Virus record (IMG/VR): IMGVR_UViG_3300035682_001186
Span: 45,271 to 109,270 of that record
DNA: 64,000 bases
Strand: one strand, 5' to 3'
DNA from: a virus
Positions 1 to 64,000 of the stretch are shown in pieces. Position 1 is the stretch's first letter, and each line of letters begins with the position of its first letter. Both the position numbers and the translations under genes were made by a program. The notes under the pieces are model-generated. The model was not told the origin of the DNA. It did no database searches and saw only the letters and a program-made list of their open reading frames with translations.

Positions 1-897
1 AGTTGTTCCAGTACTACTAGTAGACCATGATGTTGCACCATTGTTACTAGTGATTTGAATTCCATTATCGCCAGCTGATACCAATGTAGGTATAGTTGAT
101 ACAGTTGCCAACGTAATTGTATTAAGATTTTCAACAGTTCCACTAATTGATGATGTCCATGTTATACCATCAGAACTGACAATTACTGTACCATTATTTC
201 CAGTTGCAATATAATTGTCACCATCAAATACCACGCTATTTAAATTATCAACAACTCCACCATCTTGGATAATCCAATCTATTGCGTCTTCACTTAATAA
301 TATTGTACCAGCATTACCAACTACAACATATATACCATTGTCTACATCATAAGCAATACCACGTAAATTTTCTAATACTCCAGTAGCCTGTAAAGTCCAA
401 GTAATAGCATTTAAACTAGTTAATATTGTTCCATTTTCACCAACCGCAACATATAATCCAGTAATATCAGTATAATATACTCGTAATAAATTTTCTGTTG
501 TTCCGCTTGTTTGTACTGTCCATGTAGTGGCAATATTACTACTTGTGATAATAGTACCATTATCTCCAACTGCAATAAATCCTAATGGTGTTGGAGTTAC
601 TGAATTTATTGGTTGATTAACTGGACTAGTTTGATTACTGTAATTTATTCCATCTGTACTGTAAAAATATCGTAATGGTGTACCAAATATTACCCATGTA
701 CCGCTATTATAAGCAATTGTATCTAGATTATTTGTGGCCGCAAATTGAACTGCGCCTGGTGGTGGAGCCGCAGTTCCACCGGATCCTAAACTATATAGTT
801 GAGTAAAGTTTTCATTAATCTTTTCAAACGCAAGTCTTAGAGGATCGCCATTACCATCGTTTGACGAAGCTCCAATGTTAATAATTTGTTGTGCCAT
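1..897 (-). CDS. Virion structural/fibre-like protein with YCF48/BNR-like propeller repeats (C-terminus cut off by window edge)
   Basis: An open frame starts at ATG 897 and runs off the left edge, so 299 codons are visible without a stop. The first 35 residues (MAQQIINIGASSNDGNGDP, then a segment ending ENFTQLY) match the N-terminal motif that many T4-like phage structural and fibre proteins carry. After a Pro/Gly linker there are at least four degenerate repeats of about 40 residues built around VGDNGTI-SS and ITW. They resemble YCF48/BNR-type beta-propeller blades. A GATAAATA late-promoter box lies about 20 bases upstream and GGATAA serves as ribosome binding site. Probably a virion surface protein. 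The propeller assignment rests on repeat pattern only. Confidence 0.7.
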   Translation of the reverse strand, partial: MAQQIINIGASSNDGNGDPLRLAFEKINENFTQLYSLGSGGTAAPPPGAVQFAATNNLDTIAYNSGTWVIFGTPLRYFYSTDGINYSNQTSPVNQPINSVTPTPLGFIAVGDNGTIITSSNIATTWTVQTSGTTENLLRVYYTDITGLYVAVGENGTILTSLNAITWTLQATGVLENLRGIAYDVDNGIYVVVGNAGTILLSEDAIDWIIQDGGVVDNLNSVVFDGDNYIATGNNGTVIVSSDGITWTSSISGTVENLNTITLATVSTIPTLVSAGDNGIQITSNNGATSWSTSSTGTT

Positions 898-917
898 GCT
901 TTATCCAGTTATAGTAA

Positions 918-925
918 TATTTATC
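918..925 (-). promoter_or_regulatory. Late promoter box (GATAAATA) for the propeller protein
   Basis: GATAAATA on the minus strand, 20 bases before the ATG at 897. It matches the T4 late promoter TATAAATA except for the first base, and recurs before many virion genes in this window. Confidence 0.6.
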
Positions 926-962
926 GTATTATATTTAAATTAATCGTCAAAACTAGGGTCCC

Positions 963-1304
963 ATGACTTATAACATAAATATTATAATGCTAAAACAACA
1001 ATCTATCAGACCCATGTGTAAAGAATGTAATAAATTACCATCAAGACCAAATGGTCGTAGTGTAAGTGGATATCAGCGATGGCATACTTTATGCAATCAT
1101 TGTGCAAAATTAAAATATACCAAAAAGAAAAAAGATTCAAAGTGCAATATATGTAACTTTGAATCAATTGATAGTTGTCAATTATGTTTGATTAATGGAG
1201 AAACTATCTGCCAAAATTGTAACGCCCTCAGATTGAAAAATATCAAAAAGAGGGCGGAATTAACAGTGGATGCCACCATTGATTGGAGTAATATCAGATT
1301 GTAA
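963..1304 (+). CDS. Small zinc-finger protein, possibly HNH-like (function unknown)
   Basis: A 113-residue basic protein with five Cys-x2-Cys pairs (CKEC, CNHC, CNIC, CQLC, CQNC). It probably binds two zinc ions. Short phage proteins of this type are sometimes annotated as HNH or recombination-endonuclease-like, but I see no His-rich catalytic core. It is the only plus-strand gene in an otherwise minus-strand block, and its stop abuts the stop of the next gene (1304/1305), which fits a late insertion. The start is uncertain. The ATG at 963 has a weak AGGG upstream; an in-frame ATG at 987 follows a CATAAATA box directly; an ATG at 1014 begins right at the first zinc pair. Confidence 0.6.
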   Translation: MTYNINIIMLKQQSIRPMCKECNKLPSRPNGRSVSGYQRWHTLCNHCAKLKYTKKKKDSKCNICNFESIDSCQLCLINGETICQNCNALRLKNIKKRAELTVDATIDWSNIRL

Positions 1305-2768
1305 TTAGTCTAAATCAACAACCCAACCACCAGTTTTAGAATCAAAATTAGCCATTAACGTATTACCAGATGCAAATGGAGATGAAACTTTCATAACCGG
1401 ACGTCCATAATTATCTAATGTAATGCTACCAGCTTGAACTGTCTTCATACCTAACTGTTGACCAGTTCCACTATTGATAAAGTTAACTTCAATCTCACCA
1501 TTACCATAAGTTTCATTCATTTGTTTACTTTCATATTCAGGTTTACGAATATCTTTTGTTGGATAATCAATATCATCATTACGTGACTGATGATCATCAG
1601 GATCATAATCTTGATAACCTCTACCACGACGACCTTGTTCACCCTTACGCATTGAATGATCAGTATAACTAGAATTTCTAGCTCTAGGTGTCTTTTTATC
1701 TGTTGGTGCACCTTGTTGTATTTTTCCACCACGTGCTAAGAAATCTTCTACATCACCTTCATTAAGACCAATATATGTCATAAACTTTCTACTATTAAAA
1801 CGTGAATTATTACTTTCAAAAATCTTACAGTGACGCTTAGCTAAAATCTTACGATTATTTTCAGGTAATGTTTTGAGAATATCAGCTACTTGACGAAATT
1901 TGTTAAGTCTAACACCTTCTGCCAATGCACCTTTCTTCAAATGAGCAATAAAAGATTTTAATGTTCCTTCTGGATTACTAGTCTTATATTTCTTGTAGTT
2001 TTTTGCAAAATTAGGATGTTTTGGATCCCATTTATCATATCCTTCATCACTGTCACTGACAGATTTTTCACGAGTAGAAGAATTCCCTTCACCAGACTCT
2101 GACAATTTATCTTTACAATCAGCTACCATTTGTTTTAATTCGGCACGATCACAATCAGGATGCATTTTACAAATTTCTGCTACAGTTTTTCCATCTTTAC
2201 ACATTTTTTTAATATGTGCCATTGATGGTAATTTTCCAGTTTTAGATTTTACTGATTCAAATTGATTGCTACGTGTATTACTATCAGATTCTTCATCGTC
2301 TACACCGTTAATATTGTCCCAGTATTCTTCTGCTTCTTCTGAGCTCAGAAAAATCGCCCCGTTGCGTCGCATCGCATTTGCAACAAAATCATCTTTCTCC
2401 ATAGACATTGCTTGATTTATAAGCCAACGCTTCATAGCGCCTTCATCTAAAGTTTGTGAATTATCGTCTTCCATATTTTTATATTCAAACATGACATAAT
2501 CAGCAAAAATCTTTTCTACAGTTATACCATTTTCTCCACTAAAGAACATACCAGCTGGACCACCATCTGTAATTCCAAGTTTATCTTGAATATATGCGGC
2601 AGCGGCATCAAGTGCTTCTTCAGCTAAACTTTCTGGATCTTGATGAGTATCTTCTACATCTTCAGATACTTTCTCTTCAATACTTTCATTTAAATTAATT
2701 TTTTTACCTTGATCTACTGACTCAATTAAATCTAGCATTGATCTCATACGTGTTTGATTGTCTAACAT
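1305..2768 (-). CDS. Hypothetical protein, longer member of a duplicated pair
   Basis: A 487-residue protein I do not recognise. Residues 1-105 are acidic and mostly helical and are shared with the shorter gene downstream on the map (2813-3142). Common blocks are MLDNQTRMR-ML-LIESVDQGKK and EAL-AA--YIQD-L. The middle has a Cys-containing helical part (KTVAEICKMHPDCDRAEL, about residues 195-210) and a lysine-rich helical part (about 245-335). Next comes a charged, disordered linker of Arg, Asp and Tyr (about 345-420). The last 65 residues look like a small beta domain ending GGWVVDLD. Its position near the head genes and its late promoter suggest a virion or assembly role. This is inference. 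Confidence 0.75.
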   Translation of the reverse strand: MLDNQTRMRSMLDLIESVDQGKKINLNESIEEKVSEDVEDTHQDPESLAEEALDAAAAYIQDKLGITDGGPAGMFFSGENGITVEKIFADYVMFEYKNMEDDNSQTLDEGAMKRWLINQAMSMEKDDFVANAMRRNGAIFLSSEEAEEYWDNINGVDDEESDSNTRSNQFESVKSKTGKLPSMAHIKKMCKDGKTVAEICKMHPDCDRAELKQMVADCKDKLSESGEGNSSTREKSVSDSDEGYDKWDPKHPNFAKNYKKYKTSNPEGTLKSFIAHLKKGALAEGVRLNKFRQVADILKTLPENNRKILAKRHCKIFESNNSRFNSRKFMTYIGLNEGDVEDFLARGGKIQQGAPTDKKTPRARNSSYTDHSMRKGEQGRRGRGYQDYDPDDHQSRNDDIDYPTKDIRKPEYESKQMNETYGNGEIEVNFINSGTGQQLGMKTVQAGSITLDNYGRPVMKVSSPFASGNTLMANFDSKTGGWVVDLD

Positions 2769-2790
2769 GTTAGTATCCTATATTATACTG

Positions 2791-2798
2791 TATTTATC
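2791..2798 (-). promoter_or_regulatory. Late promoter box (GATAAATA) before the 487-residue gene
   Basis: GATAAATA lies 23 bases before the ATG. The sequence from the box to the start (box, AT-rich spacer, ATAGGATACTA, ATG) is nearly the same as that before the paralogue at 3142, so promoter and leader were duplicated with the gene. Confidence 0.65.
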
Positions 2799-2812
2799 TT
2801 TTTTAATAATAT

Positions 2813-3142
2813 TTAAAAATCGTCATTAGGTGGTGCATCACCATTATGTTGAGCATCAACTTGATGTTCAATATACTCAACAAAAATGTCAAGTACTGTT
2901 TCAGCATTTTCGTCACGAAAATATTCATAAGCAATTTCTTCATCTTCTTCAGATACTTCTAATGCATCTTGAATGTATCTTACTGCTGCACTAAGTGCTT
3001 CTTGTGCAAGTTGACGAGGATCAGAACCACTATCTTCAGATAATTCTTCACCAATACTTTCATTTAATTTGAGTTTTTTACCTTGATCTACTGATTCAAT
3101 TAAATTTAACATTGCTCTCATACGTGTTTGATTGTCTAACAT
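2813..3142 (-). CDS. Hypothetical acidic protein, short paralogue of the 487-residue protein
   Basis: A 109-residue acidic protein. Its whole length aligns with the first ~105 residues of the neighbouring 1305-2768 protein. The first 23 residues differ at only a few positions, and the SDP--LA-EAL-AA--YIQD-L block is conserved, followed by a shared pattern ending in IF-EY. It lacks the Cys-rich, linker and beta parts of the longer copy. Either it arose by tandem duplication and truncation, or the longer gene grew by fusion. Function unknown; the leader and late promoter match those of its paralogue. Confidence 0.7.
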   Translation of the reverse strand: MLDNQTRMRAMLNLIESVDQGKKLKLNESIGEELSEDSGSDPRQLAQEALSAAVRYIQDALEVSEEDEEIAYEYFRDENAETVLDIFVEYIEHQVDAQHNGDAPPNDDF

Positions 3143-3164
3143 AGTAGTATCCTATAATATATAA

Positions 3165-3172
3165 TATTTATC
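3165..3172 (-). promoter_or_regulatory. Late promoter box (GATAAATA) before the 109-residue gene
   Basis: GATAAATA on the minus strand, 23 bases upstream of the ATG at 3142, at the same distance and with the same leader (ATAGGATACTA) as in the paralogue. Confidence 0.65.
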
Positions 3173-3189
3173 TTGATTGATCATATTTG

Positions 3190-3218
3190 TTGACATTTAA
3201 TGAATGACAGTGTATAGT
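3190..3218 (+). promoter_or_regulatory. Sigma70-type (early) promoter for the HNH endonuclease
   Basis: TTGACA at 3190-3195, a 17-base spacer, and TATAGT at 3213-3218. This is a near-consensus bacterial housekeeping promoter pointing at the HNH gene at 3266. The surrounding virion genes have late boxes instead. Confidence 0.7.
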
Positions 3219-3252
3219 TAAAGATTGAAAAGTAATATTAGTAACAGCGAAA

Positions 3253-3260
3253 GATAAATA
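3253..3260 (+). promoter_or_regulatory. Late-type box (GATAAATA) immediately before the HNH start
   Basis: GATAAATA ends 6 bases before the ATG at 3266. By analogy with T4, transcription from here would begin at or next to the start codon, giving a leaderless message. It may be a second, late promoter or a chance match. Confidence 0.35.
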
Positions 3261-3265
3261 AACAT

Positions 3266-4054
3266 ATGAACCAATTTAACAATACAAAATATACACGATG
3301 GTACTATGGTATCATCCAAAAACGAGCCATTTTAGATAAAGATTCTCGTGGTGAAATACATCATATTATCCCACGTAGTATGGGTGGCAATGATTCACCT
3401 GAAAATCTTGTCAAATTAACTGGACATGATCACGCTTGGTGTCATTGGCTCTTGACTAAAATGACTACTGGATCAGCCAAAGTATCAATGATATATGCCT
3501 TTAATATGATGGGTGTCTCTGGAGAACATATGGAACGTCAGTCATCATATGCTATTGTCAGAGCGTATGAGAAGAACAGAATAGAGTGGAGTAAGAATCA
3601 TAGTGAAACTATGAGTGAACAATTTATAAATGGTCGAGAAATTTGGAACAAAGGTCGTAAAGAAGATCGTCCTGAAGTTTTAGCCAGAGTAAAAGAAGCG
3701 GCTCAGAATAGACCAAAATTAACAGATGAAAAATTAAAAGAAAAAGTAAGAAAGTCAGTTGACACAATGAAGAAAAATGGTACGGATAAACGATCTCAAG
3801 AAACAAGAGATAAGCAACGAGATTCTATGATAGGGTTAGTTCGTGGGCCGATGAATGACGTTCATAAGAATAAGATTGCCATATCTTGTCGTAAGCCTAA
3901 ATCAGAAGGACATGGTGACGCTGTTGCTGCGGCTAATCTAGGTGTTGTTAGTATTAATAGAAACGATGTCGAGAAAAAAGTCAAACAAGATACACTTCAA
4001 TCTTGGATAGAACAAGGATGGCAACTTGGTGGTAGACCACGTAAGAAAAAATAG
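3266..4054 (+). CDS. Free-standing HNH homing endonuclease
   Basis: A 262-residue protein with an HNH core near its N-terminus: E30-I-H32-H33-I-I-P, then S-P-E-N47-L and a final H-D-H56. This is the beta-beta-alpha-metal arrangement that cuts DNA. The remainder is basic and helical, with a C-terminal part (N--DVEKKV, SWIEQGWQLGG) typical of DNA-binding tails of phage HNH endonucleases. It is inserted on the plus strand between minus-strand genes, next to the capsid gene, a favoured site for mobile endonucleases in T4-like phages. A sigma70-type promoter precedes it and a bidirectional terminator follows. It probably drives its own spread during co-infection. Confidence 0.88.
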   Translation: MNQFNNTKYTRWYYGIIQKRAILDKDSRGEIHHIIPRSMGGNDSPENLVKLTGHDHAWCHWLLTKMTTGSAKVSMIYAFNMMGVSGEHMERQSSYAIVRAYEKNRIEWSKNHSETMSEQFINGREIWNKGRKEDRPEVLARVKEAAQNRPKLTDEKLKEKVRKSVDTMKKNGTDKRSQETRDKQRDSMIGLVRGPMNDVHKNKIAISCRKPKSEGHGDAVAAANLGVVSINRNDVEKKVKQDTLQSWIEQGWQLGGRPRKKK

Positions 4055-4060
4055 ACAACA

Positions 4061-4084
4061 AAAAACCCGCCGAAGCGGGTTTTT
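4061..4084. terminator. Bidirectional rho-independent terminator between HNH and capsid genes
   Basis: A 10-bp stem (AAAAACCCGC / GCGGGTTTTT) with a 4-base loop. It reads TTCG on the minus strand, a very stable tetraloop. U-tracts occur on both sides, so it serves the HNH gene (plus) and the capsid gene (minus), which converge here. A second weaker hairpin (ATTCAA/TTGAAT, 4095-4113) lies between it and the capsid stop. Confidence 0.9.
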
Positions 4085-4125
4085 GTTTTACTATATTCAA
4101 AAAGTTCTTGAATAGTGGTAAAATA

Positions 4126-5322
4126 TCACTGAAACGATATATTAGTTACCGCGATCTCACCAACGTAGTCAGCAGCATTACCAAAGCTGGATGCTGTGTT
4201 TGTCAATTCCACGTAGCCGTATCTCGTCATAAACGAAACGACTGGTTCGAATGTTGACGGATCTAGAACAACACCACTGCTCATCAACGGAATGTATGGG
4301 CAATAGAATGCAGCTGCGTCTGTTTCTGAAGAACCCTTATAACCAACTAGAACTGGTGTTCCACTTGGAGCATATGAGTCAACGAAAACGCGCATTGCGT
4401 TGTTCAATGTACCGACTAATTTTGTATTAGTAGGTGCTTCGAATGTACCTTCTGTAGTACGGGCAAAAGCTGATGTTGTAGCAGACTGAAGAACAGTCAG
4501 CATTTCTGAAGAAACAACACACCAGTTACCAGCGCCACGACGAGTACGTTGGGCGATTAGGTTAGCAACACGGTTAATTAGAACAGCTAAAGCAGCGTGT
4601 TCGTCACCAACGTATGTAGCGGTACCAGAAACGGTAGCTTGGTTATATGTAAACTCAGTAGCAGCCAATTGACGTAATGAAAGAAGAATTTCTTGGTCGA
4701 TTTCAGCAGTAATTTCTTGTGCTAAAGCGGCCATGATTTCGGCTTCAACGTCGATACCATGCATTGATTGTGCGTCTTGTGCAGCTTCGAATGTCCAACG
4801 AGCTTGTAACTTACGGCTCTTGGCTTCGACAGCTTGACGTAGAATCTGTACAGAGATTGCTTTTCCGCCGTTACCTTCAAGAGTAGCGGTTGGAGCTGCG
4901 GTATAACTGTTTGCTGTATTATCGCTAGACTTTGTACGTGAATACGCTTGAGCGATCAAGAATGGTGATAGAGCTTCGTCACCAGCCACAACCGAAGTTT
5001 GAGCTGCTGAATTGTCTGTCAAGTTTTGAGCATAGCGAACACGTAGTGTATGAATCTGTCCAACTGGACCAGTCATTGGTTGAACACCAATTAACTCGTT
5101 AGCGATAACAGTAGGCATAACACGGCGAATAACTGGAAGAATGACACGATTTAGTGTGGCAATATTACCAGCGGTTGTAGTTCCAGCATTACTTTCAGAA
5201 AGTAGTTGCTTTTTGGTGTTTTCTAAAATAACACCCATTGATGAGCGGCGGACGCCTTTGAGACCTTCAAGGAGGGCTTCTTTGGTTTCATTCCAGCGGC
5301 TCTCTAATAGTACTTTTGACAT
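4126..5322 (-). CDS. gp23: Major capsid protein, gp23 family
   Basis: A 398-residue protein that builds the hexameric head lattice. The region from NRVILPVIRRVMPTVIAN through ELIGVQPMTGPVGQI-TLR-RYA is the hallmark of T4-type gp23, as is its position downstream of scaffold and protease. It is shorter than T4 gp23 (521 residues), and I see no insertion-domain equivalent. The first ~45 residues are helical and charged and are probably removed by the gp21-type protease. A candidate site is after LLSE near residue 43, which fits the hydrophobic-x-Glu rule; this is inference. Codon use is richer in G/C than in neighbouring genes, as expected for the most abundant protein. AGGAGAT precedes the ATG. 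Confidence 0.95.
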   Translation of the reverse strand: MSKVLLESRWNETKEALLEGLKGVRRSSMGVILENTKKQLLSESNAGTTTAGNIATLNRVILPVIRRVMPTVIANELIGVQPMTGPVGQIHTLRVRYAQNLTDNSAAQTSVVAGDEALSPFLIAQAYSRTKSSDNTANSYTAAPTATLEGNGGKAISVQILRQAVEAKSRKLQARWTFEAAQDAQSMHGIDVEAEIMAALAQEITAEIDQEILLSLRQLAATEFTYNQATVSGTATYVGDEHAALAVLINRVANLIAQRTRRGAGNWCVVSSEMLTVLQSATTSAFARTTEGTFEAPTNTKLVGTLNNAMRVFVDSYAPSGTPVLVGYKGSSETDAAAFYCPYIPLMSSGVVLDPSTFEPVVSFMTRYGYVELTNTASSFGNAADYVGEIAVTNISFQ

Positions 5323-5351
5323 TTAATTATCTCCTGTTAATAGTATGTCGA

Positions 5352-6455
5352 TTAAAGCCCTGCCAGACGCTTGATATCAATCACGTTATCACGTTCTTGG
5401 GTCTCAACTTCTGTTTTCTTGGCAGATTTATCACCAGTAATTGCTACACTTTCAGAGATCATTTGTTTTTTAGCAACTGGTCTTTGTTCTGTTAATGTAT
5501 TCAATACTGCTGGTAGATACTTGTCGAATGCGCCTTTCAATTTTGGTGTTTGGACGCTTTCTAGTAAGTTCTTCATTACATGGGCTTTGTCTTCATTTAG
5601 TGTTCCGAGTAATTCACTCATAGTACGTTCACGAAGGTTACTTTCTTTAATAATGCGAACTTCACGGTTTTTACTTTCTACTAAACGTTGTGATTGTTTA
5701 GCAGTTTCGATAGATTCAGCTAATTGTTGATCTTTTTGATCTAAGATTGCTAGAAGTTTACGTGTCTCTGCTTTTTCGTTCAAGTGTGTTGAACTAAATT
5801 CAGCGGCAAATGCTTCAAACAAACGACGACCAAATGTGTTTTCATTTGCACTTTGGATGTCTTCTTTCAATTGACTGATTTCGCCTTTTAAATGTGTACT
5901 GATTGCTGAACTAACTTTTCTTGCACTTTCAGCTACAAATTTAGCTTTAAGTGAATCAAGTTGGTGTTTAGCTTCTGCAACTAATTTGACCTTGGCTTCT
6001 ACTACAGCACGTTTGTCAGTTTCAAATTCGCCAATTTCACGGGCTAGAGCATTTACTACGAATTGTTCTAGTTTACCACGGGCTTCCATTTGAACTTTAC
6101 GATCATTACGTAATTCTTTGATTTCTTCGGCTAGTTTAGTAACCATAAATTCATTGAATTTTTGTACATTTTCACGTAATTTAACTTGTGCTTTGACACG
6201 ATCTTCATTCATTGCTTGTCTTTCTGTTTGAAATTCTGTAATTTCACCAGTTAGACCTTCAGTAACCATCTTATCAAGGGCTTCTACCATTACGTTCTTG
6301 TCATGCTCATATTTCTGTGCGAATTCCTCTCGGAGTTCTGAACGAACTTGTTCGCGAGCTTCGTTTAATTTTACTTCCCATGCCTCATTAATGGCTTGGG
6401 CTGTATCTTCAGTAACGATTCCGCTTTCAAGTAATGGTTTGATGGCATCAAACAT
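5352..6455 (-). CDS. gp22: Prohead core scaffolding protein, gp22-like
   Basis: A 367-residue, highly charged protein, almost wholly alpha-helical, with long coiled-coil stretches (about residues 25-200 and 225-280) that would form the internal core around which the capsid assembles. The conserved block TFGRRLFEAFAAEF (about 205-218) and the C-terminal LKGAFDKYLPAVLNTL are gp22-type. It is longer than T4 gp22 (269 residues). It lies directly between the capsid gene and the protease gene, the standard T4 order. Similar helical segments around ---EI-EF-T-R appear two or three times in the first half, suggesting internal repeat growth. It is likely degraded by the protease during maturation. Confidence 0.88.
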   Translation of the reverse strand: MFDAIKPLLESGIVTEDTAQAINEAWEVKLNEAREQVRSELREEFAQKYEHDKNVMVEALDKMVTEGLTGEITEFQTERQAMNEDRVKAQVKLRENVQKFNEFMVTKLAEEIKELRNDRKVQMEARGKLEQFVVNALAREIGEFETDKRAVVEAKVKLVAEAKHQLDSLKAKFVAESARKVSSAISTHLKGEISQLKEDIQSANENTFGRRLFEAFAAEFSSTHLNEKAETRKLLAILDQKDQQLAESIETAKQSQRLVESKNREVRIIKESNLRERTMSELLGTLNEDKAHVMKNLLESVQTPKLKGAFDKYLPAVLNTLTEQRPVAKKQMISESVAITGDKSAKKTEVETQERDNVIDIKRLAGL

Positions 6456-6467
6456 TGATATCCCCTT

Positions 6468-7109
6468 TTATAATTTCAATTCCTTGATAAGACGAACTAC
6501 TTCATCTTTCAAGAATTTTTGAACTCTAGCATCCTTGTCCAAATTTGTACCTTTTAAGTTTTCTAAAACACGATGGCCATTTTTCATGTTCATCAATGAT
6601 TCATAAATTGCTTTTGGGTATGCATTTGGAGCACTGGGTTGTGCCACGATGTCCACAGTAACTATTTCAAAGTCACTGACTTTGCCTGTAGCTTCATCAA
6701 CGTTACCGCTGCCTCTACTACTAACGCCGAGTTTGACTCCATTCTCCAACATGGTGGCAGCTAACTGTCCCATGGGAGTTGGAATAATTTTTAATTTACC
6801 GAAACCATTAGCGCCATCCATCCACATTTCTGTAATGATATGACTAACTCTATCTAAATTGATTTTTAAATCATCTGGGTGATCGATTTCACCCAATACT
6901 GAGTTACCGCTTCGGATTTGTTCGTTTAAGGTTACTACGGCTTGTTCAATTTCAGGAACGGGGTAAACACGCTCATTTGCGTTCTTCACCCCACCCTGGA
7001 TAAAAATTCCTCTCATATAAAGAGATTTTTTATCACCTTCTTCCTTAACTGATTCGACTATGAGGTTCGCTCTGTCGAATGTTAAGTTCTCTCTAAGATA
7101 CAAAGCCAT
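6468..7109 (-). CDS. gp21: Prohead maturation protease, gp21 family
   Basis: A 213-residue serine protease that cleaves scaffold and capsid proteins after head assembly. GEIDHPD places the probable catalytic His at residue 77. LGVSSRGSG supplies the catalytic Ser at 130 or 131. The segment DFEIVTVDIVAQPSAP around 145-160 is also family-typical. Length equals T4 gp21 (212). It follows the gp68-like gene by 14 bases and precedes gp22 by 12, so these genes form one unit. Confidence 0.93.
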   Translation of the reverse strand: MALYLRENLTFDRANLIVESVKEEGDKKSLYMRGIFIQGGVKNANERVYPVPEIEQAVVTLNEQIRSGNSVLGEIDHPDDLKINLDRVSHIITEMWMDGANGFGKLKIIPTPMGQLAATMLENGVKLGVSSRGSGNVDEATGKVSDFEIVTVDIVAQPSAPNAYPKAIYESLMNMKNGHRVLENLKGTNLDKDARVQKFLKDEVVRLIKELKL

Positions 7110-7123
7110 TTATACCTTATCCT

Positions 7124-7951
7124 TTAAATTCTACGCTTGGTAGTGCGACGGCTTTCTGGAACCGCACTGCGCTCATTTGTACCACTAGCCTGTGTTTTAG
7201 TTGGCTTAGGAGCACTTTCACCTTTACCTGAACCGTTGCTAGCATCGCCACCAACTTTGTTCTTGAATGATCCAGCACCTTTAACTTCTGTTTCGCCTTT
7301 AGCGCCATAATTTGTTGGCTTCTTTGGGCTAGTAGGAACTGATTCTGAACTACCACTAAAATTAACTGGCTTTGATGCCATACCTTTTTGACCACTGTTA
7401 GCATCTACTGTACTTTTCTTTGATGAACCATCGGCGCCGTCAGTGTGTGTTACTGAAACCTTTTTTAATTCAACGGCTTCCATAACGTCACTTTCTTGGT
7501 CGTCTTTATCATCCATTTGACTACCAAATTCTTCTTCGTCACCACCGAATTCTTGTTCAAATTCAGCCATTAATTGGTCAAGTTTGTCTTCAAGATCAAC
7601 AACACGATCTTCAAGTTCTTCTTCTTCGTATTCTTCACCTTCTTCATCACCGTCTAGTTCAACTTCATCGTCAAACTCATCTTCTTCACCATCAGTATCA
7701 TAGTCGCCGTCCATTTCTTCATTATCCATGAATTCATCGTCGTCTTCCATCATTCCTTCCATTCCAATTTCTTCACTACCCATTTCATCAGAAACTTCGT
7801 CCATCATACCTGTTACTTCATCTTCACTAATTAATGATTCATAAATATCACGAGATTTTTCAACTACAATCTCATGAAATAATTGTTCTGCTCTTTCATT
7901 GTCTTCATTGATAATAAGATCAATAAGTTTTTCAAATTTTGCTGTAGACAT
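7124..7951 (-). CDS. gp68: Acidic prohead core protein, gp68-like
   Basis: A 275-residue protein in three parts. Residues 1-45 are helical (FEKLIDLIINEDNERAEQLF), resembling the conserved start of gp68-type core proteins. Residues 45-140 are extremely acidic (long Asp/Glu runs) and end in a short coiled coil. Residues 150-275 are low-complexity Ser/Gly/Lys/Thr and probably disordered. Its place between portal and protease matches T4 genes 67/68. Acidic core peptides of this kind may stay in the head after proteolysis. A late box precedes the leader, and AAGGAGAT is a strong ribosome binding site. Confidence 0.72.
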   Translation of the reverse strand: MSTAKFEKLIDLIINEDNERAEQLFHEIVVEKSRDIYESLISEDEVTGMMDEVSDEMGSEEIGMEGMMEDDDEFMDNEEMDGDYDTDGEEDEFDDEVELDGDEEGEEYEEEELEDRVVDLEDKLDQLMAEFEQEFGGDEEEFGSQMDDKDDQESDVMEAVELKKVSVTHTDGADGSSKKSTVDANSGQKGMASKPVNFSGSSESVPTSPKKPTNYGAKGETEVKGAGSFKNKVGGDASNGSGKGESAPKPTKTQASGTNERSAVPESRRTTKRRI

Positions 7952-7985
7952 TTAAAATCTCCTTATGTAAATGGCTTTGTATTAA

Positions 7986-7993
7986 TATTTAGC
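7986..7993 (-). promoter_or_regulatory. Late promoter box (GCTAAATA) for the 68-21-22-23 head operon
   Basis: GCTAAATA on the minus strand, 35 bases before the ATG at 7951 and just downstream of the terminator at 8001-8025. The head operon therefore gets its own late start. Confidence 0.6.
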
Positions 7994-8000
7994 GAATAGC

Positions 8001-8025
8001 CAAAAAAATAGCGTAATATGTACGC
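8001..8025 (-). terminator. Rho-independent terminator after the 74-residue gene
   Basis: On the minus strand GCGTA-loop-TACGC is followed by TATTTTTT. It ends transcription from the 8059-8283 gene just before the next late promoter. Confidence 0.7.
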
Positions 8026-8058
8026 ATTTTATGGGTTTTTTAAATATATAGTATAAAT

Positions 8059-8283
8059 TTACAAACCGCCGCTCTCGGCTGGTGGGGCACCATATTGTTT
8101 TCTGATGTTTTTTAAATCAATCGCTCGTTCATAACTTTGAACTTCGTTCATTTTACGAATCTTGGATATCATACCAAGTGTTAATTTGGTTTTGCGTGAC
8201 TCACCCCATTCTGGTTGAGATTTATCATCTTCAACATCTTGATATCCTTGAGGTGCATGTGAGTAAAATTCAAATAGCATCAT
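8059..8283 (-). CDS. Small conserved-position head protein (gene 67 position), unknown
   Basis: A 74-residue protein between portal and gp68-like genes, where T4 has gene 67. The N-terminal part is mixed. Residues 30-65 form one charged helix (SKIRKMNEVQSYERAIDLK), and the end is Gly/Pro-rich (PPAESGGL). I cannot show homology to gp67, so the link is by position only. It has its own late promoter in the 8305-8326 palindrome and its own terminator. Confidence 0.6.
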   Translation of the reverse strand: MMLFEFYSHAPQGYQDVEDDKSQPEWGESRKTKLTLGMISKIRKMNEVQSYERAIDLKNIRKQYGAPPAESGGL

Positions 8284-8304
8284 GTTAATTAAAGTCCTTT
8301 ATGT

Positions 8305-8326
8305 TATTTATCAAATTTGATAAATA
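8305..8326. promoter_or_regulatory. Back-to-back divergent late promoters forming a perfect palindrome
   Basis: A 22-base perfect inverted repeat whose right half is TTTGATAAATA. Each half contains GATAAATA, one reading left to the 74-residue gene (ATG at 8283) and one reading right to the GIY-YIG-like gene (ATG at 8386). The two boxes are separated by only 6 bases. Confidence 0.7.
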
Positions 8327-8331
8327 CTATT

Positions 8332-8359
8332 GTAGTTCGCGGTGATCAGACCCAACTAC
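8332..8359 (+). promoter_or_regulatory. Leader hairpin before the GIY-YIG-like gene
   Basis: GTAGTT (8332-8337) pairs with AACTAC (8354-8359), with an inner GGT/ACC. It lies between the late box and the ribosome binding site (TTAGGAGC). T4 homing endonuclease genes often have leader hairpins that restrain translation; a similar role here is inference. Confidence 0.35.
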
Positions 8360-8385
8360 TCTAATGCTTATTAGGAGCAATCAGC

Positions 8386-9087
8386 ATGATTATTTATCTA
8401 GTAGTCAAAACTCACAATAAAACCGGTTTAAAATACTTATGTCAGACAATAAGAGATCCATTTAAATATAAAGGATCAGGAACATATTGGAAACGACATC
8501 TTAGAGAACATGGCAATTCTCATTCTACTATAGTAATTAAAGAATGTTTAACAAAACAAGAACTCAAAGAATGGGGAATGTATTATAGTAAATTATGGAA
8601 CATTGTTGATGATGTAGATTCATATAACAAAAAAACATGGGCCAATTTAAAACCGGAAGAAGGAGACGGTGGAGCGTCTGGAAAATATAGTTCATGTAAA
8701 AAACAAGAAGTAAAAAATAAAATTTCTAAAAGTTTAATAAATCTTGGAAATAATCATCCATCTAGAAATAGAACTTCAGAACAAACAAAAAATTTACGTG
8801 ACAGAATGAGTGGGAATAATAATTTTGCAAAGAGAAAAGAAATTAGACAAAAAATATCAGAAAATAATCCAATGAAAAGAGAAGATCAAAAAGATAGACA
8901 AAGAGGAAGTAAAAATCCAGCTTATAATTCTACTCTATTTACTTTTAAACACAAAATTACAAATGAAGTCGTGACATACACATGTCATGATTTCTGTAAA
9001 ATAATTTTATCAGATAACGATAGACCAAACATTTGCAAATTAATAAAAAACGAAGCAAAATCCGTAAAAGGTTGGATATTAATTTAA
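8386..9087 (+). CDS. GIY-YIG-like homing endonuclease with NUMOD3-type repeats (copy 1)
   Basis: A 233-residue protein. The N-terminal ~90 residues have a GIY-YIG-like layout: Y4-L5 strand, G14-L-K-Y-L second strand, KYKGSGTYWKRHLREHG with the Arg/His helix, then E-WGMYYS-LWNIV and a terminal WANLKPEEGDGG. Residues 115-195 hold repeated N-P-(M/S/A)-type modules (NHPSRN, NNFAKR, NNPMKR, KNPAYN), as in NUMOD3 DNA-binding repeats of mobile endonucleases. It is inserted on the plus strand between head genes and ends one base before the portal stop. A paralogue lies at 34994-35695. Confidence 0.75.
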   Translation: MIIYLVVKTHNKTGLKYLCQTIRDPFKYKGSGTYWKRHLREHGNSHSTIVIKECLTKQELKEWGMYYSKLWNIVDDVDSYNKKTWANLKPEEGDGGASGKYSSCKKQEVKNKISKSLINLGNNHPSRNRTSEQTKNLRDRMSGNNNFAKRKEIRQKISENNPMKREDQKDRQRGSKNPAYNSTLFTFKHKITNEVVTYTCHDFCKIILSDNDRPNICKLIKNEAKSVKGWILI

Positions 9088-9088
9088 A

Positions 9089-10858
9089 TTATACCGGAGG
9101 GGGAGTTGCCAATGCACCTGGACTGGCAGTTTGATCATTAGCACCAACTGGAGCAGTAACTTCTGGAGCTATACCTTCTTCTCCTTCACTATCACTTTCA
9201 ATATTGTCGGCAGTTTCCAAATCACTATCAATATCACCAGTACTAATACCAACACTACGTAAATCAGAACCTTTAGCTTCTTGATCTTCTGGCTCAGATT
9301 TCTCTTCTTTCCATAATTTCTGATTTTCTTTGATTTCTTCTTGACTTAATCCCAAGAATCTTTCCATGGCAAATCTAATACTCATATATGGTAAAGCTGC
9401 CATAGTAGTAAATGTCTGAACTCTAGATGTATCCAATTCTGATTGACGATAACTAGCAAAGTTTTGTGGTGGAGTAAAGTGAATGTCAAACAATCCACTA
9501 TCAATATTAAATCCTCTCCAACGCATAAACAATTTAAACTCTTCATTGAGTTTTTTGCTCATATAACCTTGTAATCGCTCACAATACTTATTGAATCTAA
9601 ACTCTTGAATCATAGCGGTACCAACACGACCATCACTTAATGGTGTTGGATTATCTTCTGGACCAGTTGGCAAGTAGCTACTTGGAACACGTAAACCACG
9701 TGCCAATCTATTATTGAAGTAACGTAAGTCATCAATCTCACCCAAGTTTTGTCCACCGGGCATAAGTTCTACACTAGATCCACGACCATCGGCTGTTACT
9801 GGGAAGAAATAATCTTCATTTGTTGACAATGGATTGTAAGTAGCATCAACAATACTTTGACCACCTTGAATACTTGGAATTCTACGTTGATGAATTTCAT
9901 CTTTAATACGATTGACAAATGCCATAGCCATATTACTTGGCATATTACCAACGTCAATCTTAAAAATTCTACGTTCTGGTGCTCGTTGAACACGATAGAT
10001 CAGAACCGCATCTTCTAACAATTCTTTTTGTTTATAAACTTTGAAAATATTTTCTAATACACTTTGACCAAATGGCCAATAGCGATCTAGACCTTCTGTC
10101 AATGATAAGTGTACAACATGTTTGGCATCAATTGCCATTTCATTAACACCTAAACTAAAACGTGTACCTGTTGTACCATATGGTTCATTTGGTACAGTAT
10201 ATGAATATGGTGCACTATATCCAGCAGTTGGTGGTTGTGCTTGAAAATCTGTACTGGTCTTTTCTGCTACCGTTAGATTTTGTAAGTTTGGATTGATATC
10301 TTTAACTACATATTGTTCTGGTAATTTACCTGCACTTTCGTTTACAATAACTTTAACTACTTTAGTTGGATCAACCCAAAACAATTTGAATGTTTCTGGA
10401 TCACGTAGAAATACTTGATCACCATATTTTACAGTGTTTCTAAATATTTTGAATGCTCTGACATCCATTTCATTTAATTTACACCATTGTTGTAATTGTT
10501 TACCAATCAACTCTACTTCAGTTTGTGTTGGTTCACCATTAAAGTGTATATCAAATGGAGTTTTGTTATGTTCATTTAACTGTGTAGAAAATTCACTTAA
10601 AATATCTAAACATCCATTGATTTCTGGATCACAATCCATCATTTCATATTGATTATATCGTTCAATACGATTTGGATGACCAGTATATACTTCTGGTAAA
10701 CGACTTTGATAGTTTCTAAAGGCAAAATTATTATCCCAACCACCTGTTGGTGATTGATTCATACCAGCTCCGCCATTCCAAGAACCTTCGTTACTGTTGG
10801 CTCCTGAAATTGGACTTAGTGATCCGTGTTTATTAGTAAATTTTTTCTTGTATGACAT
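9089..10858 (-). CDS. gp20: Portal vertex protein, gp20 family
   Basis: A 589-residue protein forming the dodecameric portal through which DNA enters the head. The conserved stretch YNQYEMMDCDPEINGCLDI-SEF, the stem/crown part HVVHLSLTEGLDRYWPFGQS, and IYRVQRAPERRIFKIDVGNM and VPSSYL are typical of T4-like gp20. It is slightly longer than T4 gp20 (524 residues). The C-terminal ~70 residues are acidic and low-complexity. Late promoter GATAAATA lies 21 bases upstream of the ATG. Its stop is one base from that of the convergent endonuclease gene. Confidence 0.95.
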   Translation of the reverse strand: MSYKKKFTNKHGSLSPISGANSNEGSWNGGAGMNQSPTGGWDNNFAFRNYQSRLPEVYTGHPNRIERYNQYEMMDCDPEINGCLDILSEFSTQLNEHNKTPFDIHFNGEPTQTEVELIGKQLQQWCKLNEMDVRAFKIFRNTVKYGDQVFLRDPETFKLFWVDPTKVVKVIVNESAGKLPEQYVVKDINPNLQNLTVAEKTSTDFQAQPPTAGYSAPYSYTVPNEPYGTTGTRFSLGVNEMAIDAKHVVHLSLTEGLDRYWPFGQSVLENIFKVYKQKELLEDAVLIYRVQRAPERRIFKIDVGNMPSNMAMAFVNRIKDEIHQRRIPSIQGGQSIVDATYNPLSTNEDYFFPVTADGRGSSVELMPGGQNLGEIDDLRYFNNRLARGLRVPSSYLPTGPEDNPTPLSDGRVGTAMIQEFRFNKYCERLQGYMSKKLNEEFKLFMRWRGFNIDSGLFDIHFTPPQNFASYRQSELDTSRVQTFTTMAALPYMSIRFAMERFLGLSQEEIKENQKLWKEEKSEPEDQEAKGSDLRSVGISTGDIDSDLETADNIESDSEGEEGIAPEVTAPVGANDQTASPGALATPPPV

Positions 10859-10878
10859 ATCTCATCTTCAATGTCTAG

Positions 10879-10886
10879 TATTTATC
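10879..10886 (-). promoter_or_regulatory. Late promoter box (GATAAATA) before the portal gene
   Basis: GATAAATACTAG on the minus strand, 21 bases before the portal ATG. It falls in the 30-base gap after the tape-measure-like gene. Confidence 0.65.
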
Positions 10887-10888
10887 AA

Positions 10889-13096
10889 TTAAGCCATTGT
10901 TGCTTGCATTTTCTTTTTAGTCATTGAGTTACTTGATTCTAGTAAATCAATTAAAAGAGCAAATTTATCATTAAGATTCATAGACATATTTTCTATATGT
11001 TTATTATCTTGAGTTGCAATATTCAATGATCCTGGTAATGATCTTTGAGAAACATTTGTTCCTTTGTCAGATTGATCGGATTCATTTGTATTTTGTACAA
11101 TTCCACCGGTGTTAGCTGCAAAACCAGTATCAGATATTAATTCAGACTGAGGTGTGGCTGAGGGAGATTGCGGTAAATTATTTTTTGGAGCAACAGATGT
11201 TGCCGCAACAGTTGGTTTACTTGTTGAGCCAGTAGATGCACTGGAGTTTGTCGCAGATGATGTTACTGCCGATGCTGCTGTTGGAGCTGCAGGTGATGTT
11301 ACTGTCGAAGCTACTGCAGTAGATGGAGTTATTTGAGTTGTTGATGAAGTTTTTGGTTGAGTTGGATTATTTTTTTGATATTCTTCTATCTGTAATCTAG
11401 TTGTTTCATCAAAATCATTTATATTTTTTCTTTTTTCTTCTATTTCATTGGCATAATTTTTTATTTTTAAATTATGTTCTTGTTTTTTCAATTCTGCTAA
11501 TTTTTCGTCATACTTTTTTAAAAGTTTTTTTGATTCATCATCAACTGAAGTGCCCATATTAGTAATCAAAGATTCTAATATATCTTTTTCTGTTGGTGGT
11601 TTTAAATTTCTAATTTCTTTTTGAACACTGTTTAATTCTCGCTGAATTTCCAAAGATTTTGGTCCTCCTTTTCCAACCATCTTAGCTAATTCATCCATAA
11701 AATCTTTCATTGTATCGCTCATAACATTCATCAATGTTGCAACGGTTTCACTACTAGTAGCTAATTGTTCCATTCTAATACTAGTATCTCTCATGTATGT
11801 TTTAGTATCTGCGATTTCAGTATTTAAACCAGTAGATTCTGCTGCAATCTTTTTATTTTTATCTAATTGTTCCTCATATTGTTGTTTAGTTAATCCATCT
11901 TTTTCAGTGATGAATTTTTGCATTTGAGTGTATACTGCATATAATGGATTATCTGAATTTATTACGCCGACTGTTTTTTCTGCATAAGATACCATTCTTT
12001 TATACGTGTCAATCGTTTTTTGAACTGCCTGAAACTCGTCTATTTTTCCAGATGTTAAATCTTTTGTAAGATTCATCATATCGGTTCCTGCTGCTGCCAT
12101 CTGACTAAAAAAATCCTTTTCAGCTTGAGTTCTTCCTATTCCAAAATTAGACAATCCTCCTAAAGTCATTTTTGCTAGTTCTGGACTAGATGCATTTAAA
12201 ATATGTAAGAAATTTGTTACTGACTTTTTAACTGGTTCAGATAAATCTGTTCTTCCTTGTATACCAAATACATATTCAGCACTATCCATTAATTTTTTAT
12301 TATATTCATCATGTTGTCTGATAGACATTCCAGTTAAATCTGCTAATGTTTTTAGCTCTAATGCATAATTTTCAGTTATTTTTACAGCATCATCGTCAAT
12401 TTTAATTTGAGTGCCCTGATATCTTTGTCTTTGATTTAGTGCACTAATTTGAAATTCTGTAAAATCAGTTGCACTAATTCCTAATCTTTGCATTCGTTTT
12501 CTTGTTTCTCTACTATGAATTCCTAAGTCTTCAAGCTTAGCTCTACCGCCCGCAGCTGAACCTCCAAGTAAAGCGATATCTTTTGAACTTTTAGTGAACA
12601 ATGTTTCCATTTCTGAAATACTCATTCCTAATGAAACTCCAGCTTTTTGCATATCAGTAAAACTAGAAACAACTCCATTCTGACTCATTTTTTCAAATGA
12701 AGCATATGCTTTATCCATTGATCTGATCAAATGAGCCGCAACAGCGCCAGTTGCTTCGGAAGCTGCTCCAAAAAATGCTCCAATTGGACCAAATATTCCC
12801 AAAAAATTTCCCATAGTGCTAGAAACTAACTCTACAATTGCCGCTAATGGTTCAAAGCTTGAGCCGCTATTCAATAAACTTTTAGTGAATGTCCCAAACT
12901 GAGCAGTTGCGTTTTTGGTAACTCCCTTAAGTTTTTTAAGCATTTCGGCCGATTCTTCTTCTTCCGCTGCAACTTTTGCAGCATTTGATGTTAAAATCAG
13001 ATTGGTGTTAGAATTTTTTAATAAAATTTTATTAAAACTAGATAACTCACTAATAGTTTGTTCTAATTCTGAATTAAAATTGTCAATTGTGGACAT
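10889..13096 (-). CDS. Tape-measure-like virion protein (short paralogue)
   Basis: A 735-residue protein with helical, coiled-coil-rich segments (about 1-70, 420-600) and a hydrophobic Gly/Ala segment at about 85-130 (LVSSTMGNFLGIFGPIGAFF). It ends in a Ser/Thr/Ala low-complexity linker (600-690) and a final helix. It is paralogous to the upstream 949-residue gene. Shared features are an early helical region, a hydrophobic segment, then FEK-SQ-G-VSSF and a conserved block around LGI-----R--IS-L. It has no hydrolase domain. Hydrophobic centre, coiled coils and the nearby gp26/51 chaperone-type genes suggest a tail tape-measure role. I cannot exclude another internal virion role. Confidence 0.65.
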   Translation of the reverse strand: MSTIDNFNSELEQTISELSSFNKILLKNSNTNLILTSNAAKVAAEEEESAEMLKKLKGVTKNATAQFGTFTKSLLNSGSSFEPLAAIVELVSSTMGNFLGIFGPIGAFFGAASEATGAVAAHLIRSMDKAYASFEKMSQNGVVSSFTDMQKAGVSLGMSISEMETLFTKSSKDIALLGGSAAGGRAKLEDLGIHSRETRKRMQRLGISATDFTEFQISALNQRQRYQGTQIKIDDDAVKITENYALELKTLADLTGMSIRQHDEYNKKLMDSAEYVFGIQGRTDLSEPVKKSVTNFLHILNASSPELAKMTLGGLSNFGIGRTQAEKDFFSQMAAAGTDMMNLTKDLTSGKIDEFQAVQKTIDTYKRMVSYAEKTVGVINSDNPLYAVYTQMQKFITEKDGLTKQQYEEQLDKNKKIAAESTGLNTEIADTKTYMRDTSIRMEQLATSSETVATLMNVMSDTMKDFMDELAKMVGKGGPKSLEIQRELNSVQKEIRNLKPPTEKDILESLITNMGTSVDDESKKLLKKYDEKLAELKKQEHNLKIKNYANEIEEKRKNINDFDETTRLQIEEYQKNNPTQPKTSSTTQITPSTAVASTVTSPAAPTAASAVTSSATNSSASTGSTSKPTVAATSVAPKNNLPQSPSATPQSELISDTGFAANTGGIVQNTNESDQSDKGTNVSQRSLPGSLNIATQDNKHIENMSMNLNDKFALLIDLLESSNSMTKKKMQATMA

Positions 13097-13114
13097 ATTA
13101 TTTTCTCATAAAGA

Positions 13115-15964
13115 TTAAGAGGATTTCATTCTTTCTTGTAATGATATTTTATCATTCATTAAATTTATCATTTCATCAACGTTTGAGTCAATCATACTAA
13201 TTAAATTAGCTAATAATTTGTCAGATTGTTTTTGTTTTTTACCATAAAACATATTACTATTACCATCATTATCAGGTATAATCATCATTCGTTCACGACC
13301 ATGTAATTCAATTAGATACCCAGTACTTGGACCATCAAATATACCACCAGTTCTGGCGGTTACTTCTGCATGTATGTGACCGCCAGTCGCTTGGCTAGAT
13401 GGGTCATTATATTCATCTATTGCTTTTGAAGCACCTGAATTTTTTAAGAAATCAGTTATTTCTTTACTCATTGCTTTTGATATTTTTCCTCCTCTTGGTA
13501 CTCCCTGTAAGGTGTAATCAAATGCCAATCCATCTTTATGTGCTGTAGTGCCTCGTTTCATTGTATCATTGAATGCGCTAAATGTTCCACCAGGATACAT
13601 ATTTTGAAATTTTCTGGCAAGAGCAATTATGTTGTTACTCGCTGATCCACCGGCAATTGCTTCTCCTGGATATTTACCACCTATATTCAATCCTTGATAG
13701 TCTTTTGAGTTGGCAGCCTGACCATTCTGATTATTTTCGTTTTCTTTTGAAATTGCGCTAGAATATATTGAACTTAATTTTTTAGCATAATCTGGATCAG
13801 TTGCATATCCAGATTTACCCTGAGCAGCTATAGCCTCTGATGCAGTTTTTGCCGCCACCACATCTTTATATCTGGAGTTTGAAGTAAGTAATCTTACATA
13901 ATCTGCTGCAGATTCATTCATATTACTATAAGTCATAAATGGCTGGTTTATAGTTACCATTTTACCATTAATAAATTCTTGAGTAGATTGAGAATTCTTT
14001 CTTTTTCCACTAAAATCTTTTATACCAAAATAGTTATTTCCACCACCTAAACTCTTACCATATCCTGTTTCTAAAGCTGATTGTGTTGCTCCCAACATTG
14101 CAATAGCTTCAGGATTTGGAACTCCAGCTTTTTTTGCTTCTGAATATATTGCAGTATATATATTTTGAAAAAATTCTTTTTGAGGACCCTTAAATGACGG
14201 TGATCCGCCAGATTGAGATGAGGATGATGAATTAGGTCGCGATCTTTCCGCCTCGGTTTTATATCCTTTTAGTATTTCAAGTTCTAATTTTTTTGCAGCA
14301 AGTTCTTTTTCTCTTTTTTCCAAATTTCTAAGATTAATATTTTCTAATATAATTAAATTTTTAGTATCTTCTATTTCTTTTTTATCAGATTTGTCTACAA
14401 AATAACCGCTTTTTCCAGCTGCTTTTCTAGCATTTATTTTTTCTTGAGCTTTAATTTGTCTTTTATTATATTCAGCCAACTCGGTAATTGAATCTGTTAT
14501 TTTGTCTCGTACATTATCTTGATCTTCCATTACAATTAAAAGTTCAGGTATATTTTTTCCAACTTGATTAAAAACCCCTTTGATTAATGAATTCATTGCC
14601 TTAGATATTAATCTCATTGATTTAGTAACCAATGGAATACTCATTGACAATCTTTGAATTGTCAAATTGTTGTCACCCATGTCAATTCTAGCTCTAGCTA
14701 AAGCTTCATCTGTTGTGGTTGGTGGTTTAGTTTTACCCGCCTGAATCATATCTTCTATATCTTTTTGATTTAATTTGGCAAATTGAGCACCTTTACGTAG
14801 TTCAACTGCAACTTTACTATCTAGTGTATCACCGGCCATCATTGCTTGATTCCCTATAACCTGTACATTTTTTACATTGGTTCTTTTCATGGTATCTACT
14901 ACATTATTAACTTGACCCAATGGGGAATTAATATGTTTTTGTAAATCTGCTAGAATATCTATGCCAAGTCTACCATAGTGTTGTCTGACAACATCAGCCT
15001 CATCTGATGTTGCAATGACTCCTTGTTTAAGACCAACCATTAAATCTCTAATACCTTTTTCAGTGATTGGTCCAAATGCAAATTTAGTTACTTCAAGTAA
15101 TTTGTTATCTGCTAGATTTTGTTCTATAGTTCGTTTTCCTACAAATATTCTATAACTAGCCTCTTCTTGTCTGGCATCAATTTCTTTTTGAACTTCTTCT
15201 CTTCGTTCACCAGTCATTATACTTATATCAGTAATATTGTTTAAATATTGTTTAAATCTTTCAATATGTTTTGCATCAAATTTTTGTCGTTCTCCGGTAA
15301 TTTTTCTTTCATAATCCATATACTTTATCTGACTTGCAGCTAATTCTTTAGTCGTAATTCCAAGTAATTGAAAATCTACTCGTGAAGTTAATAATGATCC
15401 TGATAATTTTTTAAATTCTTGAATCCCGTTAAATGCAGTACCACTCCAAGAAGATAATATTTGACCTTGTCCTTCAAGAAGTTCAGATAAATCATTTATT
15501 GTAATCATTGTAGATGATGATATATCATCTATTTCATCAAAACTACTTACTAAACCACTTTGACTAAGTTTTTCAAATCCAGTATATGTTTTCTCAAATG
15601 TTTCAATAGTTGTATTGGCAACTTTTCCCGCAAGTTTAATTGCCTGACCAACAGCTTTACCAACACTACCAAATTTACTAGCCATACCACTAGCTAGTGA
15701 TGTTAGTAATGTTATTGTTTTTGTTAACGGACCAAAACTACTAGAACCAGTAGTTAAACTTTTTCCAATACCAATTAACTCTTGTCCAAATTTCTCTCCA
15801 GAATCAATTAATTTCGCTAATTTTTTCTCTTGATCTTTTTCTTCATTGATTAGTTTTTGTTGACCACGTTCATAACTTGTCATTCCAGCAGTATTCAAAC
15901 GAAGTATATCGTTGAAAGACTTTAAATTATCAATATTGATGTTATCTAAATTATTATTGGCCAT
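13115..15964 (-). CDS. Tape-measure-like protein with C-terminal glucosaminidase and M15-like peptidase domains
   Basis: A 949-residue protein. Residues 1-560 are tape-measure-like: coiled coils, a hydrophobic segment near 75-120, and the FEKLSQSGLVSSFDE block shared with the 735-residue paralogue. After a Ser/Gly linker (577-590), about residues 595-745 look like a glucosaminidase domain (GATQSALETGYGKS, NNYFGIKDF, FMTYSN---SA-DYV). Residues 785-870 look like an M15-type peptidase: A-HKDGLAFDYTL near 809-817 and GGHIHAEV near 862-868 supply the His/Asp/His zinc ligands. A further ~70 residues follow. It probably sets tail length and opens host peptidoglycan at infection. AATAAATA box at 16006-16013. 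Confidence 0.75.
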   Translation of the reverse strand: MANNNLDNINIDNLKSFNDILRLNTAGMTSYERGQQKLINEEKDQEKKLAKLIDSGEKFGQELIGIGKSLTTGSSSFGPLTKTITLLTSLASGMASKFGSVGKAVGQAIKLAGKVANTTIETFEKTYTGFEKLSQSGLVSSFDEIDDISSSTMITINDLSELLEGQGQILSSWSGTAFNGIQEFKKLSGSLLTSRVDFQLLGITTKELAASQIKYMDYERKITGERQKFDAKHIERFKQYLNNITDISIMTGERREEVQKEIDARQEEASYRIFVGKRTIEQNLADNKLLEVTKFAFGPITEKGIRDLMVGLKQGVIATSDEADVVRQHYGRLGIDILADLQKHINSPLGQVNNVVDTMKRTNVKNVQVIGNQAMMAGDTLDSKVAVELRKGAQFAKLNQKDIEDMIQAGKTKPPTTTDEALARARIDMGDNNLTIQRLSMSIPLVTKSMRLISKAMNSLIKGVFNQVGKNIPELLIVMEDQDNVRDKITDSITELAEYNKRQIKAQEKINARKAAGKSGYFVDKSDKKEIEDTKNLIILENINLRNLEKREKELAAKKLELEILKGYKTEAERSRPNSSSSSQSGGSPSFKGPQKEFFQNIYTAIYSEAKKAGVPNPEAIAMLGATQSALETGYGKSLGGGNNYFGIKDFSGKRKNSQSTQEFINGKMVTINQPFMTYSNMNESAADYVRLLTSNSRYKDVVAAKTASEAIAAQGKSGYATDPDYAKKLSSIYSSAISKENENNQNGQAANSKDYQGLNIGGKYPGEAIAGGSASNNIIALARKFQNMYPGGTFSAFNDTMKRGTTAHKDGLAFDYTLQGVPRGGKISKAMSKEITDFLKNSGASKAIDEYNDPSSQATGGHIHAEVTARTGGIFDGPSTGYLIELHGRERMMIIPDNDGNSNMFYGKKQKQSDKLLANLISMIDSNVDEMINLMNDKISLQERMKSS

Positions 15965-15973
15965 TTTTGCTCA

Positions 15974-15980
15974 CTAAATA
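15974..15980 (+). promoter_or_regulatory. Possible late box (CTAAATA) for gp26/51
   Basis: ACTAAATAG on the plus strand, 65 bases before the gp26 ATG. It overlaps the divergent gene's leader. Confidence 0.35.
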
Positions 15981-16005
15981 GTGTCTGAATCAGTGCACTT
16001 ATAAG

Positions 16006-16013
16006 TATTTATT
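16006..16013 (-). promoter_or_regulatory. Late promoter box (AATAAATA) for the tape-measure-like genes
   Basis: GAATAAATA on the minus strand, about 42 bases before the ATG at 15964. It would drive both tape-measure-like genes, which are 18 bases apart. Confidence 0.5.
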
Positions 16014-16044
16014 CTACTATTTTTATCGTTAAAAAGGAACCAAA

Positions 16045-16869
16045 ATGTTAGCCAATAACCCATTAAAACAGTATTTTCGCCGCCCATGTTTATATTTCAA
16101 ACTTCCAAGTGAAGGGAAATATTATTTGCCAGGAGTTGTAGATATTCCGATAAATGGAGAATTGCCTGTTTATCCAATGACCGCTATTGATGAAATGACT
16201 ATTAGAACACCAGATGGATTATTTAATGGTGCGGCTGTTATTGAATTGATTAAAAGTTGTATTCCAAATGTGTTAGATCCATGGAAATTAAATAACGTTG
16301 ACTTAGATGCCGTACTAATAGCTATTAGAGCCGCTGCAAATAATGGTAAAATGTCTATAGATTCAGAATGTCCATCATGTAATGAAAAAACTGAATATGA
16401 TATTGATTTGATGCCAATGTTGGCAGATATGAAAGATGTAAACTACAATCAAGTATTAAAAATTAGAGAATTAGAAATAAAATTTAAACCATTAACATTT
16501 GAAGATACCAATAAAAATGGATTAGATCAAATGGATATTCAAAGAGCATTAATGAATTTGGATTCTTATTCAGATGAAGAAAAACAAATTGCAATGAATA
16601 ATACACTTAAAAAATTAAATGATATGGTTATAAAAGTTATATCTGATACCATTGATTATATTAGAACTCCAGAATTAACAGTTACAGAAAAAGAATATAT
16701 TATTGAATTTTTAAATAACTGTGATAGAGAAACTAATAACACAATTAAAGATTATAGTATAAAATTACGAGAGGCAAGTGAACTTAAACCAATTAATGTT
16801 CATTGTCCTCAATGTCAACATGAATATCAACAAAAAATTGTATTAAATGTTACGGATTTTTTCGCCTAA
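16045..16869 (+). CDS. gp26: Baseplate hub assembly protein, gp26-like (T4 baseplate family)
   Basis: A 274-residue protein. The start LKQYFRRPCLYFKLPSEG, followed by DIP-NGELPVYPMTA-DE and the (K/R)TPD-LFNG-A-IE-IKSCIP segment, is typical of the T4 gp26-type baseplate family. Two Cys pairs (CPSC near 111-114, CPQC near 257-260) probably bind zinc. It lies beside the divergent tape-measure-like genes, which suits a tape-measure/hub chaperone role. AAAAAGGAACC is the ribosome binding site. The last codons GAT TTT TTC GCC TAA contain a T-TTT-TTC slippery heptamer (16857-16863) that can switch ribosomes into the gp51 frame. Confidence 0.85.
   Translation: MLANNPLKQYFRRPCLYFKLPSEGKYYLPGVVDIPINGELPVYPMTAIDEMTIRTPDGLFNGAAVIELIKSCIPNVLDPWKLNNVDLDAVLIAIRAAANNGKMSIDSECPSCNEKTEYDIDLMPMLADMKDVNYNQVLKIRELEIKFKPLTFEDTNKNGLDQMDIQRALMNLDSYSDEEKQIAMNNTLKKLNDMVIKVISDTIDYIRTPELTVTEKEYIIEFLNNCDRETNNTIKDYSIKLREASELKPINVHCPQCQHEYQQKIVLNVTDFFA
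16857..16863 (+). other. Probable -1 ribosomal frameshift site (T TTT TTC)
   Basis: The heptamer fits the X-XXY-YYZ rule in the gp26 frame and lies two codons before the gp26 stop. The -1 frame is open from here for 76 codons and encodes a gp51-like sequence that lacks a good start of its own. Confidence 0.7.
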
Positions 16870-17093
16870 GGCTTCTTAATCTTAATCCTGACGAGATTAG
16901 GAAGCTGACAGATGATATGGAAAAGGAACGTTGGAATATATCCTTCAATGCACAAAAATTGGCTTGGTATATGCGAGGTGGCATTGATTACGTTGATATC
17001 TTAAATATGAGTCATATGGAAATTGACAATCTAAATGTTATCATTGATGAACATATGGAAACTACTAAGAAAACTAAATTACCATTCTTTTAA
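16863..17093 (+). CDS. gp51: gp51-like hub assembly protein, expressed as -1 frameshift extension of gp26
   Basis: In the -1 frame relative to gp26, 76 codons run to TAA at 17091-17093. The peptide includes LNLNPDEIRKLTDDMEKE, a Trp-rich stretch, LAWYMRGGIDYVDIL and the ending METTKKTKLPFF. That pattern is characteristic of gp51/tail-chaperone-like partners of gp26. The only in-frame ATG (16917) would lose the conserved first 18 residues, and its nearest AGGAAG is 12 bases away. I therefore infer a fusion of about 349 residues made by frameshifting, as for lambda gpG/gpGT. A terminator follows. Confidence 0.7.
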   Translation, partial: RLRLLNLNPDEIRKLTDDMEKERWNISFNAQKLAWYMRGGIDYVDILNMSHMEIDNLNVIIDEHMETTKKTKLPFF

Positions 17094-17100
17094 TACAAAT

Positions 17101-17118
17101 GGATGAACTAGTTCATCC
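17101..17118. repeat. 18-base perfect palindrome
   Basis: GGATGAACT and its exact reverse complement lie end to end, directly before the terminator hairpin. It may be a protein-binding site or part of the terminator structure. Confidence 0.5.
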
Positions 17119-17153
17119 GCCAGTGACCTATCGGTACACTGGCATTTTCTTTT
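17119..17153 (+). terminator. Rho-independent terminator after gp26/51
   Basis: GCCAGTG-ACC pairs with GGT-CACTGGC (one bulged A, loop TATC), then ATTTTCTTTT. A strong stem followed by a U-rich tract on the plus strand. Confidence 0.8.
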
Positions 17154-17179
17154 ATGTCTTTGAAATTATATACGTAAAA

Positions 17180-17600
17180 GATGTTTTGTGTCACTGCTAG
17201 CGAGTGATAACGAGCGATGTGACACAATACGGGTTGTTGAGCGTAGCGATACAACCCATTACTTAGATATCTATATAAGTAAAATTATTTAACTCACTGA
17301 ATAAATTACAATCACCCCCCTCTTTTTCTTCTATTAAACCAGATATTTTCTCTGGGGGAAGAACGTTCGCCGAAGCACCGATAAAACCCTACTACAATTT
17401 GTCATTGATCTGTTGACGCAGTAAAATTCCTTCCGAGAGGATGGTTACGTTTAGAGACTAGTTGCGCTTAGTATTGTCCACGCTTTGGTCTTACTCCACA
17501 GACAGTGGTCGGATTGTCTGTAACGTTTCTAGTTATATTAGACAGGTAATTGTTTGACCTGTGGGCTACATGATGTTTCATGTGCCTTGCTCTGTTTAGT
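17180..17600. other. Gene-free region rich in stem-loops; candidate structured RNA(s)
   Basis: No ORF of note in about 420 bases, and G/C content looks higher than in flanking genes. Perfect or near-perfect stems: TTGTGTCAC 17186-17194 with GTGACACAA 17219-17227; GGGTTGT 17231-17237 with ACAACCC 17251-17257; CCAGA 17339-17343 with TCTGG 17351-17355; ACAGACA 17498-17504 with TGTCTGT 17515-17521; ACAGGT 17542-17547 with ACCTGT 17557-17562; ACATGA 17568-17573 with TCATGT 17578-17583. The first two loops share a GAGCG-AGCGAT-like motif. It could be a non-coding RNA, a replication or packaging structure, or several regulatory hairpins. I do not recognise a known RNA family, and the strand is unknown. 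Confidence 0.45.
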
Positions 17601-17606
17601 GTAGTT

Positions 17607-18203
17607 TTAGATTGTGTTTAAAGTGTTGTTAGACTTGATGTCAGTTGAGTATTTTGTAGATTGTTGATTAGATGAGAGTAGTTTGACCAAATATCCATAT
17701 CTCTGAAAAAATGGTTCAAACGAGTATATATTCCAAGCACCATATACTCTAGTTGAATAGGTTACATGATTTAAATCCATCCATATCCCAGTTTGTTGTT
17801 TCTGATGATGTAGAATAGCGGTCTTGGATTGTACTGCTACATAGCGACCTTTACGATTAAACTTCATTAATAAGATATTGAAATCATCTGGATCACTAGC
17901 GGTCATCAATTGATCTATCCACGTTTCTAATTGTTTGGATTCGTCAAATAGTTGATGAAATTGAAAATCAGCATAAAACTTACATTCACAATTGAACAAT
18001 GGAAAACTTTGACCAGGAATAATATCTCCTTTGAAGTTTCTAATTTGTCCTTCATGTAATATTTGTTTACGATGACTATTAGTGCCACCAGTATAAGCTC
18101 CAGAACCAGGCGCTCTCATGAAGTTCTCTCCATATAACTCTGAGAGAAATTTGGATACTTCACGTTCAAACCCGCTTCCTTTGTTTTTACTTTTACTTGG
18201 CAT
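17607..18203 (-). CDS. PDDEXK-fold nuclease, resolvase-like
   Basis: Starting at ATG 18203 (MPSKSKNKGSGFEREV) the protein has 198 residues. An upstream in-frame start at 18284 would overlap gp46 and adds a non-conserved leader. Visible catalytic pattern: E13 in the first helix, R-APGSGAYTGG, G59-D60, then a strand with E73-C-K75 and FYADFQF. This E/D/ExK set is that of PDDEXK nucleases, including Holliday-junction-resolvase-like phage enzymes. It is last in the gp55-gp47-gp46 operon, which suits a role in recombination or processing of branched DNA. The C-terminal ~30 residues are polar and divergent. Confidence 0.7.
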   Translation of the reverse strand: MPSKSKNKGSGFEREVSKFLSELYGENFMRAPGSGAYTGGTNSHRKQILHEGQIRNFKGDIIPGQSFPLFNCECKFYADFQFHQLFDESKQLETWIDQLMTASDPDDFNILLMKFNRKGRYVAVQSKTAILHHQKQQTGIWMDLNHVTYSTRVYGAWNIYSFEPFFQRYGYLVKLLSSNQQSTKYSTDIKSNNTLNTI

Positions 18204-18240
18204 GGTAATACTTATCTCTTTATTGTTAAATTTAAATATT

Positions 18241-20328
18241 TTATACTGTTGTTTCTGTAGTAGTTTCATATGATGTGAAACCACCTTCTTTAATAACTTT
18301 AAGTACGCTAGACACTCTATTTGTTAGTTCATCTCTATGTGATACAAGCCAAACTGATTTGTTACGTCTACGTGCCATATCTTTGAGTAGTGCAATACTG
18401 TTTTCAACACCAATAGTATCTAAACCATTATCAATCAACTCATCAACAAATAATACATTGATAGGACTGTATAATGATTCGTATACATCTCTGAATGAAA
18501 AGGATAGCCCAAGGATCAGTCTATTACGCTCACCACGACTTAGATTATCAAAGTCTAACTCACGTCCTAGCTCAGTGATTTCAACTGTTAAATCATTCTG
18601 AAATACAACTGTATGTGGTAAACCCATGGAATCCAAATAAAATGATAGACGACTGTTCAAATAAGTTAAATTTTGTTCAATAATCTTTTTACGAACAAAA
18701 GATTTTTTGCTTGTCAATAAGTCTAACAAGTATTCCTGATGTTGCATAAGTCTAGTCAATTCATTAATATGATCAAATGATACAGTTTGAATGGCTTCAC
18801 GTTCCATTTCAGAGATTTGATCTATATATGGATCAGTTTCGTCATGTTTGTTGGAAATTTGATCCAACAAACTCTCAACACGACTACTATGTTTGATAGC
18901 CTCTGATTCAGTCTTATAGTGTGTGACTGGTTCTTCACCACATACAATCTCGCTCTCAGAAATATCCATGATCTGTAGAATGTATGGGTCTTCCGCTTGA
19001 CGCAAGTTCTCAATCTCTATCTTTAAGTTTATGACTGTGTAGCTATGTTTAATGGCTTCACTCTCTGTCTTGTAGTGTGGAACTGGCTTGTCATTAAGTT
19101 CAACAATCAATTCTTCTACTCTTTTTAATTCATCTAACAATTGATGTTCACGATCTACTGATGAATCATATGCTTCGTTCTTTGCCAGCAATACCGCACT
19201 GTGACTGTTATCATGAAAATCTTGACCACAAGCATAGCATTTGTTCTCATTGAGCGTCATCATCTCTTTGCCTAGTTTCAAAGTGATATTTGATTGTTTG
19301 ATCGTCTCGTTGTGAATACGGTCTATTTCTTTTTTTAACGCTGTCTGTTCAACGTTCTGTTGATTGTACACAGCAAGGTCTTTATGAGATTGTAACTCCA
19401 TCTCAATATCAATTGCATTCAAGACTTCAAGTCTCTCTCCTAACGCTTTGATATCATTGACTCGTGTTTGCTTCCATATCTTTTGTTTTGCAACAAGATT
19501 GTCGTAATTATTTTTTTTCTCTAAACAAGATAGATAAATGGAACGATCTTTATGTGACTGTAGTTCAACAATAATATCAATCTTGCTTAATTCATCGTAT
19601 TCGTTGACCAGTTTGTTCAAATCTTCATCATGCTTTGTTTGCCATAAACGTTGACGGCGTTTGAGATTCTCAATCTGCTCGCCAATTCGTTTATTGGCTT
19701 CTTCAAGCGCACGTATACGATACTCTTCTTGTTGAATATCATCTTTGGTCTGTTTGTTCAGTATCTTAATGGCATCAGCCTTTTCAGATAAGATAGTAAC
19801 ACCCAATAACTGTTCAATGATAACACGTTGATCATTGGCTTTGAGTGATAGAAATGGTTCATTATAAGTATTCAGACCAACAATGTGTCTAAACATGTCA
19901 CTACTCATATGTAAGACCTTTTCAATAGCGTCCTGAGTTTCACGACTGTCACCTTGACTATCATTGGTCTCTTCACTAGCCATTTCTTGATCATTTACAT
20001 AAAATTTCAAAAATGTAGGTTTACGTCCACGTTCAATTCGGTACTCAATATCATCAACTGAGAATGACAATGTAACAACCATGGCTTTACCATTGGTTCT
20101 GTTAATCAAATTGTCTTTCTTGATATTATTGATACCGCCACCAAACAAGGAATATGATAATCCCTGTAAGATACTGGTTTTACCAGTACCATTCTTAGCA
20201 CCATCGCCGCCCAAGTCTAGATTTTCACCTAGAATCAATGTTAGGTCTTGATTATTGAAATTAACTGTTTGGGTAATCGCCCCAATAGATAGAAAATTCT
20301 TAAGAGTTAATACGCCTAGTGTAATCAT
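18241..20328 (-). CDS. gp46: Recombination endonuclease subunit gp46 (SbcC/Rad50-like ATPase)
   Basis: A 695-residue SMC-type ATPase that works with gp47 to resect DNA ends for recombination-dependent replication. Walker A is G-A-K-N-G-T-G-K-T-S (about residues 46-55). Two long coiled-coil arms flank a zinc hook (C-Y-A-C near 364-367). The ABC signature LSRGERNRLILGLSF and Walker B VLFVDELIDNGLD lie near the end. The second coiled coil contains two near-identical segments (HYKTESEAIKHS), an internal duplication. Its start codon overlaps the gp47 stop by 4 bases (20325-20328), so translation is coupled. Confidence 0.95.
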   Translation of the reverse strand: MITLGVLTLKNFLSIGAITQTVNFNNQDLTLILGENLDLGGDGAKNGTGKTSILQGLSYSLFGGGINNIKKDNLINRTNGKAMVVTLSFSVDDIEYRIERGRKPTFLKFYVNDQEMASEETNDSQGDSRETQDAIEKVLHMSSDMFRHIVGLNTYNEPFLSLKANDQRVIIEQLLGVTILSEKADAIKILNKQTKDDIQQEEYRIRALEEANKRIGEQIENLKRRQRLWQTKHDEDLNKLVNEYDELSKIDIIVELQSHKDRSIYLSCLEKKNNYDNLVAKQKIWKQTRVNDIKALGERLEVLNAIDIEMELQSHKDLAVYNQQNVEQTALKKEIDRIHNETIKQSNITLKLGKEMMTLNENKCYACGQDFHDNSHSAVLLAKNEAYDSSVDREHQLLDELKRVEELIVELNDKPVPHYKTESEAIKHSYTVINLKIEIENLRQAEDPYILQIMDISESEIVCGEEPVTHYKTESEAIKHSSRVESLLDQISNKHDETDPYIDQISEMEREAIQTVSFDHINELTRLMQHQEYLLDLLTSKKSFVRKKIIEQNLTYLNSRLSFYLDSMGLPHTVVFQNDLTVEITELGRELDFDNLSRGERNRLILGLSFSFRDVYESLYSPINVLFVDELIDNGLDTIGVENSIALLKDMARRRNKSVWLVSHRDELTNRVSSVLKVIKEGGFTSYETTTETTV

Positions 20329-21341
20329 ATGTTTCTATAAATGTCTAATAATAACTTCTTGTCAAATGTCCCTACTTCCAAACTTTCAATTTGTGTTTGA
20401 ATAATTGTATCTACACTTTCAAATTGAGTATTTGTATTATCTGGATTATTGTCTGTAAAATCTCGTTTGATTGGTATTAATGTAAGTTCTCTAAGATGAT
20501 GTTCTGGCATTAGTTTTTCACGAATGAAACTTGCCTCTTCAAATGAGATATCAATATCTAAATTGATTTTAACATAACTATCAGGTAATAACAAGCCAGC
20601 TGGATCATCAAGTACATCACTTAAATTATATACACGATATTTGGGAGCATTAGGCCAACCAAAATACATTGGTTCTTTGTCCCATTCTAACATCATCATA
20701 CCACGTTTATCATCACCAGCATCACTATAGTTATGAGGGAAAGCATTTCCAATATAAGTAATGTTATTTTTCTTTTGACGTTTATGAAAGTGACCACTGA
20801 ATACGGCTTCATATCCATGTAAATGTTCACTTTGAATTTCTTTATAATCTGGCATTTGAATCATGGCATTCATAAAGAAATTTGGAAGTTCTAGATGAGA
20901 GAATACATATTTCCCTTTCATCTTTTTAAGACGTTTCCATTCATCTCCAACGATCCACGGAATGATAGATACATCTCCCTGTGTGAACCATTCATCTATA
21001 ATAATGACATTTGGAAGATGTTTTGCCCATTCTACTGAATGAGTATCTCTTTTATCTCTATAAAACATATCGTGATTACCCACGATAAAGTATATTTTAT
21101 CAAATGCCGCACTTAACTTTTCAAGACCTCTAAGACTAAACTGTAGAGTTTGAATGTTAATAGCGGCACGATTGTGATGCCAATCACCTAGAAAGAAACA
21201 GGTTTCACAGTTTTGTTTTTTAGCAGTTTCAATAAACCAATCAACAAAGTTTGTACAATCCGTATTATGTTGTATTGAATTGTTTTTCAAACCCCAATGT
21301 ATATCAGTGAATGCAGCTGCTTTTTTAAATAAATTTGTCAT
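20325..21341 (-). CDS. gp47: Recombination endonuclease subunit gp47 (SbcD/Mre11-like)
   Basis: A 338-residue metallophosphoesterase nuclease, partner of gp46. The metal-binding motifs appear in order: TDIHWG (near residue 13), GDWHHNR (near 58), GNHDMF (near 93), SHLE (near 149), and GHFHKR (near 177). Length matches T4 gp47 (339). It overlaps gp46 by ATGA and is 49 bases downstream of gp55. Confidence 0.95.
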   Translation of the reverse strand: MTNLFKKAAAFTDIHWGLKNNSIQHNTDCTNFVDWFIETAKKQNCETCFFLGDWHHNRAAINIQTLQFSLRGLEKLSAAFDKIYFIVGNHDMFYRDKRDTHSVEWAKHLPNVIIIDEWFTQGDVSIIPWIVGDEWKRLKKMKGKYVFSHLELPNFFMNAMIQMPDYKEIQSEHLHGYEAVFSGHFHKRQKKNNITYIGNAFPHNYSDAGDDKRGMMMLEWDKEPMYFGWPNAPKYRVYNLSDVLDDPAGLLLPDSYVKINLDIDISFEEASFIREKLMPEHHLRELTLIPIKRDFTDNNPDNTNTQFESVDTIIQTQIESLEVGTFDKKLLLDIYRNI

Positions 21342-21390
21342 CTAGTGATTATACAGTATGAAAATTGATTAATCAATATTTTCGGAGTGA

Positions 21391-22332
21391 TTAACCAATA
21401 TTACGTCTTTTTTCTCTTTCGCTATCTAAACTATGTTGACGAGTGAAACTGGGATTTAACCCATTAGATTCCAAAATATCATCTCTAATGTTTTGAACAC
21501 GTTTTTCTGTATTAAGAACACGACAGAAACTATTAGTAATAGCGGCTGTATAGTAGGCAAATGGATTTTGTGATTTAGCTTCATTGAAACGTAAACCAAC
21601 GTATGTTAATTGTAAAATGGCTGCCCCACGCATTTCATCTACATAGGTATAACCACGCCAATTGAATCTTAATGAATACTTTTCACATAGTTTCAAGTAC
21701 ATGTTAGCCAATTTATTTGTAATTTGGCCATGATCTTTTGAAAAATCTCCAGTTTTCAAATCACCAATCCAATGACTTTTACCAACACAAACTAGTGAAT
21801 TTTTATCATTGATTTTGAAATGTTGAAATGGAGGGAAGTTTAAACGAACGTGAACCATATTATCTAGACCCATTTCTTTTGCTAAACCTTTGTCTTCCAA
21901 ATCTTCAAATAGAATATCTTCTGTTGGTTCAAAATCAAAGATTTCTTTTGCTGATTTTGGTTTGGAATTCTTTCTTGGTTGTTTTGGAGCCACTGGTATA
22001 TGATCCCAAGTCATGACTCTAAAGACCAAATCTGTAGTTTTAATGGTTTCTGGATCAATTTTTTCTGTTTTGATCTTGACACCATCTGGACCAACTACTT
22101 GGCTCAGTCTTGCGGCACGATTTTCTTTAGCTTTTTGAATAGTTTCTGGTTTACTGGTATATTCTAAACTACGTTCTAGATTATTATTATCTTCGTAGTC
22201 TACAATAAAGTCATATTGATGATCATCTGGTATTTCAAATTGACAATATGAATTTTTACTTGAATGTATTTCTTTTAAAATATCTTTATTGTTTAGATAG
22301 TTCTTTTTTGCTGGGGTTTTTATTGGGATCAT
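21391..22332 (-). CDS. gp55: Late-transcription sigma factor gp55
   Basis: A 313-residue protein from ATG 22332, chosen because AAAGAG lies just before it. A longer frame begins with TTG at 22359, inside the promoter. The C-terminal third carries the gp55-type sigma core: ITNKLANMYLKLCEKY, NWRGYTYVDEMRGAAILQL, and NPFAYYTAAITNSFCRVLN, followed by a basic end. It redirects host RNA polymerase to TATAAATA-type promoters, and such boxes are frequent here. It is longer than T4 gp55 (185) because of a polar N-terminal ~150 residues of unknown role. It heads the gp47-gp46-nuclease operon. Confidence 0.88.
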   Translation of the reverse strand: MIPIKTPAKKNYLNNKDILKEIHSSKNSYCQFEIPDDHQYDFIVDYEDNNNLERSLEYTSKPETIQKAKENRAARLSQVVGPDGVKIKTEKIDPETIKTTDLVFRVMTWDHIPVAPKQPRKNSKPKSAKEIFDFEPTEDILFEDLEDKGLAKEMGLDNMVHVRLNFPPFQHFKINDKNSLVCVGKSHWIGDLKTGDFSKDHGQITNKLANMYLKLCEKYSLRFNWRGYTYVDEMRGAAILQLTYVGLRFNEAKSQNPFAYYTAAITNSFCRVLNTEKRVQNIRDDILESNGLNPSFTRQHSLDSEREKRRNIG

Positions 22333-22358
22333 ATGCTCTTTAAGGTTAATATGTTGCA

Positions 22359-22387
22359 ATTATACAACGTAATGTTGTGTAAGTCAA
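22359..22387 (-). promoter_or_regulatory. Sigma70-type promoter of the gp55 operon with palindromic spacer
   Basis: Minus strand: TTGACT (22382-22387), 17-base spacer, TATAAT (22359-22364). The spacer contains ACAAC-ATTAC-GTTGT (22364-22378), an inverted repeat that could be an operator. A start about 20 bases before the ATG at 22332 is predicted. Confidence 0.75.
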
Positions 22388-22430
22388 GTGAATTTGGAAG
22401 ATTGGTGAAAAAATACGACTATTATTCTAC

Positions 22431-22438
22431 GCTAAATA
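22431..22438 (+). promoter_or_regulatory. Late promoter box (GCTAAATA) for the baseplate module
   Basis: GCTAAATAGTAG on the plus strand, 44 bases before the ATG at 22482 and divergent from the gp55 promoter. Confidence 0.6.
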
Positions 22439-22481
22439 GTAGTAGAGGTATTCTATTTAGGGTAATACCGGAGACAACTAT

Positions 22482-24311
22482 ATGGCCACATCACCGACCG
22501 AAAAAACTGCACAATACTTGAAATTTAAAACAGATGCTCAGGCTGCTAATGATGCTCGCAATAATATTGTAAATAGTGACAAATATAAAGAACTTACGAC
22601 TCAAGTAAAGATTCAAGAAGAGGCCGAGAAACTTGCATATGAAAAAGCAGATGCTCTACAAAAATCAAATGCATCTGTAGAAGAAACTTATCAGGCAAGA
22701 GTTGCGTTGCAACAGGCTACTGATGCTCTTAAGGTCACAAGAAGTGAATTGGATCCTTTAAATAGTCAAGCAACGGATTTAAGTGTACAGTCTTTTAATT
22801 TTAATCTGGCTGCCAGACAAGTTCAACAGTCTCCGCAAACTACTAGTCCTCTTCCAACAGAACAACAAGTAGAGGCTGAGGCAAAAGAAGCAGGATCTGC
22901 AGCCGCAAAACAGCCAAGTCCAAATCCAGCGCCAGTTCTTACTTCAATACCCACGGAATCTAATATTGTTCCAACATTAGATACTCCTGTACCAGCAGAC
23001 AGTCTAGCAGCCGGTGGACCCACAGCGGAACCTACTAAAACAACACCGAACGACGAACCAGTATTTGTATTCAATCAACGTCAATTAAATTTTTTGGAAT
23101 CATATAATCAAAGTTTAATTGATGGTGGAAATCCACAACTTATTATTTCTGATTTGACCAGTACCGAAGCACTAAATCTATTAGCAGAACAAGGATTGAT
23201 TCAATCAGATGAAGACTCTCCGACTGATCAACAACCAACTGAAGGGTATACTACAGATGGAGGACTTGTAGTAAATATACGAGGAGTTGGACAACGAGAA
23301 ATTGTTGAATACGAAGAATTTCAGTCTGTTGATCCTGGTTTTGAATCTGGTTTTCCAGAAGAACAAATAACAGTTGACAGTTCAGATAGATATGTAGCTA
23401 CATTAGATTTAACTGCAACTGATGATCCACTTGGAGATAAAATAGCAGAACTTCAGGCTGGTCAGAATACTGGTACATCTACGTTACCAACTAGAAATCA
23501 ACAATCTGGTATAGGATCACCAAAAGATTGGCGTTTTAGAATAAGTTTGGCTCCGGGAGCAACTTATTTGTATAAAGATTCAAGTCCAGGAATATTAAAA
23601 CCTTTAATGGCCACAAATGGAGTTATTTTTCCATATAGTCCACAGATAAATCTTGCATATACTGCTAATTATAATGCGACTGATTTAGTTCATACTAACT
23701 ATAAAGTTTATAATTATAAAAATAGTAGCGTTGAAAATATTAGTATAACTGGAGATTTTACAGTTCAAGACAGCGCAGAAGCAAATTATGTATTAGCAGT
23801 AATACATTTTTTTAGATCAGTTACTAAGATGTTTTATGGTCAAGATCAAAATCCAGCTAGAGGAGTTCCACCACCATTGTGTTACTTAACTGGATTTGGA
23901 CAATATCAATTTGATATGCATCCAGTGGCTATTACCAGTTTTACTTATACTTTTCCAAATGATGTAGATTATGTTAATGCTTATCCGACAAACAATAGTG
24001 TATCTATTGGTGGACAAAACATGGCACCATATATGCCTCAAATAGCAAGTTTTTTTAGTCCATTAGATAGATTACGAACATTGGCTGGTAATATTGGAAA
24101 AGGTGGATTACCTCCTCCTCCGACATTTGTTACTAGTAAAAATATTAATGAAGTAACAAGAGTACCAGCAAAAATCACTATTCAACTATCTTGTATACCT
24201 ATTGTATCTAGAAATACAATGAGTAATCAATTTAGTTTAAAACAGTATGCAAATGGTTCGTTATTAAAAGGAACTGCAAACTTTTCACGCACTGGCGGAG
24301 GACTTTGGTAA
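22482..24311 (+). CDS. Baseplate/tail-tube-cap-like structural protein (gp48/gp54-like)
   Basis: A 609-residue protein. The first ~120 residues are helical and Gln/Ala-rich; 120-345 are Pro/Thr/Glu-rich and likely disordered. The conserved part begins near 345 with GIGSPKDWRFRISLAPG. It goes on with GVIFPYSPQINLAYTANYN, H-NYKVYNYKNSSVE-ISITGDF, V-HFFRSVTKMFYG and PPPLCYLTGFGQY. This set is common in T4-like phages for the protein at the tube-baseplate junction. The end (ITIQLSCIPIVSRNTMS) resembles the C-terminus of gp48. The gp48/54 assignment is by pattern and position only. GGAGAC precedes ATG, and the stop overlaps the next start (TAATG). Confidence 0.65.
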   Translation: MATSPTEKTAQYLKFKTDAQAANDARNNIVNSDKYKELTTQVKIQEEAEKLAYEKADALQKSNASVEETYQARVALQQATDALKVTRSELDPLNSQATDLSVQSFNFNLAARQVQQSPQTTSPLPTEQQVEAEAKEAGSAAAKQPSPNPAPVLTSIPTESNIVPTLDTPVPADSLAAGGPTAEPTKTTPNDEPVFVFNQRQLNFLESYNQSLIDGGNPQLIISDLTSTEALNLLAEQGLIQSDEDSPTDQQPTEGYTTDGGLVVNIRGVGQREIVEYEEFQSVDPGFESGFPEEQITVDSSDRYVATLDLTATDDPLGDKIAELQAGQNTGTSTLPTRNQQSGIGSPKDWRFRISLAPGATYLYKDSSPGILKPLMATNGVIFPYSPQINLAYTANYNATDLVHTNYKVYNYKNSSVENISITGDFTVQDSAEANYVLAVIHFFRSVTKMFYGQDQNPARGVPPPLCYLTGFGQYQFDMHPVAITSFTYTFPNDVDYVNAYPTNNSVSIGGQNMAPYMPQIASFFSPLDRLRTLAGNIGKGGLPPPPTFVTSKNINEVTRVPAKITIQLSCIPIVSRNTMSNQFSLKQYANGSLLKGTANFSRTGGGLW

Positions 24312-24610
24312 TGTTATATCCACAAACTAGCCCGTATTTCAATTCAGATATTGTCAATGGAATATTTTTAGATGTAATGATAAACAGACCTATACCATCA
24401 GATCCAACTGATGTTTATTGGGAAATTACTTCAATCTATAATTTAAGACCTGATTTATTAGCCAGTGATCTTTATAATGATAGTAGATTGTGGTGGGTGT
24501 TTGCTCAAAGAAATCCAAATAAATTAAAAGACCCATTGTTTGATTTTGTTCAGGGTGTATTTATTTACATTCCTAAACAAGATGTAATTGTTGCTTCATT
24601 AGGATTATAA
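24311..24610 (+). CDS. gp53: Baseplate wedge protein gp53-like
   Basis: A 99-residue protein from the ATG at 24311, which overlaps the preceding stop. It contains I-SIYNLRPDLLASDLYNDSR followed by LWWVFAQRNPN and DPLFDFVQGVFIYIP. This LysM-like baseplate motif is typical of the gp53 family. It is much shorter than T4 gp53 (196), so it is a minimal version. A possible upstream TTG start (24305) is unlikely. Confidence 0.8.
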   Translation: MLYPQTSPYFNSDIVNGIFLDVMINRPIPSDPTDVYWEITSIYNLRPDLLASDLYNDSRLWWVFAQRNPNKLKDPLFDFVQGVFIYIPKQDVIVASLGL

Positions 24611-24611
24611 T

Positions 24612-27104
24612 ATGACCTTTAATTCAAATAAGTCATCCGATGACAGTGCTCCATCGGGTACGAATGCGGCCCCATCCTCAACTTCAGGTCAAAGTAATAC
24701 ATCCAGTACACAAAATACAGGACAAAAATCAACTAATAGTGCTGGTTCTGATTTTTCTAACAATCGCACTGATAATCCACTTAATAATTTTAGTAGTTAT
24801 ACATATTCAATTGTATTATATGCTATTAGTCCAGAAGACGCTAATACATATGCAGAAACAGGACAAACTCCAACAGACAGATCAAAATATTATATTGTTG
24901 CTCAATCAGGAGGAATAAGTTCCGCTGATAGTCGTGCCATAACTAGTAGTGGCAATCCAGGCCCAAATCAAATGGGATTAGATTATTTTATTGATTCATT
25001 GGAATTCAAAACAACTATTCCTAATACTGCAGCAACCTCTGTTGCTCAAGGGTCTAGAATTAAATTAAAAATTATAGAACCATATGGATTTAATTTTACT
25101 GAAGAATTGAAAAAATTGGCGTTAAAAATTTCAAAAAAAAGTCCATTGATGAAAGGAGTTACTGAAGATAACTTTAATCATAGACTTATGCGTTATATTT
25201 TAGGTATTAGATATTATGGTTATGATACACAAGGAAATTTGGTAACATCTAAGAGCGGATTTGTAAAAAACTATAGCAATGGATTTTCTGATGACAATAG
25301 TGTAATAGAACGTTATGTTGTTGTTGCCATAAATGATTTTAAGTTTAAAGTAAATGGAAATTCAACTACATATAATATTGAATTACAAGAAGCTGCACCT
25401 CAAGCTTCTCTGGGAACTATAATCGGAGTAACTCAAAATCCCCTAAATATTAATGGTTCAACTGTAGGTGAAGTTCTTATGGGATCAAAAGGTCCAAACT
25501 CTAAATCTTTAGTGTCAGAACTCAATAGTCAGACTAAAAAATTAACAGAATCTTCAAATAAAACTGAACAGTCACATACTTATGAAATAGAATTCTTGGA
25601 CGAAAAAAATAAATCTGATCCAAATGGTCTGATAGCTACGGCAAAATTGTCAGAATCTGATGCTAAAACTAATACTGGATCAGGTGCTTCATCAAATACA
25701 TCTAAATCAAACATTGCGGAACAGTTTAAGCAACAAACTTTTAATAGTAATATAAAATCGGTTGGTTTCAAAGGTGGAACTGAGATTGTACAAATCATTG
25801 ATGATATTATATCTAAAAGTAGTTATGTTTCAAATGCTTTAAAAGTATTAAACAATGAAAAACCAGAAACTGGCAGTGTTAAAAATACATCAAAACAAGA
25901 ATTTAAATGGTTTAGTATAAATCCAATTGTTACAACTAAGTCATTTGAAAAAAAGACAAATTATTGGACTTTTAATATAAAATATCAAATAAAACCATAT
26001 ATTATATATTATATTAAGTCAAATAACGTTACAAATTTTTGTAAATTTAATGGTGCACACAAAGTTTATAACTATTTTTTAACTGGAGAAAATACTCAAG
26101 TTTTAAATTATGAACTTAGTTACAATGCATTATATTTTATTCCAGAAAGTTCAACTCTTAATCAGACTGGGTATGCAATTACGGAATCTAATACTAGTTT
26201 AGCTAAACAACCAATACCAAGCGCAAATCAAGGTGGTTCACAAAGTGGTACAGGGGGAGTTGGAATTAATAATGAAACTGTTCCGCAAGAAAACGTAAGA
26301 GCACAATTATATAGTCCAAATGATGCTTATAAAGTTACAATGAAAATTATGGGTGATCCGGATTGGATTTTAACAAGCACTGGAATTAATGCTGTTGCTC
26401 AATCTAGATTTAAAGCAAATCCAAAAGTAAAATCATTAAGTGGTACAGCAGCTGATTTGGGACCAACAATGTTTGATGGACAATTACTAGTTCAAGTTAT
26501 ATTTAATACTGCTAATGATTATTTAAATACTGGATTAATGGATGTAAGCGATCAAGTATTGACAATGAGCCCAGGAACAAGAAATTTTAATATTAAAGGT
26601 ACAATTTTTACAGTATCGCATGTGACATCTTTATTTTTAAAAGGATCATTTACTCAAACATTAGAGATGCAAGTTGTCCCGTCAAATTTATTAGTTACCG
26701 AAAACTCAAATTCTTCCGCCGATGGTAGAGAATCTTCTACAACACCAAGTGGTACTAATACTGGTACTGATGGTACGACTAGACCAACATTATCTACTGG
26801 TGATTTTATAGCGGCTGATGCGAGAGCAACCACAGATGCGTCTTTGATAGAATCACAAAGTCAATTGGCACAAAATTCTCCCTCAAACAATTCTCAGGGC
26901 GTCATAGTTACTGGACAACTTGGTAGACAAGAATTTGCAAGTGATGATAGAACTTTCACGGCTCGCAATAATAGAGCTGCACTTGATGCGCCAAATACAG
27001 ATAATACGCCTTACGATTATGCAGCCTCAGCTGCCTCGGCGCGAGCAGCAGAAAAAGAAGGACTTGGAGTTACTGCTGACGGTACTCCATGGAGACTTAG
27101 ATAA
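24612..27104 (+). CDS. Large virion structural protein, probable baseplate hub component
   Basis: An 830-residue protein. Residues 1-60 are Ser/Thr/Asn low-complexity. From 60 the frame NPLNNFSSYTYSIVLYAIS, IVAQSGG, LDYFIDSLEFKTTI, IKLKIIEPYGFNFTEELKK recalls large hub/structural proteins found between gp53 and gp5 in diverged T4-like phages. A second beta-rich region (about 580-700) includes VQVIFNTANDYLNTGLM and LFLKGSFTQTLEMQVVPS. The last ~130 residues are again low-complexity. I favour a hub role (gp27 position) from context. No enzymatic motif is seen. Confidence 0.6.
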   Translation: MTFNSNKSSDDSAPSGTNAAPSSTSGQSNTSSTQNTGQKSTNSAGSDFSNNRTDNPLNNFSSYTYSIVLYAISPEDANTYAETGQTPTDRSKYYIVAQSGGISSADSRAITSSGNPGPNQMGLDYFIDSLEFKTTIPNTAATSVAQGSRIKLKIIEPYGFNFTEELKKLALKISKKSPLMKGVTEDNFNHRLMRYILGIRYYGYDTQGNLVTSKSGFVKNYSNGFSDDNSVIERYVVVAINDFKFKVNGNSTTYNIELQEAAPQASLGTIIGVTQNPLNINGSTVGEVLMGSKGPNSKSLVSELNSQTKKLTESSNKTEQSHTYEIEFLDEKNKSDPNGLIATAKLSESDAKTNTGSGASSNTSKSNIAEQFKQQTFNSNIKSVGFKGGTEIVQIIDDIISKSSYVSNALKVLNNEKPETGSVKNTSKQEFKWFSINPIVTTKSFEKKTNYWTFNIKYQIKPYIIYYIKSNNVTNFCKFNGAHKVYNYFLTGENTQVLNYELSYNALYFIPESSTLNQTGYAITESNTSLAKQPIPSANQGGSQSGTGGVGINNETVPQENVRAQLYSPNDAYKVTMKIMGDPDWILTSTGINAVAQSRFKANPKVKSLSGTAADLGPTMFDGQLLVQVIFNTANDYLNTGLMDVSDQVLTMSPGTRNFNIKGTIFTVSHVTSLFLKGSFTQTLEMQVVPSNLLVTENSNSSADGRESSTTPSGTNTGTDGTTRPTLSTGDFIAADARATTDASLIESQSQLAQNSPSNNSQGVIVTGQLGRQEFASDDRTFTARNNRAALDAPNTDNTPYDYAASAASARAAEKEGLGVTADGTPWRLR

Positions 27105-27170
27105 AGATATAAAATGAAGACTTTCTGGCAAAAAGTGATAATTACAAATAATGGTAAATAGGAAAATAAA

Positions 27171-30100
27171 ATGGCAATAGATGCACCAAAAGAAGGCACC
27201 CCAGCAAACTTTGAAAGTGATCGTGGCGGACAATCAACTTTAATTAAAGAACCAGTTATTGGAATTGTTAAGAACAATGTTGATCCCACTCATAGTGGGG
27301 CAGTATACGTATATATTGCAAAACTAAGTTCATCTAGTTCACCAAATGATGGAGGAAGTTGGATTAAAGTTAACTATCTTAGCCCATTTTGTGGTTTATC
27401 AGGAGTAAGTGGAGTAGCAGGATCAGGATCAACAACCGATGGATATGGTAAATTCGTAGGAAATCCTCAGAGTTATGGATTCTGGGCAAGTGCACCAGAT
27501 ATAGGAACTCAAGTTCTTTGTATATTCATTAATGGTGAACCAGAACAGGGTTATTATATAGGATGTATACCTCAAATTGGTTTATTAAGTATGACTCCAG
27601 CTATAGGTAGTAGTAAAGTAATTGTTCCTAATGATGGAGAAGCTAAAACATATGGAGGAGCTGACAGATTACCAACTGGAGAAGTAAACTCTACTAATCC
27701 CAATCTTGCTAATAGCGGTACGATAGTAACTGATCCTAAACCAGTTCATAGTTATCAAGCTGCAATTTTATTTCAACAAGGTCTAATCAGAGACAATGCA
27801 CGCGGAGTTATTAGTAGTAGTGCTCAACGAGAAACTCCGAGTAGAGTATTTGGTATGAGCACTCCGGGCGGTCCGATATTTCAAGGAGGTTATAATAATA
27901 GTAATATCAAAGCCGCAGCCACTGGATCAACTGACCCTAGTAAACTAACAATGATTGGCAGAACCGGTGGACATAGTTTTGTTATGGACGATGGTGATTT
28001 ACAGGGACAAGATCAATTAACAAGAATCAGAACATCTAGCGGTCATATGATAATGATGAATGATAGTTCTCAATCATTGTTTATCATTCATGCTAATGGT
28101 CAAAGTTGGATAGAATTGGGTAAAGAAGGTACAGTTGATATGTATGCTAGTAACTCAGTTAATATCAGAACTCAAGGTGATCTTAACTTACATGCAGATC
28201 GTGATTTGAATTTACATGCTGATAGAAACTTTACATTGTATGGTAAAAATCTAAACATGGAATCTGATAATGATATGAATATCAGAAGTGGTGCCAATTT
28301 TAGTCAATATGCTAGCACAAGTTATACAGTTAAAAGCGGTAGTGATTTGGCATTGTTTGGTGGTGGTTCTACTAGTTTGGCTGGTAGTGGATCCACATAC
28401 ATAAATGGAAAAAAGATATATTTAAATAGTGGCAATAGTGGTACAACACCGGCTGAGGTACCAGTAATACCAAAAGTTAATCACCCAGATACAACTTATA
28501 GTACAGAAAAAGGATGGATGTATCCAAGTCCACACGCTTTACTATCTGTTACTAGTAGAGCGCCAACTCATATGCCTTGGATTGCAAGCGGAAAAGGTGT
28601 AGATGTTAGTGTTTCTAGTAGTACTAATAGTAGTCTGCCAACAACTACACCGGCAGTAGCACAAGTAAATAACGAAAGTGCTAGTGTTCCAACTCGTCCT
28701 ACAAATCCTGCAACTATCAATACAGTAACTACACCAACTGGATTTGATAATTCAGTAGAAGGTATTAATGCACAGACATTAAGAGCTCTAGTTGGTCAAA
28801 ATGCTGAGTCTAATAGCACAAAGGCTGCCGGCGGGCCACCAGCACGAGCAATTAAAGGAACTGGAACATCAGCAACTGTATCACCAGTTTCATTAATGTT
28901 TGGATTAAATTTAACAATAACTGAAGGTGATATTACAGTTACACCTTACTCTGCACCTGCAGATACTAAACGTGGTGAAGGAATTCTTGATGGACCAGGA
29001 GGATTGACATTAGAACAAGCTTGTGGACCTGGTATGGCAATAAAACCAGGTTCAAAAGATTTACTTCAAACAAGATTGGCTCAAGGTATGCCAATGGATA
29101 AAGCAATACAAGGTTTAGTAACTGGTAATCTTGGTGCCACTGATCCTATTAAATTGTTAACTGATGGTAAAGTTCAAACTCAAATTATTGCTGGCAGTCT
29201 CAATAATGCCGCTAATAGTTTGGTAAATTCTGGAATATTAACTGGTGCAGAATCTGCAGGTCAGGCAGGAGGATTAGTATTAGCTGCTTCTAATTTTGGT
29301 GTTAACGCTGTTACGGGAGTAGTTAATGGAGTTCTAGGAACAGTTACTGGAATTGCACAAGGAGTCACTAATGTGGTAACTGGAACAATTGGTGCAGTAA
29401 CCAACATTGCAAGTGGAATTTCATCAGGTGTCAGTAAAATATCAGACATGATGGCCGGAGGTAAATTTGCAGGTCAACTAAGTGATAGTATCAGTAATGG
29501 AGTTACTGGATTAGCCAATAGTATTAAAGGTGCAATTTCAACTAGTGTTGATAGTTTAGGTAAAAGTTTGGCTGGTTTAGTGACTGGACTAGAAAGTACA
29601 TTAAGAGGCGCTTTTAAAACGGTAGAAGCTTCATTTAAGAATCTTACTGCTAATACTCCAAATATATTAGGTGGTAAAGGTAATGCAAGTAGTGTCACTG
29701 ATTTGACAACTCCAGGAGCAAAATATCAATCTTCACAGGCGGCATTGGATATTGCACAATCTAAATTTGATGATGCTAGAACTGCATATAGAAATAATCC
29801 AGATGATATAAATTCAATTGCATTAAGCTCAGCTGAATCGGCATTATCAGATGCTAGAAAGAAAACAGCCGGTGCATCATTAGATATTATAACTGGTGGT
29901 GTAGATTCTGTTATATCTGGAGTTAGTAATGTGGTCAAATCTGCCACCTCTACAGTTTCTAATTTATTTACTGGTCCTGCAACCACGCTTAATAGCGGAA
30001 TCAATGCATTGCCTGGAGGTTCTGGGTCAATGGTCAATACTGTTACAACTGACAGTGGCACAAACATTGTTAATAATGTTAAGAATAGTATTACTTCTGC

Positions 30101-30956
30101 TGCCAGTACTGGGGCGGTTGCTGGAGCGGCAGTCGCTGCAAATTCATTATCTAGTCCCACTGGTTTAGTTGGAAATTTAGTTAATAATACTACTAATGCC
30201 ATTACTGGAGTTGTCAACGGTGTTGTCAACACCGCTACTGGACTTGTTACTGGAGTTATAGATACTGCAACAAATTTAGTAACTGGTACAGTGAATGCGG
30301 CTGTAGGTTTAGTAAATGGAGTTCTTGCTTTACCTGGTCAAATTATTAACTCAATAACCGCAACAGCAAATGGAATACTAAGTAGTATTCAAACTGCTCT
30401 AGCGAGTATTGGAAACATGGGTGGACAAATTAAATCAGCGATTCAGGCGGTTGAAACATTTAGTAAAACTGATTTGACTTCTAAAGTTGGTACAAATATG
30501 GGAGATTCAAGAATACCAATTCCATTGACATTGACTAAATCTCCAACTCCACAAGTATCAGAATCTGGACTTACTTCAAATGATTCAGCATCAGATCAGC
30601 AGGCTAAAGTATTGGCAAAAATTAAAGACCTTGAAGAACAAATACGTCAGAATATTGCTTTGATTAATAAAGAACAAAGAGAAAATGCTGGACTTTTTAC
30701 AAAAATATCTAGCAGTGCTAAACAATCTAGATTAGAAAGAGATTTAAAAAAGGCAAATGAAGAATATCAAGCGTTAGTATCTAATCAGAATCAAGCGCCA
30801 CCATCGCAATCTCCGTCAACTTCTACTTCAGAAGTTACTACTACAACTGAAATTGACAATTATGGAAACAAAATAATTACTACACGAGGTGGTGGAACAA
30901 GCCGATTCATACCGGTGGCAGAAGCAATAGCTCGCAGAGATTCAACAAACAGATAA
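27171..30956 (+). CDS. gp5: Baseplate hub/needle protein gp5-like, without lysozyme domain
   Basis: A 1261-residue protein. Residues 25-140 form the gp5-type OB-fold (IGIVKNNVDPTHSGAVYVYI, then WASAPDIGTQVLCIFING--E-GYYIG). Residues ~325-425 contain a strand-repeat region (D-NLHADRDLNLHADRNF, NMESDNDMNI) like the triple-stranded beta-helix of gp5/VgrG needles. No lysozyme catalytic pattern is visible between them, unlike T4 gp5. The C-terminal half (about 640-1080) is an unusual Gly/Val/Thr-rich hydrophobic repeat region (TG-V-GV-), then a charged coiled coil (about 1140-1210). AGGAAAATAAA precedes ATG. Confidence 0.8.
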   Translation: MAIDAPKEGTPANFESDRGGQSTLIKEPVIGIVKNNVDPTHSGAVYVYIAKLSSSSSPNDGGSWIKVNYLSPFCGLSGVSGVAGSGSTTDGYGKFVGNPQSYGFWASAPDIGTQVLCIFINGEPEQGYYIGCIPQIGLLSMTPAIGSSKVIVPNDGEAKTYGGADRLPTGEVNSTNPNLANSGTIVTDPKPVHSYQAAILFQQGLIRDNARGVISSSAQRETPSRVFGMSTPGGPIFQGGYNNSNIKAAATGSTDPSKLTMIGRTGGHSFVMDDGDLQGQDQLTRIRTSSGHMIMMNDSSQSLFIIHANGQSWIELGKEGTVDMYASNSVNIRTQGDLNLHADRDLNLHADRNFTLYGKNLNMESDNDMNIRSGANFSQYASTSYTVKSGSDLALFGGGSTSLAGSGSTYINGKKIYLNSGNSGTTPAEVPVIPKVNHPDTTYSTEKGWMYPSPHALLSVTSRAPTHMPWIASGKGVDVSVSSSTNSSLPTTTPAVAQVNNESASVPTRPTNPATINTVTTPTGFDNSVEGINAQTLRALVGQNAESNSTKAAGGPPARAIKGTGTSATVSPVSLMFGLNLTITEGDITVTPYSAPADTKRGEGILDGPGGLTLEQACGPGMAIKPGSKDLLQTRLAQGMPMDKAIQGLVTGNLGATDPIKLLTDGKVQTQIIAGSLNNAANSLVNSGILTGAESAGQAGGLVLAASNFGVNAVTGVVNGVLGTVTGIAQGVTNVVTGTIGAVTNIASGISSGVSKISDMMAGGKFAGQLSDSISNGVTGLANSIKGAISTSVDSLGKSLAGLVTGLESTLRGAFKTVEASFKNLTANTPNILGGKGNASSVTDLTTPGAKYQSSQAALDIAQSKFDDARTAYRNNPDDINSIALSSAESALSDARKKTAGASLDIITGGVDSVISGVSNVVKSATSTVSNLFTGPATTLNSGINALPGGSGSMVNTVTTDSGTNIVNNVKNSITSAASTGAVAGAAVAANSLSSPTGLVGNLVNNTTNAITGVVNGVVNTATGLVTGVIDTATNLVTGTVNAAVGLVNGVLALPGQIINSITATANGILSSIQTALASIGNMGGQIKSAIQAVETFSKTDLTSKVGTNMGDSRIPIPLTLTKSPTPQVSESGLTSNDSASDQQAKVLAKIKDLEEQIRQNIALINKEQRENAGLFTKISSSAKQSRLERDLKKANEEYQALVSNQNQAPPSQSPSTSTSEVTTTTEIDNYGNKIITTRGGGTSRFIPVAEAIARRDSTNR

Positions 30957-30975
30957 AAATTAAAAGGAAAATATA

Positions 30976-31428
30976 ATGCCAACATTTAAAGGATTTTCAA
31001 CAGTCGGTGTCAATCAATCATTGTCATTAGTTAGACCTGGTGTATATGGTGGAGTAGGATCCACAACCGTTCAGCCAAGAATAGGTAGAAAATATGCACT
31101 GTCAGATCAAAATCTAGTAATTAGAGATTTATTAAATGCATTAAGTATTAAACAAGGTGATAAAGTTGGACAACCAACGTATGGAACTATATTATGGTCA
31201 TATATATTTGAACCAAGTACACAGGAAACTCAACAAGCAATAGAAGATGAAGTAAGACGAGTTATAAGTTTAGATCCTAGAATCATATTAAACAGTGTTG
31301 GTATATATATTCAAGAAAATGGTGTATTATTACAGATAGAAATGGCATTTAGTCCATTTAATAATGTTATAAAAACAGATTTTTTCTTGAATAGATATAA
31401 TGGAAGTATTCAACAACTAAGTCAATAA
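30976..31428 (+). CDS. gp25: Baseplate wedge protein gp25
   Basis: A 150-residue protein of the gp25/lysozyme-like wedge family. D-NLVIRDLLNALSI--GDK, followed by G--LWSYIFEP, EDEVRRVIS-DPRI and a beta-rich end, is diagnostic. Length is close to T4 gp25 (132). It is 19 bases downstream of gp5, with AAAAGGAAAATATA as ribosome binding site. Confidence 0.92.
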   Translation: MPTFKGFSTVGVNQSLSLVRPGVYGGVGSTTVQPRIGRKYALSDQNLVIRDLLNALSIKQGDKVGQPTYGTILWSYIFEPSTQETQQAIEDEVRRVISLDPRIILNSVGIYIQENGVLLQIEMAFSPFNNVIKTDFFLNRYNGSIQQLSQ

Positions 31429-31453
31429 CTTCAAAATACAATGATTTTTTAAG

Positions 31454-31461
31454 AATAAATA
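31454..31461 (+). promoter_or_regulatory. Late promoter box (AATAAATA) before gp6
   Basis: GAATAAATATAG on the plus strand, 19 bases upstream of the gp6 ATG. Confidence 0.5.
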
Positions 31462-31480
31462 TAGTATACGGGAAAAAAAC

Positions 31481-34400
31481 ATGGTTACTAGTTCAAGACA
31501 AAGTGCATTATTTGGTTTACAAGATTGGAAAAGAATCTATCAAACTTATAGAGAGGCTAATTTCATGTCTTATGACTATGAAACTTTGCGTAAAAGTTTC
31601 ATTGATTATCTGACTATATATTATCCAGAATCATTTAATGACTATATTGAAAGTAGTGAATTTGTTGCTATTCTAGATGTTATGGCATTTATGGGTCAAT
31701 CACTGGCATTTCGTGGTGATTTAAATGCTCGTGAAAACTTTATTGATACTGCAGAACGTAGAGATTCAGTTATTAAATTAGCTAACTTAGTTAGTTATAA
31801 TCCAAAACGTAATACAGAAGCCAATGGTTTAGTAAAAGTCACTTCAATCAGTACTACTGAAAGTATTTTTGATATTAACAATGTAAGTTTGGGTAATACT
31901 ACTGTGTTGTGGAATGATGCCGCAAACAGTAATTGGCAAGAACAATTTAATACTATTTTAAATGCTACATATGTTAATAGTCAAAGAGTAGGTCTTCCAG
32001 GAAATAAACAAGATATTTTAGGAATTCAAACTGAAGAATATACTATTAATTTACCATCGGGATATAACCCAGTAGTTCCGTTTTCCACTCAAGTAAACGG
32101 TGATTTGGTTAATTTTGAACTAGTAAGTGTAACTAGCGCCAATAAAGATTATCTATATGAAATATCTCCCGCACCTAATAGTCAATTTAACATGGTGTAT
32201 CAAAATGATAAGTTAGGATATGGTAGTCCAAATACAGGATTCTTTTTCTATTTTAAACAAGGTACCTTGCAAAGTTATGATATATACTTTTCAGAAAAAA
32301 TTCAAAACAATTTTCAAAATATATTTATAGAAGGAATCAATGAAACTGATACTTGGTTATATCAATTAAATAGTAACGAAACAATAAATCGTCAATGGAC
32401 TAAAGTTGATAATCTTTTTACCACTAGTTATAATAGTCAAGGAAATAGTGTTAGTTCAATATTCAGTGTAGTATCAAGAACCAATGATCAAGTAAGTTAT
32501 GTATTTGGTGATGGAGTATTTGGAGAAATTCCAATTGGAAATTATAGAGCTTATGTAAGATCGGGAAATTCATTAACCTATAGTATTGATCCAAGTGAAA
32601 TGTCGGGAATCGTAGTCAGTATTCCGTATATTAGTCGTCAAAATACAAATGAAACTTTAACTATAACATTTAGTTTACAAACAGTTAATAATACCGCACA
32701 ATCTCGCGAAAGTATACTTAATATCAAAGAACGTGCACCCGCTCGTTATTATACTCAAAATCGTATGGTTAATGGAGAAGATTATAGTAATTTCCCATTT
32801 ACTTTATATAATAGTATTATCAAAAGTTCGGCTCTTAATCGTAGTAGTATTGGAGTAAGTAGAAATATTGATCTATTAGATCCAACCGGAAAATACAGTA
32901 GTACTAACGTATTTGCAGATGATGGTGCATTATATACTGATCAATTACCTAAAAATGTAACATTCTCAACACAAAATATTAATTTTGCTATTGAATTTTT
33001 ATCAATAACTTTACCATCATTTTTAAGCAGTTCACCAACTATTCAATATTATCAAGAATATTATCCAAGATATACTGGATATTATCCAGGAACAGAATCT
33101 GTTGATCATAGATGTTACTGGAATGAAACTACGCTTGATGGATCAAATGTAACTGGATATTTTTATGTAAAATTATCATCTGGTGTTAATATACCAATAT
33201 CACTTGGCGCATTTAGTACATATTCAATGAGATATATTACTCAAGGTGCACAACTTAAATTTGTAAGTCCACCTGGATTTTATTTTGACGTTAATAATAG
33301 ATTACAACAAGGTATACCAAATTATTATAATGGCGATCATACCAGTATATGGGTTGGTGTCAATGGTGTAATTGGAGATGGTTATAATTTTGGAGATGGT
33401 AATTTATCTACAGGAGTTGGACCAGTTACTCTAAATTCATTTGTACCAACTGGCGCATATTTAGATCCAGATCAATCAACACCAACTGGAATTATTCCTC
33501 AATTTGATAATACTTTCAACAGTGTATTAACTACACAAATTCTTGATTTGATAAATCTCAAACAAAATTTTGCACTTAACTATGATAATAGTATTTTAAT
33601 TAATCTAGAACGTTGGTCTATTGTACAACCAATACCTACAAATCCAACGCCAACTGATTACTTTGTTAAATTTGTCAGTGATAGTATTAACAATTCATAT
33701 CTGGTTACCATTAACAATGTTAACTATTATTTTGCATCTGTAGATCAAGTTAGATTTACATTTGATGGAACACAACGAGTATATGATCAACGTAGTGGAC
33801 AAGTGTTTTCTGATTTTGTAAATATCTTTAGAACAAATTCTAATTCTACTAATACTAGTACACTTGGCGAAGATTATATTTTAAATGTAACTGGACAACC
33901 AGCACAAAGTGATGGAATGCCAGATGATTATCAAATCACTGTCAGTAGTATTAATCTAATCAGTGGATATACATATGATCCAGATTTTTTTAATACTATA
34001 GTTGGGACAAGTTCAACTGCTTATGTATTCTTTAGAATATTCACTGACATTAATGATCTATATAGAACTCAAGTATTACCAGTTGGAACAGTAATATATG
34101 CATATCCAACTCAAAATCAAGTTCTAAATGTTATATATGAGTATCCTGCTGAAACACTATTCTATTGTATTAATGGAAGTGTTACTAATCCAGTACCAAC
34201 ATTTTATCAATCGGCTGTTGTTCCAGGAACACAACCAACAGTTCTTATTTTAAATGATGTTACTTCATCGTACGCAGTTACTAGAGGTCGTGGTGGAATT
34301 AACTTTCAATATCGTCATAATAGTGATAATACTACTAGAATTGATCCAGCTACCACAAACATCATTGATTTGTATTTGGTTACACAAGCATATTATACTC

Positions 34401-34915
34401 AATTTCAAAATTGGATCAATGATAGTACTGGAACTGTTCAACTACCACCAAAACCAACTATTCAAGAACTTCAACAAGCTTATGGAGAATTAGATAGTTA
34501 TAAAATGATCAGTGATAGTGTGATTTTAAATAGTGTCAACTTCAAACCATTGTTTGGATCTAAAGCTGCTCCAGCACTGCGAGGAACAATCAAAGTTATT
34601 AAGAATCCATCTACAGTAGTTAGTGACAGTCAAATTCGCAGTAGTGTGTTGGCTGCTCTTAATAGTTATTTTATAATTAATAATTGGGATTTTGGTGATA
34701 CTTTCTACTTTAGTGAACTGACTGCCTATCTACATATGCAATTAGGATCATTAATAAGTTCAGTGGTATTAGTACCTGCTGATCCTACTCAATCATTTGG
34801 TGATTTATATGAGATTTTAAGTACACCTAGTGAGATTTTCTGTAATGGTGCCACAGCTAGTGATATTATTGTAATTAGTGCATTGACTCCATCAGCCTTA
34901 CAAAGAACGATGTAA
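31481..34915 (+). CDS. gp6: Baseplate wedge protein gp6
   Basis: An 1144-residue protein forming the continuous wedge ring of the baseplate. The N-terminal YDYETLRKSFIDYLTIYYPE, FNDYIESSEFVAILDVMAF and DLNARENFIDTAERRDSVI blocks are hallmarks of gp6. The middle (VSRTNDQVSYVFGDGVFGEIP) and the C-terminal bacteriophage-J-like part (ALNSYFIINNWDFGDTFYFSEL) also fit. It is much longer than T4 gp6 (660), because of beta-rich insertions between about 480 and 950. A terminator follows. Confidence 0.93.
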   Translation: MVTSSRQSALFGLQDWKRIYQTYREANFMSYDYETLRKSFIDYLTIYYPESFNDYIESSEFVAILDVMAFMGQSLAFRGDLNARENFIDTAERRDSVIKLANLVSYNPKRNTEANGLVKVTSISTTESIFDINNVSLGNTTVLWNDAANSNWQEQFNTILNATYVNSQRVGLPGNKQDILGIQTEEYTINLPSGYNPVVPFSTQVNGDLVNFELVSVTSANKDYLYEISPAPNSQFNMVYQNDKLGYGSPNTGFFFYFKQGTLQSYDIYFSEKIQNNFQNIFIEGINETDTWLYQLNSNETINRQWTKVDNLFTTSYNSQGNSVSSIFSVVSRTNDQVSYVFGDGVFGEIPIGNYRAYVRSGNSLTYSIDPSEMSGIVVSIPYISRQNTNETLTITFSLQTVNNTAQSRESILNIKERAPARYYTQNRMVNGEDYSNFPFTLYNSIIKSSALNRSSIGVSRNIDLLDPTGKYSSTNVFADDGALYTDQLPKNVTFSTQNINFAIEFLSITLPSFLSSSPTIQYYQEYYPRYTGYYPGTESVDHRCYWNETTLDGSNVTGYFYVKLSSGVNIPISLGAFSTYSMRYITQGAQLKFVSPPGFYFDVNNRLQQGIPNYYNGDHTSIWVGVNGVIGDGYNFGDGNLSTGVGPVTLNSFVPTGAYLDPDQSTPTGIIPQFDNTFNSVLTTQILDLINLKQNFALNYDNSILINLERWSIVQPIPTNPTPTDYFVKFVSDSINNSYLVTINNVNYYFASVDQVRFTFDGTQRVYDQRSGQVFSDFVNIFRTNSNSTNTSTLGEDYILNVTGQPAQSDGMPDDYQITVSSINLISGYTYDPDFFNTIVGTSSTAYVFFRIFTDINDLYRTQVLPVGTVIYAYPTQNQVLNVIYEYPAETLFYCINGSVTNPVPTFYQSAVVPGTQPTVLILNDVTSSYAVTRGRGGINFQYRHNSDNTTRIDPATTNIIDLYLVTQAYYTQFQNWINDSTGTVQLPPKPTIQELQQAYGELDSYKMISDSVILNSVNFKPLFGSKAAPALRGTIKVIKNPSTVVSDSQIRSSVLAALNSYFIINNWDFGDTFYFSELTAYLHMQLGSLISSVVLVPADPTQSFGDLYEILSTPSEIFCNGATASDIIVISALTPSALQRTM

Positions 34916-34928
34916 TTTTAAATGTTCT

Positions 34929-34957
34929 GACTAATATAGATAAATTAGTCGTTTTTT
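34929..34957 (+). terminator. Rho-independent terminator after gp6
   Basis: GACTAAT (34929-34935) pairs with ATTAGTC (34944-34950), followed by GTTTTTTG. It separates gp6 from the inserted endonuclease gene. Confidence 0.8.
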
Positions 34958-34962
34958 GTAGT

Positions 34963-34970
34963 GATAAATA
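34963..34970 (+). promoter_or_regulatory. Late promoter box (GATAAATA) for the second GIY-YIG-like gene
   Basis: GATAAATAGTAG on the plus strand, 23 bases before ATG 34994, just after the gp6 terminator. Confidence 0.6.
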
Positions 34971-34993
34971 GTAGATACAGTAATGGATAATTA

Positions 34994-35695
34994 ATGACGA
35001 TATTTCTTTATAAAAAAACTCATTTGGTGACAGGATTAAATTATCTTGGAAAAACTATATCTAAAGACCCTCATAAATATCGTGGTTCTGGAAAGTATTG
35101 GCTTAATCACATAAAAAAACATGGATATTTAGTAAATACTGAAATATTAAAAGAATGTCAAACATCAGAAGAACTTAAAGAATGGGGATCATATTACAGT
35201 GAACTATGGAACATTGTTAAAAGCAATGAGTGGGCAAATTTGCGACCTGAATCTGGAGATGGCGGGACGACATCTGAAATTCAGAATCACTCAGATAGAA
35301 TTGAAAAAAATCGCCAATCTGCTATAGATATGTGGGCAAACGAAAATCACAAAAAAATGAGAATAGAACGAATGACTATAGGACTAAATCAGCCAGGCGT
35401 TCAAAATAAAAAGTCAAAATCATTGAAAAAAACACTATCTAGTTTGGAAGGAAAAAAGAAAAATTTAGATAGTTTAAATATCGCCAGATCCAGTGACAAA
35501 TGGAAAGAAAAAGTTTATGATACAATGTTGTATACATTTTATCATCGCGATGGTAGAATTGTACAATGTACTAGATCAGAACTCATTAATAGATATCAAG
35601 TACATAAAGGAAATCTATCTAGTGTAATATCCAGAAAATCAAAATATAAATCAGTTAATGGATGGAGTATTACTCCAATGGAATATAAAAAATGA
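34994..35695 (+). CDS. GIY-YIG-like homing endonuclease (copy 2)
   Basis: A 233-residue protein, the same length as copy 1 at 8386-9087, and clearly paralogous. Shared blocks are K-TH--TGL-YL, DP-KY-GSG-YW--H--HG, KEC-T--ELKEWG-YYS-LWNIV and WANL-PE-GDGG. The linker of copy 2 (about 95-175) is Lys/Ser-rich and lacks clear NPM modules, so the DNA-binding half has diverged or decayed. The C-terminal ~55 residues again match (LYTF-H, V-GW-I). It separates gp6 from the giant baseplate gene and has its own promoter. Confidence 0.72.
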   Translation: MTIFLYKKTHLVTGLNYLGKTISKDPHKYRGSGKYWLNHIKKHGYLVNTEILKECQTSEELKEWGSYYSELWNIVKSNEWANLRPESGDGGTTSEIQNHSDRIEKNRQSAIDMWANENHKKMRIERMTIGLNQPGVQNKKSKSLKKTLSSLEGKKKNLDSLNIARSSDKWKEKVYDTMLYTFYHRDGRIVQCTRSELINRYQVHKGNLSSVISRKSKYKSVNGWSITPMEYKK

Positions 35696-35729
35696 ATTAT
35701 TTTTACAATGATATTAATGGAATAATGTA

Positions 35730-38700
35730 ATGGCAACAAAAATTCGGTCACTTGATTTTCTTCCTGAAGTTTTTAGAACTGACAGTAATGCTCAGTTTCT
35801 TTCTGCCACATTAGATCAGTTGGTTCAACAACCTGATCTACGTAGAGTTGAGGGATTTATTGGTCAAAAATATGGTTATTCTATTAACCCAACTGATCGT
35901 TATGTAGTTGAACCAACTAAAGTTCGCTATGACTATCAATTAGATCCTAGTGTTGTATTCTTAAAAACTGAAACTCAAACTGCCAAAGATTTTATCAATT
36001 ATCCTGGTCTATTAAACGCATTACAAAATAATGGCGCAATTACTAATAATAATGATAGACTGTTTGAAAGCGAATACTATAGTTGGGATAGTTTTGCTGA
36101 TCTAGATAAGATCGTAAACTATAGTCAATACTATTGGTTACCGTATGGCCCTGATGCTGTAACAGTATCAACTAACACAATTTATCTATCAGATAATTAT
36201 AATATTACATATAGTGATACTGGATATACGATTAATAATTCAGTACAAAAAAATCCATCAATAACATTATTACGTGGTGGTACATATACATTTGAAGTAA
36301 ATCAATCGTCGCAGTTTTGGATTCAGGGTGTTCCTGGATTATCTGGATATGGTTTAAGTCCTAATACTAGTACTAGAGATGTATTAGGAGTAGAAAATAA
36401 TGGTGATTCTATTGGTACAGTTACGTTTACTGTACCAGCAAAAGATGCTCAATCAGAATATGATTTGCCAGGAAATAATACTGTTGATCTAGTAACTACA
36501 TTGACATATGCACAAATCAACGGTCAAACCGCTGCATCAATTGGTAACATTGACGGTGTAACTCAGTTAAATGGTAGAACATTAATGTTCTATAATAATG
36601 ATGAAGCCGGTAGTTCTCAGACATATTTTTATTCAATTTCTGTTAATATTAGCACTAATATTGTCACGTTGACTCAAGGTATTGGAATTCCAAACTCTCA
36701 AAAGATTACTGTTACTAGTGGTACTACTTATGTTGGTAGAACATTCTATCGTGATGGTACTGGTACAATTAAATTGATACCATATCTTTCTGCAGTCTTA
36801 GATACATTGTATTATCAAGATGGATCAAATCCACTTAATGTTGGTGTTATTAATTTAATAGAAAATAATACTACTAATAGTATTAACATTGATCAAATTT
36901 TAGGTAAGAAAAATTATACAAGTCCAAATGGTGTTACATTCATTAATGGTCTTAAAGTTATATTTGAAGGAACCACTGTTCCATCAACATATCAAAATAA
37001 TGAATATTATGTTGAAGGTGTAGGTACGGCAATCAATTTACTATTAGTCAATGACTATCGTAGTGTTGAAAGTGATGAACCAGGAACATATTATCCATGG
37101 GATTATTATAATTGGGACGATAAAGAATGGGATCAATCAAATAATGTACCATTATATCCAGATTATTTAACAATCAATAGAAATAGTCGCGATTTAAATG
37201 CATGGTCTAGAAGTAATCGTTGGTTTAATATTCAAGTTATTAATGCCACTATTGAGAAAAATGGACAATTAACGTCAATTATCGGTAATACCAGTACTCG
37301 TGCACAACGACCTATTATTGAATTTTATGGTAATCTTGGTCTTTATAATAGTGGAACAAAATTCTTAGATTTTGTTTCATTATTTGACAATACAACAATT
37401 GACGCTTTTACTGAAATAGTTGGCCAACCAGCCTATACTATTGATGGTCAACCATTACTTTCTGGTCAAACAATTATTTTTAATCATGATGATAATAGTT
37501 TAGTTCGTAAAAACGTATATGAAGTTTCTTTTGTACCAACTGGACCGGGAAATTCAAATGTCATTGCACTTAATATTGTAGAAACTGCACAAGATAAAAA
37601 CCAAGTTACTATCATATCTGGTACAGTACGGAAATCAACTAGTTGGAGATTTAATTCTGTAGATTCTACATGGATTCAATGTCAACAAAAATCAACAGTT
37701 AATCAAGCTCCATTATATGACATATATGATATAAATGGAATATCACTTAGTGATCAATTATATTATAATGGTTCAACATTTGCAGGAACCAAACTATTTT
37801 CATACACTGATGGTACGGGCAAAGTTGATCCTATATTAGGATTCCCAATTAGCTATTCAAGTACAGTTAGTATTGGTGATATTAATTTTACAGTTAATCT
37901 AAATAAAGATTTATTTTATTATCAACAAAGTGATAGTGTTGTTGAAGAAAAAATTAATATTGGTTATGTATATGACTATCTAACCCCTGATGTACCAACT
38001 AAAAAAACTGGATGGGTAACAGCATTTACTCAAAGTTTTCAGTCACAAGTATTTGAATTTACAGTCAATCAAGAAACTCAATCTAGATTTACATGTGATG
38101 TAGTAGTGAAAACTGATACGGTAATTGATCCACATCATGTGTATGTCAATGATGTATCGTTAGATGAGGATACTGCTTATTCACATGTCATTGATCTAAA
38201 TAACAATACTACTACTATTATATTAAATACTCCGGCAATACGTGGAAATAAAGTTACAGTAACATTATTGAGTGATCAAGTTAGTCGTACTGGTTATTAT
38301 GAAATTCCTAGTAATTTACAAAACAATCCATTTAACACCGACATTACTAATGTTGATGTTGGTGATATCAAGAACCAGTATGACACCATATTTGAAAATA
38401 CAGTAGGAGTAACAGGACAAGTATTTGGACCTAATAATGTTTATAATCTAGGAAACTTAAACAGATTTGGCACGGCAATTATTCAGAATAGTGCCAGTTT
38501 AGTATTACCCGGTGTATTTTTACGTAAACCTGGATTTAATTTATTTGAAGCATTACAATTCAACAGTGATCAATATACAAATTTCAAATCATTGTTGATT
38601 AATTTAACTGATCAAAACGATTTCACAGTCTATACAACTCCAGCTACAATGTTGGATACAATTCTTTATCAAATTGCCAGTACAAGAAACAGTACAAATT

Positions 38701-41700
38701 CATTCTTTTGGAGTGATATGTTGTATACTGGAAGTCCATATAGAACCAACAGTTATCCATTTAATGTTTCATTATCTACTATTACATTACCAACATATAG
38801 AACTTATGATTTTACATCAGCGAACTATTATGGTTTAGCTGTTTATATTACTACTACAGTTAATGGTCAACTAGTTACTAATCAATTGATACGTGGTGTG
38901 GATTATGTTGTTAATAATATTAGTCCAAATTTAACAGTAACATATAACATTGTTGCTGGTGATACAATTACAGTTAATGAATACAATCAAACATATGGTA
39001 CATATTGTCCAAACACACCAACTAAACTAGGATTATATCCAAGTTTTATTCCTGAAGTTATCTTAGATAATACTTATACTATCCCAACTTATTTTATTTT
39101 AGGTCATGATGGTAGTTATACAAAACTTTATGGTAATTATATTAACGGTCAGTTAACTGATTTCCGTGATAAAGTTTTATTAGAATTTGAAACTAGAATT
39201 TACAATAACTTAAAAGTTTCTGGTGATATACCATTATCAGCAGATGAAGTTATTCCAGGACAATTTAGAACCACTGATTATTCACAAAGTGAAATATTAG
39301 ATATATATAGAACAAATTTCTTAAAATGGGTTGGTTTAAATCGTATTGATTATAAAACACAACAATACAATAGATCAAATCAATTTTCATATAATTATAA
39401 TAAGAGTACTAACATACTTAACAATGAATTGTTAAAACAAGGTTATTGGAGAGGTGTATATAATTGGTTCTATGATACTAGTGATCCAGCAAATGCGCCA
39501 TGGGAAATGTTAGGATTAACCAGTGAACCAACTTGGTGGACTGATAGATACGGTGCTGCTCCATATACTAGTGATAATACATATATGTGGCAAGAAATTA
39601 GTGAAGGTTATGTATGGAATAATGGTGATAGTTATATTAATCCATTTAAAATCAGACCAGAATTATTAAGTGTATTGCCAGTAAATCCGGCTGGAACATT
39701 ACAATCACCATTACCAATTGTAGTTGGTAATTATGATTCATTTACATTTGAACGTAATTGGATTGTAGGAGATCAAGGGCCGGCAGAAACTGCATATCTA
39801 CGCAGTAGTTCATATCCATTTGATTTAATGCGTATATTAGCATTAACTAAACCAGCAAAATTCTTTAACTTAAATGTTGATCGTGATTTGTACAAATATA
39901 ATAAAGAATTCAATCAATATCTATACAATGATCGTTATCATTTGAATCCTAGAGAGATTCAAGTTTATGGATATGACGAATCCACTTCTCAAGGCGTGTC
40001 CAAGGCATCGTATATTAATTGGGTAGTAGACTATATCAATCAACGTGGTGTTAATGGTACAACTGAAGTTACTACAACCTTGAAAAATCTAGATGTCAGA
40101 CTAACATATAATATGGCTGGATTTAGTAGTAAACAATACTTAAAATTTTTGATTGAAAAATCAACACCGAATACTCAAAATACAACATTGTTAATTCCAG
40201 ACAATAGTTATAGTGTGTTGTTATACGATAATGTACCAGAAGATAAAATTGTATATAGTTCAGTTATTGTACAACGTACTAGTGCGGGTTATACAGTTTG
40301 GGGAAATAGTCAAAGCGATCCATTCTTTACGGTATCAGTACCTAAAGCTGGATTTACAAAAACATTAAGTGTGAATAATCTGTCAGTGACAGTTAGTAGT
40401 GAATTTTATACAGACAAAACTATTACAATACCATATGGTAATTTATATTATACTACTCAGGGAGTTAGTGAATTTATTAAATCATATGGACAGTATCTAG
40501 TAGATCAAGGTATGATTTTTGGTTATGTAATTGATACTATAACCTATGACTGGGATCAAATGATTCGTGAGTTTTTGCATTGGGCAGAACAAAGTTGGGA
40601 AGTTGGTAGTACTATCAATTTAAACCCATCTGCTAAAATTGCCACTGTAAATAGACCAGGATTAGTGGTTCAACCGTTGACAATTCAACAAGATAATTTT
40701 ATTTTAAATCAAAATCTAATACCATTACAAAGTCAAAATGCTAGTATTGTAAGAGAAAATGAAAGTTTTACAGTTGGTGTATTAACTGACGGAGATAGTG
40801 TAGCCTTTACAAATCTTAATTTGGCTAGTATGGAACACGCAGTAGTGTTTGATAATTCTACCATATTCAATGATACCATTTATGATTTAGTTACTGGATT
40901 ACGTCAACAAAGATTGGTATTACAGGGTTATAAATCAGGTGAATGGAATGGATATGTTAATGCCAGTGGATTTATTATCAATGAAGATAATATTCAAGAA
41001 TGGGTACCTAACATCAAATATGCTAGTGGGAAAATTGTAACTTATAAAAATCAATATTGGGTTGCTAATCAATTGATTCAACCACAAGCAGAATTCTTTA
41101 ATGAACAATGGACTCAAACAACATACGATAAAATTAAAACTGGATTATTACCTAATCCAAGTACCAATGCATATGAAAGTTTATATTACTATGATAGTAC
41201 TAGAGCAAACTTTGAACTAGATGCCGATCTATTATCATTTAGTTTGATAGGTTATAGACCAAGACAATATTTGGCTGATGCCGAATTAAGTGATATTACT
41301 CAAATTGGTGTATATAAAAACATCATTAAAGAAAAAGGAACTAACTTAATTGCTAATGCTTTTAAGAGTGCAAACTTAACTCAGGGTAAAATTGATTACA
41401 ATGTAAAAGAAAATTGGGCAATTAAAACCAGTGTATTTGGTAGCGTATCTAACAGTAATTTTGTTGAATGTTTATTACTTCAGAATGAACTAACTGGTAA
41501 TCCAACACTATTAGGATTCTCAGATAATGGATCTGTAAGCGGAGTTCAACAAACAGTATTGATGAATGATATCATCAACTGGAATATGCCACCAACATCT
41601 GCAAATTTCTTACCGCCATTTAATGACGTTTATTCATATGAACGTGGTTTACCAAGCGCAGGATATGTCAATCTAAATGATGTAAAATTTAAAGCGTTTG

Positions 41701-44700
41701 AACTTACTGATTTAAATAATACATTTGATACTACCAATATTGACACGTTGAATCGTGGTGATAATATTTGGGTTGCCAAATATCGTGGAAGTTGGAATGT
41801 ATTTACTCCACAAACAGTAAACACACAAGTAATAAGTATCATTAATAATTTAAATAATACAATTACTGTTAACTTTGGTAAAAATCCAAATTTGGCAAAA
41901 AATGATCCAATTGCAATTAGTAATTTTGATTCTAGAATCAATGGTTATTATGAAGTTCTATCAGTGAATTCATTAACTAGTGTAATTATTTCAAAAGCAT
42001 TGGATAATGCTGTATTACAATTACAAGGTAATGGTATAGCCTTTAAACTAGTATCTAGAAGATTTACTCAAGCTAGCGATCAAGTATATAGTACGGTATT
42101 CAATAGTGAATATTATACCAAAAAATCTTGGATTGATAGAGATACAGACAATCAGTGGGCTGTATGGTCATGTGGTCCAGATTATACTGAGTTTAATATT
42201 GACTCTACAGAATTGAATTTACAAGATTTGGGTAGTAGTGTTGCATACAGTACAGAAATAGGTTATGTTGGGGCCAGTGCAATTGATGGAACAATTTATC
42301 GTTATTATACTGACACTACTGGTCAAACTATAACTCAAACTATATCTCAACCTTCTTCAACATTTGGCACAGCCATGGTTGCAGTAGATGAATACTTGTA
42401 TGTCAGCGATGCACTTAATAATAAAGTTTATGTGTATAAGGTAAATTATCCAAGTAATTTTATCACATTACAAACAATTATTAATCAGATTACCACTGGA
42501 CAAATAACAGTTAGTGCTGATAATCAATGGGTATATATTTCCGATGTGGAAACAAAAACTATTGCAGTTTGGGCATTAATGACTAGTGGTGATTATGAAT
42601 ATGTTAGTACTATTACTGGTCCAAGTACTGCTACGGGATTTGGTACTTCAATCACTACTAGTATAGATGGAGTTAAATTAATTGTAGGTGCACCATTAGA
42701 AAGTTTAGTAACAAGTGGATCAACTCAATTAACTGGTTCTGGCGCAGCTTATGTATATACTAGAAGTGTACAAAGATTCATGTCAAATGGTACAAGTACT
42801 ACATACACAGTTAATGGAACTATTCCTAATGCAATTGCTGATGTCTTAGTTGATGATGTATTAACTAATGATGTATCTGTTTATGCTAATGGTTCAGTGG
42901 TATTTACTATTGCTCCAATTTATGGTAGTATTATTGAAGTAAGTTATGGAGAAATGAATCTTGTTACTCAATTATTAAGTAGCAATCCGATAGTTGGCGG
43001 TAACTTTGGTACTAGTGTATCAACCAACAAATTTGGAGCTCAATTAGTAATTGGATGTCCAAGTGAATTACAAACTGTTAATAATATATCAAACGTTCAA
43101 GGTGCAGTATATCGTTTCACCAATGGTGGTCAACAATATGGTTCAGTAGTTGGATCAGTTAGTGGCACCGCATCTGGATACATTTTCATTGATGGATTTA
43201 AAGTAACTTATTCTGGCACTGCAGATCAAATAGCTCAATCAATTAATACTCAAACTCCAACCAATATTATAGCTGTTGCTAGTGGTAATATACTTCAAAT
43301 TGGAGTTATAAACAATACAGTAGAAACTATTAATAATATTATTGATATTACTGGACCAGAAGAATACATTACTAATTTGGGATTAACATTGTATGTTAAT
43401 ACACAAGTAATAGTTAATCCAAATTTACCAACAATTGGAAGTTTTGGAAAAGTAGTATCTATGGGAACTCGTGACAGTATGGTAGTCAGTGATCCAACTG
43501 CTACAGTGTATGCTGAAACAACATTTGATTATAATATAGTTGACCCAACCGTATGTAATCCTATAGTATCAATTGACAATTTTACTATTTTTGATCACGG
43601 TGCTACGGCGTTTATTGACACATTTGCAAACACTGGAGTAGTATATGAATTTGACTATCTACCAGCTGCGGATGAAAGCATTATTAATCCTGGAAAATAT
43701 GTATTTGGTCAATTTATTCAAAGTATAGATAGAACTGGAATAGCAAATACTCCAAAATTTGGAACCAGTGTAGTTGATAATGATGGTGTAATAGTTGTAG
43801 GTGCTCCAAATTGGTATAGTACTGGTACTGGAAGAATTTTTGGATATGTTAACTATTGTCAAACTAGTAGTTGGTACATAGATAAGAAACCATTACCAAT
43901 GGTCTCAGTTGAACGTTTAAATAATATATCTATCTATGATACTATTAGTAATAATACATTAGATTATCTAGATTATATTGATCCAGTACAAGGAAAATTA
44001 TTAGGTGCAGTTGAAACAAATTTAGATTATATAAGTTCAACTAACCCAGCCACATATTCTGATGGAATAGTGTGGAGTTTTGAACATGTTGGTACTACAT
44101 GGCTTGATACAACAAGTATTAGAATGTTGAATTATAATCAACCAAGTGTGTCATATAACTCTAAAAATTGGGGTAAAGCATTTCCTGGAAGTACAGCCGA
44201 TATATATACTTGGATAGGAAGTTCATTCCCACCAATTCAATATAGTGGTAGTGGATTCGTAGTTGATTTTAATAATTATACTACAGTTAAAAGTTTAGAT
44301 CGCTCAACCAATGCTATTGTTGTTGACTATTTTTTCTGGGTTAAAAATTATAATTTTATTCCACCGGGAAAAACACTAAGTCCATTGACGTTAAGTCAAT
44401 ATATACTTAACCCACTTAATAGCGGAATAAGTTTCTTAGGTGCAATTACTACTAACGTTGTTGGATTGTTTAATTGTGAAAGTAGTATTAATGCGGCCAG
44501 TAGTGCACTACATATTGGTTACAGTATTGGTAATACACCAGATCAAAAACATCAAAGTTGGACATTAATTCAAGAAAATAATGCAACTGATTTCTTAACT
44601 GGATTCCCAACAGAAAGTCAACCAAATCCAATTGGATTATATTCAAAATATTTAGATAGTTTTGCTGGACAAAATCGTCTTGGAATATATATACCAAATT

Positions 44701-47700
44701 CAAAATTACCAATTTTGACTCGTTATGGTATTGATTATTCACAAAGTATGTTTATAAATCGTCCATTGGCACTACAAAATTATATTACATATGCTAATGA
44801 AGTTTTAATAAAATTACCTATTGCTGAAACTCGCAGTTTATATTTCTTAAATCAAGTCGGAGTTGGATATGATACAAGAGATTACTGGTCATATACTGAT
44901 TGGTGGGCAACTGGATATAGTAGTAGTACAAAGATTGTACTTGAAGTAAACACTGTTACTGATCTACAAACACTACAACCAAATCAAATACTTCCAGGAA
45001 CAGAACAAATTGTTATTGGACTATCAGATGGCATCATTGTAAAAGTAAAAGCCAATGCACAAGGTAATAGTGAAACTTGGACATGGTATGCGGCTACTGG
45101 ATGGGACAGAATAGGTTTACAAAACGGTACAATTCAAATTTCAGAAACATTATATAATACCCCAGTTCATTGGGATATTGGTGGTTGGGATATTGGATTA
45201 TATGATGATACAGTATATGAAGAAACTTATTGGATCATTCGTTGGTTAAACGAAGAAGCTTATATAGAAGATTTGTTGATTGAACGTAATAATAGTTTAA
45301 TATTAATGTTTAATTATATTCAAAGCGAATCACTAGAACAACAAAATTATCTTACATGGCTCAACAAAACCAGTTTGATTGATGTAACTCATACTGTTCG
45401 TAAATTATTACCATACAAGAAATTTCAAAGAGATAATCAGGAATTCTTGAGTGGATATTTGAATGAAATTAAACCATTTCACGTTAAAATTAAAGACTTC
45501 TTATATGTATATCCGGGACAAGATACGTTCTTGGGCGATGTAACTGACTTTGATTTACCGGCAAAATTTGTACCAAGTGTGGGACAATTTGAAACTCCAC
45601 AATTAGTATATACTACTCCAGAATTATATACACCAGAATATTTATCTACTAGTACAGTATGGCAATCGCCTGAATATACTCAATGGATTGAAAATTATGG
45701 TTTAAGTATTACAAATGAAAAAGGTCTTTATAATTTAACATCATTATCGGCATATATTACTTCAACTGCAACAATTATACCAGTTAAAAATACATATGGT
45801 ATGCCTGATGCTGGATTTATATATATTGGCGCTGAGAAAATTTCTTACAGTAATGTTGATAAGTTACAAAACGTTTTAACAGATATACAACGAGGAATTG
45901 AATCAACTCCAACTGATCATTATCCAAATGATATAGTTAGTGCCATATTACCAGCGGTAATTGTATTAGATAAAGCACGTGGATATGTAAATCCACCAGT
46001 GATTACTGTTATTAATAACAGTGCTTATCCTGAACCAAGAACTGTTGCTCAGCTAGTTCCAAATATGGTTAACGAATCATTGATATCAGTTCAGGTATTT
46101 AATTCTGGATCTGGTTACGCTACACAACCAATGATTGAAATTGAAAGTAGTTCAATATCTTCTACGTTTGTCAGTACTGATGTTAATATTGTATTCAATA
46201 CTATTACAGTAGTAGATCATAGTTTTGAAACTGGTGATTCTATTAAGTATTCAATTGGTTTAAATACAGTATCTCCACTTGGATTAATTAATAATAGTTA
46301 CTATTATGTAAGAGTTATTGACGTTAATACTATTGCACTTTATTATTCAGTTAAGGGTGCTTATAACATTGACAAAACTAGTTTGATGGATACTGAACGT
46401 GTTCAATTAGAAACACAAGGTTCTGGAACTGAAAATACAGTGGCAGTTACGGCCAGAGTAGCATTACTAACTTCAAGTCAACCTGTTAGAGAATTAATGA
46501 CTACTATTAAATTTGATAGAACAAGTTATGGTAGTTTAATTACTGAATGGATTAGTGGTACTATATATGCAGGAGAATTTACTGATATTGGAAAACTATC
46601 AAGTTCAACATTATTAGCGGCGTCAAGTAGTCCATGGGAATATTTGTCATGGAATGGAACAAATTGGGATGCTGATTTATTAGCATCAGCACAGGGTGCA
46701 TCATTACCTATAGTACAAGTTAGAAATTCATATTCATATAATGGACCAGTAATTGTAGAATTAAATTATGGATATACACCTGTAACTCCAGGACAATTAA
46801 CTGGTCAAAAAATTACTGCCTATAAAGTTAGTTCAGGATGGGATATTAATGATTGGGATGCAGAAGACTGGGATCTTACTTATCTTGAATGGATTGATCC
46901 AATTGATTACTATGTAAAAGTTATTTCTACAACATTAGTAGAAATATACTATGATCCATTATTTAATTTGCCAGTAAAACTTGTTGACTTTAATTACACT
47001 GTTAATGACGTATTATTCTTAAAAGAACCATTTACATTTAGTAAAAGTTTAGTGACATATGCGGGAAAATTATATCAATGTATAGTTAGTAATAATGATA
47101 CAATATTTGACTATAGTAAGTGGGAACAAATTTATAGTAATAATTCAATATTGAATGCTGCTGATAGAATTGCTGCTTTTTACGAACCAACTGCTAATAT
47201 GACGGGACGTGATCTTAGACAGTTAATGAGTGGTGTAGTTTATCCTAACGCTACTACACTTGGAACGCCGTTTAATTATAATGATGGTGAATTATATGAT
47301 TCAGTTGGTTATGGATATTCGTCATATGATGTTAATTCAACAGCCGAAATTGATACAAATCTTCAATCGCCAGATTTTAACTATAATCAATTGACTAACC
47401 CAACTACATATGATGTACAGGGTGGATCATTTAATGACGGTTATGGCCCAGAAGAATTGATTCCTGGTTTAATCACTGATTTCTTAGAATTCAATGTTAC
47501 TACTGATCCAACAACATTAAGTCCGGGTGAATATTTGAACTTTAGAATTCAAGTTGGTAAATTTGGTACAGATTCTGCTTATAACGTTAATCCATATAGT
47601 AATATATACACAACTACAGTTTATAATACTAATCCATATACTCAAACATATTTGACTCAAGATTTTGTCAGTACTAATAGTATAAGTGATGTATTACATG

Positions 47701-48242
47701 TCAATGATGCCAGTAAATTGGTAGCAACAATTGTTGAACCAGTTACCACTGACAGTAATGGAGTTGCATATATTTTAAGTGTGGCACAGTATATGACTGC
47801 ATATCCAATATTAAGTATTCCGAATGCATTTACATATGAATATGTCAATTATAATGATATCAAGTTAACTATTAGCGGTATTACTAGTCCGACATTGTTA
47901 TATGTTACCATTAGTGAAGGTAATATGTTGTTGGTTAATAGCGAATATATTCAATTTACTAATATTGATTTGGCAACTGACACTTTAAGTGGTTTATTAC
48001 GTGGTAGAAATGGTACTATTACTAATGAGTTTATTGAATCTGGTACTATAGTTCAAAGTGTATTAATTAGAGATAGATTACCACAACAATATTACTTTCA
48101 ATGGTGGTATGATTATTATGAAGGATGGGATATGTATGATTGGGAGGCAGAAGACTGGGATATTAATGGTCCATTGAGTCAAACTTTAGATCAAAGCACT
48201 ACAGTTTCTGCACTTTTCTTAAAGAGAGTAGTGGCACCATGA
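35730..48242 (+). CDS. Giant baseplate/tail structural protein (gene 7 position), 4170 residues
   Basis: The largest gene in the window, about a fifth of it. The start MATKIRSLDFLPEVFRTD, followed by a segment ending YGYSINPTDRY, is typical of very large structural proteins found after gp6 in diverged T4-like phages, where T4 has gp7. Most of it is beta-rich. Residues ~2200-2700 contain five FG-GAP-like repeats (FGT---T--G-KLIVGAP) resembling an integrin-type propeller. Trp/Asp motifs of the form GWD--DW-AEDWD occur near residues 3702 and 4132, with looser versions near 455 and 3147. No enzyme motif seen. It probably forms wedge and peripheral baseplate structure, and propeller parts may contact the host. 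Its TGA overlaps the next ATG. Confidence 0.8.
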   Translation: MATKIRSLDFLPEVFRTDSNAQFLSATLDQLVQQPDLRRVEGFIGQKYGYSINPTDRYVVEPTKVRYDYQLDPSVVFLKTETQTAKDFINYPGLLNALQNNGAITNNNDRLFESEYYSWDSFADLDKIVNYSQYYWLPYGPDAVTVSTNTIYLSDNYNITYSDTGYTINNSVQKNPSITLLRGGTYTFEVNQSSQFWIQGVPGLSGYGLSPNTSTRDVLGVENNGDSIGTVTFTVPAKDAQSEYDLPGNNTVDLVTTLTYAQINGQTAASIGNIDGVTQLNGRTLMFYNNDEAGSSQTYFYSISVNISTNIVTLTQGIGIPNSQKITVTSGTTYVGRTFYRDGTGTIKLIPYLSAVLDTLYYQDGSNPLNVGVINLIENNTTNSINIDQILGKKNYTSPNGVTFINGLKVIFEGTTVPSTYQNNEYYVEGVGTAINLLLVNDYRSVESDEPGTYYPWDYYNWDDKEWDQSNNVPLYPDYLTINRNSRDLNAWSRSNRWFNIQVINATIEKNGQLTSIIGNTSTRAQRPIIEFYGNLGLYNSGTKFLDFVSLFDNTTIDAFTEIVGQPAYTIDGQPLLSGQTIIFNHDDNSLVRKNVYEVSFVPTGPGNSNVIALNIVETAQDKNQVTIISGTVRKSTSWRFNSVDSTWIQCQQKSTVNQAPLYDIYDINGISLSDQLYYNGSTFAGTKLFSYTDGTGKVDPILGFPISYSSTVSIGDINFTVNLNKDLFYYQQSDSVVEEKINIGYVYDYLTPDVPTKKTGWVTAFTQSFQSQVFEFTVNQETQSRFTCDVVVKTDTVIDPHHVYVNDVSLDEDTAYSHVIDLNNNTTTIILNTPAIRGNKVTVTLLSDQVSRTGYYEIPSNLQNNPFNTDITNVDVGDIKNQYDTIFENTVGVTGQVFGPNNVYNLGNLNRFGTAIIQNSASLVLPGVFLRKPGFNLFEALQFNSDQYTNFKSLLINLTDQNDFTVYTTPATMLDTILYQIASTRNSTNSFFWSDMLYTGSPYRTNSYPFNVSLSTITLPTYRTYDFTSANYYGLAVYITTTVNGQLVTNQLIRGVDYVVNNISPNLTVTYNIVAGDTITVNEYNQTYGTYCPNTPTKLGLYPSFIPEVILDNTYTIPTYFILGHDGSYTKLYGNYINGQLTDFRDKVLLEFETRIYNNLKVSGDIPLSADEVIPGQFRTTDYSQSEILDIYRTNFLKWVGLNRIDYKTQQYNRSNQFSYNYNKSTNILNNELLKQGYWRGVYNWFYDTSDPANAPWEMLGLTSEPTWWTDRYGAAPYTSDNTYMWQEISEGYVWNNGDSYINPFKIRPELLSVLPVNPAGTLQSPLPIVVGNYDSFTFERNWIVGDQGPAETAYLRSSSYPFDLMRILALTKPAKFFNLNVDRDLYKYNKEFNQYLYNDRYHLNPREIQVYGYDESTSQGVSKASYINWVVDYINQRGVNGTTEVTTTLKNLDVRLTYNMAGFSSKQYLKFLIEKSTPNTQNTTLLIPDNSYSVLLYDNVPEDKIVYSSVIVQRTSAGYTVWGNSQSDPFFTVSVPKAGFTKTLSVNNLSVTVSSEFYTDKTITIPYGNLYYTTQGVSEFIKSYGQYLVDQGMIFGYVIDTITYDWDQMIREFLHWAEQSWEVGSTINLNPSAKIATVNRPGLVVQPLTIQQDNFILNQNLIPLQSQNASIVRENESFTVGVLTDGDSVAFTNLNLASMEHAVVFDNSTIFNDTIYDLVTGLRQQRLVLQGYKSGEWNGYVNASGFIINEDNIQEWVPNIKYASGKIVTYKNQYWVANQLIQPQAEFFNEQWTQTTYDKIKTGLLPNPSTNAYESLYYYDSTRANFELDADLLSFSLIGYRPRQYLADAELSDITQIGVYKNIIKEKGTNLIANAFKSANLTQGKIDYNVKENWAIKTSVFGSVSNSNFVECLLLQNELTGNPTLLGFSDNGSVSGVQQTVLMNDIINWNMPPTSANFLPPFNDVYSYERGLPSAGYVNLNDVKFKAFELTDLNNTFDTTNIDTLNRGDNIWVAKYRGSWNVFTPQTVNTQVISIINNLNNTITVNFGKNPNLAKNDPIAISNFDSRINGYYEVLSVNSLTSVIISKALDNAVLQLQGNGIAFKLVSRRFTQASDQVYSTVFNSEYYTKKSWIDRDTDNQWAVWSCGPDYTEFNIDSTELNLQDLGSSVAYSTEIGYVGASAIDGTIYRYYTDTTGQTITQTISQPSSTFGTAMVAVDEYLYVSDALNNKVYVYKVNYPSNFITLQTIINQITTGQITVSADNQWVYISDVETKTIAVWALMTSGDYEYVSTITGPSTATGFGTSITTSIDGVKLIVGAPLESLVTSGSTQLTGSGAAYVYTRSVQRFMSNGTSTTYTVNGTIPNAIADVLVDDVLTNDVSVYANGSVVFTIAPIYGSIIEVSYGEMNLVTQLLSSNPIVGGNFGTSVSTNKFGAQLVIGCPSELQTVNNISNVQGAVYRFTNGGQQYGSVVGSVSGTASGYIFIDGFKVTYSGTADQIAQSINTQTPTNIIAVASGNILQIGVINNTVETINNIIDITGPEEYITNLGLTLYVNTQVIVNPNLPTIGSFGKVVSMGTRDSMVVSDPTATVYAETTFDYNIVDPTVCNPIVSIDNFTIFDHGATAFIDTFANTGVVYEFDYLPAADESIINPGKYVFGQFIQSIDRTGIANTPKFGTSVVDNDGVIVVGAPNWYSTGTGRIFGYVNYCQTSSWYIDKKPLPMVSVERLNNISIYDTISNNTLDYLDYIDPVQGKLLGAVETNLDYISSTNPATYSDGIVWSFEHVGTTWLDTTSIRMLNYNQPSVSYNSKNWGKAFPGSTADIYTWIGSSFPPIQYSGSGFVVDFNNYTTVKSLDRSTNAIVVDYFFWVKNYNFIPPGKTLSPLTLSQYILNPLNSGISFLGAITTNVVGLFNCESSINAASSALHIGYSIGNTPDQKHQSWTLIQENNATDFLTGFPTESQPNPIGLYSKYLDSFAGQNRLGIYIPNSKLPILTRYGIDYSQSMFINRPLALQNYITYANEVLIKLPIAETRSLYFLNQVGVGYDTRDYWSYTDWWATGYSSSTKIVLEVNTVTDLQTLQPNQILPGTEQIVIGLSDGIIVKVKANAQGNSETWTWYAATGWDRIGLQNGTIQISETLYNTPVHWDIGGWDIGLYDDTVYEETYWIIRWLNEEAYIEDLLIERNNSLILMFNYIQSESLEQQNYLTWLNKTSLIDVTHTVRKLLPYKKFQRDNQEFLSGYLNEIKPFHVKIKDFLYVYPGQDTFLGDVTDFDLPAKFVPSVGQFETPQLVYTTPELYTPEYLSTSTVWQSPEYTQWIENYGLSITNEKGLYNLTSLSAYITSTATIIPVKNTYGMPDAGFIYIGAEKISYSNVDKLQNVLTDIQRGIESTPTDHYPNDIVSAILPAVIVLDKARGYVNPPVITVINNSAYPEPRTVAQLVPNMVNESLISVQVFNSGSGYATQPMIEIESSSISSTFVSTDVNIVFNTITVVDHSFETGDSIKYSIGLNTVSPLGLINNSYYYVRVIDVNTIALYYSVKGAYNIDKTSLMDTERVQLETQGSGTENTVAVTARVALLTSSQPVRELMTTIKFDRTSYGSLITEWISGTIYAGEFTDIGKLSSSTLLAASSSPWEYLSWNGTNWDADLLASAQGASLPIVQVRNSYSYNGPVIVELNYGYTPVTPGQLTGQKITAYKVSSGWDINDWDAEDWDLTYLEWIDPIDYYVKVISTTLVEIYYDPLFNLPVKLVDFNYTVNDVLFLKEPFTFSKSLVTYAGKLYQCIVSNNDTIFDYSKWEQIYSNNSILNAADRIAAFYEPTANMTGRDLRQLMSGVVYPNATTLGTPFNYNDGELYDSVGYGYSSYDVNSTAEIDTNLQSPDFNYNQLTNPTTYDVQGGSFNDGYGPEELIPGLITDFLEFNVTTDPTTLSPGEYLNFRIQVGKFGTDSAYNVNPYSNIYTTTVYNTNPYTQTYLTQDFVSTNSISDVLHVNDASKLVATIVEPVTTDSNGVAYILSVAQYMTAYPILSIPNAFTYEYVNYNDIKLTISGITSPTLLYVTISEGNMLLVNSEYIQFTNIDLATDTLSGLLRGRNGTITNEFIESGTIVQSVLIRDRLPQQYYFQWWYDYYEGWDMYDWEAEDWDINGPLSQTLDQSTTVSALFLKRVVAP

Positions 48243-48409
48243 CTAAATATAACATGAACACAAATAATGCATCTAAAGTAAGTCAAGAACAGAAACTAAG
48301 TTCACCGACTAAGAAACCAAACGAACAAGTAGGGTTTCATTTTAGTAGTTCAATGAAGATTACTGATCCAAAAACTGGAAAAGTACTTTTACAAATGAGA
48401 TGCGATTAA
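48239..48409 (+). CDS. Small 56-residue ORF, truncated paralogue of the following gene
   Basis: ATG at 48239 overlaps the preceding stop (ATGA), and the ORF ends with TAA at 48407-48409 inside the next gene's start. After a polar N-terminus the sequence VGFHFSSSMKITDPKTGKV aligns with ITFGIEGFLKIHDPKSGEV of the next protein, so it carries only that N-terminal beta hairpin motif. It could be a small virion protein or a relic of a tandem duplication. Its overlaps with both neighbours suggest it is translated. Confidence 0.55.
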   Translation: MTKYNMNTNNASKVSQEQKLSSPTKKPNEQVGFHFSSSMKITDPKTGKVLLQMRCD

Positions 48410-49038
48410 CGGATATTACTATGAAAACAAATATTACATTCGGAATTGAAGGTTTTCTGAAAATACATGATCCTAAATCTGGAGAAGTATTTTTTGACGA
48501 TCACAATGCAATAAATTACGAAAACATGTCAGAGGCTATGGCTTATACTTTAGCTGATCGTGGTAAAGGTACAATTTATCAAATGGCTTTTGGTAATGGT
48601 GCTGCTAGTATTGATAGTACTGGATTGATTACATATCTTCCACCTAATACTACTGGTCAAAATGCAGCATTATATAATCAAACATACGCTAAAATTGTTG
48701 ATGATACATTAATTTCAAATAATGATCCAACTAGAAACAATATGACAGTAAATCATGTAGTAGGTGAACTATATACTGATATTTTAGTACAATGTTTATT
48801 AGATTATGGTGAGCCAAGTGGTCAAGCCGCATTTGATAATGGTACAGATACAGATAGTACATATACATTTGACGAATTGGGATTATTAGCTAATTATGGT
48901 TTAGATGGTAATGGTAATGTATTAACTAGATTATTGACACATGTGGTGTTTGCACCAATTCAAAAATCACTAAATCGTCAAATTCAAATTGATTATACAG
49001 TAAGAATTCAGACGCTAACTAATTTGGTTACAATTTAA
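48400..49038 (+). CDS. Virion structural protein of unknown role
   Basis: A 212-residue protein. The first ATG is at 48400, and a second in-frame ATG at 48421 begins MKTNITFGIEGFLKIHDP and may be the true start. The KIHDPKSGEVFFDDHNAINYENMS opening (in two blocks) and the AYTLADRGKGTIYQMAFGNG segment occur in structural proteins of large T4-like phages. The rest is mixed alpha/beta, ending in a strand-rich VRIQTLTNLVTI. Position after the giant baseplate gene suggests baseplate or fibre attachment. Function inferred from context only. Confidence 0.65.
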   Translation: MRLTDITMKTNITFGIEGFLKIHDPKSGEVFFDDHNAINYENMSEAMAYTLADRGKGTIYQMAFGNGAASIDSTGLITYLPPNTTGQNAALYNQTYAKIVDDTLISNNDPTRNNMTVNHVVGELYTDILVQCLLDYGEPSGQAAFDNGTDTDSTYTFDELGLLANYGLDGNGNVLTRLLTHVVFAPIQKSLNRQIQIDYTVRIQTLTNLVTI

Positions 49039-49046
49039 GATAAATA
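49039..49046 (+). promoter_or_regulatory. Late promoter box (GATAAATA) before the fibre genes
   Basis: AGATAAATAAAC on the plus strand, directly after the stop of the preceding gene and 33 bases before the ATG at 49079. Confidence 0.6.
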
Positions 49047-49078
49047 AACATATCAGAACTCAAAGGATTAATTAAATC

Positions 49079-49888
49079 ATGGCATATACTCTAACTTATT
49101 CAATTGGCACGATAACTGTCGTTGATACTACTCTTAATACTCAGACAAGTCTGGCCTTGCCTGGCAGAAACTATGCAGGGTATGGTCAACCGGTTGATCA
49201 AAATCAAATCTCTCTTTTAGAGAATTTTGCTAGTTATCCAGTTACTGGTCCAACTAATCCAATTCCTGGACAAACTTGGTATGATTCTAGTACAACATCT
49301 TTTAAAGTTAATACTAGTGCTAATTCAACTCCTAGTTGGCAATCTTTAGTAGTTTCAGGATCAGCCAGCACATCATTTGGCAACTTAACTGTTACAGGAA
49401 ATTTAACTACTACTCATATTACAACAGGTGGAAACACAATTCCTGGTGATTTTACTGGTAATTGGACATTAACTGCTGGAAGTAGACTAAATGCTACTTA
49501 CGCTGACTTAGGTGAAAGATTTGCCGCTGATGATGAATATGAAGCTGGTACTGTTATGGAAATGGGAGGAATTGCAGAAATTACAGCAGTTCGTGATGAT
49601 TTAAGTGATATAGTATTTGGAGTTATTAGTGAATCGGCTGGTGTTACAATGAACAGTGGCGCCGGATCACAATCTACACATCCAACAATTGCAATGACTG
49701 GTCGTGTTCCTGTTAAAGTTATTGGAAAGATCAGTAAAGGTGATAGATTAGTTTCTGCTGGTAATGGTCTCGCACGTGCGGCCAAGAAAAATGAAGCAAC
49801 TCCATTTAACACTGTTGGGCGTAGTTTAGAAGACAAATTAACTAACAGCGAAGGAAAAGTTCTGGCCGCCGTAAGTGTAAAACTTTAA
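49079..49888 (+). CDS. Tail-fibre-like protein with C-terminal chaperone-type domain
   Basis: A 269-residue protein. The N-terminal part (NYAGYGQPVDQNQISLLENF, NPIPGQTWYDSST) is the virion-attachment pattern of short fibre proteins in T4-like phages. The central ~60 residues are Thr/Gly-rich beta repeats. The C-terminal part opens with ATYADLGERFAADDEYEAGT and continues with V-E-GG-AEIT and VPVKVIGKISKGDRLVS. It is the conserved fibre C-terminal domain, often an intramolecular folding or peptidase-like module. Probably a receptor-contact or attachment fibre. Confidence 0.75.
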   Translation: MAYTLTYSIGTITVVDTTLNTQTSLALPGRNYAGYGQPVDQNQISLLENFASYPVTGPTNPIPGQTWYDSSTTSFKVNTSANSTPSWQSLVVSGSASTSFGNLTVTGNLTTTHITTGGNTIPGDFTGNWTLTAGSRLNATYADLGERFAADDEYEAGTVMEMGGIAEITAVRDDLSDIVFGVISESAGVTMNSGAGSQSTHPTIAMTGRVPVKVIGKISKGDRLVSAGNGLARAAKKNEATPFNTVGRSLEDKLTNSEGKVLAAVSVKL

Positions 49889-49912
49889 TATAAAAATACT
49901 CGGAGCAGATAA

Positions 49913-50842
49913 ATGACTTATGCACTAGGCGGATTAATACAAGCAACGGATCTTAATGGATTTGTTAGCACTGGATCACCAAACTTTAATAATATTTGGT
50001 CTACTGGAAGCAGTGACGCTGGATACGGTCAAACTGCAGTAAGTACAGTTACAGCTGGAACAACGGTTTCATTCAATCCATGGAACACATTAATTACAAA
50101 CATGGCAAGTGCCGCCGCTCATCAAGGTACATCTATAACTGCTATAACTGCTCCAGTAGCCGGAAATACAGTTGCTTATTTGTCAGCGTTAAGTACAAAT
50201 TTGACTAGCATTAATAACGGTAGATTAAATGCAGCTGCGGTGGGAACTGATATTACTACTAGTGCTACAAGAACAACAGATTGGGGCACAGCAGTTTCAA
50301 TACCGGTAGTAACTAGTACCGTTACTATTACATTTTCTTCTGCCACAACTGCCAGATACTTTTTTAATGCCGGTGGAACATTACGGATCAGTTGTAGTCG
50401 TACATTAGGATCAGGTAACCCACAAGATTTAGCATGGACTCAATTATGTACTGACATTGGTACATTGGCATTACCTGCAGTTAGCACAGCACAAACAATA
50501 GCAGGAACAAGTTTCACTGGATTTACGAAAATTGGAGGTGGTGGAACAGCCCCATCAACTTATGTAAGAAATGGATATTATAATTTAACCGGTACTCCTA
50601 CTACATATTTTCGACAATATTCCGATAGTGGAGTATATACTGGTGATAATCTATCAATGAATCTCAGTGTAAGTTCAAACATTGTTACTATTAGTGTAAT
50701 ATTTACTGATGTATCAAGTGGCACTGCAACCGACACTGTAACTGGTAGTTTGACAGTCACAGCTACGGCCAGACCACCATCAACTGTTAATATCGCTAAT
50801 AGTTGGGGAACTCCAACCGTAGCAGTAACAGCACCAGCTTAA
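49913..50842 (+). CDS. Virion structural/fibre protein
   Basis: A 309-residue Thr/Ser/Ala-rich protein, with GGAG before the ATG. The opening TYALGGLIQATDLNGF, followed by NIWSTGS-DAGYGQ, resembles small phage structural proteins with a short helical attachment part (WNTLITNMASAAAHQGT, about 58-74). A long beta-rich domain follows, with ARYFFNAGGTLRIS as a conserved strand. It lies directly after the fibre-like gene and is last before the modification cluster. Host receptor binding is possible but not shown. Confidence 0.65.
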   Translation: MTYALGGLIQATDLNGFVSTGSPNFNNIWSTGSSDAGYGQTAVSTVTAGTTVSFNPWNTLITNMASAAAHQGTSITAITAPVAGNTVAYLSALSTNLTSINNGRLNAAAVGTDITTSATRTTDWGTAVSIPVVTSTVTITFSSATTARYFFNAGGTLRISCSRTLGSGNPQDLAWTQLCTDIGTLALPAVSTAQTIAGTSFTGFTKIGGGGTAPSTYVRNGYYNLTGTPTTYFRQYSDSGVYTGDNLSMNLSVSSNIVTISVIFTDVSSGTATDTVTGSLTVTATARPPSTVNIANSWGTPTVAVTAPA

Positions 50843-50855
50843 ATTTTCTAATCTC

Positions 50856-50880
50856 ATGCAAATAGAATAAGTATTTGCAT
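50856..50880 (+). repeat. 8-bp inverted repeat between fibre genes and modification cluster
   Basis: ATGCAAAT and ATTTGCAT flank a 9-base spacer. No U-tract follows, and the right arm includes the start of the next ORF (50879). It may be a weak terminator or a translation-control hairpin. Confidence 0.4.
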
Positions 50881-51187
50881 GAATATAGAACTAATCAAAC
50901 AGACTAGTAAAACAAAGTACTTACATAGTCTTGCAAAAATTGCAAATAAAGAAAATCATGAATCATTACTATTAGTAACTATTAGTGGTGGAACATTTCG
51001 ATCCAGTCCAGAATTAATAGCTTTTTTAGATATTGAATCAATGGGTAATACAGTAATACTATTAGATATCTATGATAATCCAATTAGCGTTGATAGAATA
51101 CAATTGTTAGAACTGTGTATTACAGCATATAAAACCACTATGGATAGTTGGCTTAAATGTTCTGAACAAATAAATGGACAACGATAA
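50879..51187 (+). CDS. Conserved small phage protein, unknown
   Basis: A 102-residue protein. LIKQTSKTKYLHSLAKIANK, LLLVTISGGTFRSSPELIAFL and a C-terminal helix suggest an alpha/beta fold. I have an impression of similar short proteins near fibre genes in T4-like phages but cannot assign a function. Its TAA-less junction (last codon and stop meet ATG 51187) couples it to the next gene. Confidence 0.6.
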   Translation: MNIELIKQTSKTKYLHSLAKIANKENHESLLLVTISGGTFRSSPELIAFLDIESMGNTVILLDIYDNPISVDRIQLLELCITAYKTTMDSWLKCSEQINGQR

Positions 51188-51990
51188 TGTCTAAAGGTAT
51201 ATTATTATTTGCTATTGACACAGATGAAAAATCATATACTGATATGGCTAGATACTGTACAGAGAAAATTAAAGAACATTTAAACTTACAAGTTGCTTTA
51301 GTTACAAACAAAGATATTACGGATTCTTTGTTTGATCATGTTATTAACATAGAATCAGTAGAGACTCAAAGTAGAATCATTCCATCCACTGGTGTTAAAG
51401 AATCATGGAATAACTTTGGAAGATATCAGGCTTATGACTTAAGTCCATTTGATGAAACAATACTAATGGATACAGATTATATATGTCATAGTAATAAACT
51501 ACTAAAGTTATTTGATATGAATCAATCATTCTTATGCCATAAACGTAGAGTATATCTTGGTAGTCAAATTTATACTGATATTGAATATTTTGGAAAACAA
51601 TTAGAAATGTACTGGGCAACTGTGATATATTTTGATAAAAGTAATGAATCCAAATGTGTATTTGAAATGATGAAAATGATTCAAAAAAATTACGATCATT
51701 ATAGCAAGTTATATCGTTTTAGATCAAGTCCATATCGCAATGATTATGCATTAAGTATAGCATTAAACACTGTATATGGTCACTTAATTCCAAAGTCAGT
51801 AGAAATTCCATGGAGTTTAATGAACGTAGAGTTTAATACAGATATAACATTAAAAACTCCTACTAGTTGGGAATTAAAATTTAAGCGACAAGTAGAAAAC
51901 AAAATAATTGACTATAGAATAACAACATATGATCAAGATTTACATATTTTGAATAAAGATGCATTATTTACTATTATTGACAATAAATGA
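51187..51990 (+). CDS. Glycosyltransferase-like protein (GT-A fold), first of a paralogous pair
   Basis: A 267-residue protein. It starts ILLFAIDTDEKSYTDMARYC, an N-terminal nucleotide-binding-like strand/helix. The metal/nucleotide-sugar motif L-M-D95-T-D97-Y follows F-RYQAYDLSPFDET. The layout (early helix, DxD near residue 95, later F-SPYRNDYALSIALN) resembles GT-A enzymes of the GT8/capsule type. The next gene shows the same layout. Its stop overlaps the next start (ATGA). Acceptor unknown; virion glycoprotein or surface glycan are options. Confidence 0.6.
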   Translation: MSKGILLFAIDTDEKSYTDMARYCTEKIKEHLNLQVALVTNKDITDSLFDHVINIESVETQSRIIPSTGVKESWNNFGRYQAYDLSPFDETILMDTDYICHSNKLLKLFDMNQSFLCHKRRVYLGSQIYTDIEYFGKQLEMYWATVIYFDKSNESKCVFEMMKMIQKNYDHYSKLYRFRSSPYRNDYALSIALNTVYGHLIPKSVEIPWSLMNVEFNTDITLKTPTSWELKFKRQVENKIIDYRITTYDQDLHILNKDALFTIIDNK

Positions 51991-52754
51991 CACAAGGATA
52001 TATTATTCAAGCCATCAATACTGACACAGTAGATTATCAATCTTGTGCCAGAGTATTGACTAAATCGTTACGTGCAGTGGGTGATACAAGACCAATTACT
52101 ATAGTGACTGAAGTTCCATATGATACTGTCAGTAGTCTAACTCATGGCCCATATGCTGATGATTGGCAACTATATCAACAATCTCCGTATGATGAAACGT
52201 TTAAATTAGAAGCAGACATGATAGTGACCAGATCACTGGACAGTTGGTGGAATTCATTACGTAATCGTGATTTACATATAGCAAATGGATGTAGAAATTA
52301 TCTACAACATGAATCTAAATCTAGATACTATCGTCAAGTACTTGATAGTAATCTATTACCTGATTTATATAATGGAATAACTTATTTTAAGAAATCTGAT
52401 CTGGCAAAACAATTCTTTTTAACAGTAAGAGAAATATTTGCAAATTGGACAGAAATAAATGAAAGTTTAAAACATCCAAGTCAATTAATACATGGAGATA
52501 CTGACACTGTATATGCCATAGCTGCACAGATTATTGGTATTGAAAAATGTACTATTCCGAATAGCCCAATTCAGTTTGTACATATGAAACAAAAGATAAA
52601 CAATGGTATGGTTGAAGATTGGACCAGAGAAATGGTATGGGAATTGATTGGAACAGATTTTAGAATAAACACTGTTAGTCAATTATATCCAGTACACTAT
52701 CATATTAAATCATTGGCAACAAAATTGAACAATATATATGACTCACAAATTTAG
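51987..52754 (+). CDS. Glycosyltransferase-like protein, second of the paralogous pair
   Basis: A 255-residue protein. It opens YIIQAINTDTVDYQSCARVL, paralogous to the start of the preceding gene. At the DxD position it has LEADMIV (E75-A-D77), so the first Asp is replaced by Glu. QQSPYDETFKLEAD matches the SPFDETILMDTD block of its partner. IHGDTDTVYAIAAQIIG near 170-186 corresponds to the later conserved part. The overlap with the next gene is 17 bases. Likely sugar transfer with a different acceptor or donor than its partner. Confidence 0.58.
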   Translation: MTQGYIIQAINTDTVDYQSCARVLTKSLRAVGDTRPITIVTEVPYDTVSSLTHGPYADDWQLYQQSPYDETFKLEADMIVTRSLDSWWNSLRNRDLHIANGCRNYLQHESKSRYYRQVLDSNLLPDLYNGITYFKKSDLAKQFFLTVREIFANWTEINESLKHPSQLIHGDTDTVYAIAAQIIGIEKCTIPNSPIQFVHMKQKINNGMVEDWTREMVWELIGTDFRINTVSQLYPVHYHIKSLATKLNNIYDSQI

Positions 52755-53031
52755 ATTATATTATAATGATGATGGTACTCCAAAGTACTATAGTATGGAA
52801 GAACTTGAAGGTAATTTCATATTCATTGAGCGATCAGTATTTGAATCTAGTCGTTATGATATAGTGGTGATAAATGGTAAAATAAAATCATTAAGTGAAA
52901 ATATTATTTCCAAATATCACTTAGTCACTGAACAATCCAAATCTACAGTAATGTGTGATAGTGAAGATATATCTATTATTGTAGATAAAACTCAATCATA
53001 TAAATTATGGGACTACACATATAGTAACTAA
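52738..53031 (+). CDS. Small hypothetical protein
   Basis: A 97-residue protein (FRLYYNDDGTPKYYSMEELE near the start), predicted mostly beta. I do not recognise it with certainty. It sits between glycosyltransferase-like genes and overlaps the preceding one by 17 bases, so it is probably co-translated. Confidence 0.55.
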   Translation: MTHKFRLYYNDDGTPKYYSMEELEGNFIFIERSVFESSRYDIVVINGKIKSLSENIISKYHLVTEQSKSTVMCDSEDISIIVDKTQSYKLWDYTYSN

Positions 53032-53039
53032 ATATTCTG

Positions 53040-53984
53040 ATGAATACAGAATCAATCATTGAATATTTAGATGTAGCTGACTTGGATTGTATATATTTAA
53101 GTTACGATGAACCAAAAAAAGAAGAGTTTTGGGTCAAGATTAAAAATATGGTACCATGGGCCAAACGAGTAGATGGCGTTTATGGTAGTGATGCTGCACA
53201 TAAGGCTGCAGCCGAATCATCTGATACTGAAAGATTCATTCTAATAGATGGCGATAATATGCCAGATCAAAAATTTTTTGATTTAACATTAGAGATTACC
53301 GAACAAAATAAAAATGCTCAGTTTCGTTGGAGAGCCAAGAATCATGTAAACGGACTCTACTACGGTAATGGTGGTATGAGTAGTTGGACCAGATCATTTG
53401 TTAATCGTATGAAAACTCATGAGAATACAGACGGCACAGATCAAACTAATATTGAATTTTGTTTTGATCCACTGTACTGGCCAATGCATGATTGTTATAG
53501 TACTACTTATATTAATCATACGGCAAAACAAGCATGGAGAGCAGGATTTCGTGAGGGCGTTAAGATGTGCACTCGTAGTGGAGTAGTGCCGTCTAGTAAA
53601 CAAGAATTCTTAAAATGGGTGTGGCCTAGAAATTTACAGAATTTAAGTATTTGGCAAACTATAGGTCATGATGTTGAAAATGGATTTTGGGCAATTCATG
53701 GCGCTAGATGTGGTACGTACTATCTGATGTTAGAACAAAATTGGAATCATACTGAGGTCAGAGACTTTAATAAACTTGATGAGTTGTGGGAATTACATAA
53801 GAATGATCAAGAATCAGATTCCATTAAAATTGCTCAAGAACTAAATAAACATCTAGGTACAAACATTATAGAGTTTGATGAACAACAAAGCAAATTTTTC
53901 AAAGACTATATCAGTAAAAATTGGAACAATATGGGTCCAATGATTACAGAATTATCAGTGATTAGATCACAAGAGGGTTGGTAA
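53040..53984 (+). CDS. Glycosyltransferase family 2-like protein
   Basis: A 314-residue protein. It has a Rossmann-like start (DLDCIYLSYDEPKKEEFW), then KRVDGVYGSDAAHKAAAESS, an adenine/uridine-region helix, and the metal-binding F-I-L-I-D70-G-D72-N. NGLYYGNGGMSSWTRSFV (about 109-126) looks like an acceptor-site segment. The second half has Trp-rich helices. The stop overlaps the next ATG (TAATG), with AAGAGGG as ribosome binding site for the downstream radical-SAM gene. Confidence 0.6.
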   Translation: MNTESIIEYLDVADLDCIYLSYDEPKKEEFWVKIKNMVPWAKRVDGVYGSDAAHKAAAESSDTERFILIDGDNMPDQKFFDLTLEITEQNKNAQFRWRAKNHVNGLYYGNGGMSSWTRSFVNRMKTHENTDGTDQTNIEFCFDPLYWPMHDCYSTTYINHTAKQAWRAGFREGVKMCTRSGVVPSSKQEFLKWVWPRNLQNLSIWQTIGHDVENGFWAIHGARCGTYYLMLEQNWNHTEVRDFNKLDELWELHKNDQESDSIKIAQELNKHLGTNIIEFDEQQSKFFKDYISKNWNNMGPMITELSVIRSQEGW

Positions 53985-54931
53985 TGGAACATAAATATTT
54001 TAAATTAGAACATAGTAATTCTAGTCATAAAGATTGGTTTGTTGTCAACTGGTGTTTAGGAAATACATGTAATTTTGCATGTAGTTATTGTCCTGATAGT
54101 CTACATGATGGATCAATTCGTTGGCCAGAGTTAGATAAAATAAAATCATTCATTGCCAAAGTAGTAGAACAAACTGCACCTAGAAAAGTATACTTTGAAT
54201 TTACTGGTGGTGAAGTTACTTTATACAAATACTTTACTGAAATTTGTCAATACTGTACAGAATTGGGTGCTAAAGTTGGTCTAATTAGTAATGGTTCACG
54301 TACATTACGTTGGTGGGAAGAACATAAACAATATTTTGATCATGTTTGTTTGAGTTTTCATCCAGAATTTGCAGATCCAGAACACTTTATTAACGTGGCA
54401 AAAATTCTACACAATGATGTACGTACACATGTTAACATCATGATGAGTCCGGAAAAGTTTGATTATTGTTATGATGTTGCTAATAGAGTAAAAGATATTG
54501 GAAATTTAAGTATGGCATTACAACCATTGATTCATGATTTTGGTGATACATTGTTTGATTATAATGACTTTCAAAAACAAATATTTGACAATCAACATGA
54601 ATTGATTACTAAACACATTGTGTTTGATAAATCTTTTGACTATTATCGTGGTGCAATGCGATTACAGTTTGAAGATGGAACTAGTCGTATATCAAGTGCA
54701 CATAGATTCATCAGTGATAAAACTAATGATTGGAGTGGATGGAAATGTTATGCTGGAGTTGAGCAAATCATTGTTGATTTAAGAGGATTAATATATCGTG
54801 GTTGGTGTCGTGTAGGGGATACTATTGGACATGTGTTTGATGATAATCTAAGAATACCTACTGATCCAGTTGTATGTGATAAAACAATGTGTCATTGTAA
54901 CTTTGATATTATGAGTACTAAGGAGAAATAA
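53984..54931 (+). CDS. Radical SAM protein with C-terminal SPASM-like cysteines
   Basis: A 315-residue protein from ATG 53984. C29-N-F-A-C33-S-Y-C36 is the CX3CX2C motif that binds the catalytic 4Fe-4S cluster, and FEFTGGEVTLY (about 69-79) is the SAM-binding GGE motif. Late in the sequence, WKCYAGV, GWCRVGD and CDKTMCHC provide five more Cys that could hold an auxiliary cluster (SPASM/twitch type). Such enzymes often modify peptides or sugars. TAATG junctions on both sides couple it to its neighbours. Confidence 0.82.
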   Translation: MEHKYFKLEHSNSSHKDWFVVNWCLGNTCNFACSYCPDSLHDGSIRWPELDKIKSFIAKVVEQTAPRKVYFEFTGGEVTLYKYFTEICQYCTELGAKVGLISNGSRTLRWWEEHKQYFDHVCLSFHPEFADPEHFINVAKILHNDVRTHVNIMMSPEKFDYCYDVANRVKDIGNLSMALQPLIHDFGDTLFDYNDFQKQIFDNQHELITKHIVFDKSFDYYRGAMRLQFEDGTSRISSAHRFISDKTNDWSGWKCYAGVEQIIVDLRGLIYRGWCRVGDTIGHVFDDNLRIPTDPVVCDKTMCHCNFDIMSTKEK

Positions 54932-55071
54932 TGATAGAAGATTGTCGTTTGAACAACATTGAAATAGTGGACAATCATAAAAATGTAAAAATGTATGATG
55001 ATTCTTATTCGGAAATTATAGAAAATTATCAAGAAGTTATAGATTTTATTGAGCACTGTCATAATGAATGA
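54931..55071 (+). CDS. Tiny ORF (46 residues) between two radical-SAM genes
   Basis: ATG 54931 overlaps the preceding stop (TAATG) and has AAGGAG before it, a strong ribosome binding site. The ORF ends TGA at 55069-55071, overlapping the next gene's start region. The peptide is acidic (MIEDCRLNNIEIVDNHK at the start, IEHCHNE at the end) with two Cys. It could be a small partner protein, or a substrate peptide of the adjacent radical-SAM enzymes. Neither can be shown. Confidence 0.5.
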   Translation: MIEDCRLNNIEIVDNHKNVKMYDDSYSEIIENYQEVIDFIEHCHNE

Positions 55072-56296
55072 CGCTAATACTAATAAACAATTCAGAATCT
55101 ACGATAAGACAAAAAAATATATTAGACTGTCAGTGGATGAGACTATTGCTAGAGGGTTAAACAAATGGCAAGACTGGCAATGTAGTGCCGGAACTAGAGG
55201 ATTATATATAGACTTTGATGGTAATCTTTGGATTTGTAATACGGCTAGTGCCAAGTTAGATAGATTTAATTTTGATGGATGGAGATCAATATTAAAACAG
55301 CATAAACCTGTTAACCCAACTGAAGAATGGTGGCCTATACAAAACAAGTTAGGTTTAGAATATCGTAAAACTAAAGACGCATTTAAAAAAGTTTTAGATA
55401 ATACTGATGAAGTTAAAGCGCAATATCCTGGATTTTTGGGAAATATTTTTGATGGTTATGAATTTCCTAAATCTTGGTTCAATTGTCCTTGGGATAGTTG
55501 TGGATGTGGCGCTGATGTTATATTATCCAAATCAAAAACTATAGATGATAAACAACTGCTTTCTGTTACTAACCATCGTTGGGAAGGAAAACAAAAAACA
55601 TCTGACGATTTAGTTGATGTTATTGACGAATCAACTGCAGTTGAAATGAATTTTCCTATTCCATATCAAATATTATGGGACTTGGGACGTAGATGTAACT
55701 ATGACTGTAGTTACTGTTGGACTAGTGTACATAATAGAACTGATGATCATAAAGATTATGATTTGTTAATAAGTACGGCAGATGATCTGATTTATAATTG
55801 GGCTAAAGGTCAGAGTATACGTTGGAATTTTGGTGGTGGTGAACCGACATTACACCCTAGATTTTTAGATTTTTTAAAATATCTTAAAAGTCATAATCAA
55901 TGGACAATGGTAACATCAAATGGAACCAGAGATCATAAATACTGGACAGAGGCAGTTAAGTATATGAATAGTATTAATTTAAGTGCTCACTTTGATGGAT
56001 TATTAGATGAAAAAGATGAAGATCGTTTTGTGAAAAATATTGAATCAATTTGTAAACATTTTGACGAACATAATGATGATCATTGGCTAGAGATTAAATT
56101 AATGGCCCCACCACAATATATAGATAGAGCATTGAGACTTAGAGATAAAATCAAGTCATTGGGCACATTAGATAAACTTGGCGCCAATAATAGAATAAAA
56201 GGTATGATTAGTCTTGTACCAATTAGAGGACTTGGCGATAGTGGTATACTAGTTGAATATACAGAAGAACAATTAGATATTTTTAGGACACAATAA
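55064..56296 (+). CDS. Radical SAM protein with N-terminal SPASM/twitch-like region
   Basis: A 410-residue protein from ATG 55064; an upstream TTG at 55049 is unlikely. Domain order is reversed relative to the previous radical-SAM protein. Residues 40-150 hold an auxiliary-cluster-like region (WQCSAGTRGLYIDFDGNLWI with C40, then C58, and CPWDSCGC at 141-148). The catalytic CNYDCSYC motif lies at 211-218, followed by WNFGGGEPTLHP. The N-terminal part closely echoes the C-terminal part of the preceding protein (W-C-AG---I--D--G), as if modules had been shuffled. Confidence 0.78.
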   Translation: MNDANTNKQFRIYDKTKKYIRLSVDETIARGLNKWQDWQCSAGTRGLYIDFDGNLWICNTASAKLDRFNFDGWRSILKQHKPVNPTEEWWPIQNKLGLEYRKTKDAFKKVLDNTDEVKAQYPGFLGNIFDGYEFPKSWFNCPWDSCGCGADVILSKSKTIDDKQLLSVTNHRWEGKQKTSDDLVDVIDESTAVEMNFPIPYQILWDLGRRCNYDCSYCWTSVHNRTDDHKDYDLLISTADDLIYNWAKGQSIRWNFGGGEPTLHPRFLDFLKYLKSHNQWTMVTSNGTRDHKYWTEAVKYMNSINLSAHFDGLLDEKDEDRFVKNIESICKHFDEHNDDHWLEIKLMAPPQYIDRALRLRDKIKSLGTLDKLGANNRIKGMISLVPIRGLGDSGILVEYTEEQLDIFRTQ

Positions 56297-56298
56297 TC

Positions 56299-56988
56299 AT
56301 GAATTTACAAGAAATACATCGACTGATAGACAAGCATTTGCCAATGGTGAGATTTGAAGATTTAAAAGTAATAATTGAACTTTTGAATTATACAAAACCT
56401 AACTCTATTTTAGAATTAGGCACCGGCACCGGCGGGTGGATATTATCTATCAACGAAGCTCTAGACCACGATATGTCCTTTATCGGATATGAAAATTTTA
56501 AATGGGATAGTATTGGTCAACAGTTTACGGATATTAAACAATTAGAAACTCAATTACATCTGATATCAAAAAATAATAAAATTACATTAAAAGACAGTGA
56601 TGTAACTAAGTTAGATAATTTAGAGTTTAATGGTCAGTTATTTGATGTAGTAAGATTAGATTGTTTAGAAGAAAGCAATGATATCGATAGATTATTTTAC
56701 AAAATATTTCCTTACACATCGGATAATTGTATTTTTTTAGTAGATGATATAGTACCAAATAATTGCCCAAATAGATTTTTAACCTACATGAATAAAGTAG
56801 GCGACGGCATATTAAAACCAATCTGGTTTGGTAATAAAGAAGGCGCATGGTGTAAATACTCTTATAACCACAATCCATTACTAGATCATGTAATATTTCA
56901 TATCAAAGATGAGATATCATACAGTGACAATCTCATACATTGGTACAATAAACAAGAAAAATATTTACAGACTAGAGGGTCGATTTAA
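56299..56988 (+). CDS. SAM-dependent methyltransferase (class I-like)
   Basis: A 229-residue protein. SILELGTGTGGWILSI (about 36-51) is the glycine-rich SAM-binding loop, followed by an acidic residue on the next strand (FIGYENF). FDVVRLDCLEE near 115 and CIFLVDDIVPNNCPNR near 142 correspond to motifs III-IV, as in the cephalosporin-hydroxylase/TylF-like or FkbM-like O-methyltransferase groups. The substrate cannot be told. It is 3 bases after the radical-SAM gene and 4 before the next. Confidence 0.72.
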   Translation: MNLQEIHRLIDKHLPMVRFEDLKVIIELLNYTKPNSILELGTGTGGWILSINEALDHDMSFIGYENFKWDSIGQQFTDIKQLETQLHLISKNNKITLKDSDVTKLDNLEFNGQLFDVVRLDCLEESNDIDRLFYKIFPYTSDNCIFLVDDIVPNNCPNRFLTYMNKVGDGILKPIWFGNKEGAWCKYSYNHNPLLDHVIFHIKDEISYSDNLIHWYNKQEKYLQTRGSI

Positions 56989-56991
56989 AAT

Positions 56992-59295
56992 ATGAACTAC
57001 TACGAAATAATAAAAAACAGCACTAGCCACTTGGATAGGTGCGAAGTTGCTTCGGCAACAGATTGCCCTATTGACCTACTAACAATGTTTATCACCCATG
57101 ACAGTGAGATCGATGTGGTAAGAGCAGCTGCTCTAAATTTAGTATGTTCAGCTGAGTTGCTTAAGATTGCTGCTACCAGATTTCCTGAGTTTGCTGGTGA
57201 CGAATTTTTAGCAATGCGAGAAAAGAAAAAGCACCAATATTTAATTTTAAAAGAAATTGAAGAACTTGAACAAACATATGGTAATTTGTTAGTTAATGAT
57301 CGAGATGAAATTATTAGAAAACATATCCTAAAAGAAAATTACATTGATCATGCATCGTCACATTTAGGGATTAGTCCCGAAGAATTTAAATCTAGAAATT
57401 TAGTTAATTTTGTAAATCCTGATGTACAATGGGCAGATACTGATAAGTTTAGAGTTGCTATGATTATTGCTCCTGCTTGGGGGGTTCTTTTCCCGCCATA
57501 TAATATTGCTAAATTAACAGGATTAATGCGTAGTCAAAAATATAGCGTAAAGGTATTGGATCTTAATATAGAATCATATCATAGATTAAAAAGTTTACAT
57601 GGAGAAGATTATTGGAGGTCTGAAAGATATTTCTTATGGCTAGATCAAGTTAATTTTGAAAAATATTTGCTACCAGATTTAGAACCATTGTTTGATAGAA
57701 TTATTTTAAACTTATCAATAGAAAAACCTAAAGTTGTGGGATTCTCTATCTATAATACAAACTTTCACGCAACTATGTATTTGTTAAAGAAACTAAAAGA
57801 AGTATTGCCGAATACTTGTTTTATTGCAGGCGGCCCTGAAATGGCTGAAAGATATAATTGTTCTTACGATTTACCTAAAGACTTTAATTACATTTTTGTT
57901 GGAGAAGCTGAAGCTAGTCTAATAGAATTTTTAAATGAAGTTCCAAGTATAACAACTTATGAAAAAGGTAAAGTTATTGGTACTACTACTAGTAGATTAA
58001 ATTTAGATGAATATGCATATCCTGATTATTCTGATTATATATTATCAAATTATCAAGAAGGATCGGGAATCAGTGCGGAAACTTCTAGAGGATGTGTAGC
58101 ACAATGTAGTTTTTGCTCAGAAACATACTATTGGAGATTCAGAAGTTTAAGTCCAGAGAGAACAATTTCAGAGATTGAACATCAAATTAAAAATTATAAT
58201 ATTAACAGAGTTTGGTTTGTAGATAGTTTAATTAATGGGGATCTAAAAAGTTTTAAGAAACTAGTTGATTTAATTTTAGAAAAAGAATTAAAGTTTAAAT
58301 GGAATAGTTATGCCAGATGTGACGGAAGAATGACTAAAGAATTTATTCAAAAAATTGCAGACAGTGGATGCAATTGTCTAAGCTACGGAGTCGAGAGTGG
58401 TAGTCAAAAAATATTAGACAATATGAGAAAAAAAATTGAAGTATGGGAAGTTGAGAACAATCTCAGAGATACTAGTGATGCTGGAATTTTTGCACATATA
58501 AACTGGATGATTGGATTTCCAACCGAAGATGCAATTGATTGGATGCATGGTCTACAATTATTGTTTAATTGTAGAAAACACATACATGCTATTAGTGTGG
58601 GATACGGTGCTGGTGCTGCTCCTGGAAGTCATATGAAAGAAGACCCTGACTATTATGGAATAAATTTTGATTATTTTCTAGATAATTGGAGAGACGAACA
58701 TTATACAAATACTCAACTACATAGATTTTTACGCATAAAACTTACACATATATGGTTAGCTATTATTAATAAGAATTCTAATGAAAAAATACATGATGCG
58801 ATTTCATACGCAAGTCTGGATAATTTTTATACTATTAGTGGTCTTGGTAATCCTAAGATAGACTATGATCCTGCTGATAATTATGTTGTATTTCCTGCAA
58901 CAAGTTTTGAAATCAGTATGGAATCTGAATATCTTGCATTCTTTTATGTAATTTACAAATATTTTGGTGCATTTTCTATTAATTTAAAATCTGATCCCGG
59001 ATCAGATAAAGCTGTATTTGGTAAATTTATTGCGGCAAATTATGTCAGTAAAGTATTTTTCGAAGTTAACGATAATGGAGATTATACTTTTAAAATTAAT
59101 CATGAGTTTTCTCATTCATCACCTGATGATGTTGAACGAGAAGAAAAATATAAAAAAGAAAGAGAAACACGAGACATGAGCTTTTCTAAAGAAAGATCAG
59201 AACATGGAAATATTCAATCCTGGATTTCAACTGTTTCACAAGTTAAGTCGTCAATTAAGCCAGCAAAGAAAAAATTTATGTTAAAACAGGAATAA
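56992..59295 (+). CDS. B12-binding-type radical SAM protein with N-terminal repeat adaptor
   Basis: A 767-residue protein. Residues 1-65 look like a helical LRV/HEAT-like repeat (ATDCPIDLLTMFITHDSE). About 150-330 resembles a cobalamin-binding domain: AMIIAPAWGVLFPPYNIAKL, VKVLDLNI, KVVGFSIYNTNF and FIAGGPEMA. The catalytic C368-V-A-Q-C372-S-F-C375 follows ETSRG, and YGVESGSQKILDNM (about 467-480) is a B12-radical-SAM signature. The C-terminal ~150 residues are charged and possibly dimerising. Such enzymes methylate unactivated carbons or rearrange rings. Its adaptor is shared with the gene at 61471. Confidence 0.8.
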   Translation: MNYYEIIKNSTSHLDRCEVASATDCPIDLLTMFITHDSEIDVVRAAALNLVCSAELLKIAATRFPEFAGDEFLAMREKKKHQYLILKEIEELEQTYGNLLVNDRDEIIRKHILKENYIDHASSHLGISPEEFKSRNLVNFVNPDVQWADTDKFRVAMIIAPAWGVLFPPYNIAKLTGLMRSQKYSVKVLDLNIESYHRLKSLHGEDYWRSERYFLWLDQVNFEKYLLPDLEPLFDRIILNLSIEKPKVVGFSIYNTNFHATMYLLKKLKEVLPNTCFIAGGPEMAERYNCSYDLPKDFNYIFVGEAEASLIEFLNEVPSITTYEKGKVIGTTTSRLNLDEYAYPDYSDYILSNYQEGSGISAETSRGCVAQCSFCSETYYWRFRSLSPERTISEIEHQIKNYNINRVWFVDSLINGDLKSFKKLVDLILEKELKFKWNSYARCDGRMTKEFIQKIADSGCNCLSYGVESGSQKILDNMRKKIEVWEVENNLRDTSDAGIFAHINWMIGFPTEDAIDWMHGLQLLFNCRKHIHAISVGYGAGAAPGSHMKEDPDYYGINFDYFLDNWRDEHYTNTQLHRFLRIKLTHIWLAIINKNSNEKIHDAISYASLDNFYTISGLGNPKIDYDPADNYVVFPATSFEISMESEYLAFFYVIYKYFGAFSINLKSDPGSDKAVFGKFIAANYVSKVFFEVNDNGDYTFKINHEFSHSSPDDVEREEKYKKERETRDMSFSKERSEHGNIQSWISTVSQVKSSIKPAKKKFMLKQE

Positions 59296-59302
59296 AATTT
59301 AA

Positions 59303-60583
59303 ATGATACCCGATAATAAAGTTTTTTGCATGGCGCCATTTATTCATACATATGTAGAACCTACTGGATCGGTTCGTCCATGTTGTGTTGCACAGTCGGA
59401 GACTTTTGGAAATATTCAAGAAGATTCTATAGAAAATATTTGGAATAACAACAAGTATAAAACGATTAGACTAAGAATGATCAACAATGAGCCAAGCCCA
59501 GAATGCAAAAGATGTATGACTGAAGAATCGTGGAGCAATCAGTCTATGAGATTGGCCATGAATAATTTGTACTCTGATCAAATTGATATAGTTAATTCTG
59601 TAACATCAGACGGGGAATTACCAAATATTCGGTTACTAAGATGGGATTTTAGATTTAGTAATCTATGCAATCTAGCATGTATTGGTTGTTCTCCAGAATA
59701 CAGTAGTACATGGTCTGATCTAGCAACACAAATGTACAATGTAAAACAACCTATATTTTTAAATAACAAAAATCATATGCAACAGTTTTTAGATACAGTG
59801 TTTAATTCTAGTATTGATTCAGTTAAACAAATCTACTTTGCCGGAGGAGAACCATTAATTCAATGGGAACATTATGAAGTATTGAAACAATTACTAGATC
59901 ATGGTAATTTAGATTCAATTGAATTTTCCTACAGTACCAATTTAACTAGTTTAAATTTTAAAGGAACTAACATATTGGATTATTGGACCAAGATGAAGAA
60001 ATTATCAGTTTGTGTAAGCATTGATGAAGTAGATGAAGATCGCTTACACTATATACGTTATCCATCTTCAATGGATAAACTACTACCAAATTTAAAATTA
60101 TTAAAAGAGAATTTAACTACTCAAGAACAAACATACACTATTACACCAACTTGGAGTATACTAAACACTCATCGGATAAAAGAGTATATGGAGTTTCTCT
60201 TAGAGAATGATCTATTACCTAATTCATTTAGCGTTCAATCAAAATGGGAACATGACTTTCATTTAATTATAATGTTAGATCCAGATCGTCTGTCAGTTGG
60301 TGCCAGTAGTCCAGAATGGAAAATAGAGTTACATAAGAAAATTACCGAGTATCAAGAATGGTATAAGAGTACTCTAATACCTTTAAAACATAAAGGTGTA
60401 CGAGATGTTTGTATCAAAGTTCTGGATCAGAACATTGAAAGATTTCATAGTGCTATTGATCGAAATGTGCCATACGATTATGAACAGTGGCAGTTATGGA
60501 TTAGCCGACTCGATACTGCTAGAAAGACAGACTGGACAAAAACTTTTCCTGAGCTATCATGGCACTTAAATAAACACAATTAA
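59303..60583 (+). CDS. Twitch-domain radical SAM protein
   Basis: A 426-residue protein. An N-terminal auxiliary-cluster region comprises FCMAPFIH (C9), VRPCCVAQ (C27-C28 approximately) and ECKRCMTEE. It is the arrangement seen in N-terminal-twitch radical-SAM proteins. The catalytic C122-N-L-A-C126-I-G-C129 follows WDFRFSN, and FAGGEPLIQWEHYE (about 176-189) binds SAM. A TIM-barrel-like second half and a helical end follow. The same architecture is seen at 61471. Substrate unknown; context of glycosyltransferases suggests sugar or peptide chemistry. Confidence 0.82.
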   Translation: MIPDNKVFCMAPFIHTYVEPTGSVRPCCVAQSETFGNIQEDSIENIWNNNKYKTIRLRMINNEPSPECKRCMTEESWSNQSMRLAMNNLYSDQIDIVNSVTSDGELPNIRLLRWDFRFSNLCNLACIGCSPEYSSTWSDLATQMYNVKQPIFLNNKNHMQQFLDTVFNSSIDSVKQIYFAGGEPLIQWEHYEVLKQLLDHGNLDSIEFSYSTNLTSLNFKGTNILDYWTKMKKLSVCVSIDEVDEDRLHYIRYPSSMDKLLPNLKLLKENLTTQEQTYTITPTWSILNTHRIKEYMEFLLENDLLPNSFSVQSKWEHDFHLIIMLDPDRLSVGASSPEWKIELHKKITEYQEWYKSTLIPLKHKGVRDVCIKVLDQNIERFHSAIDRNVPYDYEQWQLWISRLDTARKTDWTKTFPELSWHLNKHN

Positions 60584-60584
60584 T

Positions 60585-61469
60585 ATGGCAAACATTATAT
60601 GTGTAACTTGCAGGCGAGACTTTTCTGATTTTAAAAGACAAGTTAAAAGTTTTAAAAAACATCTTCAATTAGATCATTCCATTACTTACATAATAGAAGA
60701 TGCAGATAATATAGACCCATATGTTGAATTTATTAACTTATCTAGCATTAAAAATAATATAAAAATATTTCCTAGTACTAGATTTATACCTAAAGATATT
60801 ATAGCACACGGGCATATAAAACAACAACTACTTAAATTATTAGCATCTGCTGGTTCAGCCGAAGAAGAATGTTGGGTTATTGATTCAAAAGATTTTTTAG
60901 TTAGTAGTCCTGATACGAATAGTATTGATCCGTTCTCTGCTATCGAAGCTGACCCGACTCGTGACCCGCACTTCTTTTTAAAAGACAAGTACTGTAAAAA
61001 GTTTAATTTTAAATACGTTGATAAATTAAGTTTACCATGGACTCCATTTAAATTAATAAAATCAAATGTAATAGGTTTAATAAACTTATTAGGAGCAACA
61101 GAGTTTACAGAATGGTTTTTATCTGAGCCGGAACAATGCGAATTTTATCTTTATCAACTGTACTGTTACTCTAACGATTTACCCATTGAATTCAAATATA
61201 AAGAAACCGTAATCAAACTTTGGCCTTATATAATTAGTAATACTCCCAGTGTAGATTATCTAGAACTTGTTAAAGACAAACTAACAAAAGAAGGGGTACA
61301 GTGGATTTCTAAGCATAGATGGGCACATCATTCTTGGAATGCCGAAGTGATGAGTGTATGGAAAGATATTATATCTCTAAGTGATTTAACAGAATACGAT
61401 GTTTTCTTTGAAGAAGATAAGCATGAATTTATAGAATTTGTTAATCGCAATTGCAAAATTAAGGAATAA
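60585..61469 (+). CDS. Glycosyltransferase-like protein (DUF6492-type appearance)
   Basis: A 294-residue protein. The start NIICVTCRRDFSDFKRQVKS is a GT-A-like first strand and helix. GHIKQQLLKLLAS precedes WVIDSKDFLV, where D100 and D103 could be the metal site. DKYCKKFNF, LPWTPFKL and NTPSVDYLELV lie further on. This pattern resembles family-2-like or DUF6492-type transferases of surface polysaccharide loci. It overlaps nothing and is one base from the previous stop. Confidence 0.55.
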   Translation: MANIICVTCRRDFSDFKRQVKSFKKHLQLDHSITYIIEDADNIDPYVEFINLSSIKNNIKIFPSTRFIPKDIIAHGHIKQQLLKLLASAGSAEEECWVIDSKDFLVSSPDTNSIDPFSAIEADPTRDPHFFLKDKYCKKFNFKYVDKLSLPWTPFKLIKSNVIGLINLLGATEFTEWFLSEPEQCEFYLYQLYCYSNDLPIEFKYKETVIKLWPYIISNTPSVDYLELVKDKLTKEGVQWISKHRWAHHSWNAEVMSVWKDIISLSDLTEYDVFFEEDKHEFIEFVNRNCKIKE

Positions 61470-61470
61470 A

Positions 61471-62991
61471 ATGAATTGGTTTGAAAAATTAAGTGCAGCC
61501 ACTCACTGTGAAGAAAGAGAAAAAATTGCACAGGATCTCAATTGTCCTGAGAATCTTTTAGAAATTTTGATCAAAGAAGATGTAGAAGAAACTGTAATTG
61601 AGGCTGGTATTACTAATATCAATTGTCCAGATTATCTTAAAGAAATTGGTCAAACTAGACTTCAGGAGATTCTGAGACGAAAGAGCGAAGAAACAAACTC
61701 TAGCATGTGTCCTATACCATGGACTCATATTGGAATCCAACAAAATGGTGACTATAGAATCTGTTGTCAGGCAATATTTGCCCCGTTTGGCAAATTAGAG
61801 ACCAATGGTGAATTATTAAATATAAAAAATATTGATATCAATCAAGCAAGAAATCACAAAGCGTTTAAGTCTTTAAGATTACAGATGTTAAAGAATCAAA
61901 AACCAAATGAATGTACATTATGTCATACTGAAGAAAAATCTGGACTCAATAGTAAACGAATTTTTATGTTGAGAAAATATGACGTTAGTACATATAAAGA
62001 CCTTACTCATGAGGATGGAACAATTGACATTGATCAATACCCATTGCGATACATTGACATTCGATTCGGAAATTTATGTAATTTAAAATGCAGATATTGT
62101 GGCCCAGGAGACAGCAGTTTATGGTACGAAGACTTTATTAAGTTACATAAAACTAACATTATTAATTATTATGGGACAAAACAGTATCCGATTGTTATGA
62201 ATAATAATAAATGGGAAATAGATAGTTTAGATTTTAATTGGTATGAAGATGAAAAATTTTGGAATTGTATCAAGACATTGTTTCCCTATATAGATAGATA
62301 TTATTTCACTGGTGGTGAACCAACCATCAACAAAACTCATTATGAACTATTACAATTAATAATTGATGGAGGATATAGTGACAAAGTTACATTAGAGTAT
62401 AATTCTAATATGGTTGCTATACCTGAAAAATTATATAATCAATGGGATCAGTTTAAAGAAGTTAGTATTGGATGTAGTATTGATGGATATAAAGAGTATG
62501 CAAACTATCTAAGATATCCTTCTAAATGGGACGATTTAGAAGTTAATCTAGATTATTTAGGATATAGATCAAATAAAAATATCGTTGGTGGATTGTCAAC
62601 TACCATTAACGTTTACAATGTTTTAAACTTTTTGGATCTATCTGAATGGTTACTCAATAAAAAATATACTAGAATTAAAAATATTCCTAGTTATCATGTG
62701 TTAGAGAGTCCAAGTTCAATGAGTATACAAGTTTTACCTATAGAAACAAAACAATTTATAAAAGAACAGTATCAATTATTTTACGATAAAATTGATCAAA
62801 TTCATGGTACTTCAATTGGAGATCGTATTAAATTGGCATTTAATGGAATTATAACTTATATGTTTGCCAAAGATAATAGTCATTTACTATCATCATTATC
62901 AGAAAAAACTAAATCATTGGATGTAATTCGAAATCAAAAAATATCAGATATTATACCATGGTTGTCCGATATACTTGACAAACATTGTTAA
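61471..62991 (+). CDS. Twitch-domain radical SAM protein with N-terminal repeat adaptor
   Basis: A 506-residue protein from ATG 61471, which has AAGGAATAAA before it; a longer frame from 61438 is inside the previous gene. Residues 1-65 repeat the adaptor seen in the 767-residue protein (LNCPENLLEILIKEDVEE, NINCPDYLKEIG). The twitch-like region follows (MCPIPWTHIGI, RICCQ, CTLC). The catalytic C203-N-L-K-C207-R-Y-C210 and YFTGGEPTINKTHYE come next. It pairs by architecture with the 59303 gene. Confidence 0.82.
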   Translation: MNWFEKLSAATHCEEREKIAQDLNCPENLLEILIKEDVEETVIEAGITNINCPDYLKEIGQTRLQEILRRKSEETNSSMCPIPWTHIGIQQNGDYRICCQAIFAPFGKLETNGELLNIKNIDINQARNHKAFKSLRLQMLKNQKPNECTLCHTEEKSGLNSKRIFMLRKYDVSTYKDLTHEDGTIDIDQYPLRYIDIRFGNLCNLKCRYCGPGDSSLWYEDFIKLHKTNIINYYGTKQYPIVMNNNKWEIDSLDFNWYEDEKFWNCIKTLFPYIDRYYFTGGEPTINKTHYELLQLIIDGGYSDKVTLEYNSNMVAIPEKLYNQWDQFKEVSIGCSIDGYKEYANYLRYPSKWDDLEVNLDYLGYRSNKNIVGGLSTTINVYNVLNFLDLSEWLLNKKYTRIKNIPSYHVLESPSSMSIQVLPIETKQFIKEQYQLFYDKIDQIHGTSIGDRIKLAFNGIITYMFAKDNSHLLSSLSEKTKSLDVIRNQKISDIIPWLSDILDKHC

Positions 62992-63023
62992 GTATATCCA
63001 GTATTATAATAAAGGAATCATAT

Positions 63024-63122
63024 ATGATTATAATTAACTTCTTCAAAAAATTAGTCAGAGAATATAGATTAAAAAAACGTCTGAAAGAACTACGTAAAAA
63101 AGATCCATTTATATACAAATGA
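63024..63122 (+). CDS. Very small basic ORF (32 residues)
   Basis: ATG 63024 is preceded by AAAGGAATCAT, a fair ribosome binding site. The peptide is basic and amphipathic (FFKKLVREYRLKKRLKELRK) and ends TGA overlapping the ATG of the next gene (ATGA). It may be a translation-coupling leader, a small membrane or nucleic-acid-binding peptide, or a substrate peptide. Too short to judge. Confidence 0.4.
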   Translation: MIIINFFKKLVREYRLKKRLKELRKKDPFIYK

Positions 63123-64000
63123 TTCATTGGGGCGTAAATGCATTAAATCATGAACATGGAATTGCCGTATTTAAAGATAATAGATTTATTGACAATTATG
63201 TTGGTCAACATGATCAAATATCAAGATTAAACATTGATCTATCATTTGAACACGGAATACCAGATAGAATTTTTTGGTATGAAAATCCTTGGATAAAAAA
63301 GATTCGTCAAATATATGCGGGTCAATATAATAGAGCATTTGATTTTAGTGTATTACCAAAAAATTATATGAATTTATATACAGCGGCACCTATTACTTAT
63401 ACTTCACATCATGCTAGTCATGCAGCGGCTGGGTATTATACAAGTCCATTTAGTAACTGTGCAATTGTAGTTCTTGATGCAATAGGAGAATTTGAATGTG
63501 CTACAATTTGGCAAGCTAAACACGATGAATTACATAAAGTATGGAGTCGCAGTTATCCAAATAGTTTAGGATTATTTTATAGCGCATTTACTAAGTTAGT
63601 CGGACATACACCAATCAAAGACGAATACTTATTACAAAACATGGCAGAATTGGGCGATTCTACGAGATATTATAATCTCGTATTAACATATATGAACGGA
63701 CTGATTCAATCTCAGAAGAATCTTCATCGTGGAATATCTGATTGGCCCTATGAGATTAAAAATTTACAAGACAAATGTGACATTGCCGCGGCTGTTCAAC
63801 GAGTATTTGAGATTCAAATTGAATCAGTTATGATAAAAGCCAAACAGTTAACTGATTCAGATTCATTAGTTTACATGGGTGGTTGTGCTATGAACAGTAA
63901 AACGAATAAAGATATTGTAGAACCAATGTGGAAATATATATGGTCATTGCCGAATCCAGGTGATGAAAGTAGTGGTATAGGAGCAGTATTATATCATACT
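63119..64000 (+). CDS. Carbamoyltransferase, NodU/CmcH/TobZ type (C-terminus beyond window)
   Basis: 294 codons are visible from ATG 63119 and the frame is open at the right edge. The opening (HWGVNALNHEHGIAVF, then a strand) and the S96-H97-H98-A-S-H101-A motif are those of the carbamoyladenylate-forming domain. Further typical features are IVVLDAIGEFE, SLGLFYSAFTKLVG, MGGCAMNSKTN and PNPGDESSGIGAVLY. Such enzymes use carbamoyl phosphate and ATP to O-carbamoylate sugars or natural products. It is the last visible gene of the modification cluster and overlaps the 32-residue ORF by 4 bases. Confidence 0.88.
   Translation, partial: MIHWGVNALNHEHGIAVFKDNRFIDNYVGQHDQISRLNIDLSFEHGIPDRIFWYENPWIKKIRQIYAGQYNRAFDFSVLPKNYMNLYTAAPITYTSHHASHAAAGYYTSPFSNCAIVVLDAIGEFECATIWQAKHDELHKVWSRSYPNSLGLFYSAFTKLVGHTPIKDEYLLQNMAELGDSTRYYNLVLTYMNGLIQSQKNLHRGISDWPYEIKNLQDKCDIAAAVQRVFEIQIESVMIKAKQLTDSDSLVYMGGCAMNSKTNKDIVEPMWKYIWSLPNPGDESSGIGAVLYHT

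Follow-up and report, generated by a model that had tools for sequence, protein, structure and literature searches.

A phage locus combining tail-fibre genes, a conserved glycosyltransferase-like core and an exchangeable block of radical-SAM genes

Layout of the locus and its conserved core

The window, i.e. the whole stretch of 64,000 nt that was analysed, belongs to an uncultured aquatic phage in which tail-fibre genes adjoin genes for sugar transfer and, after these, five radical-SAM (rSAM) genes in a block. Genes and products are named here by the first position of the gene, and all of them lie on the + strand. A first-pass annotation had described a cluster of overlapping same-strand genes, and all of its starts proved to belong to true + strand ORFs with the overlaps it had noted. 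This strand carries five rSAM genes, three or four glycosyltransferase-like genes, one weakly supported methyltransferase gene and one carbamoyltransferase gene, together with two small ORFs absent from that annotation (54931–55071, 46 aa; 63024–63122, 32 aa, conserved). The end of the window is also the end of the contig. A second contig, L006, spans the region over 17,009 bp with 2 mismatches (99.99% identity), which makes a misassembly unlikely. Misassembled or inserted bacterial DNA, named by the annotation as a finding that would speak against it, was rejected, since the near-identical L006 carries no bacterial insertion and the GC content of the cluster (0.30–0.33) falls within the range of the window (0.30–0.41). 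The proposed extension to the right was provided by L006 and L007, where the carbamoyltransferase gene is completed and a convergent gene comes next. The cluster does continue past the window, as had been claimed, but only for about 60 bp, where the operon stops with the carbamoyltransferase gene. As to promoters and terminators, of which the annotation had seen no clear one inside, promoter-like matches were not in excess (71 vs. 89.5 in shuffled sequences), and none of the terminator-like matches (8 vs. 3.9 expected) was located in a + strand intergenic gap of the operon. No cluster protein contains a membrane-helix-like hydrophobic stretch (maximum KD 1.5).

For comparison 80 contigs were retrieved with the glycosyltransferase-like protein 53040 and not with an rSAM protein; the counts for core genes given here refer to loci chosen in this way. 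The conserved core starts with a virion/fibre-module gene (48400–49038; phrog_11259, E 6e-61), whose product shows 36–97% identity across syntenic relatives. The following gene (49079–49888; 77/80 loci) encodes a tail-fibre-like protein with a conserved C-terminal region (phrog_6427, E 3e-16), which also matches phrog_19602 'tail fiber protein' (E 1e-4). A variable fibre-like protein is encoded at 49913–50842 in 78 of the 80 loci. It is rich in Ser and Thr (31%; fraction 0.31 vs. 0.10–0.15 in the cluster enzymes) and is a candidate substrate of the cluster. Two small core proteins of 102 aa (50879–51187) and 97 aa (52738–53031) are encoded in 76/80 and 57/80 loci, respectively.

The annotation had listed four GT-A-like proteins. 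For 51187 (51187–51990) this is borne out by the fold: the AlphaFold model (pLDDT 93.8) matched glycogenin and GlyE in Foldseek (E 1.5e-6, probability 1.0), and the DxD residues D95 and D97 are invariant. It alone showed a fold closest to GT8 together with a DxD motif, and this GT8-type GT-A assignment is by fold and not by sequence family. The model of 53040 (53040–53984; pLDDT 91.2), the last gene product of the core, gave weaker matches (best E 1.7e-3), which among the listed PDB entries were mostly GT-A enzymes; residues D70 and D72 are invariant. The product of 51987 (51987–52754; phrog_1903, E 2e-13) has a degenerate motif (EAD) and about 25% identity to 51187, and its gene was found in 80/80 loci. 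Protein 60585 (60585–61469) is a lineage-specific, DUF6492-like putative glycosyltransferase with weak kinship to a DUF6492 protein of L086 (E 3e-8 in one single BLASTP comparison) and no further relatives found in the loci. Pfam and NCBIfam gave no match for any of the four proteins, and no solved structure in the PDB was matched by sequence for the two glycosyltransferase-like families searched.

Radical-SAM enzymes and accompanying genes

All five rSAM proteins scored above the curated cut-off of Pfam Radical_SAM (PF04055) and contain the predicted CX3CX2C motif (in gene order CNFACSYC, CNYDCSYC, CVAQCSFC, CNLACIGC and CNLKCRYC), which substantiates their annotation. Protein 53984 (53984–54931; 42.9 bits) carries a C-terminal twitch-like Cys domain and has relatives in large phage contigs with up to 82% identity among the matches listed. 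The order of domains is permuted in 55064 (55064–56296; 46.1 bits), where the twitch-like Cys domain is N-terminal; its N-terminal and barrel Cys residues are invariant in an alignment of 26 sequences. Both scored against prokaryotic viperin (NF038283, cut-off 180) in the barrel region only (62.6 and 55.9 bits, respectively). A viperin-like synthesis of antiviral nucleotides was rejected on these scores, far under the cut-off, and on the additional Cys-rich twitch-like domains. Protein 56992 (56992–59295; 57.3 bits) is a B12-binding rSAM protein, the score of its B12-binding domain (30.6 bits) being just under the cut-off, and it shares an N-terminal helical module with 61471 (hhalign probability 97.2, E 4e-11). 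Proteins 59303 (59303–60583; 313.7 bits) and 61471 (61471–62991; 343.4 bits, with an extra N-terminal module) are members of NF033640 (cut-off 170), in which a SPASM/twitch domain precedes the barrel, whereas 53984 (22.9 bits) and 55064 (35.6 bits) fall below this cut-off. The profile of the N-twitch family matches the sugar dehydrogenase BtrN in the PDB. In these phage loci 452 genes of the NF033640-related family were recognised, forming about 95 clusters at 45% identity, and bacteria, among them Bdellovibrionota and Bacteroidota, contain relatives as well. The bacterial genes have mixed neighbourhoods (export-like loci, stand-alone genes, one synthase-like cluster), which therefore do not decide on the substrate.

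The presumed class I SAM methyltransferase (56299–56988) remains a weak assignment with matches to Pfam Methyltransf_31/24 under the cut-off (E 0.0016–0.0029). The NodU/CmcH-type carbamoyltransferase was verified (Carbam_trans_N, E 9e-27). Its gene extends from 63119 to the window end at 64000 and about 60 bp beyond, and the protein of 312–313 aa on L006 and L007 (484–493 aa in relatives) lacks Carbam_trans_C; a paralogue on the same contig has both domains. Since the short form is found in two contigs and is common to about ten relatives, a broken gene was rejected. PDB relatives are the novobiocin carbamoyltransferase, GdmN and TobZ.

Aminoglycoside pathways combine rSAM, B12-dependent rSAM, carbamoyltransferase and glycosyltransferase classes. 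With TobZ and BtrN among the PDB relatives, the cluster might produce a diffusible, aminoglycoside-like small molecule or a metabolite acting on the host; this is quite improbable, as genes for committed scaffold building, export and self-resistance were not recognised and such a product would need no fibre/glycosyltransferase core.

The small ORFs bear on an action of the rSAM enzymes directly on protein, either the fibre polypeptide or a small, RiPP-like precursor peptide. SPASM/twitch domains are frequent in peptide maturases, the operon holds two small ORFs, and the best family match of the B12 enzyme is the RiPP rSAM C-methyltransferase family TIGR03975, although at 122.1 bits against a cut-off of 281.85. 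The 46-aa ORF (54931–55071) is coupled to both neighbours and preceded by AAGGAG. It gave only weak tblastn matches over the loci (best E 0.016) and, being without conserved relatives, was dropped as a RiPP precursor. The 32-aa conserved microprotein (63024–63122) ends with KELRKKDPFIYK and overlaps the carbamoyltransferase start; a tblastn search against cultured phages gave no match, for which low-complexity masking may be the cause. A survey of small ORFs between genes (211 distinct ones) revealed no family that tracks the rSAM arrays across lineages. The only widely conserved small peptide (DPFIYK) goes with the carbamoyltransferase, and 30 of its 79 loci contain no recognised rSAM gene. 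Thus, none of the small ORFs fits a conserved precursor beside a maturase, and a recognition element, a peptidase or an exporter was not recognised. We consider modification of protein improbable; the modified peptide offered by the annotation as one possible product found no positive support.

Conservation of the core and exchange of the rSAM block

The same fibre genes upstream and rSAM genes downstream of 53040 were each found in 78 of the 80 contigs, the mode being five rSAM genes. Together with the second contig this corroborates that the biosynthetic cluster is encoded by the phage and linked to the fibre genes. Whole contigs picked for holding rSAM genes contain 2–18 of them, and at least 600 stretches were matched in each of two collection scans; the locus is present in many large aquatic phage contigs and the rSAM investment is therefore common, not exotic. 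The statement that so many rSAM genes are unusual holds in comparison with cultured phages, as three rSAM proteins used as tblastn queries on 50,697 phage records gave only 3, 4 and 3 matching records, all weak. It does not hold within the lineage, nor historically in view of Campylobacter phages CP220 and CPt10 (PMC2853527).

The fibre genes and the glycosyltransferase-like core are conserved while the rSAM block is exchanged. L239 and the window share fibres with 91–97% identity, and all their rSAM proteins show 31% identity or less. Conversely, L083 has five rSAM proteins in the same order at 44–76% identity to the window, with a fibre at 38% and a glycosyltransferase-like core at 39–57%. 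Both pairs represent an en-bloc exchange of the CP220 type. Furthermore, many pairs with 78–92% identity in 53040 have few or no common rSAM proteins at 50% identity. The correlation of rSAM content with the fibre is modest (Spearman 0.31). Some close relatives of 53984 are located away from the fibre/glycosyltransferase core (L082, L085, L089, L099, L103, L109, L119, L121), which indicates independence of the rSAM block from these fibres. In four relatives (L094, L096, L098, L102) 53040 and the next rSAM protein are fused in a single ORF.

Array neighbours in relatives include a UDP-sugar dehydrogenase, an NAD-dependent epimerase, a DegT aminotransferase and a nucleotidyltransferase. SGNH-like and sulfotransferase-like neighbours were recognised by sequence motifs without Pfam match and were given no weight. 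A second fibre-side cluster of this phage encodes Pfam-supported glycosyltransferases, two sulfotransferases, an APS-kinase-like protein, a full-length carbamoyltransferase and methyltransferases.

Phage glycosyltransferases are known as DNA modifiers, and rSAM methylation was suggested in the genome description of IBB_35 as an explanation of its refractory DNA (PMC3322345). Nevertheless, hypermodification of phage DNA by the cluster is highly improbable: a base-modifying or nucleotide-synthesis gene was not recognised in the operon (Pfam, NCBIfam), and the coupling is strictly to fibre genes, not to replication genes.

Proposed glycan tailoring and comparison with known systems

Among decoration of the virion, alteration of host glycan and synthesis of a small molecule or peptide, as proposed by the annotation, we tentatively favour glycan tailoring linked to the fibre, with a fixed part and exchangeable radical chemistry. 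The fixed part would comprise the fibre genes and three GT-A-type glycosyltransferase-like proteins; the exchangeable part would comprise the rSAM-twitch, twitch-rSAM, B12-dependent and two N-twitch rSAM proteins, the methyltransferase, the fourth glycosyltransferase-like protein and the carbamoyltransferase with N-domain only. The enzymes would be active in the cytoplasm of the host at a late stage of infection. Glycosyltransferases would put sugars on an acceptor, for which the Ser/Thr-rich fibre encoded directly upstream is the most likely candidate, and rSAM proteins would perform C–H chemistry on the attached sugars or their precursors, possibly BtrN-type dehydrogenation or epimerisation and C-methylation by the B12 enzyme. 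O-methylation and carbamoylation could add further marks. A swap of the rSAM block would change the decoration and thereby receptor binding or recognition by hosts or competitors, the fibre itself being unchanged.

This reading is favoured by the synteny of fibre, glycosyltransferase-like and rSAM genes in loci retrieved independently of rSAM, the GT8-type fold of 51187, the fusions, the carbohydrate enzymes among array neighbours, BtrN, TobZ and GdmN among PDB matches, the second fibre-side cluster with its glycosyltransferases and sulfotransferases, the lack of membrane-helix-like stretches, the Ser+Thr content of the fibre and the exchange of the rSAM block. Counted against it were the missing PDB sequence match for two glycosyltransferase-like families, the weak fold match of 53040, the 53984 relatives away from the core, the modest correlation with the fibre and the sub-threshold RiPP match of the B12 enzyme. 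A further point against it is that GT8 enzymes of pelagimyophages are interpreted, in the passages of that study concerned, as modifiers of the host O-chain (PMC7029224).

A different possibility is that the cluster acts during infection on the glycan of the host surface (O-chain, capsule or precursors), remodelling it for superinfection exclusion or progeny release; the link to fibres would then reflect a shared host-recognition island. The pelagimyophage clusters of tail fibres, glycosyltransferases and rSAM cassettes are read in this way in the same passages (PMC7029224), and the GT8 fold of 51187 is compatible with it, as is a bacterial N-twitch relative (L160) beside an aminotransferase and ABC polysaccharide-export-like genes, identified from their sequences only. 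However, a membrane protein, a flippase or a polyprenyl-phosphate glycosyltransferase was not recognised in the operon, the place among fibre genes suggests late expression, which would make surface remodelling less useful, and several bacterial relatives look stand-alone (L175, L201, L223, L226, L231). We regard host remodelling as rather unlikely and favour the fibre over host glycan as acceptor, though the choice between virion and host is not decisive.

The more specific proposal of a combinatorial fibre decoration, in which the fixed core and exchangeable rSAM arrays install C–H-functionalised, possibly carbamoylated or methylated sugars on the virion, is possible but doubtful. If true, a glycan built by radical enzymes would to our knowledge be described for the first time on a virus particle, and would form a chemical parallel to diversity-generating variation of tail fibres. 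A single phage contig may invest in as many as 18 oxygen-sensitive enzymes, and the layout, common to many large aquatic phages, suggests exotic, fast-changing decorations on particles or the host surface. Should the product be a glycan on the virion or the surface, host recognition would be altered by a swap of chemistry and not of protein sequence, and the arrays would be a rich source of radical enzymes not yet characterised. From the conserved core the acceptor can be predicted, the fused proteins are single-polypeptide candidates, and for the window phage and L239 different modifications are predicted on nearly identical fibres.

Phage modules with multiple rSAM genes have already been reported for Campylobacter phage CP220, a T4-like TARA genome and pelagimyophages. 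CP220 and CPt10 have 11–12 rSAM genes per genome with an interchangeable five-rSAM module, which was explained as a metabolic advantage and not as decoration (PMC2853527). Compared by gene content, they resemble the window in having consecutive rSAM genes that are exchanged en bloc among close phages, and two nucleotide-diphospho-sugar-transferase-like genes lie directly 3′ of the CP220 module. Unlike the window, this module includes an amidinotransferase, and its annotation shows neither a preceding fibre/GT8 core nor a carbamoyltransferase of the module. In the T4-like genome TARA_ERS488813_N000010, 12 rSAM genes of one marine phage are discussed, in the passages that deal with them, as a load of Fe–S proteins without operon, fibre or glycosyltransferase context (PMC5332604). 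Pelagimyophages, including HTVC008M, have their host-recognition cluster within an island that is hypervariable. One HTVC008M protein is related to 53984 through an rSAM-like stretch (31% of the query, E 6e-6) and is followed by a methyltransferase, a carbamoyltransferase and a UDP-sugar dehydrogenase. The passages of that study on the cluster give rSAM cassettes only a passing mention and do not describe a fixed core with exchangeable block, a fusion or a domain permutation (PMC7029224). NF033640, finally, includes 59303 and 61471 as members; what sets these phage loci apart is the expansion of the related family.

Extent and enzymes of the operon

The window covers the right-hand 64 kb of a virus contig 109,270 bp long, and the two end together. 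From 50879 onwards all genes lie on the plus strand, and neighbours mostly overlap or are at most 10 bp apart. The first-pass annotation had the cluster continuing past the window, which it does by about 60 bp only: in L006, an independent contig differing at 2 bases across 17 kb, and in L007 the operon stops at the carbamoyltransferase gene (63119; full size 312–313 aa) and a convergent gene follows. A single ORF of 4170 aa (35730–48242) directly 5′ of the fibre genes presumably encodes a giant virion protein.

Carbamoyltransferases consisting of the N-terminal domain only (approximately 290–343 aa) are encoded at 63119–64000 and in the relatives L333, L349, L375, L384 and L389. A conserved microprotein of about 30–50 aa ending in KELRKRDPFIYK (63024–63122; relatives in L319–L397) is encoded by a gene usually overlapping the carbamoyltransferase start or sitting just upstream; one scan found relatives in 264 viral stretches, and a variant, YKKKLEELRKRDPFIYKNH, is found apart from the carbamoyltransferase.

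None of the four proposed glycosyltransferase-like (GT) proteins matched Pfam or NCBIfam. AlphaFold models of 51187 and 53040, built from alignments of 31 and 34 sequences, were confident (pLDDT 94 and 91). The former matched GT8 enzymes such as glycogenin and GlyE (E 1.5e-6, probability 1.0), the latter GT-A enzymes with SunS on top (weak E of 1.7e-3), and a DxD motif is invariant in both families. The predicted glycosyltransferase function is thus well supported by the model for 51187 and plausible for 53040; 51987 follows through its similarity to 51187, and 60585 is a weak relative of DUF6492.

All five proposed radical-SAM (rSAM) proteins exceed the Pfam radical-SAM cut-off. A Cys-rich twitch-like domain lies C-terminal to the barrel in 53984, and one of the same kind lies N-terminal to it in 55064, where 26 sequences all keep the key cysteines; two of these come from tandem genes of one Bacteriovoracaceae bacterium. 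These adjacent genes (53984–56296) resemble a circular-permutation pair, with domain order A-B followed by B-A, and in L109 and L121 the two are likewise neighbours, there with no GT core. 56992 is a B12-binding rSAM; 59303 and 61471 are N-twitch proteins of family NF033640.

A conserved core and an exchangeable cassette

The scan for 53984/55064 relatives returned at least 600 stretches; E-values in all locus scans are relative to the candidates. A second retrieval was keyed on 53040, so that the sample was not selected by rSAM. Among the 80 contigs retrieved, fibre gene 49913 lay upstream in 78 and both upstream GT-like genes in all, and 78 carried at least one rSAM within the fetched stretch (mode five); as at most 80 loci were kept per scan, these frequencies apply to close relatives. 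Whole contigs picked for holding rSAM genes (n = 25) carried 2–18. The loci compared are all metagenomic contigs.

L239 resembles the window in fibres 48400 (97% identity) and 49913 (91%) and in the GT-like proteins (76–87%), but its rSAMs are all at most 31% identical to those of the window. L083 is divergent in fibre 49913 (38%) and GT core (39–57%) but carries all five of the window's rSAMs in unchanged order (44–76%). Across 2,667 locus pairs, fibre identity correlated with GT identity (Spearman 0.71) but only modestly with rSAM content (0.31). Of the pairs in which 53040 was 80–90% identical, over half had no common rSAM at 50% identity. By these comparisons, the window's five-enzyme set is a cassette with a history of its own.

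61471 and 56992 have a common N-terminal helical module (hhalign probability 97.2), which supports the cassette as a working unit. Among the best-scoring 61471 relatives, it occurs at loci with the B12 enzyme in L083, L120 and L122, the contig of a fourth, L123, being short; it is missing at L097, L113, L099 and L118, loci in which a B12 enzyme was not seen. In L088 and L103 the B12 enzyme is present, but the 61471 relative lacks the module. In L094, L096, L098 and L102, 53040 and 53984 are fused as a single polypeptide.

Product and acceptor

The company these genes keep points to glycan chemistry. In relatives, the neighbours of the arrays include a UDP-sugar dehydrogenase, an epimerase, a DegT aminotransferase and a nucleotidyltransferase, functions named by motif alone being excluded from the evidence, and the N-twitch profile matches the sugar dehydrogenase BtrN. 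Matches to the carbamoyltransferase include TobZ and GdmN. A second fibre-side cluster on the minus strand of the same contig (contig positions 10596–21801, outside the window) encodes Pfam-supported GTs (GT4/GT9/GT2-type), two sulfotransferases, an APS-kinase-like protein, a full-length carbamoyltransferase and methyltransferases, which suggests a sulfated, carbamoylated glycan.

The acceptor is likely cytoplasmic, because the operon proteins lack any membrane-helix-like stretch and neither a flippase nor a lipid-carrier transferase was recognised in the operon. We favour the fibre itself, given its strict coupling to the cluster and the 31% Ser+Thr of 49913. The chief problem for this reading is that some close 53984 relatives lie away from the fibre/GT core, and that the pelagimyophage authors favour modification of the host O-chain (PMC7029224).

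A fibre-like protein at contig positions 42664–45033 contains collagen-like GATGATGSTG repeats; in some bacterial surface proteins, Gly-X-Thr repeats of this kind are O-glycosylated. In L083 a 1177-aa ORF after the rSAM cassette is made up of repeats like FDFSWHPDPxxPPYIYQFGTQWQKTGGP, and the gene just past the operon in L006 (17749–18003) opens with the same repeat.

Relation to known phage modules

Phage modules with multiple rSAMs are of a known kind. Campylobacter phages CP220 and CPt10 carry 11–12 rSAMs; five of these form an interchangeable module (PMC2853527), and two sugar-transferase-like genes come directly after it. A T4-like TARA genome has 12 rSAMs (PMC5332604) and pelagimyophage host-recognition islands combine GTs with rSAM cassettes (PMC7029224). 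The sources consulted here do not describe the division into fixed core and exchangeable block or its strict tie to fibre genes in many phages, nor the fusion of GT and rSAM, the permuted pair of domains, the common N-terminal module or the N-domain-only carbamoyltransferase.
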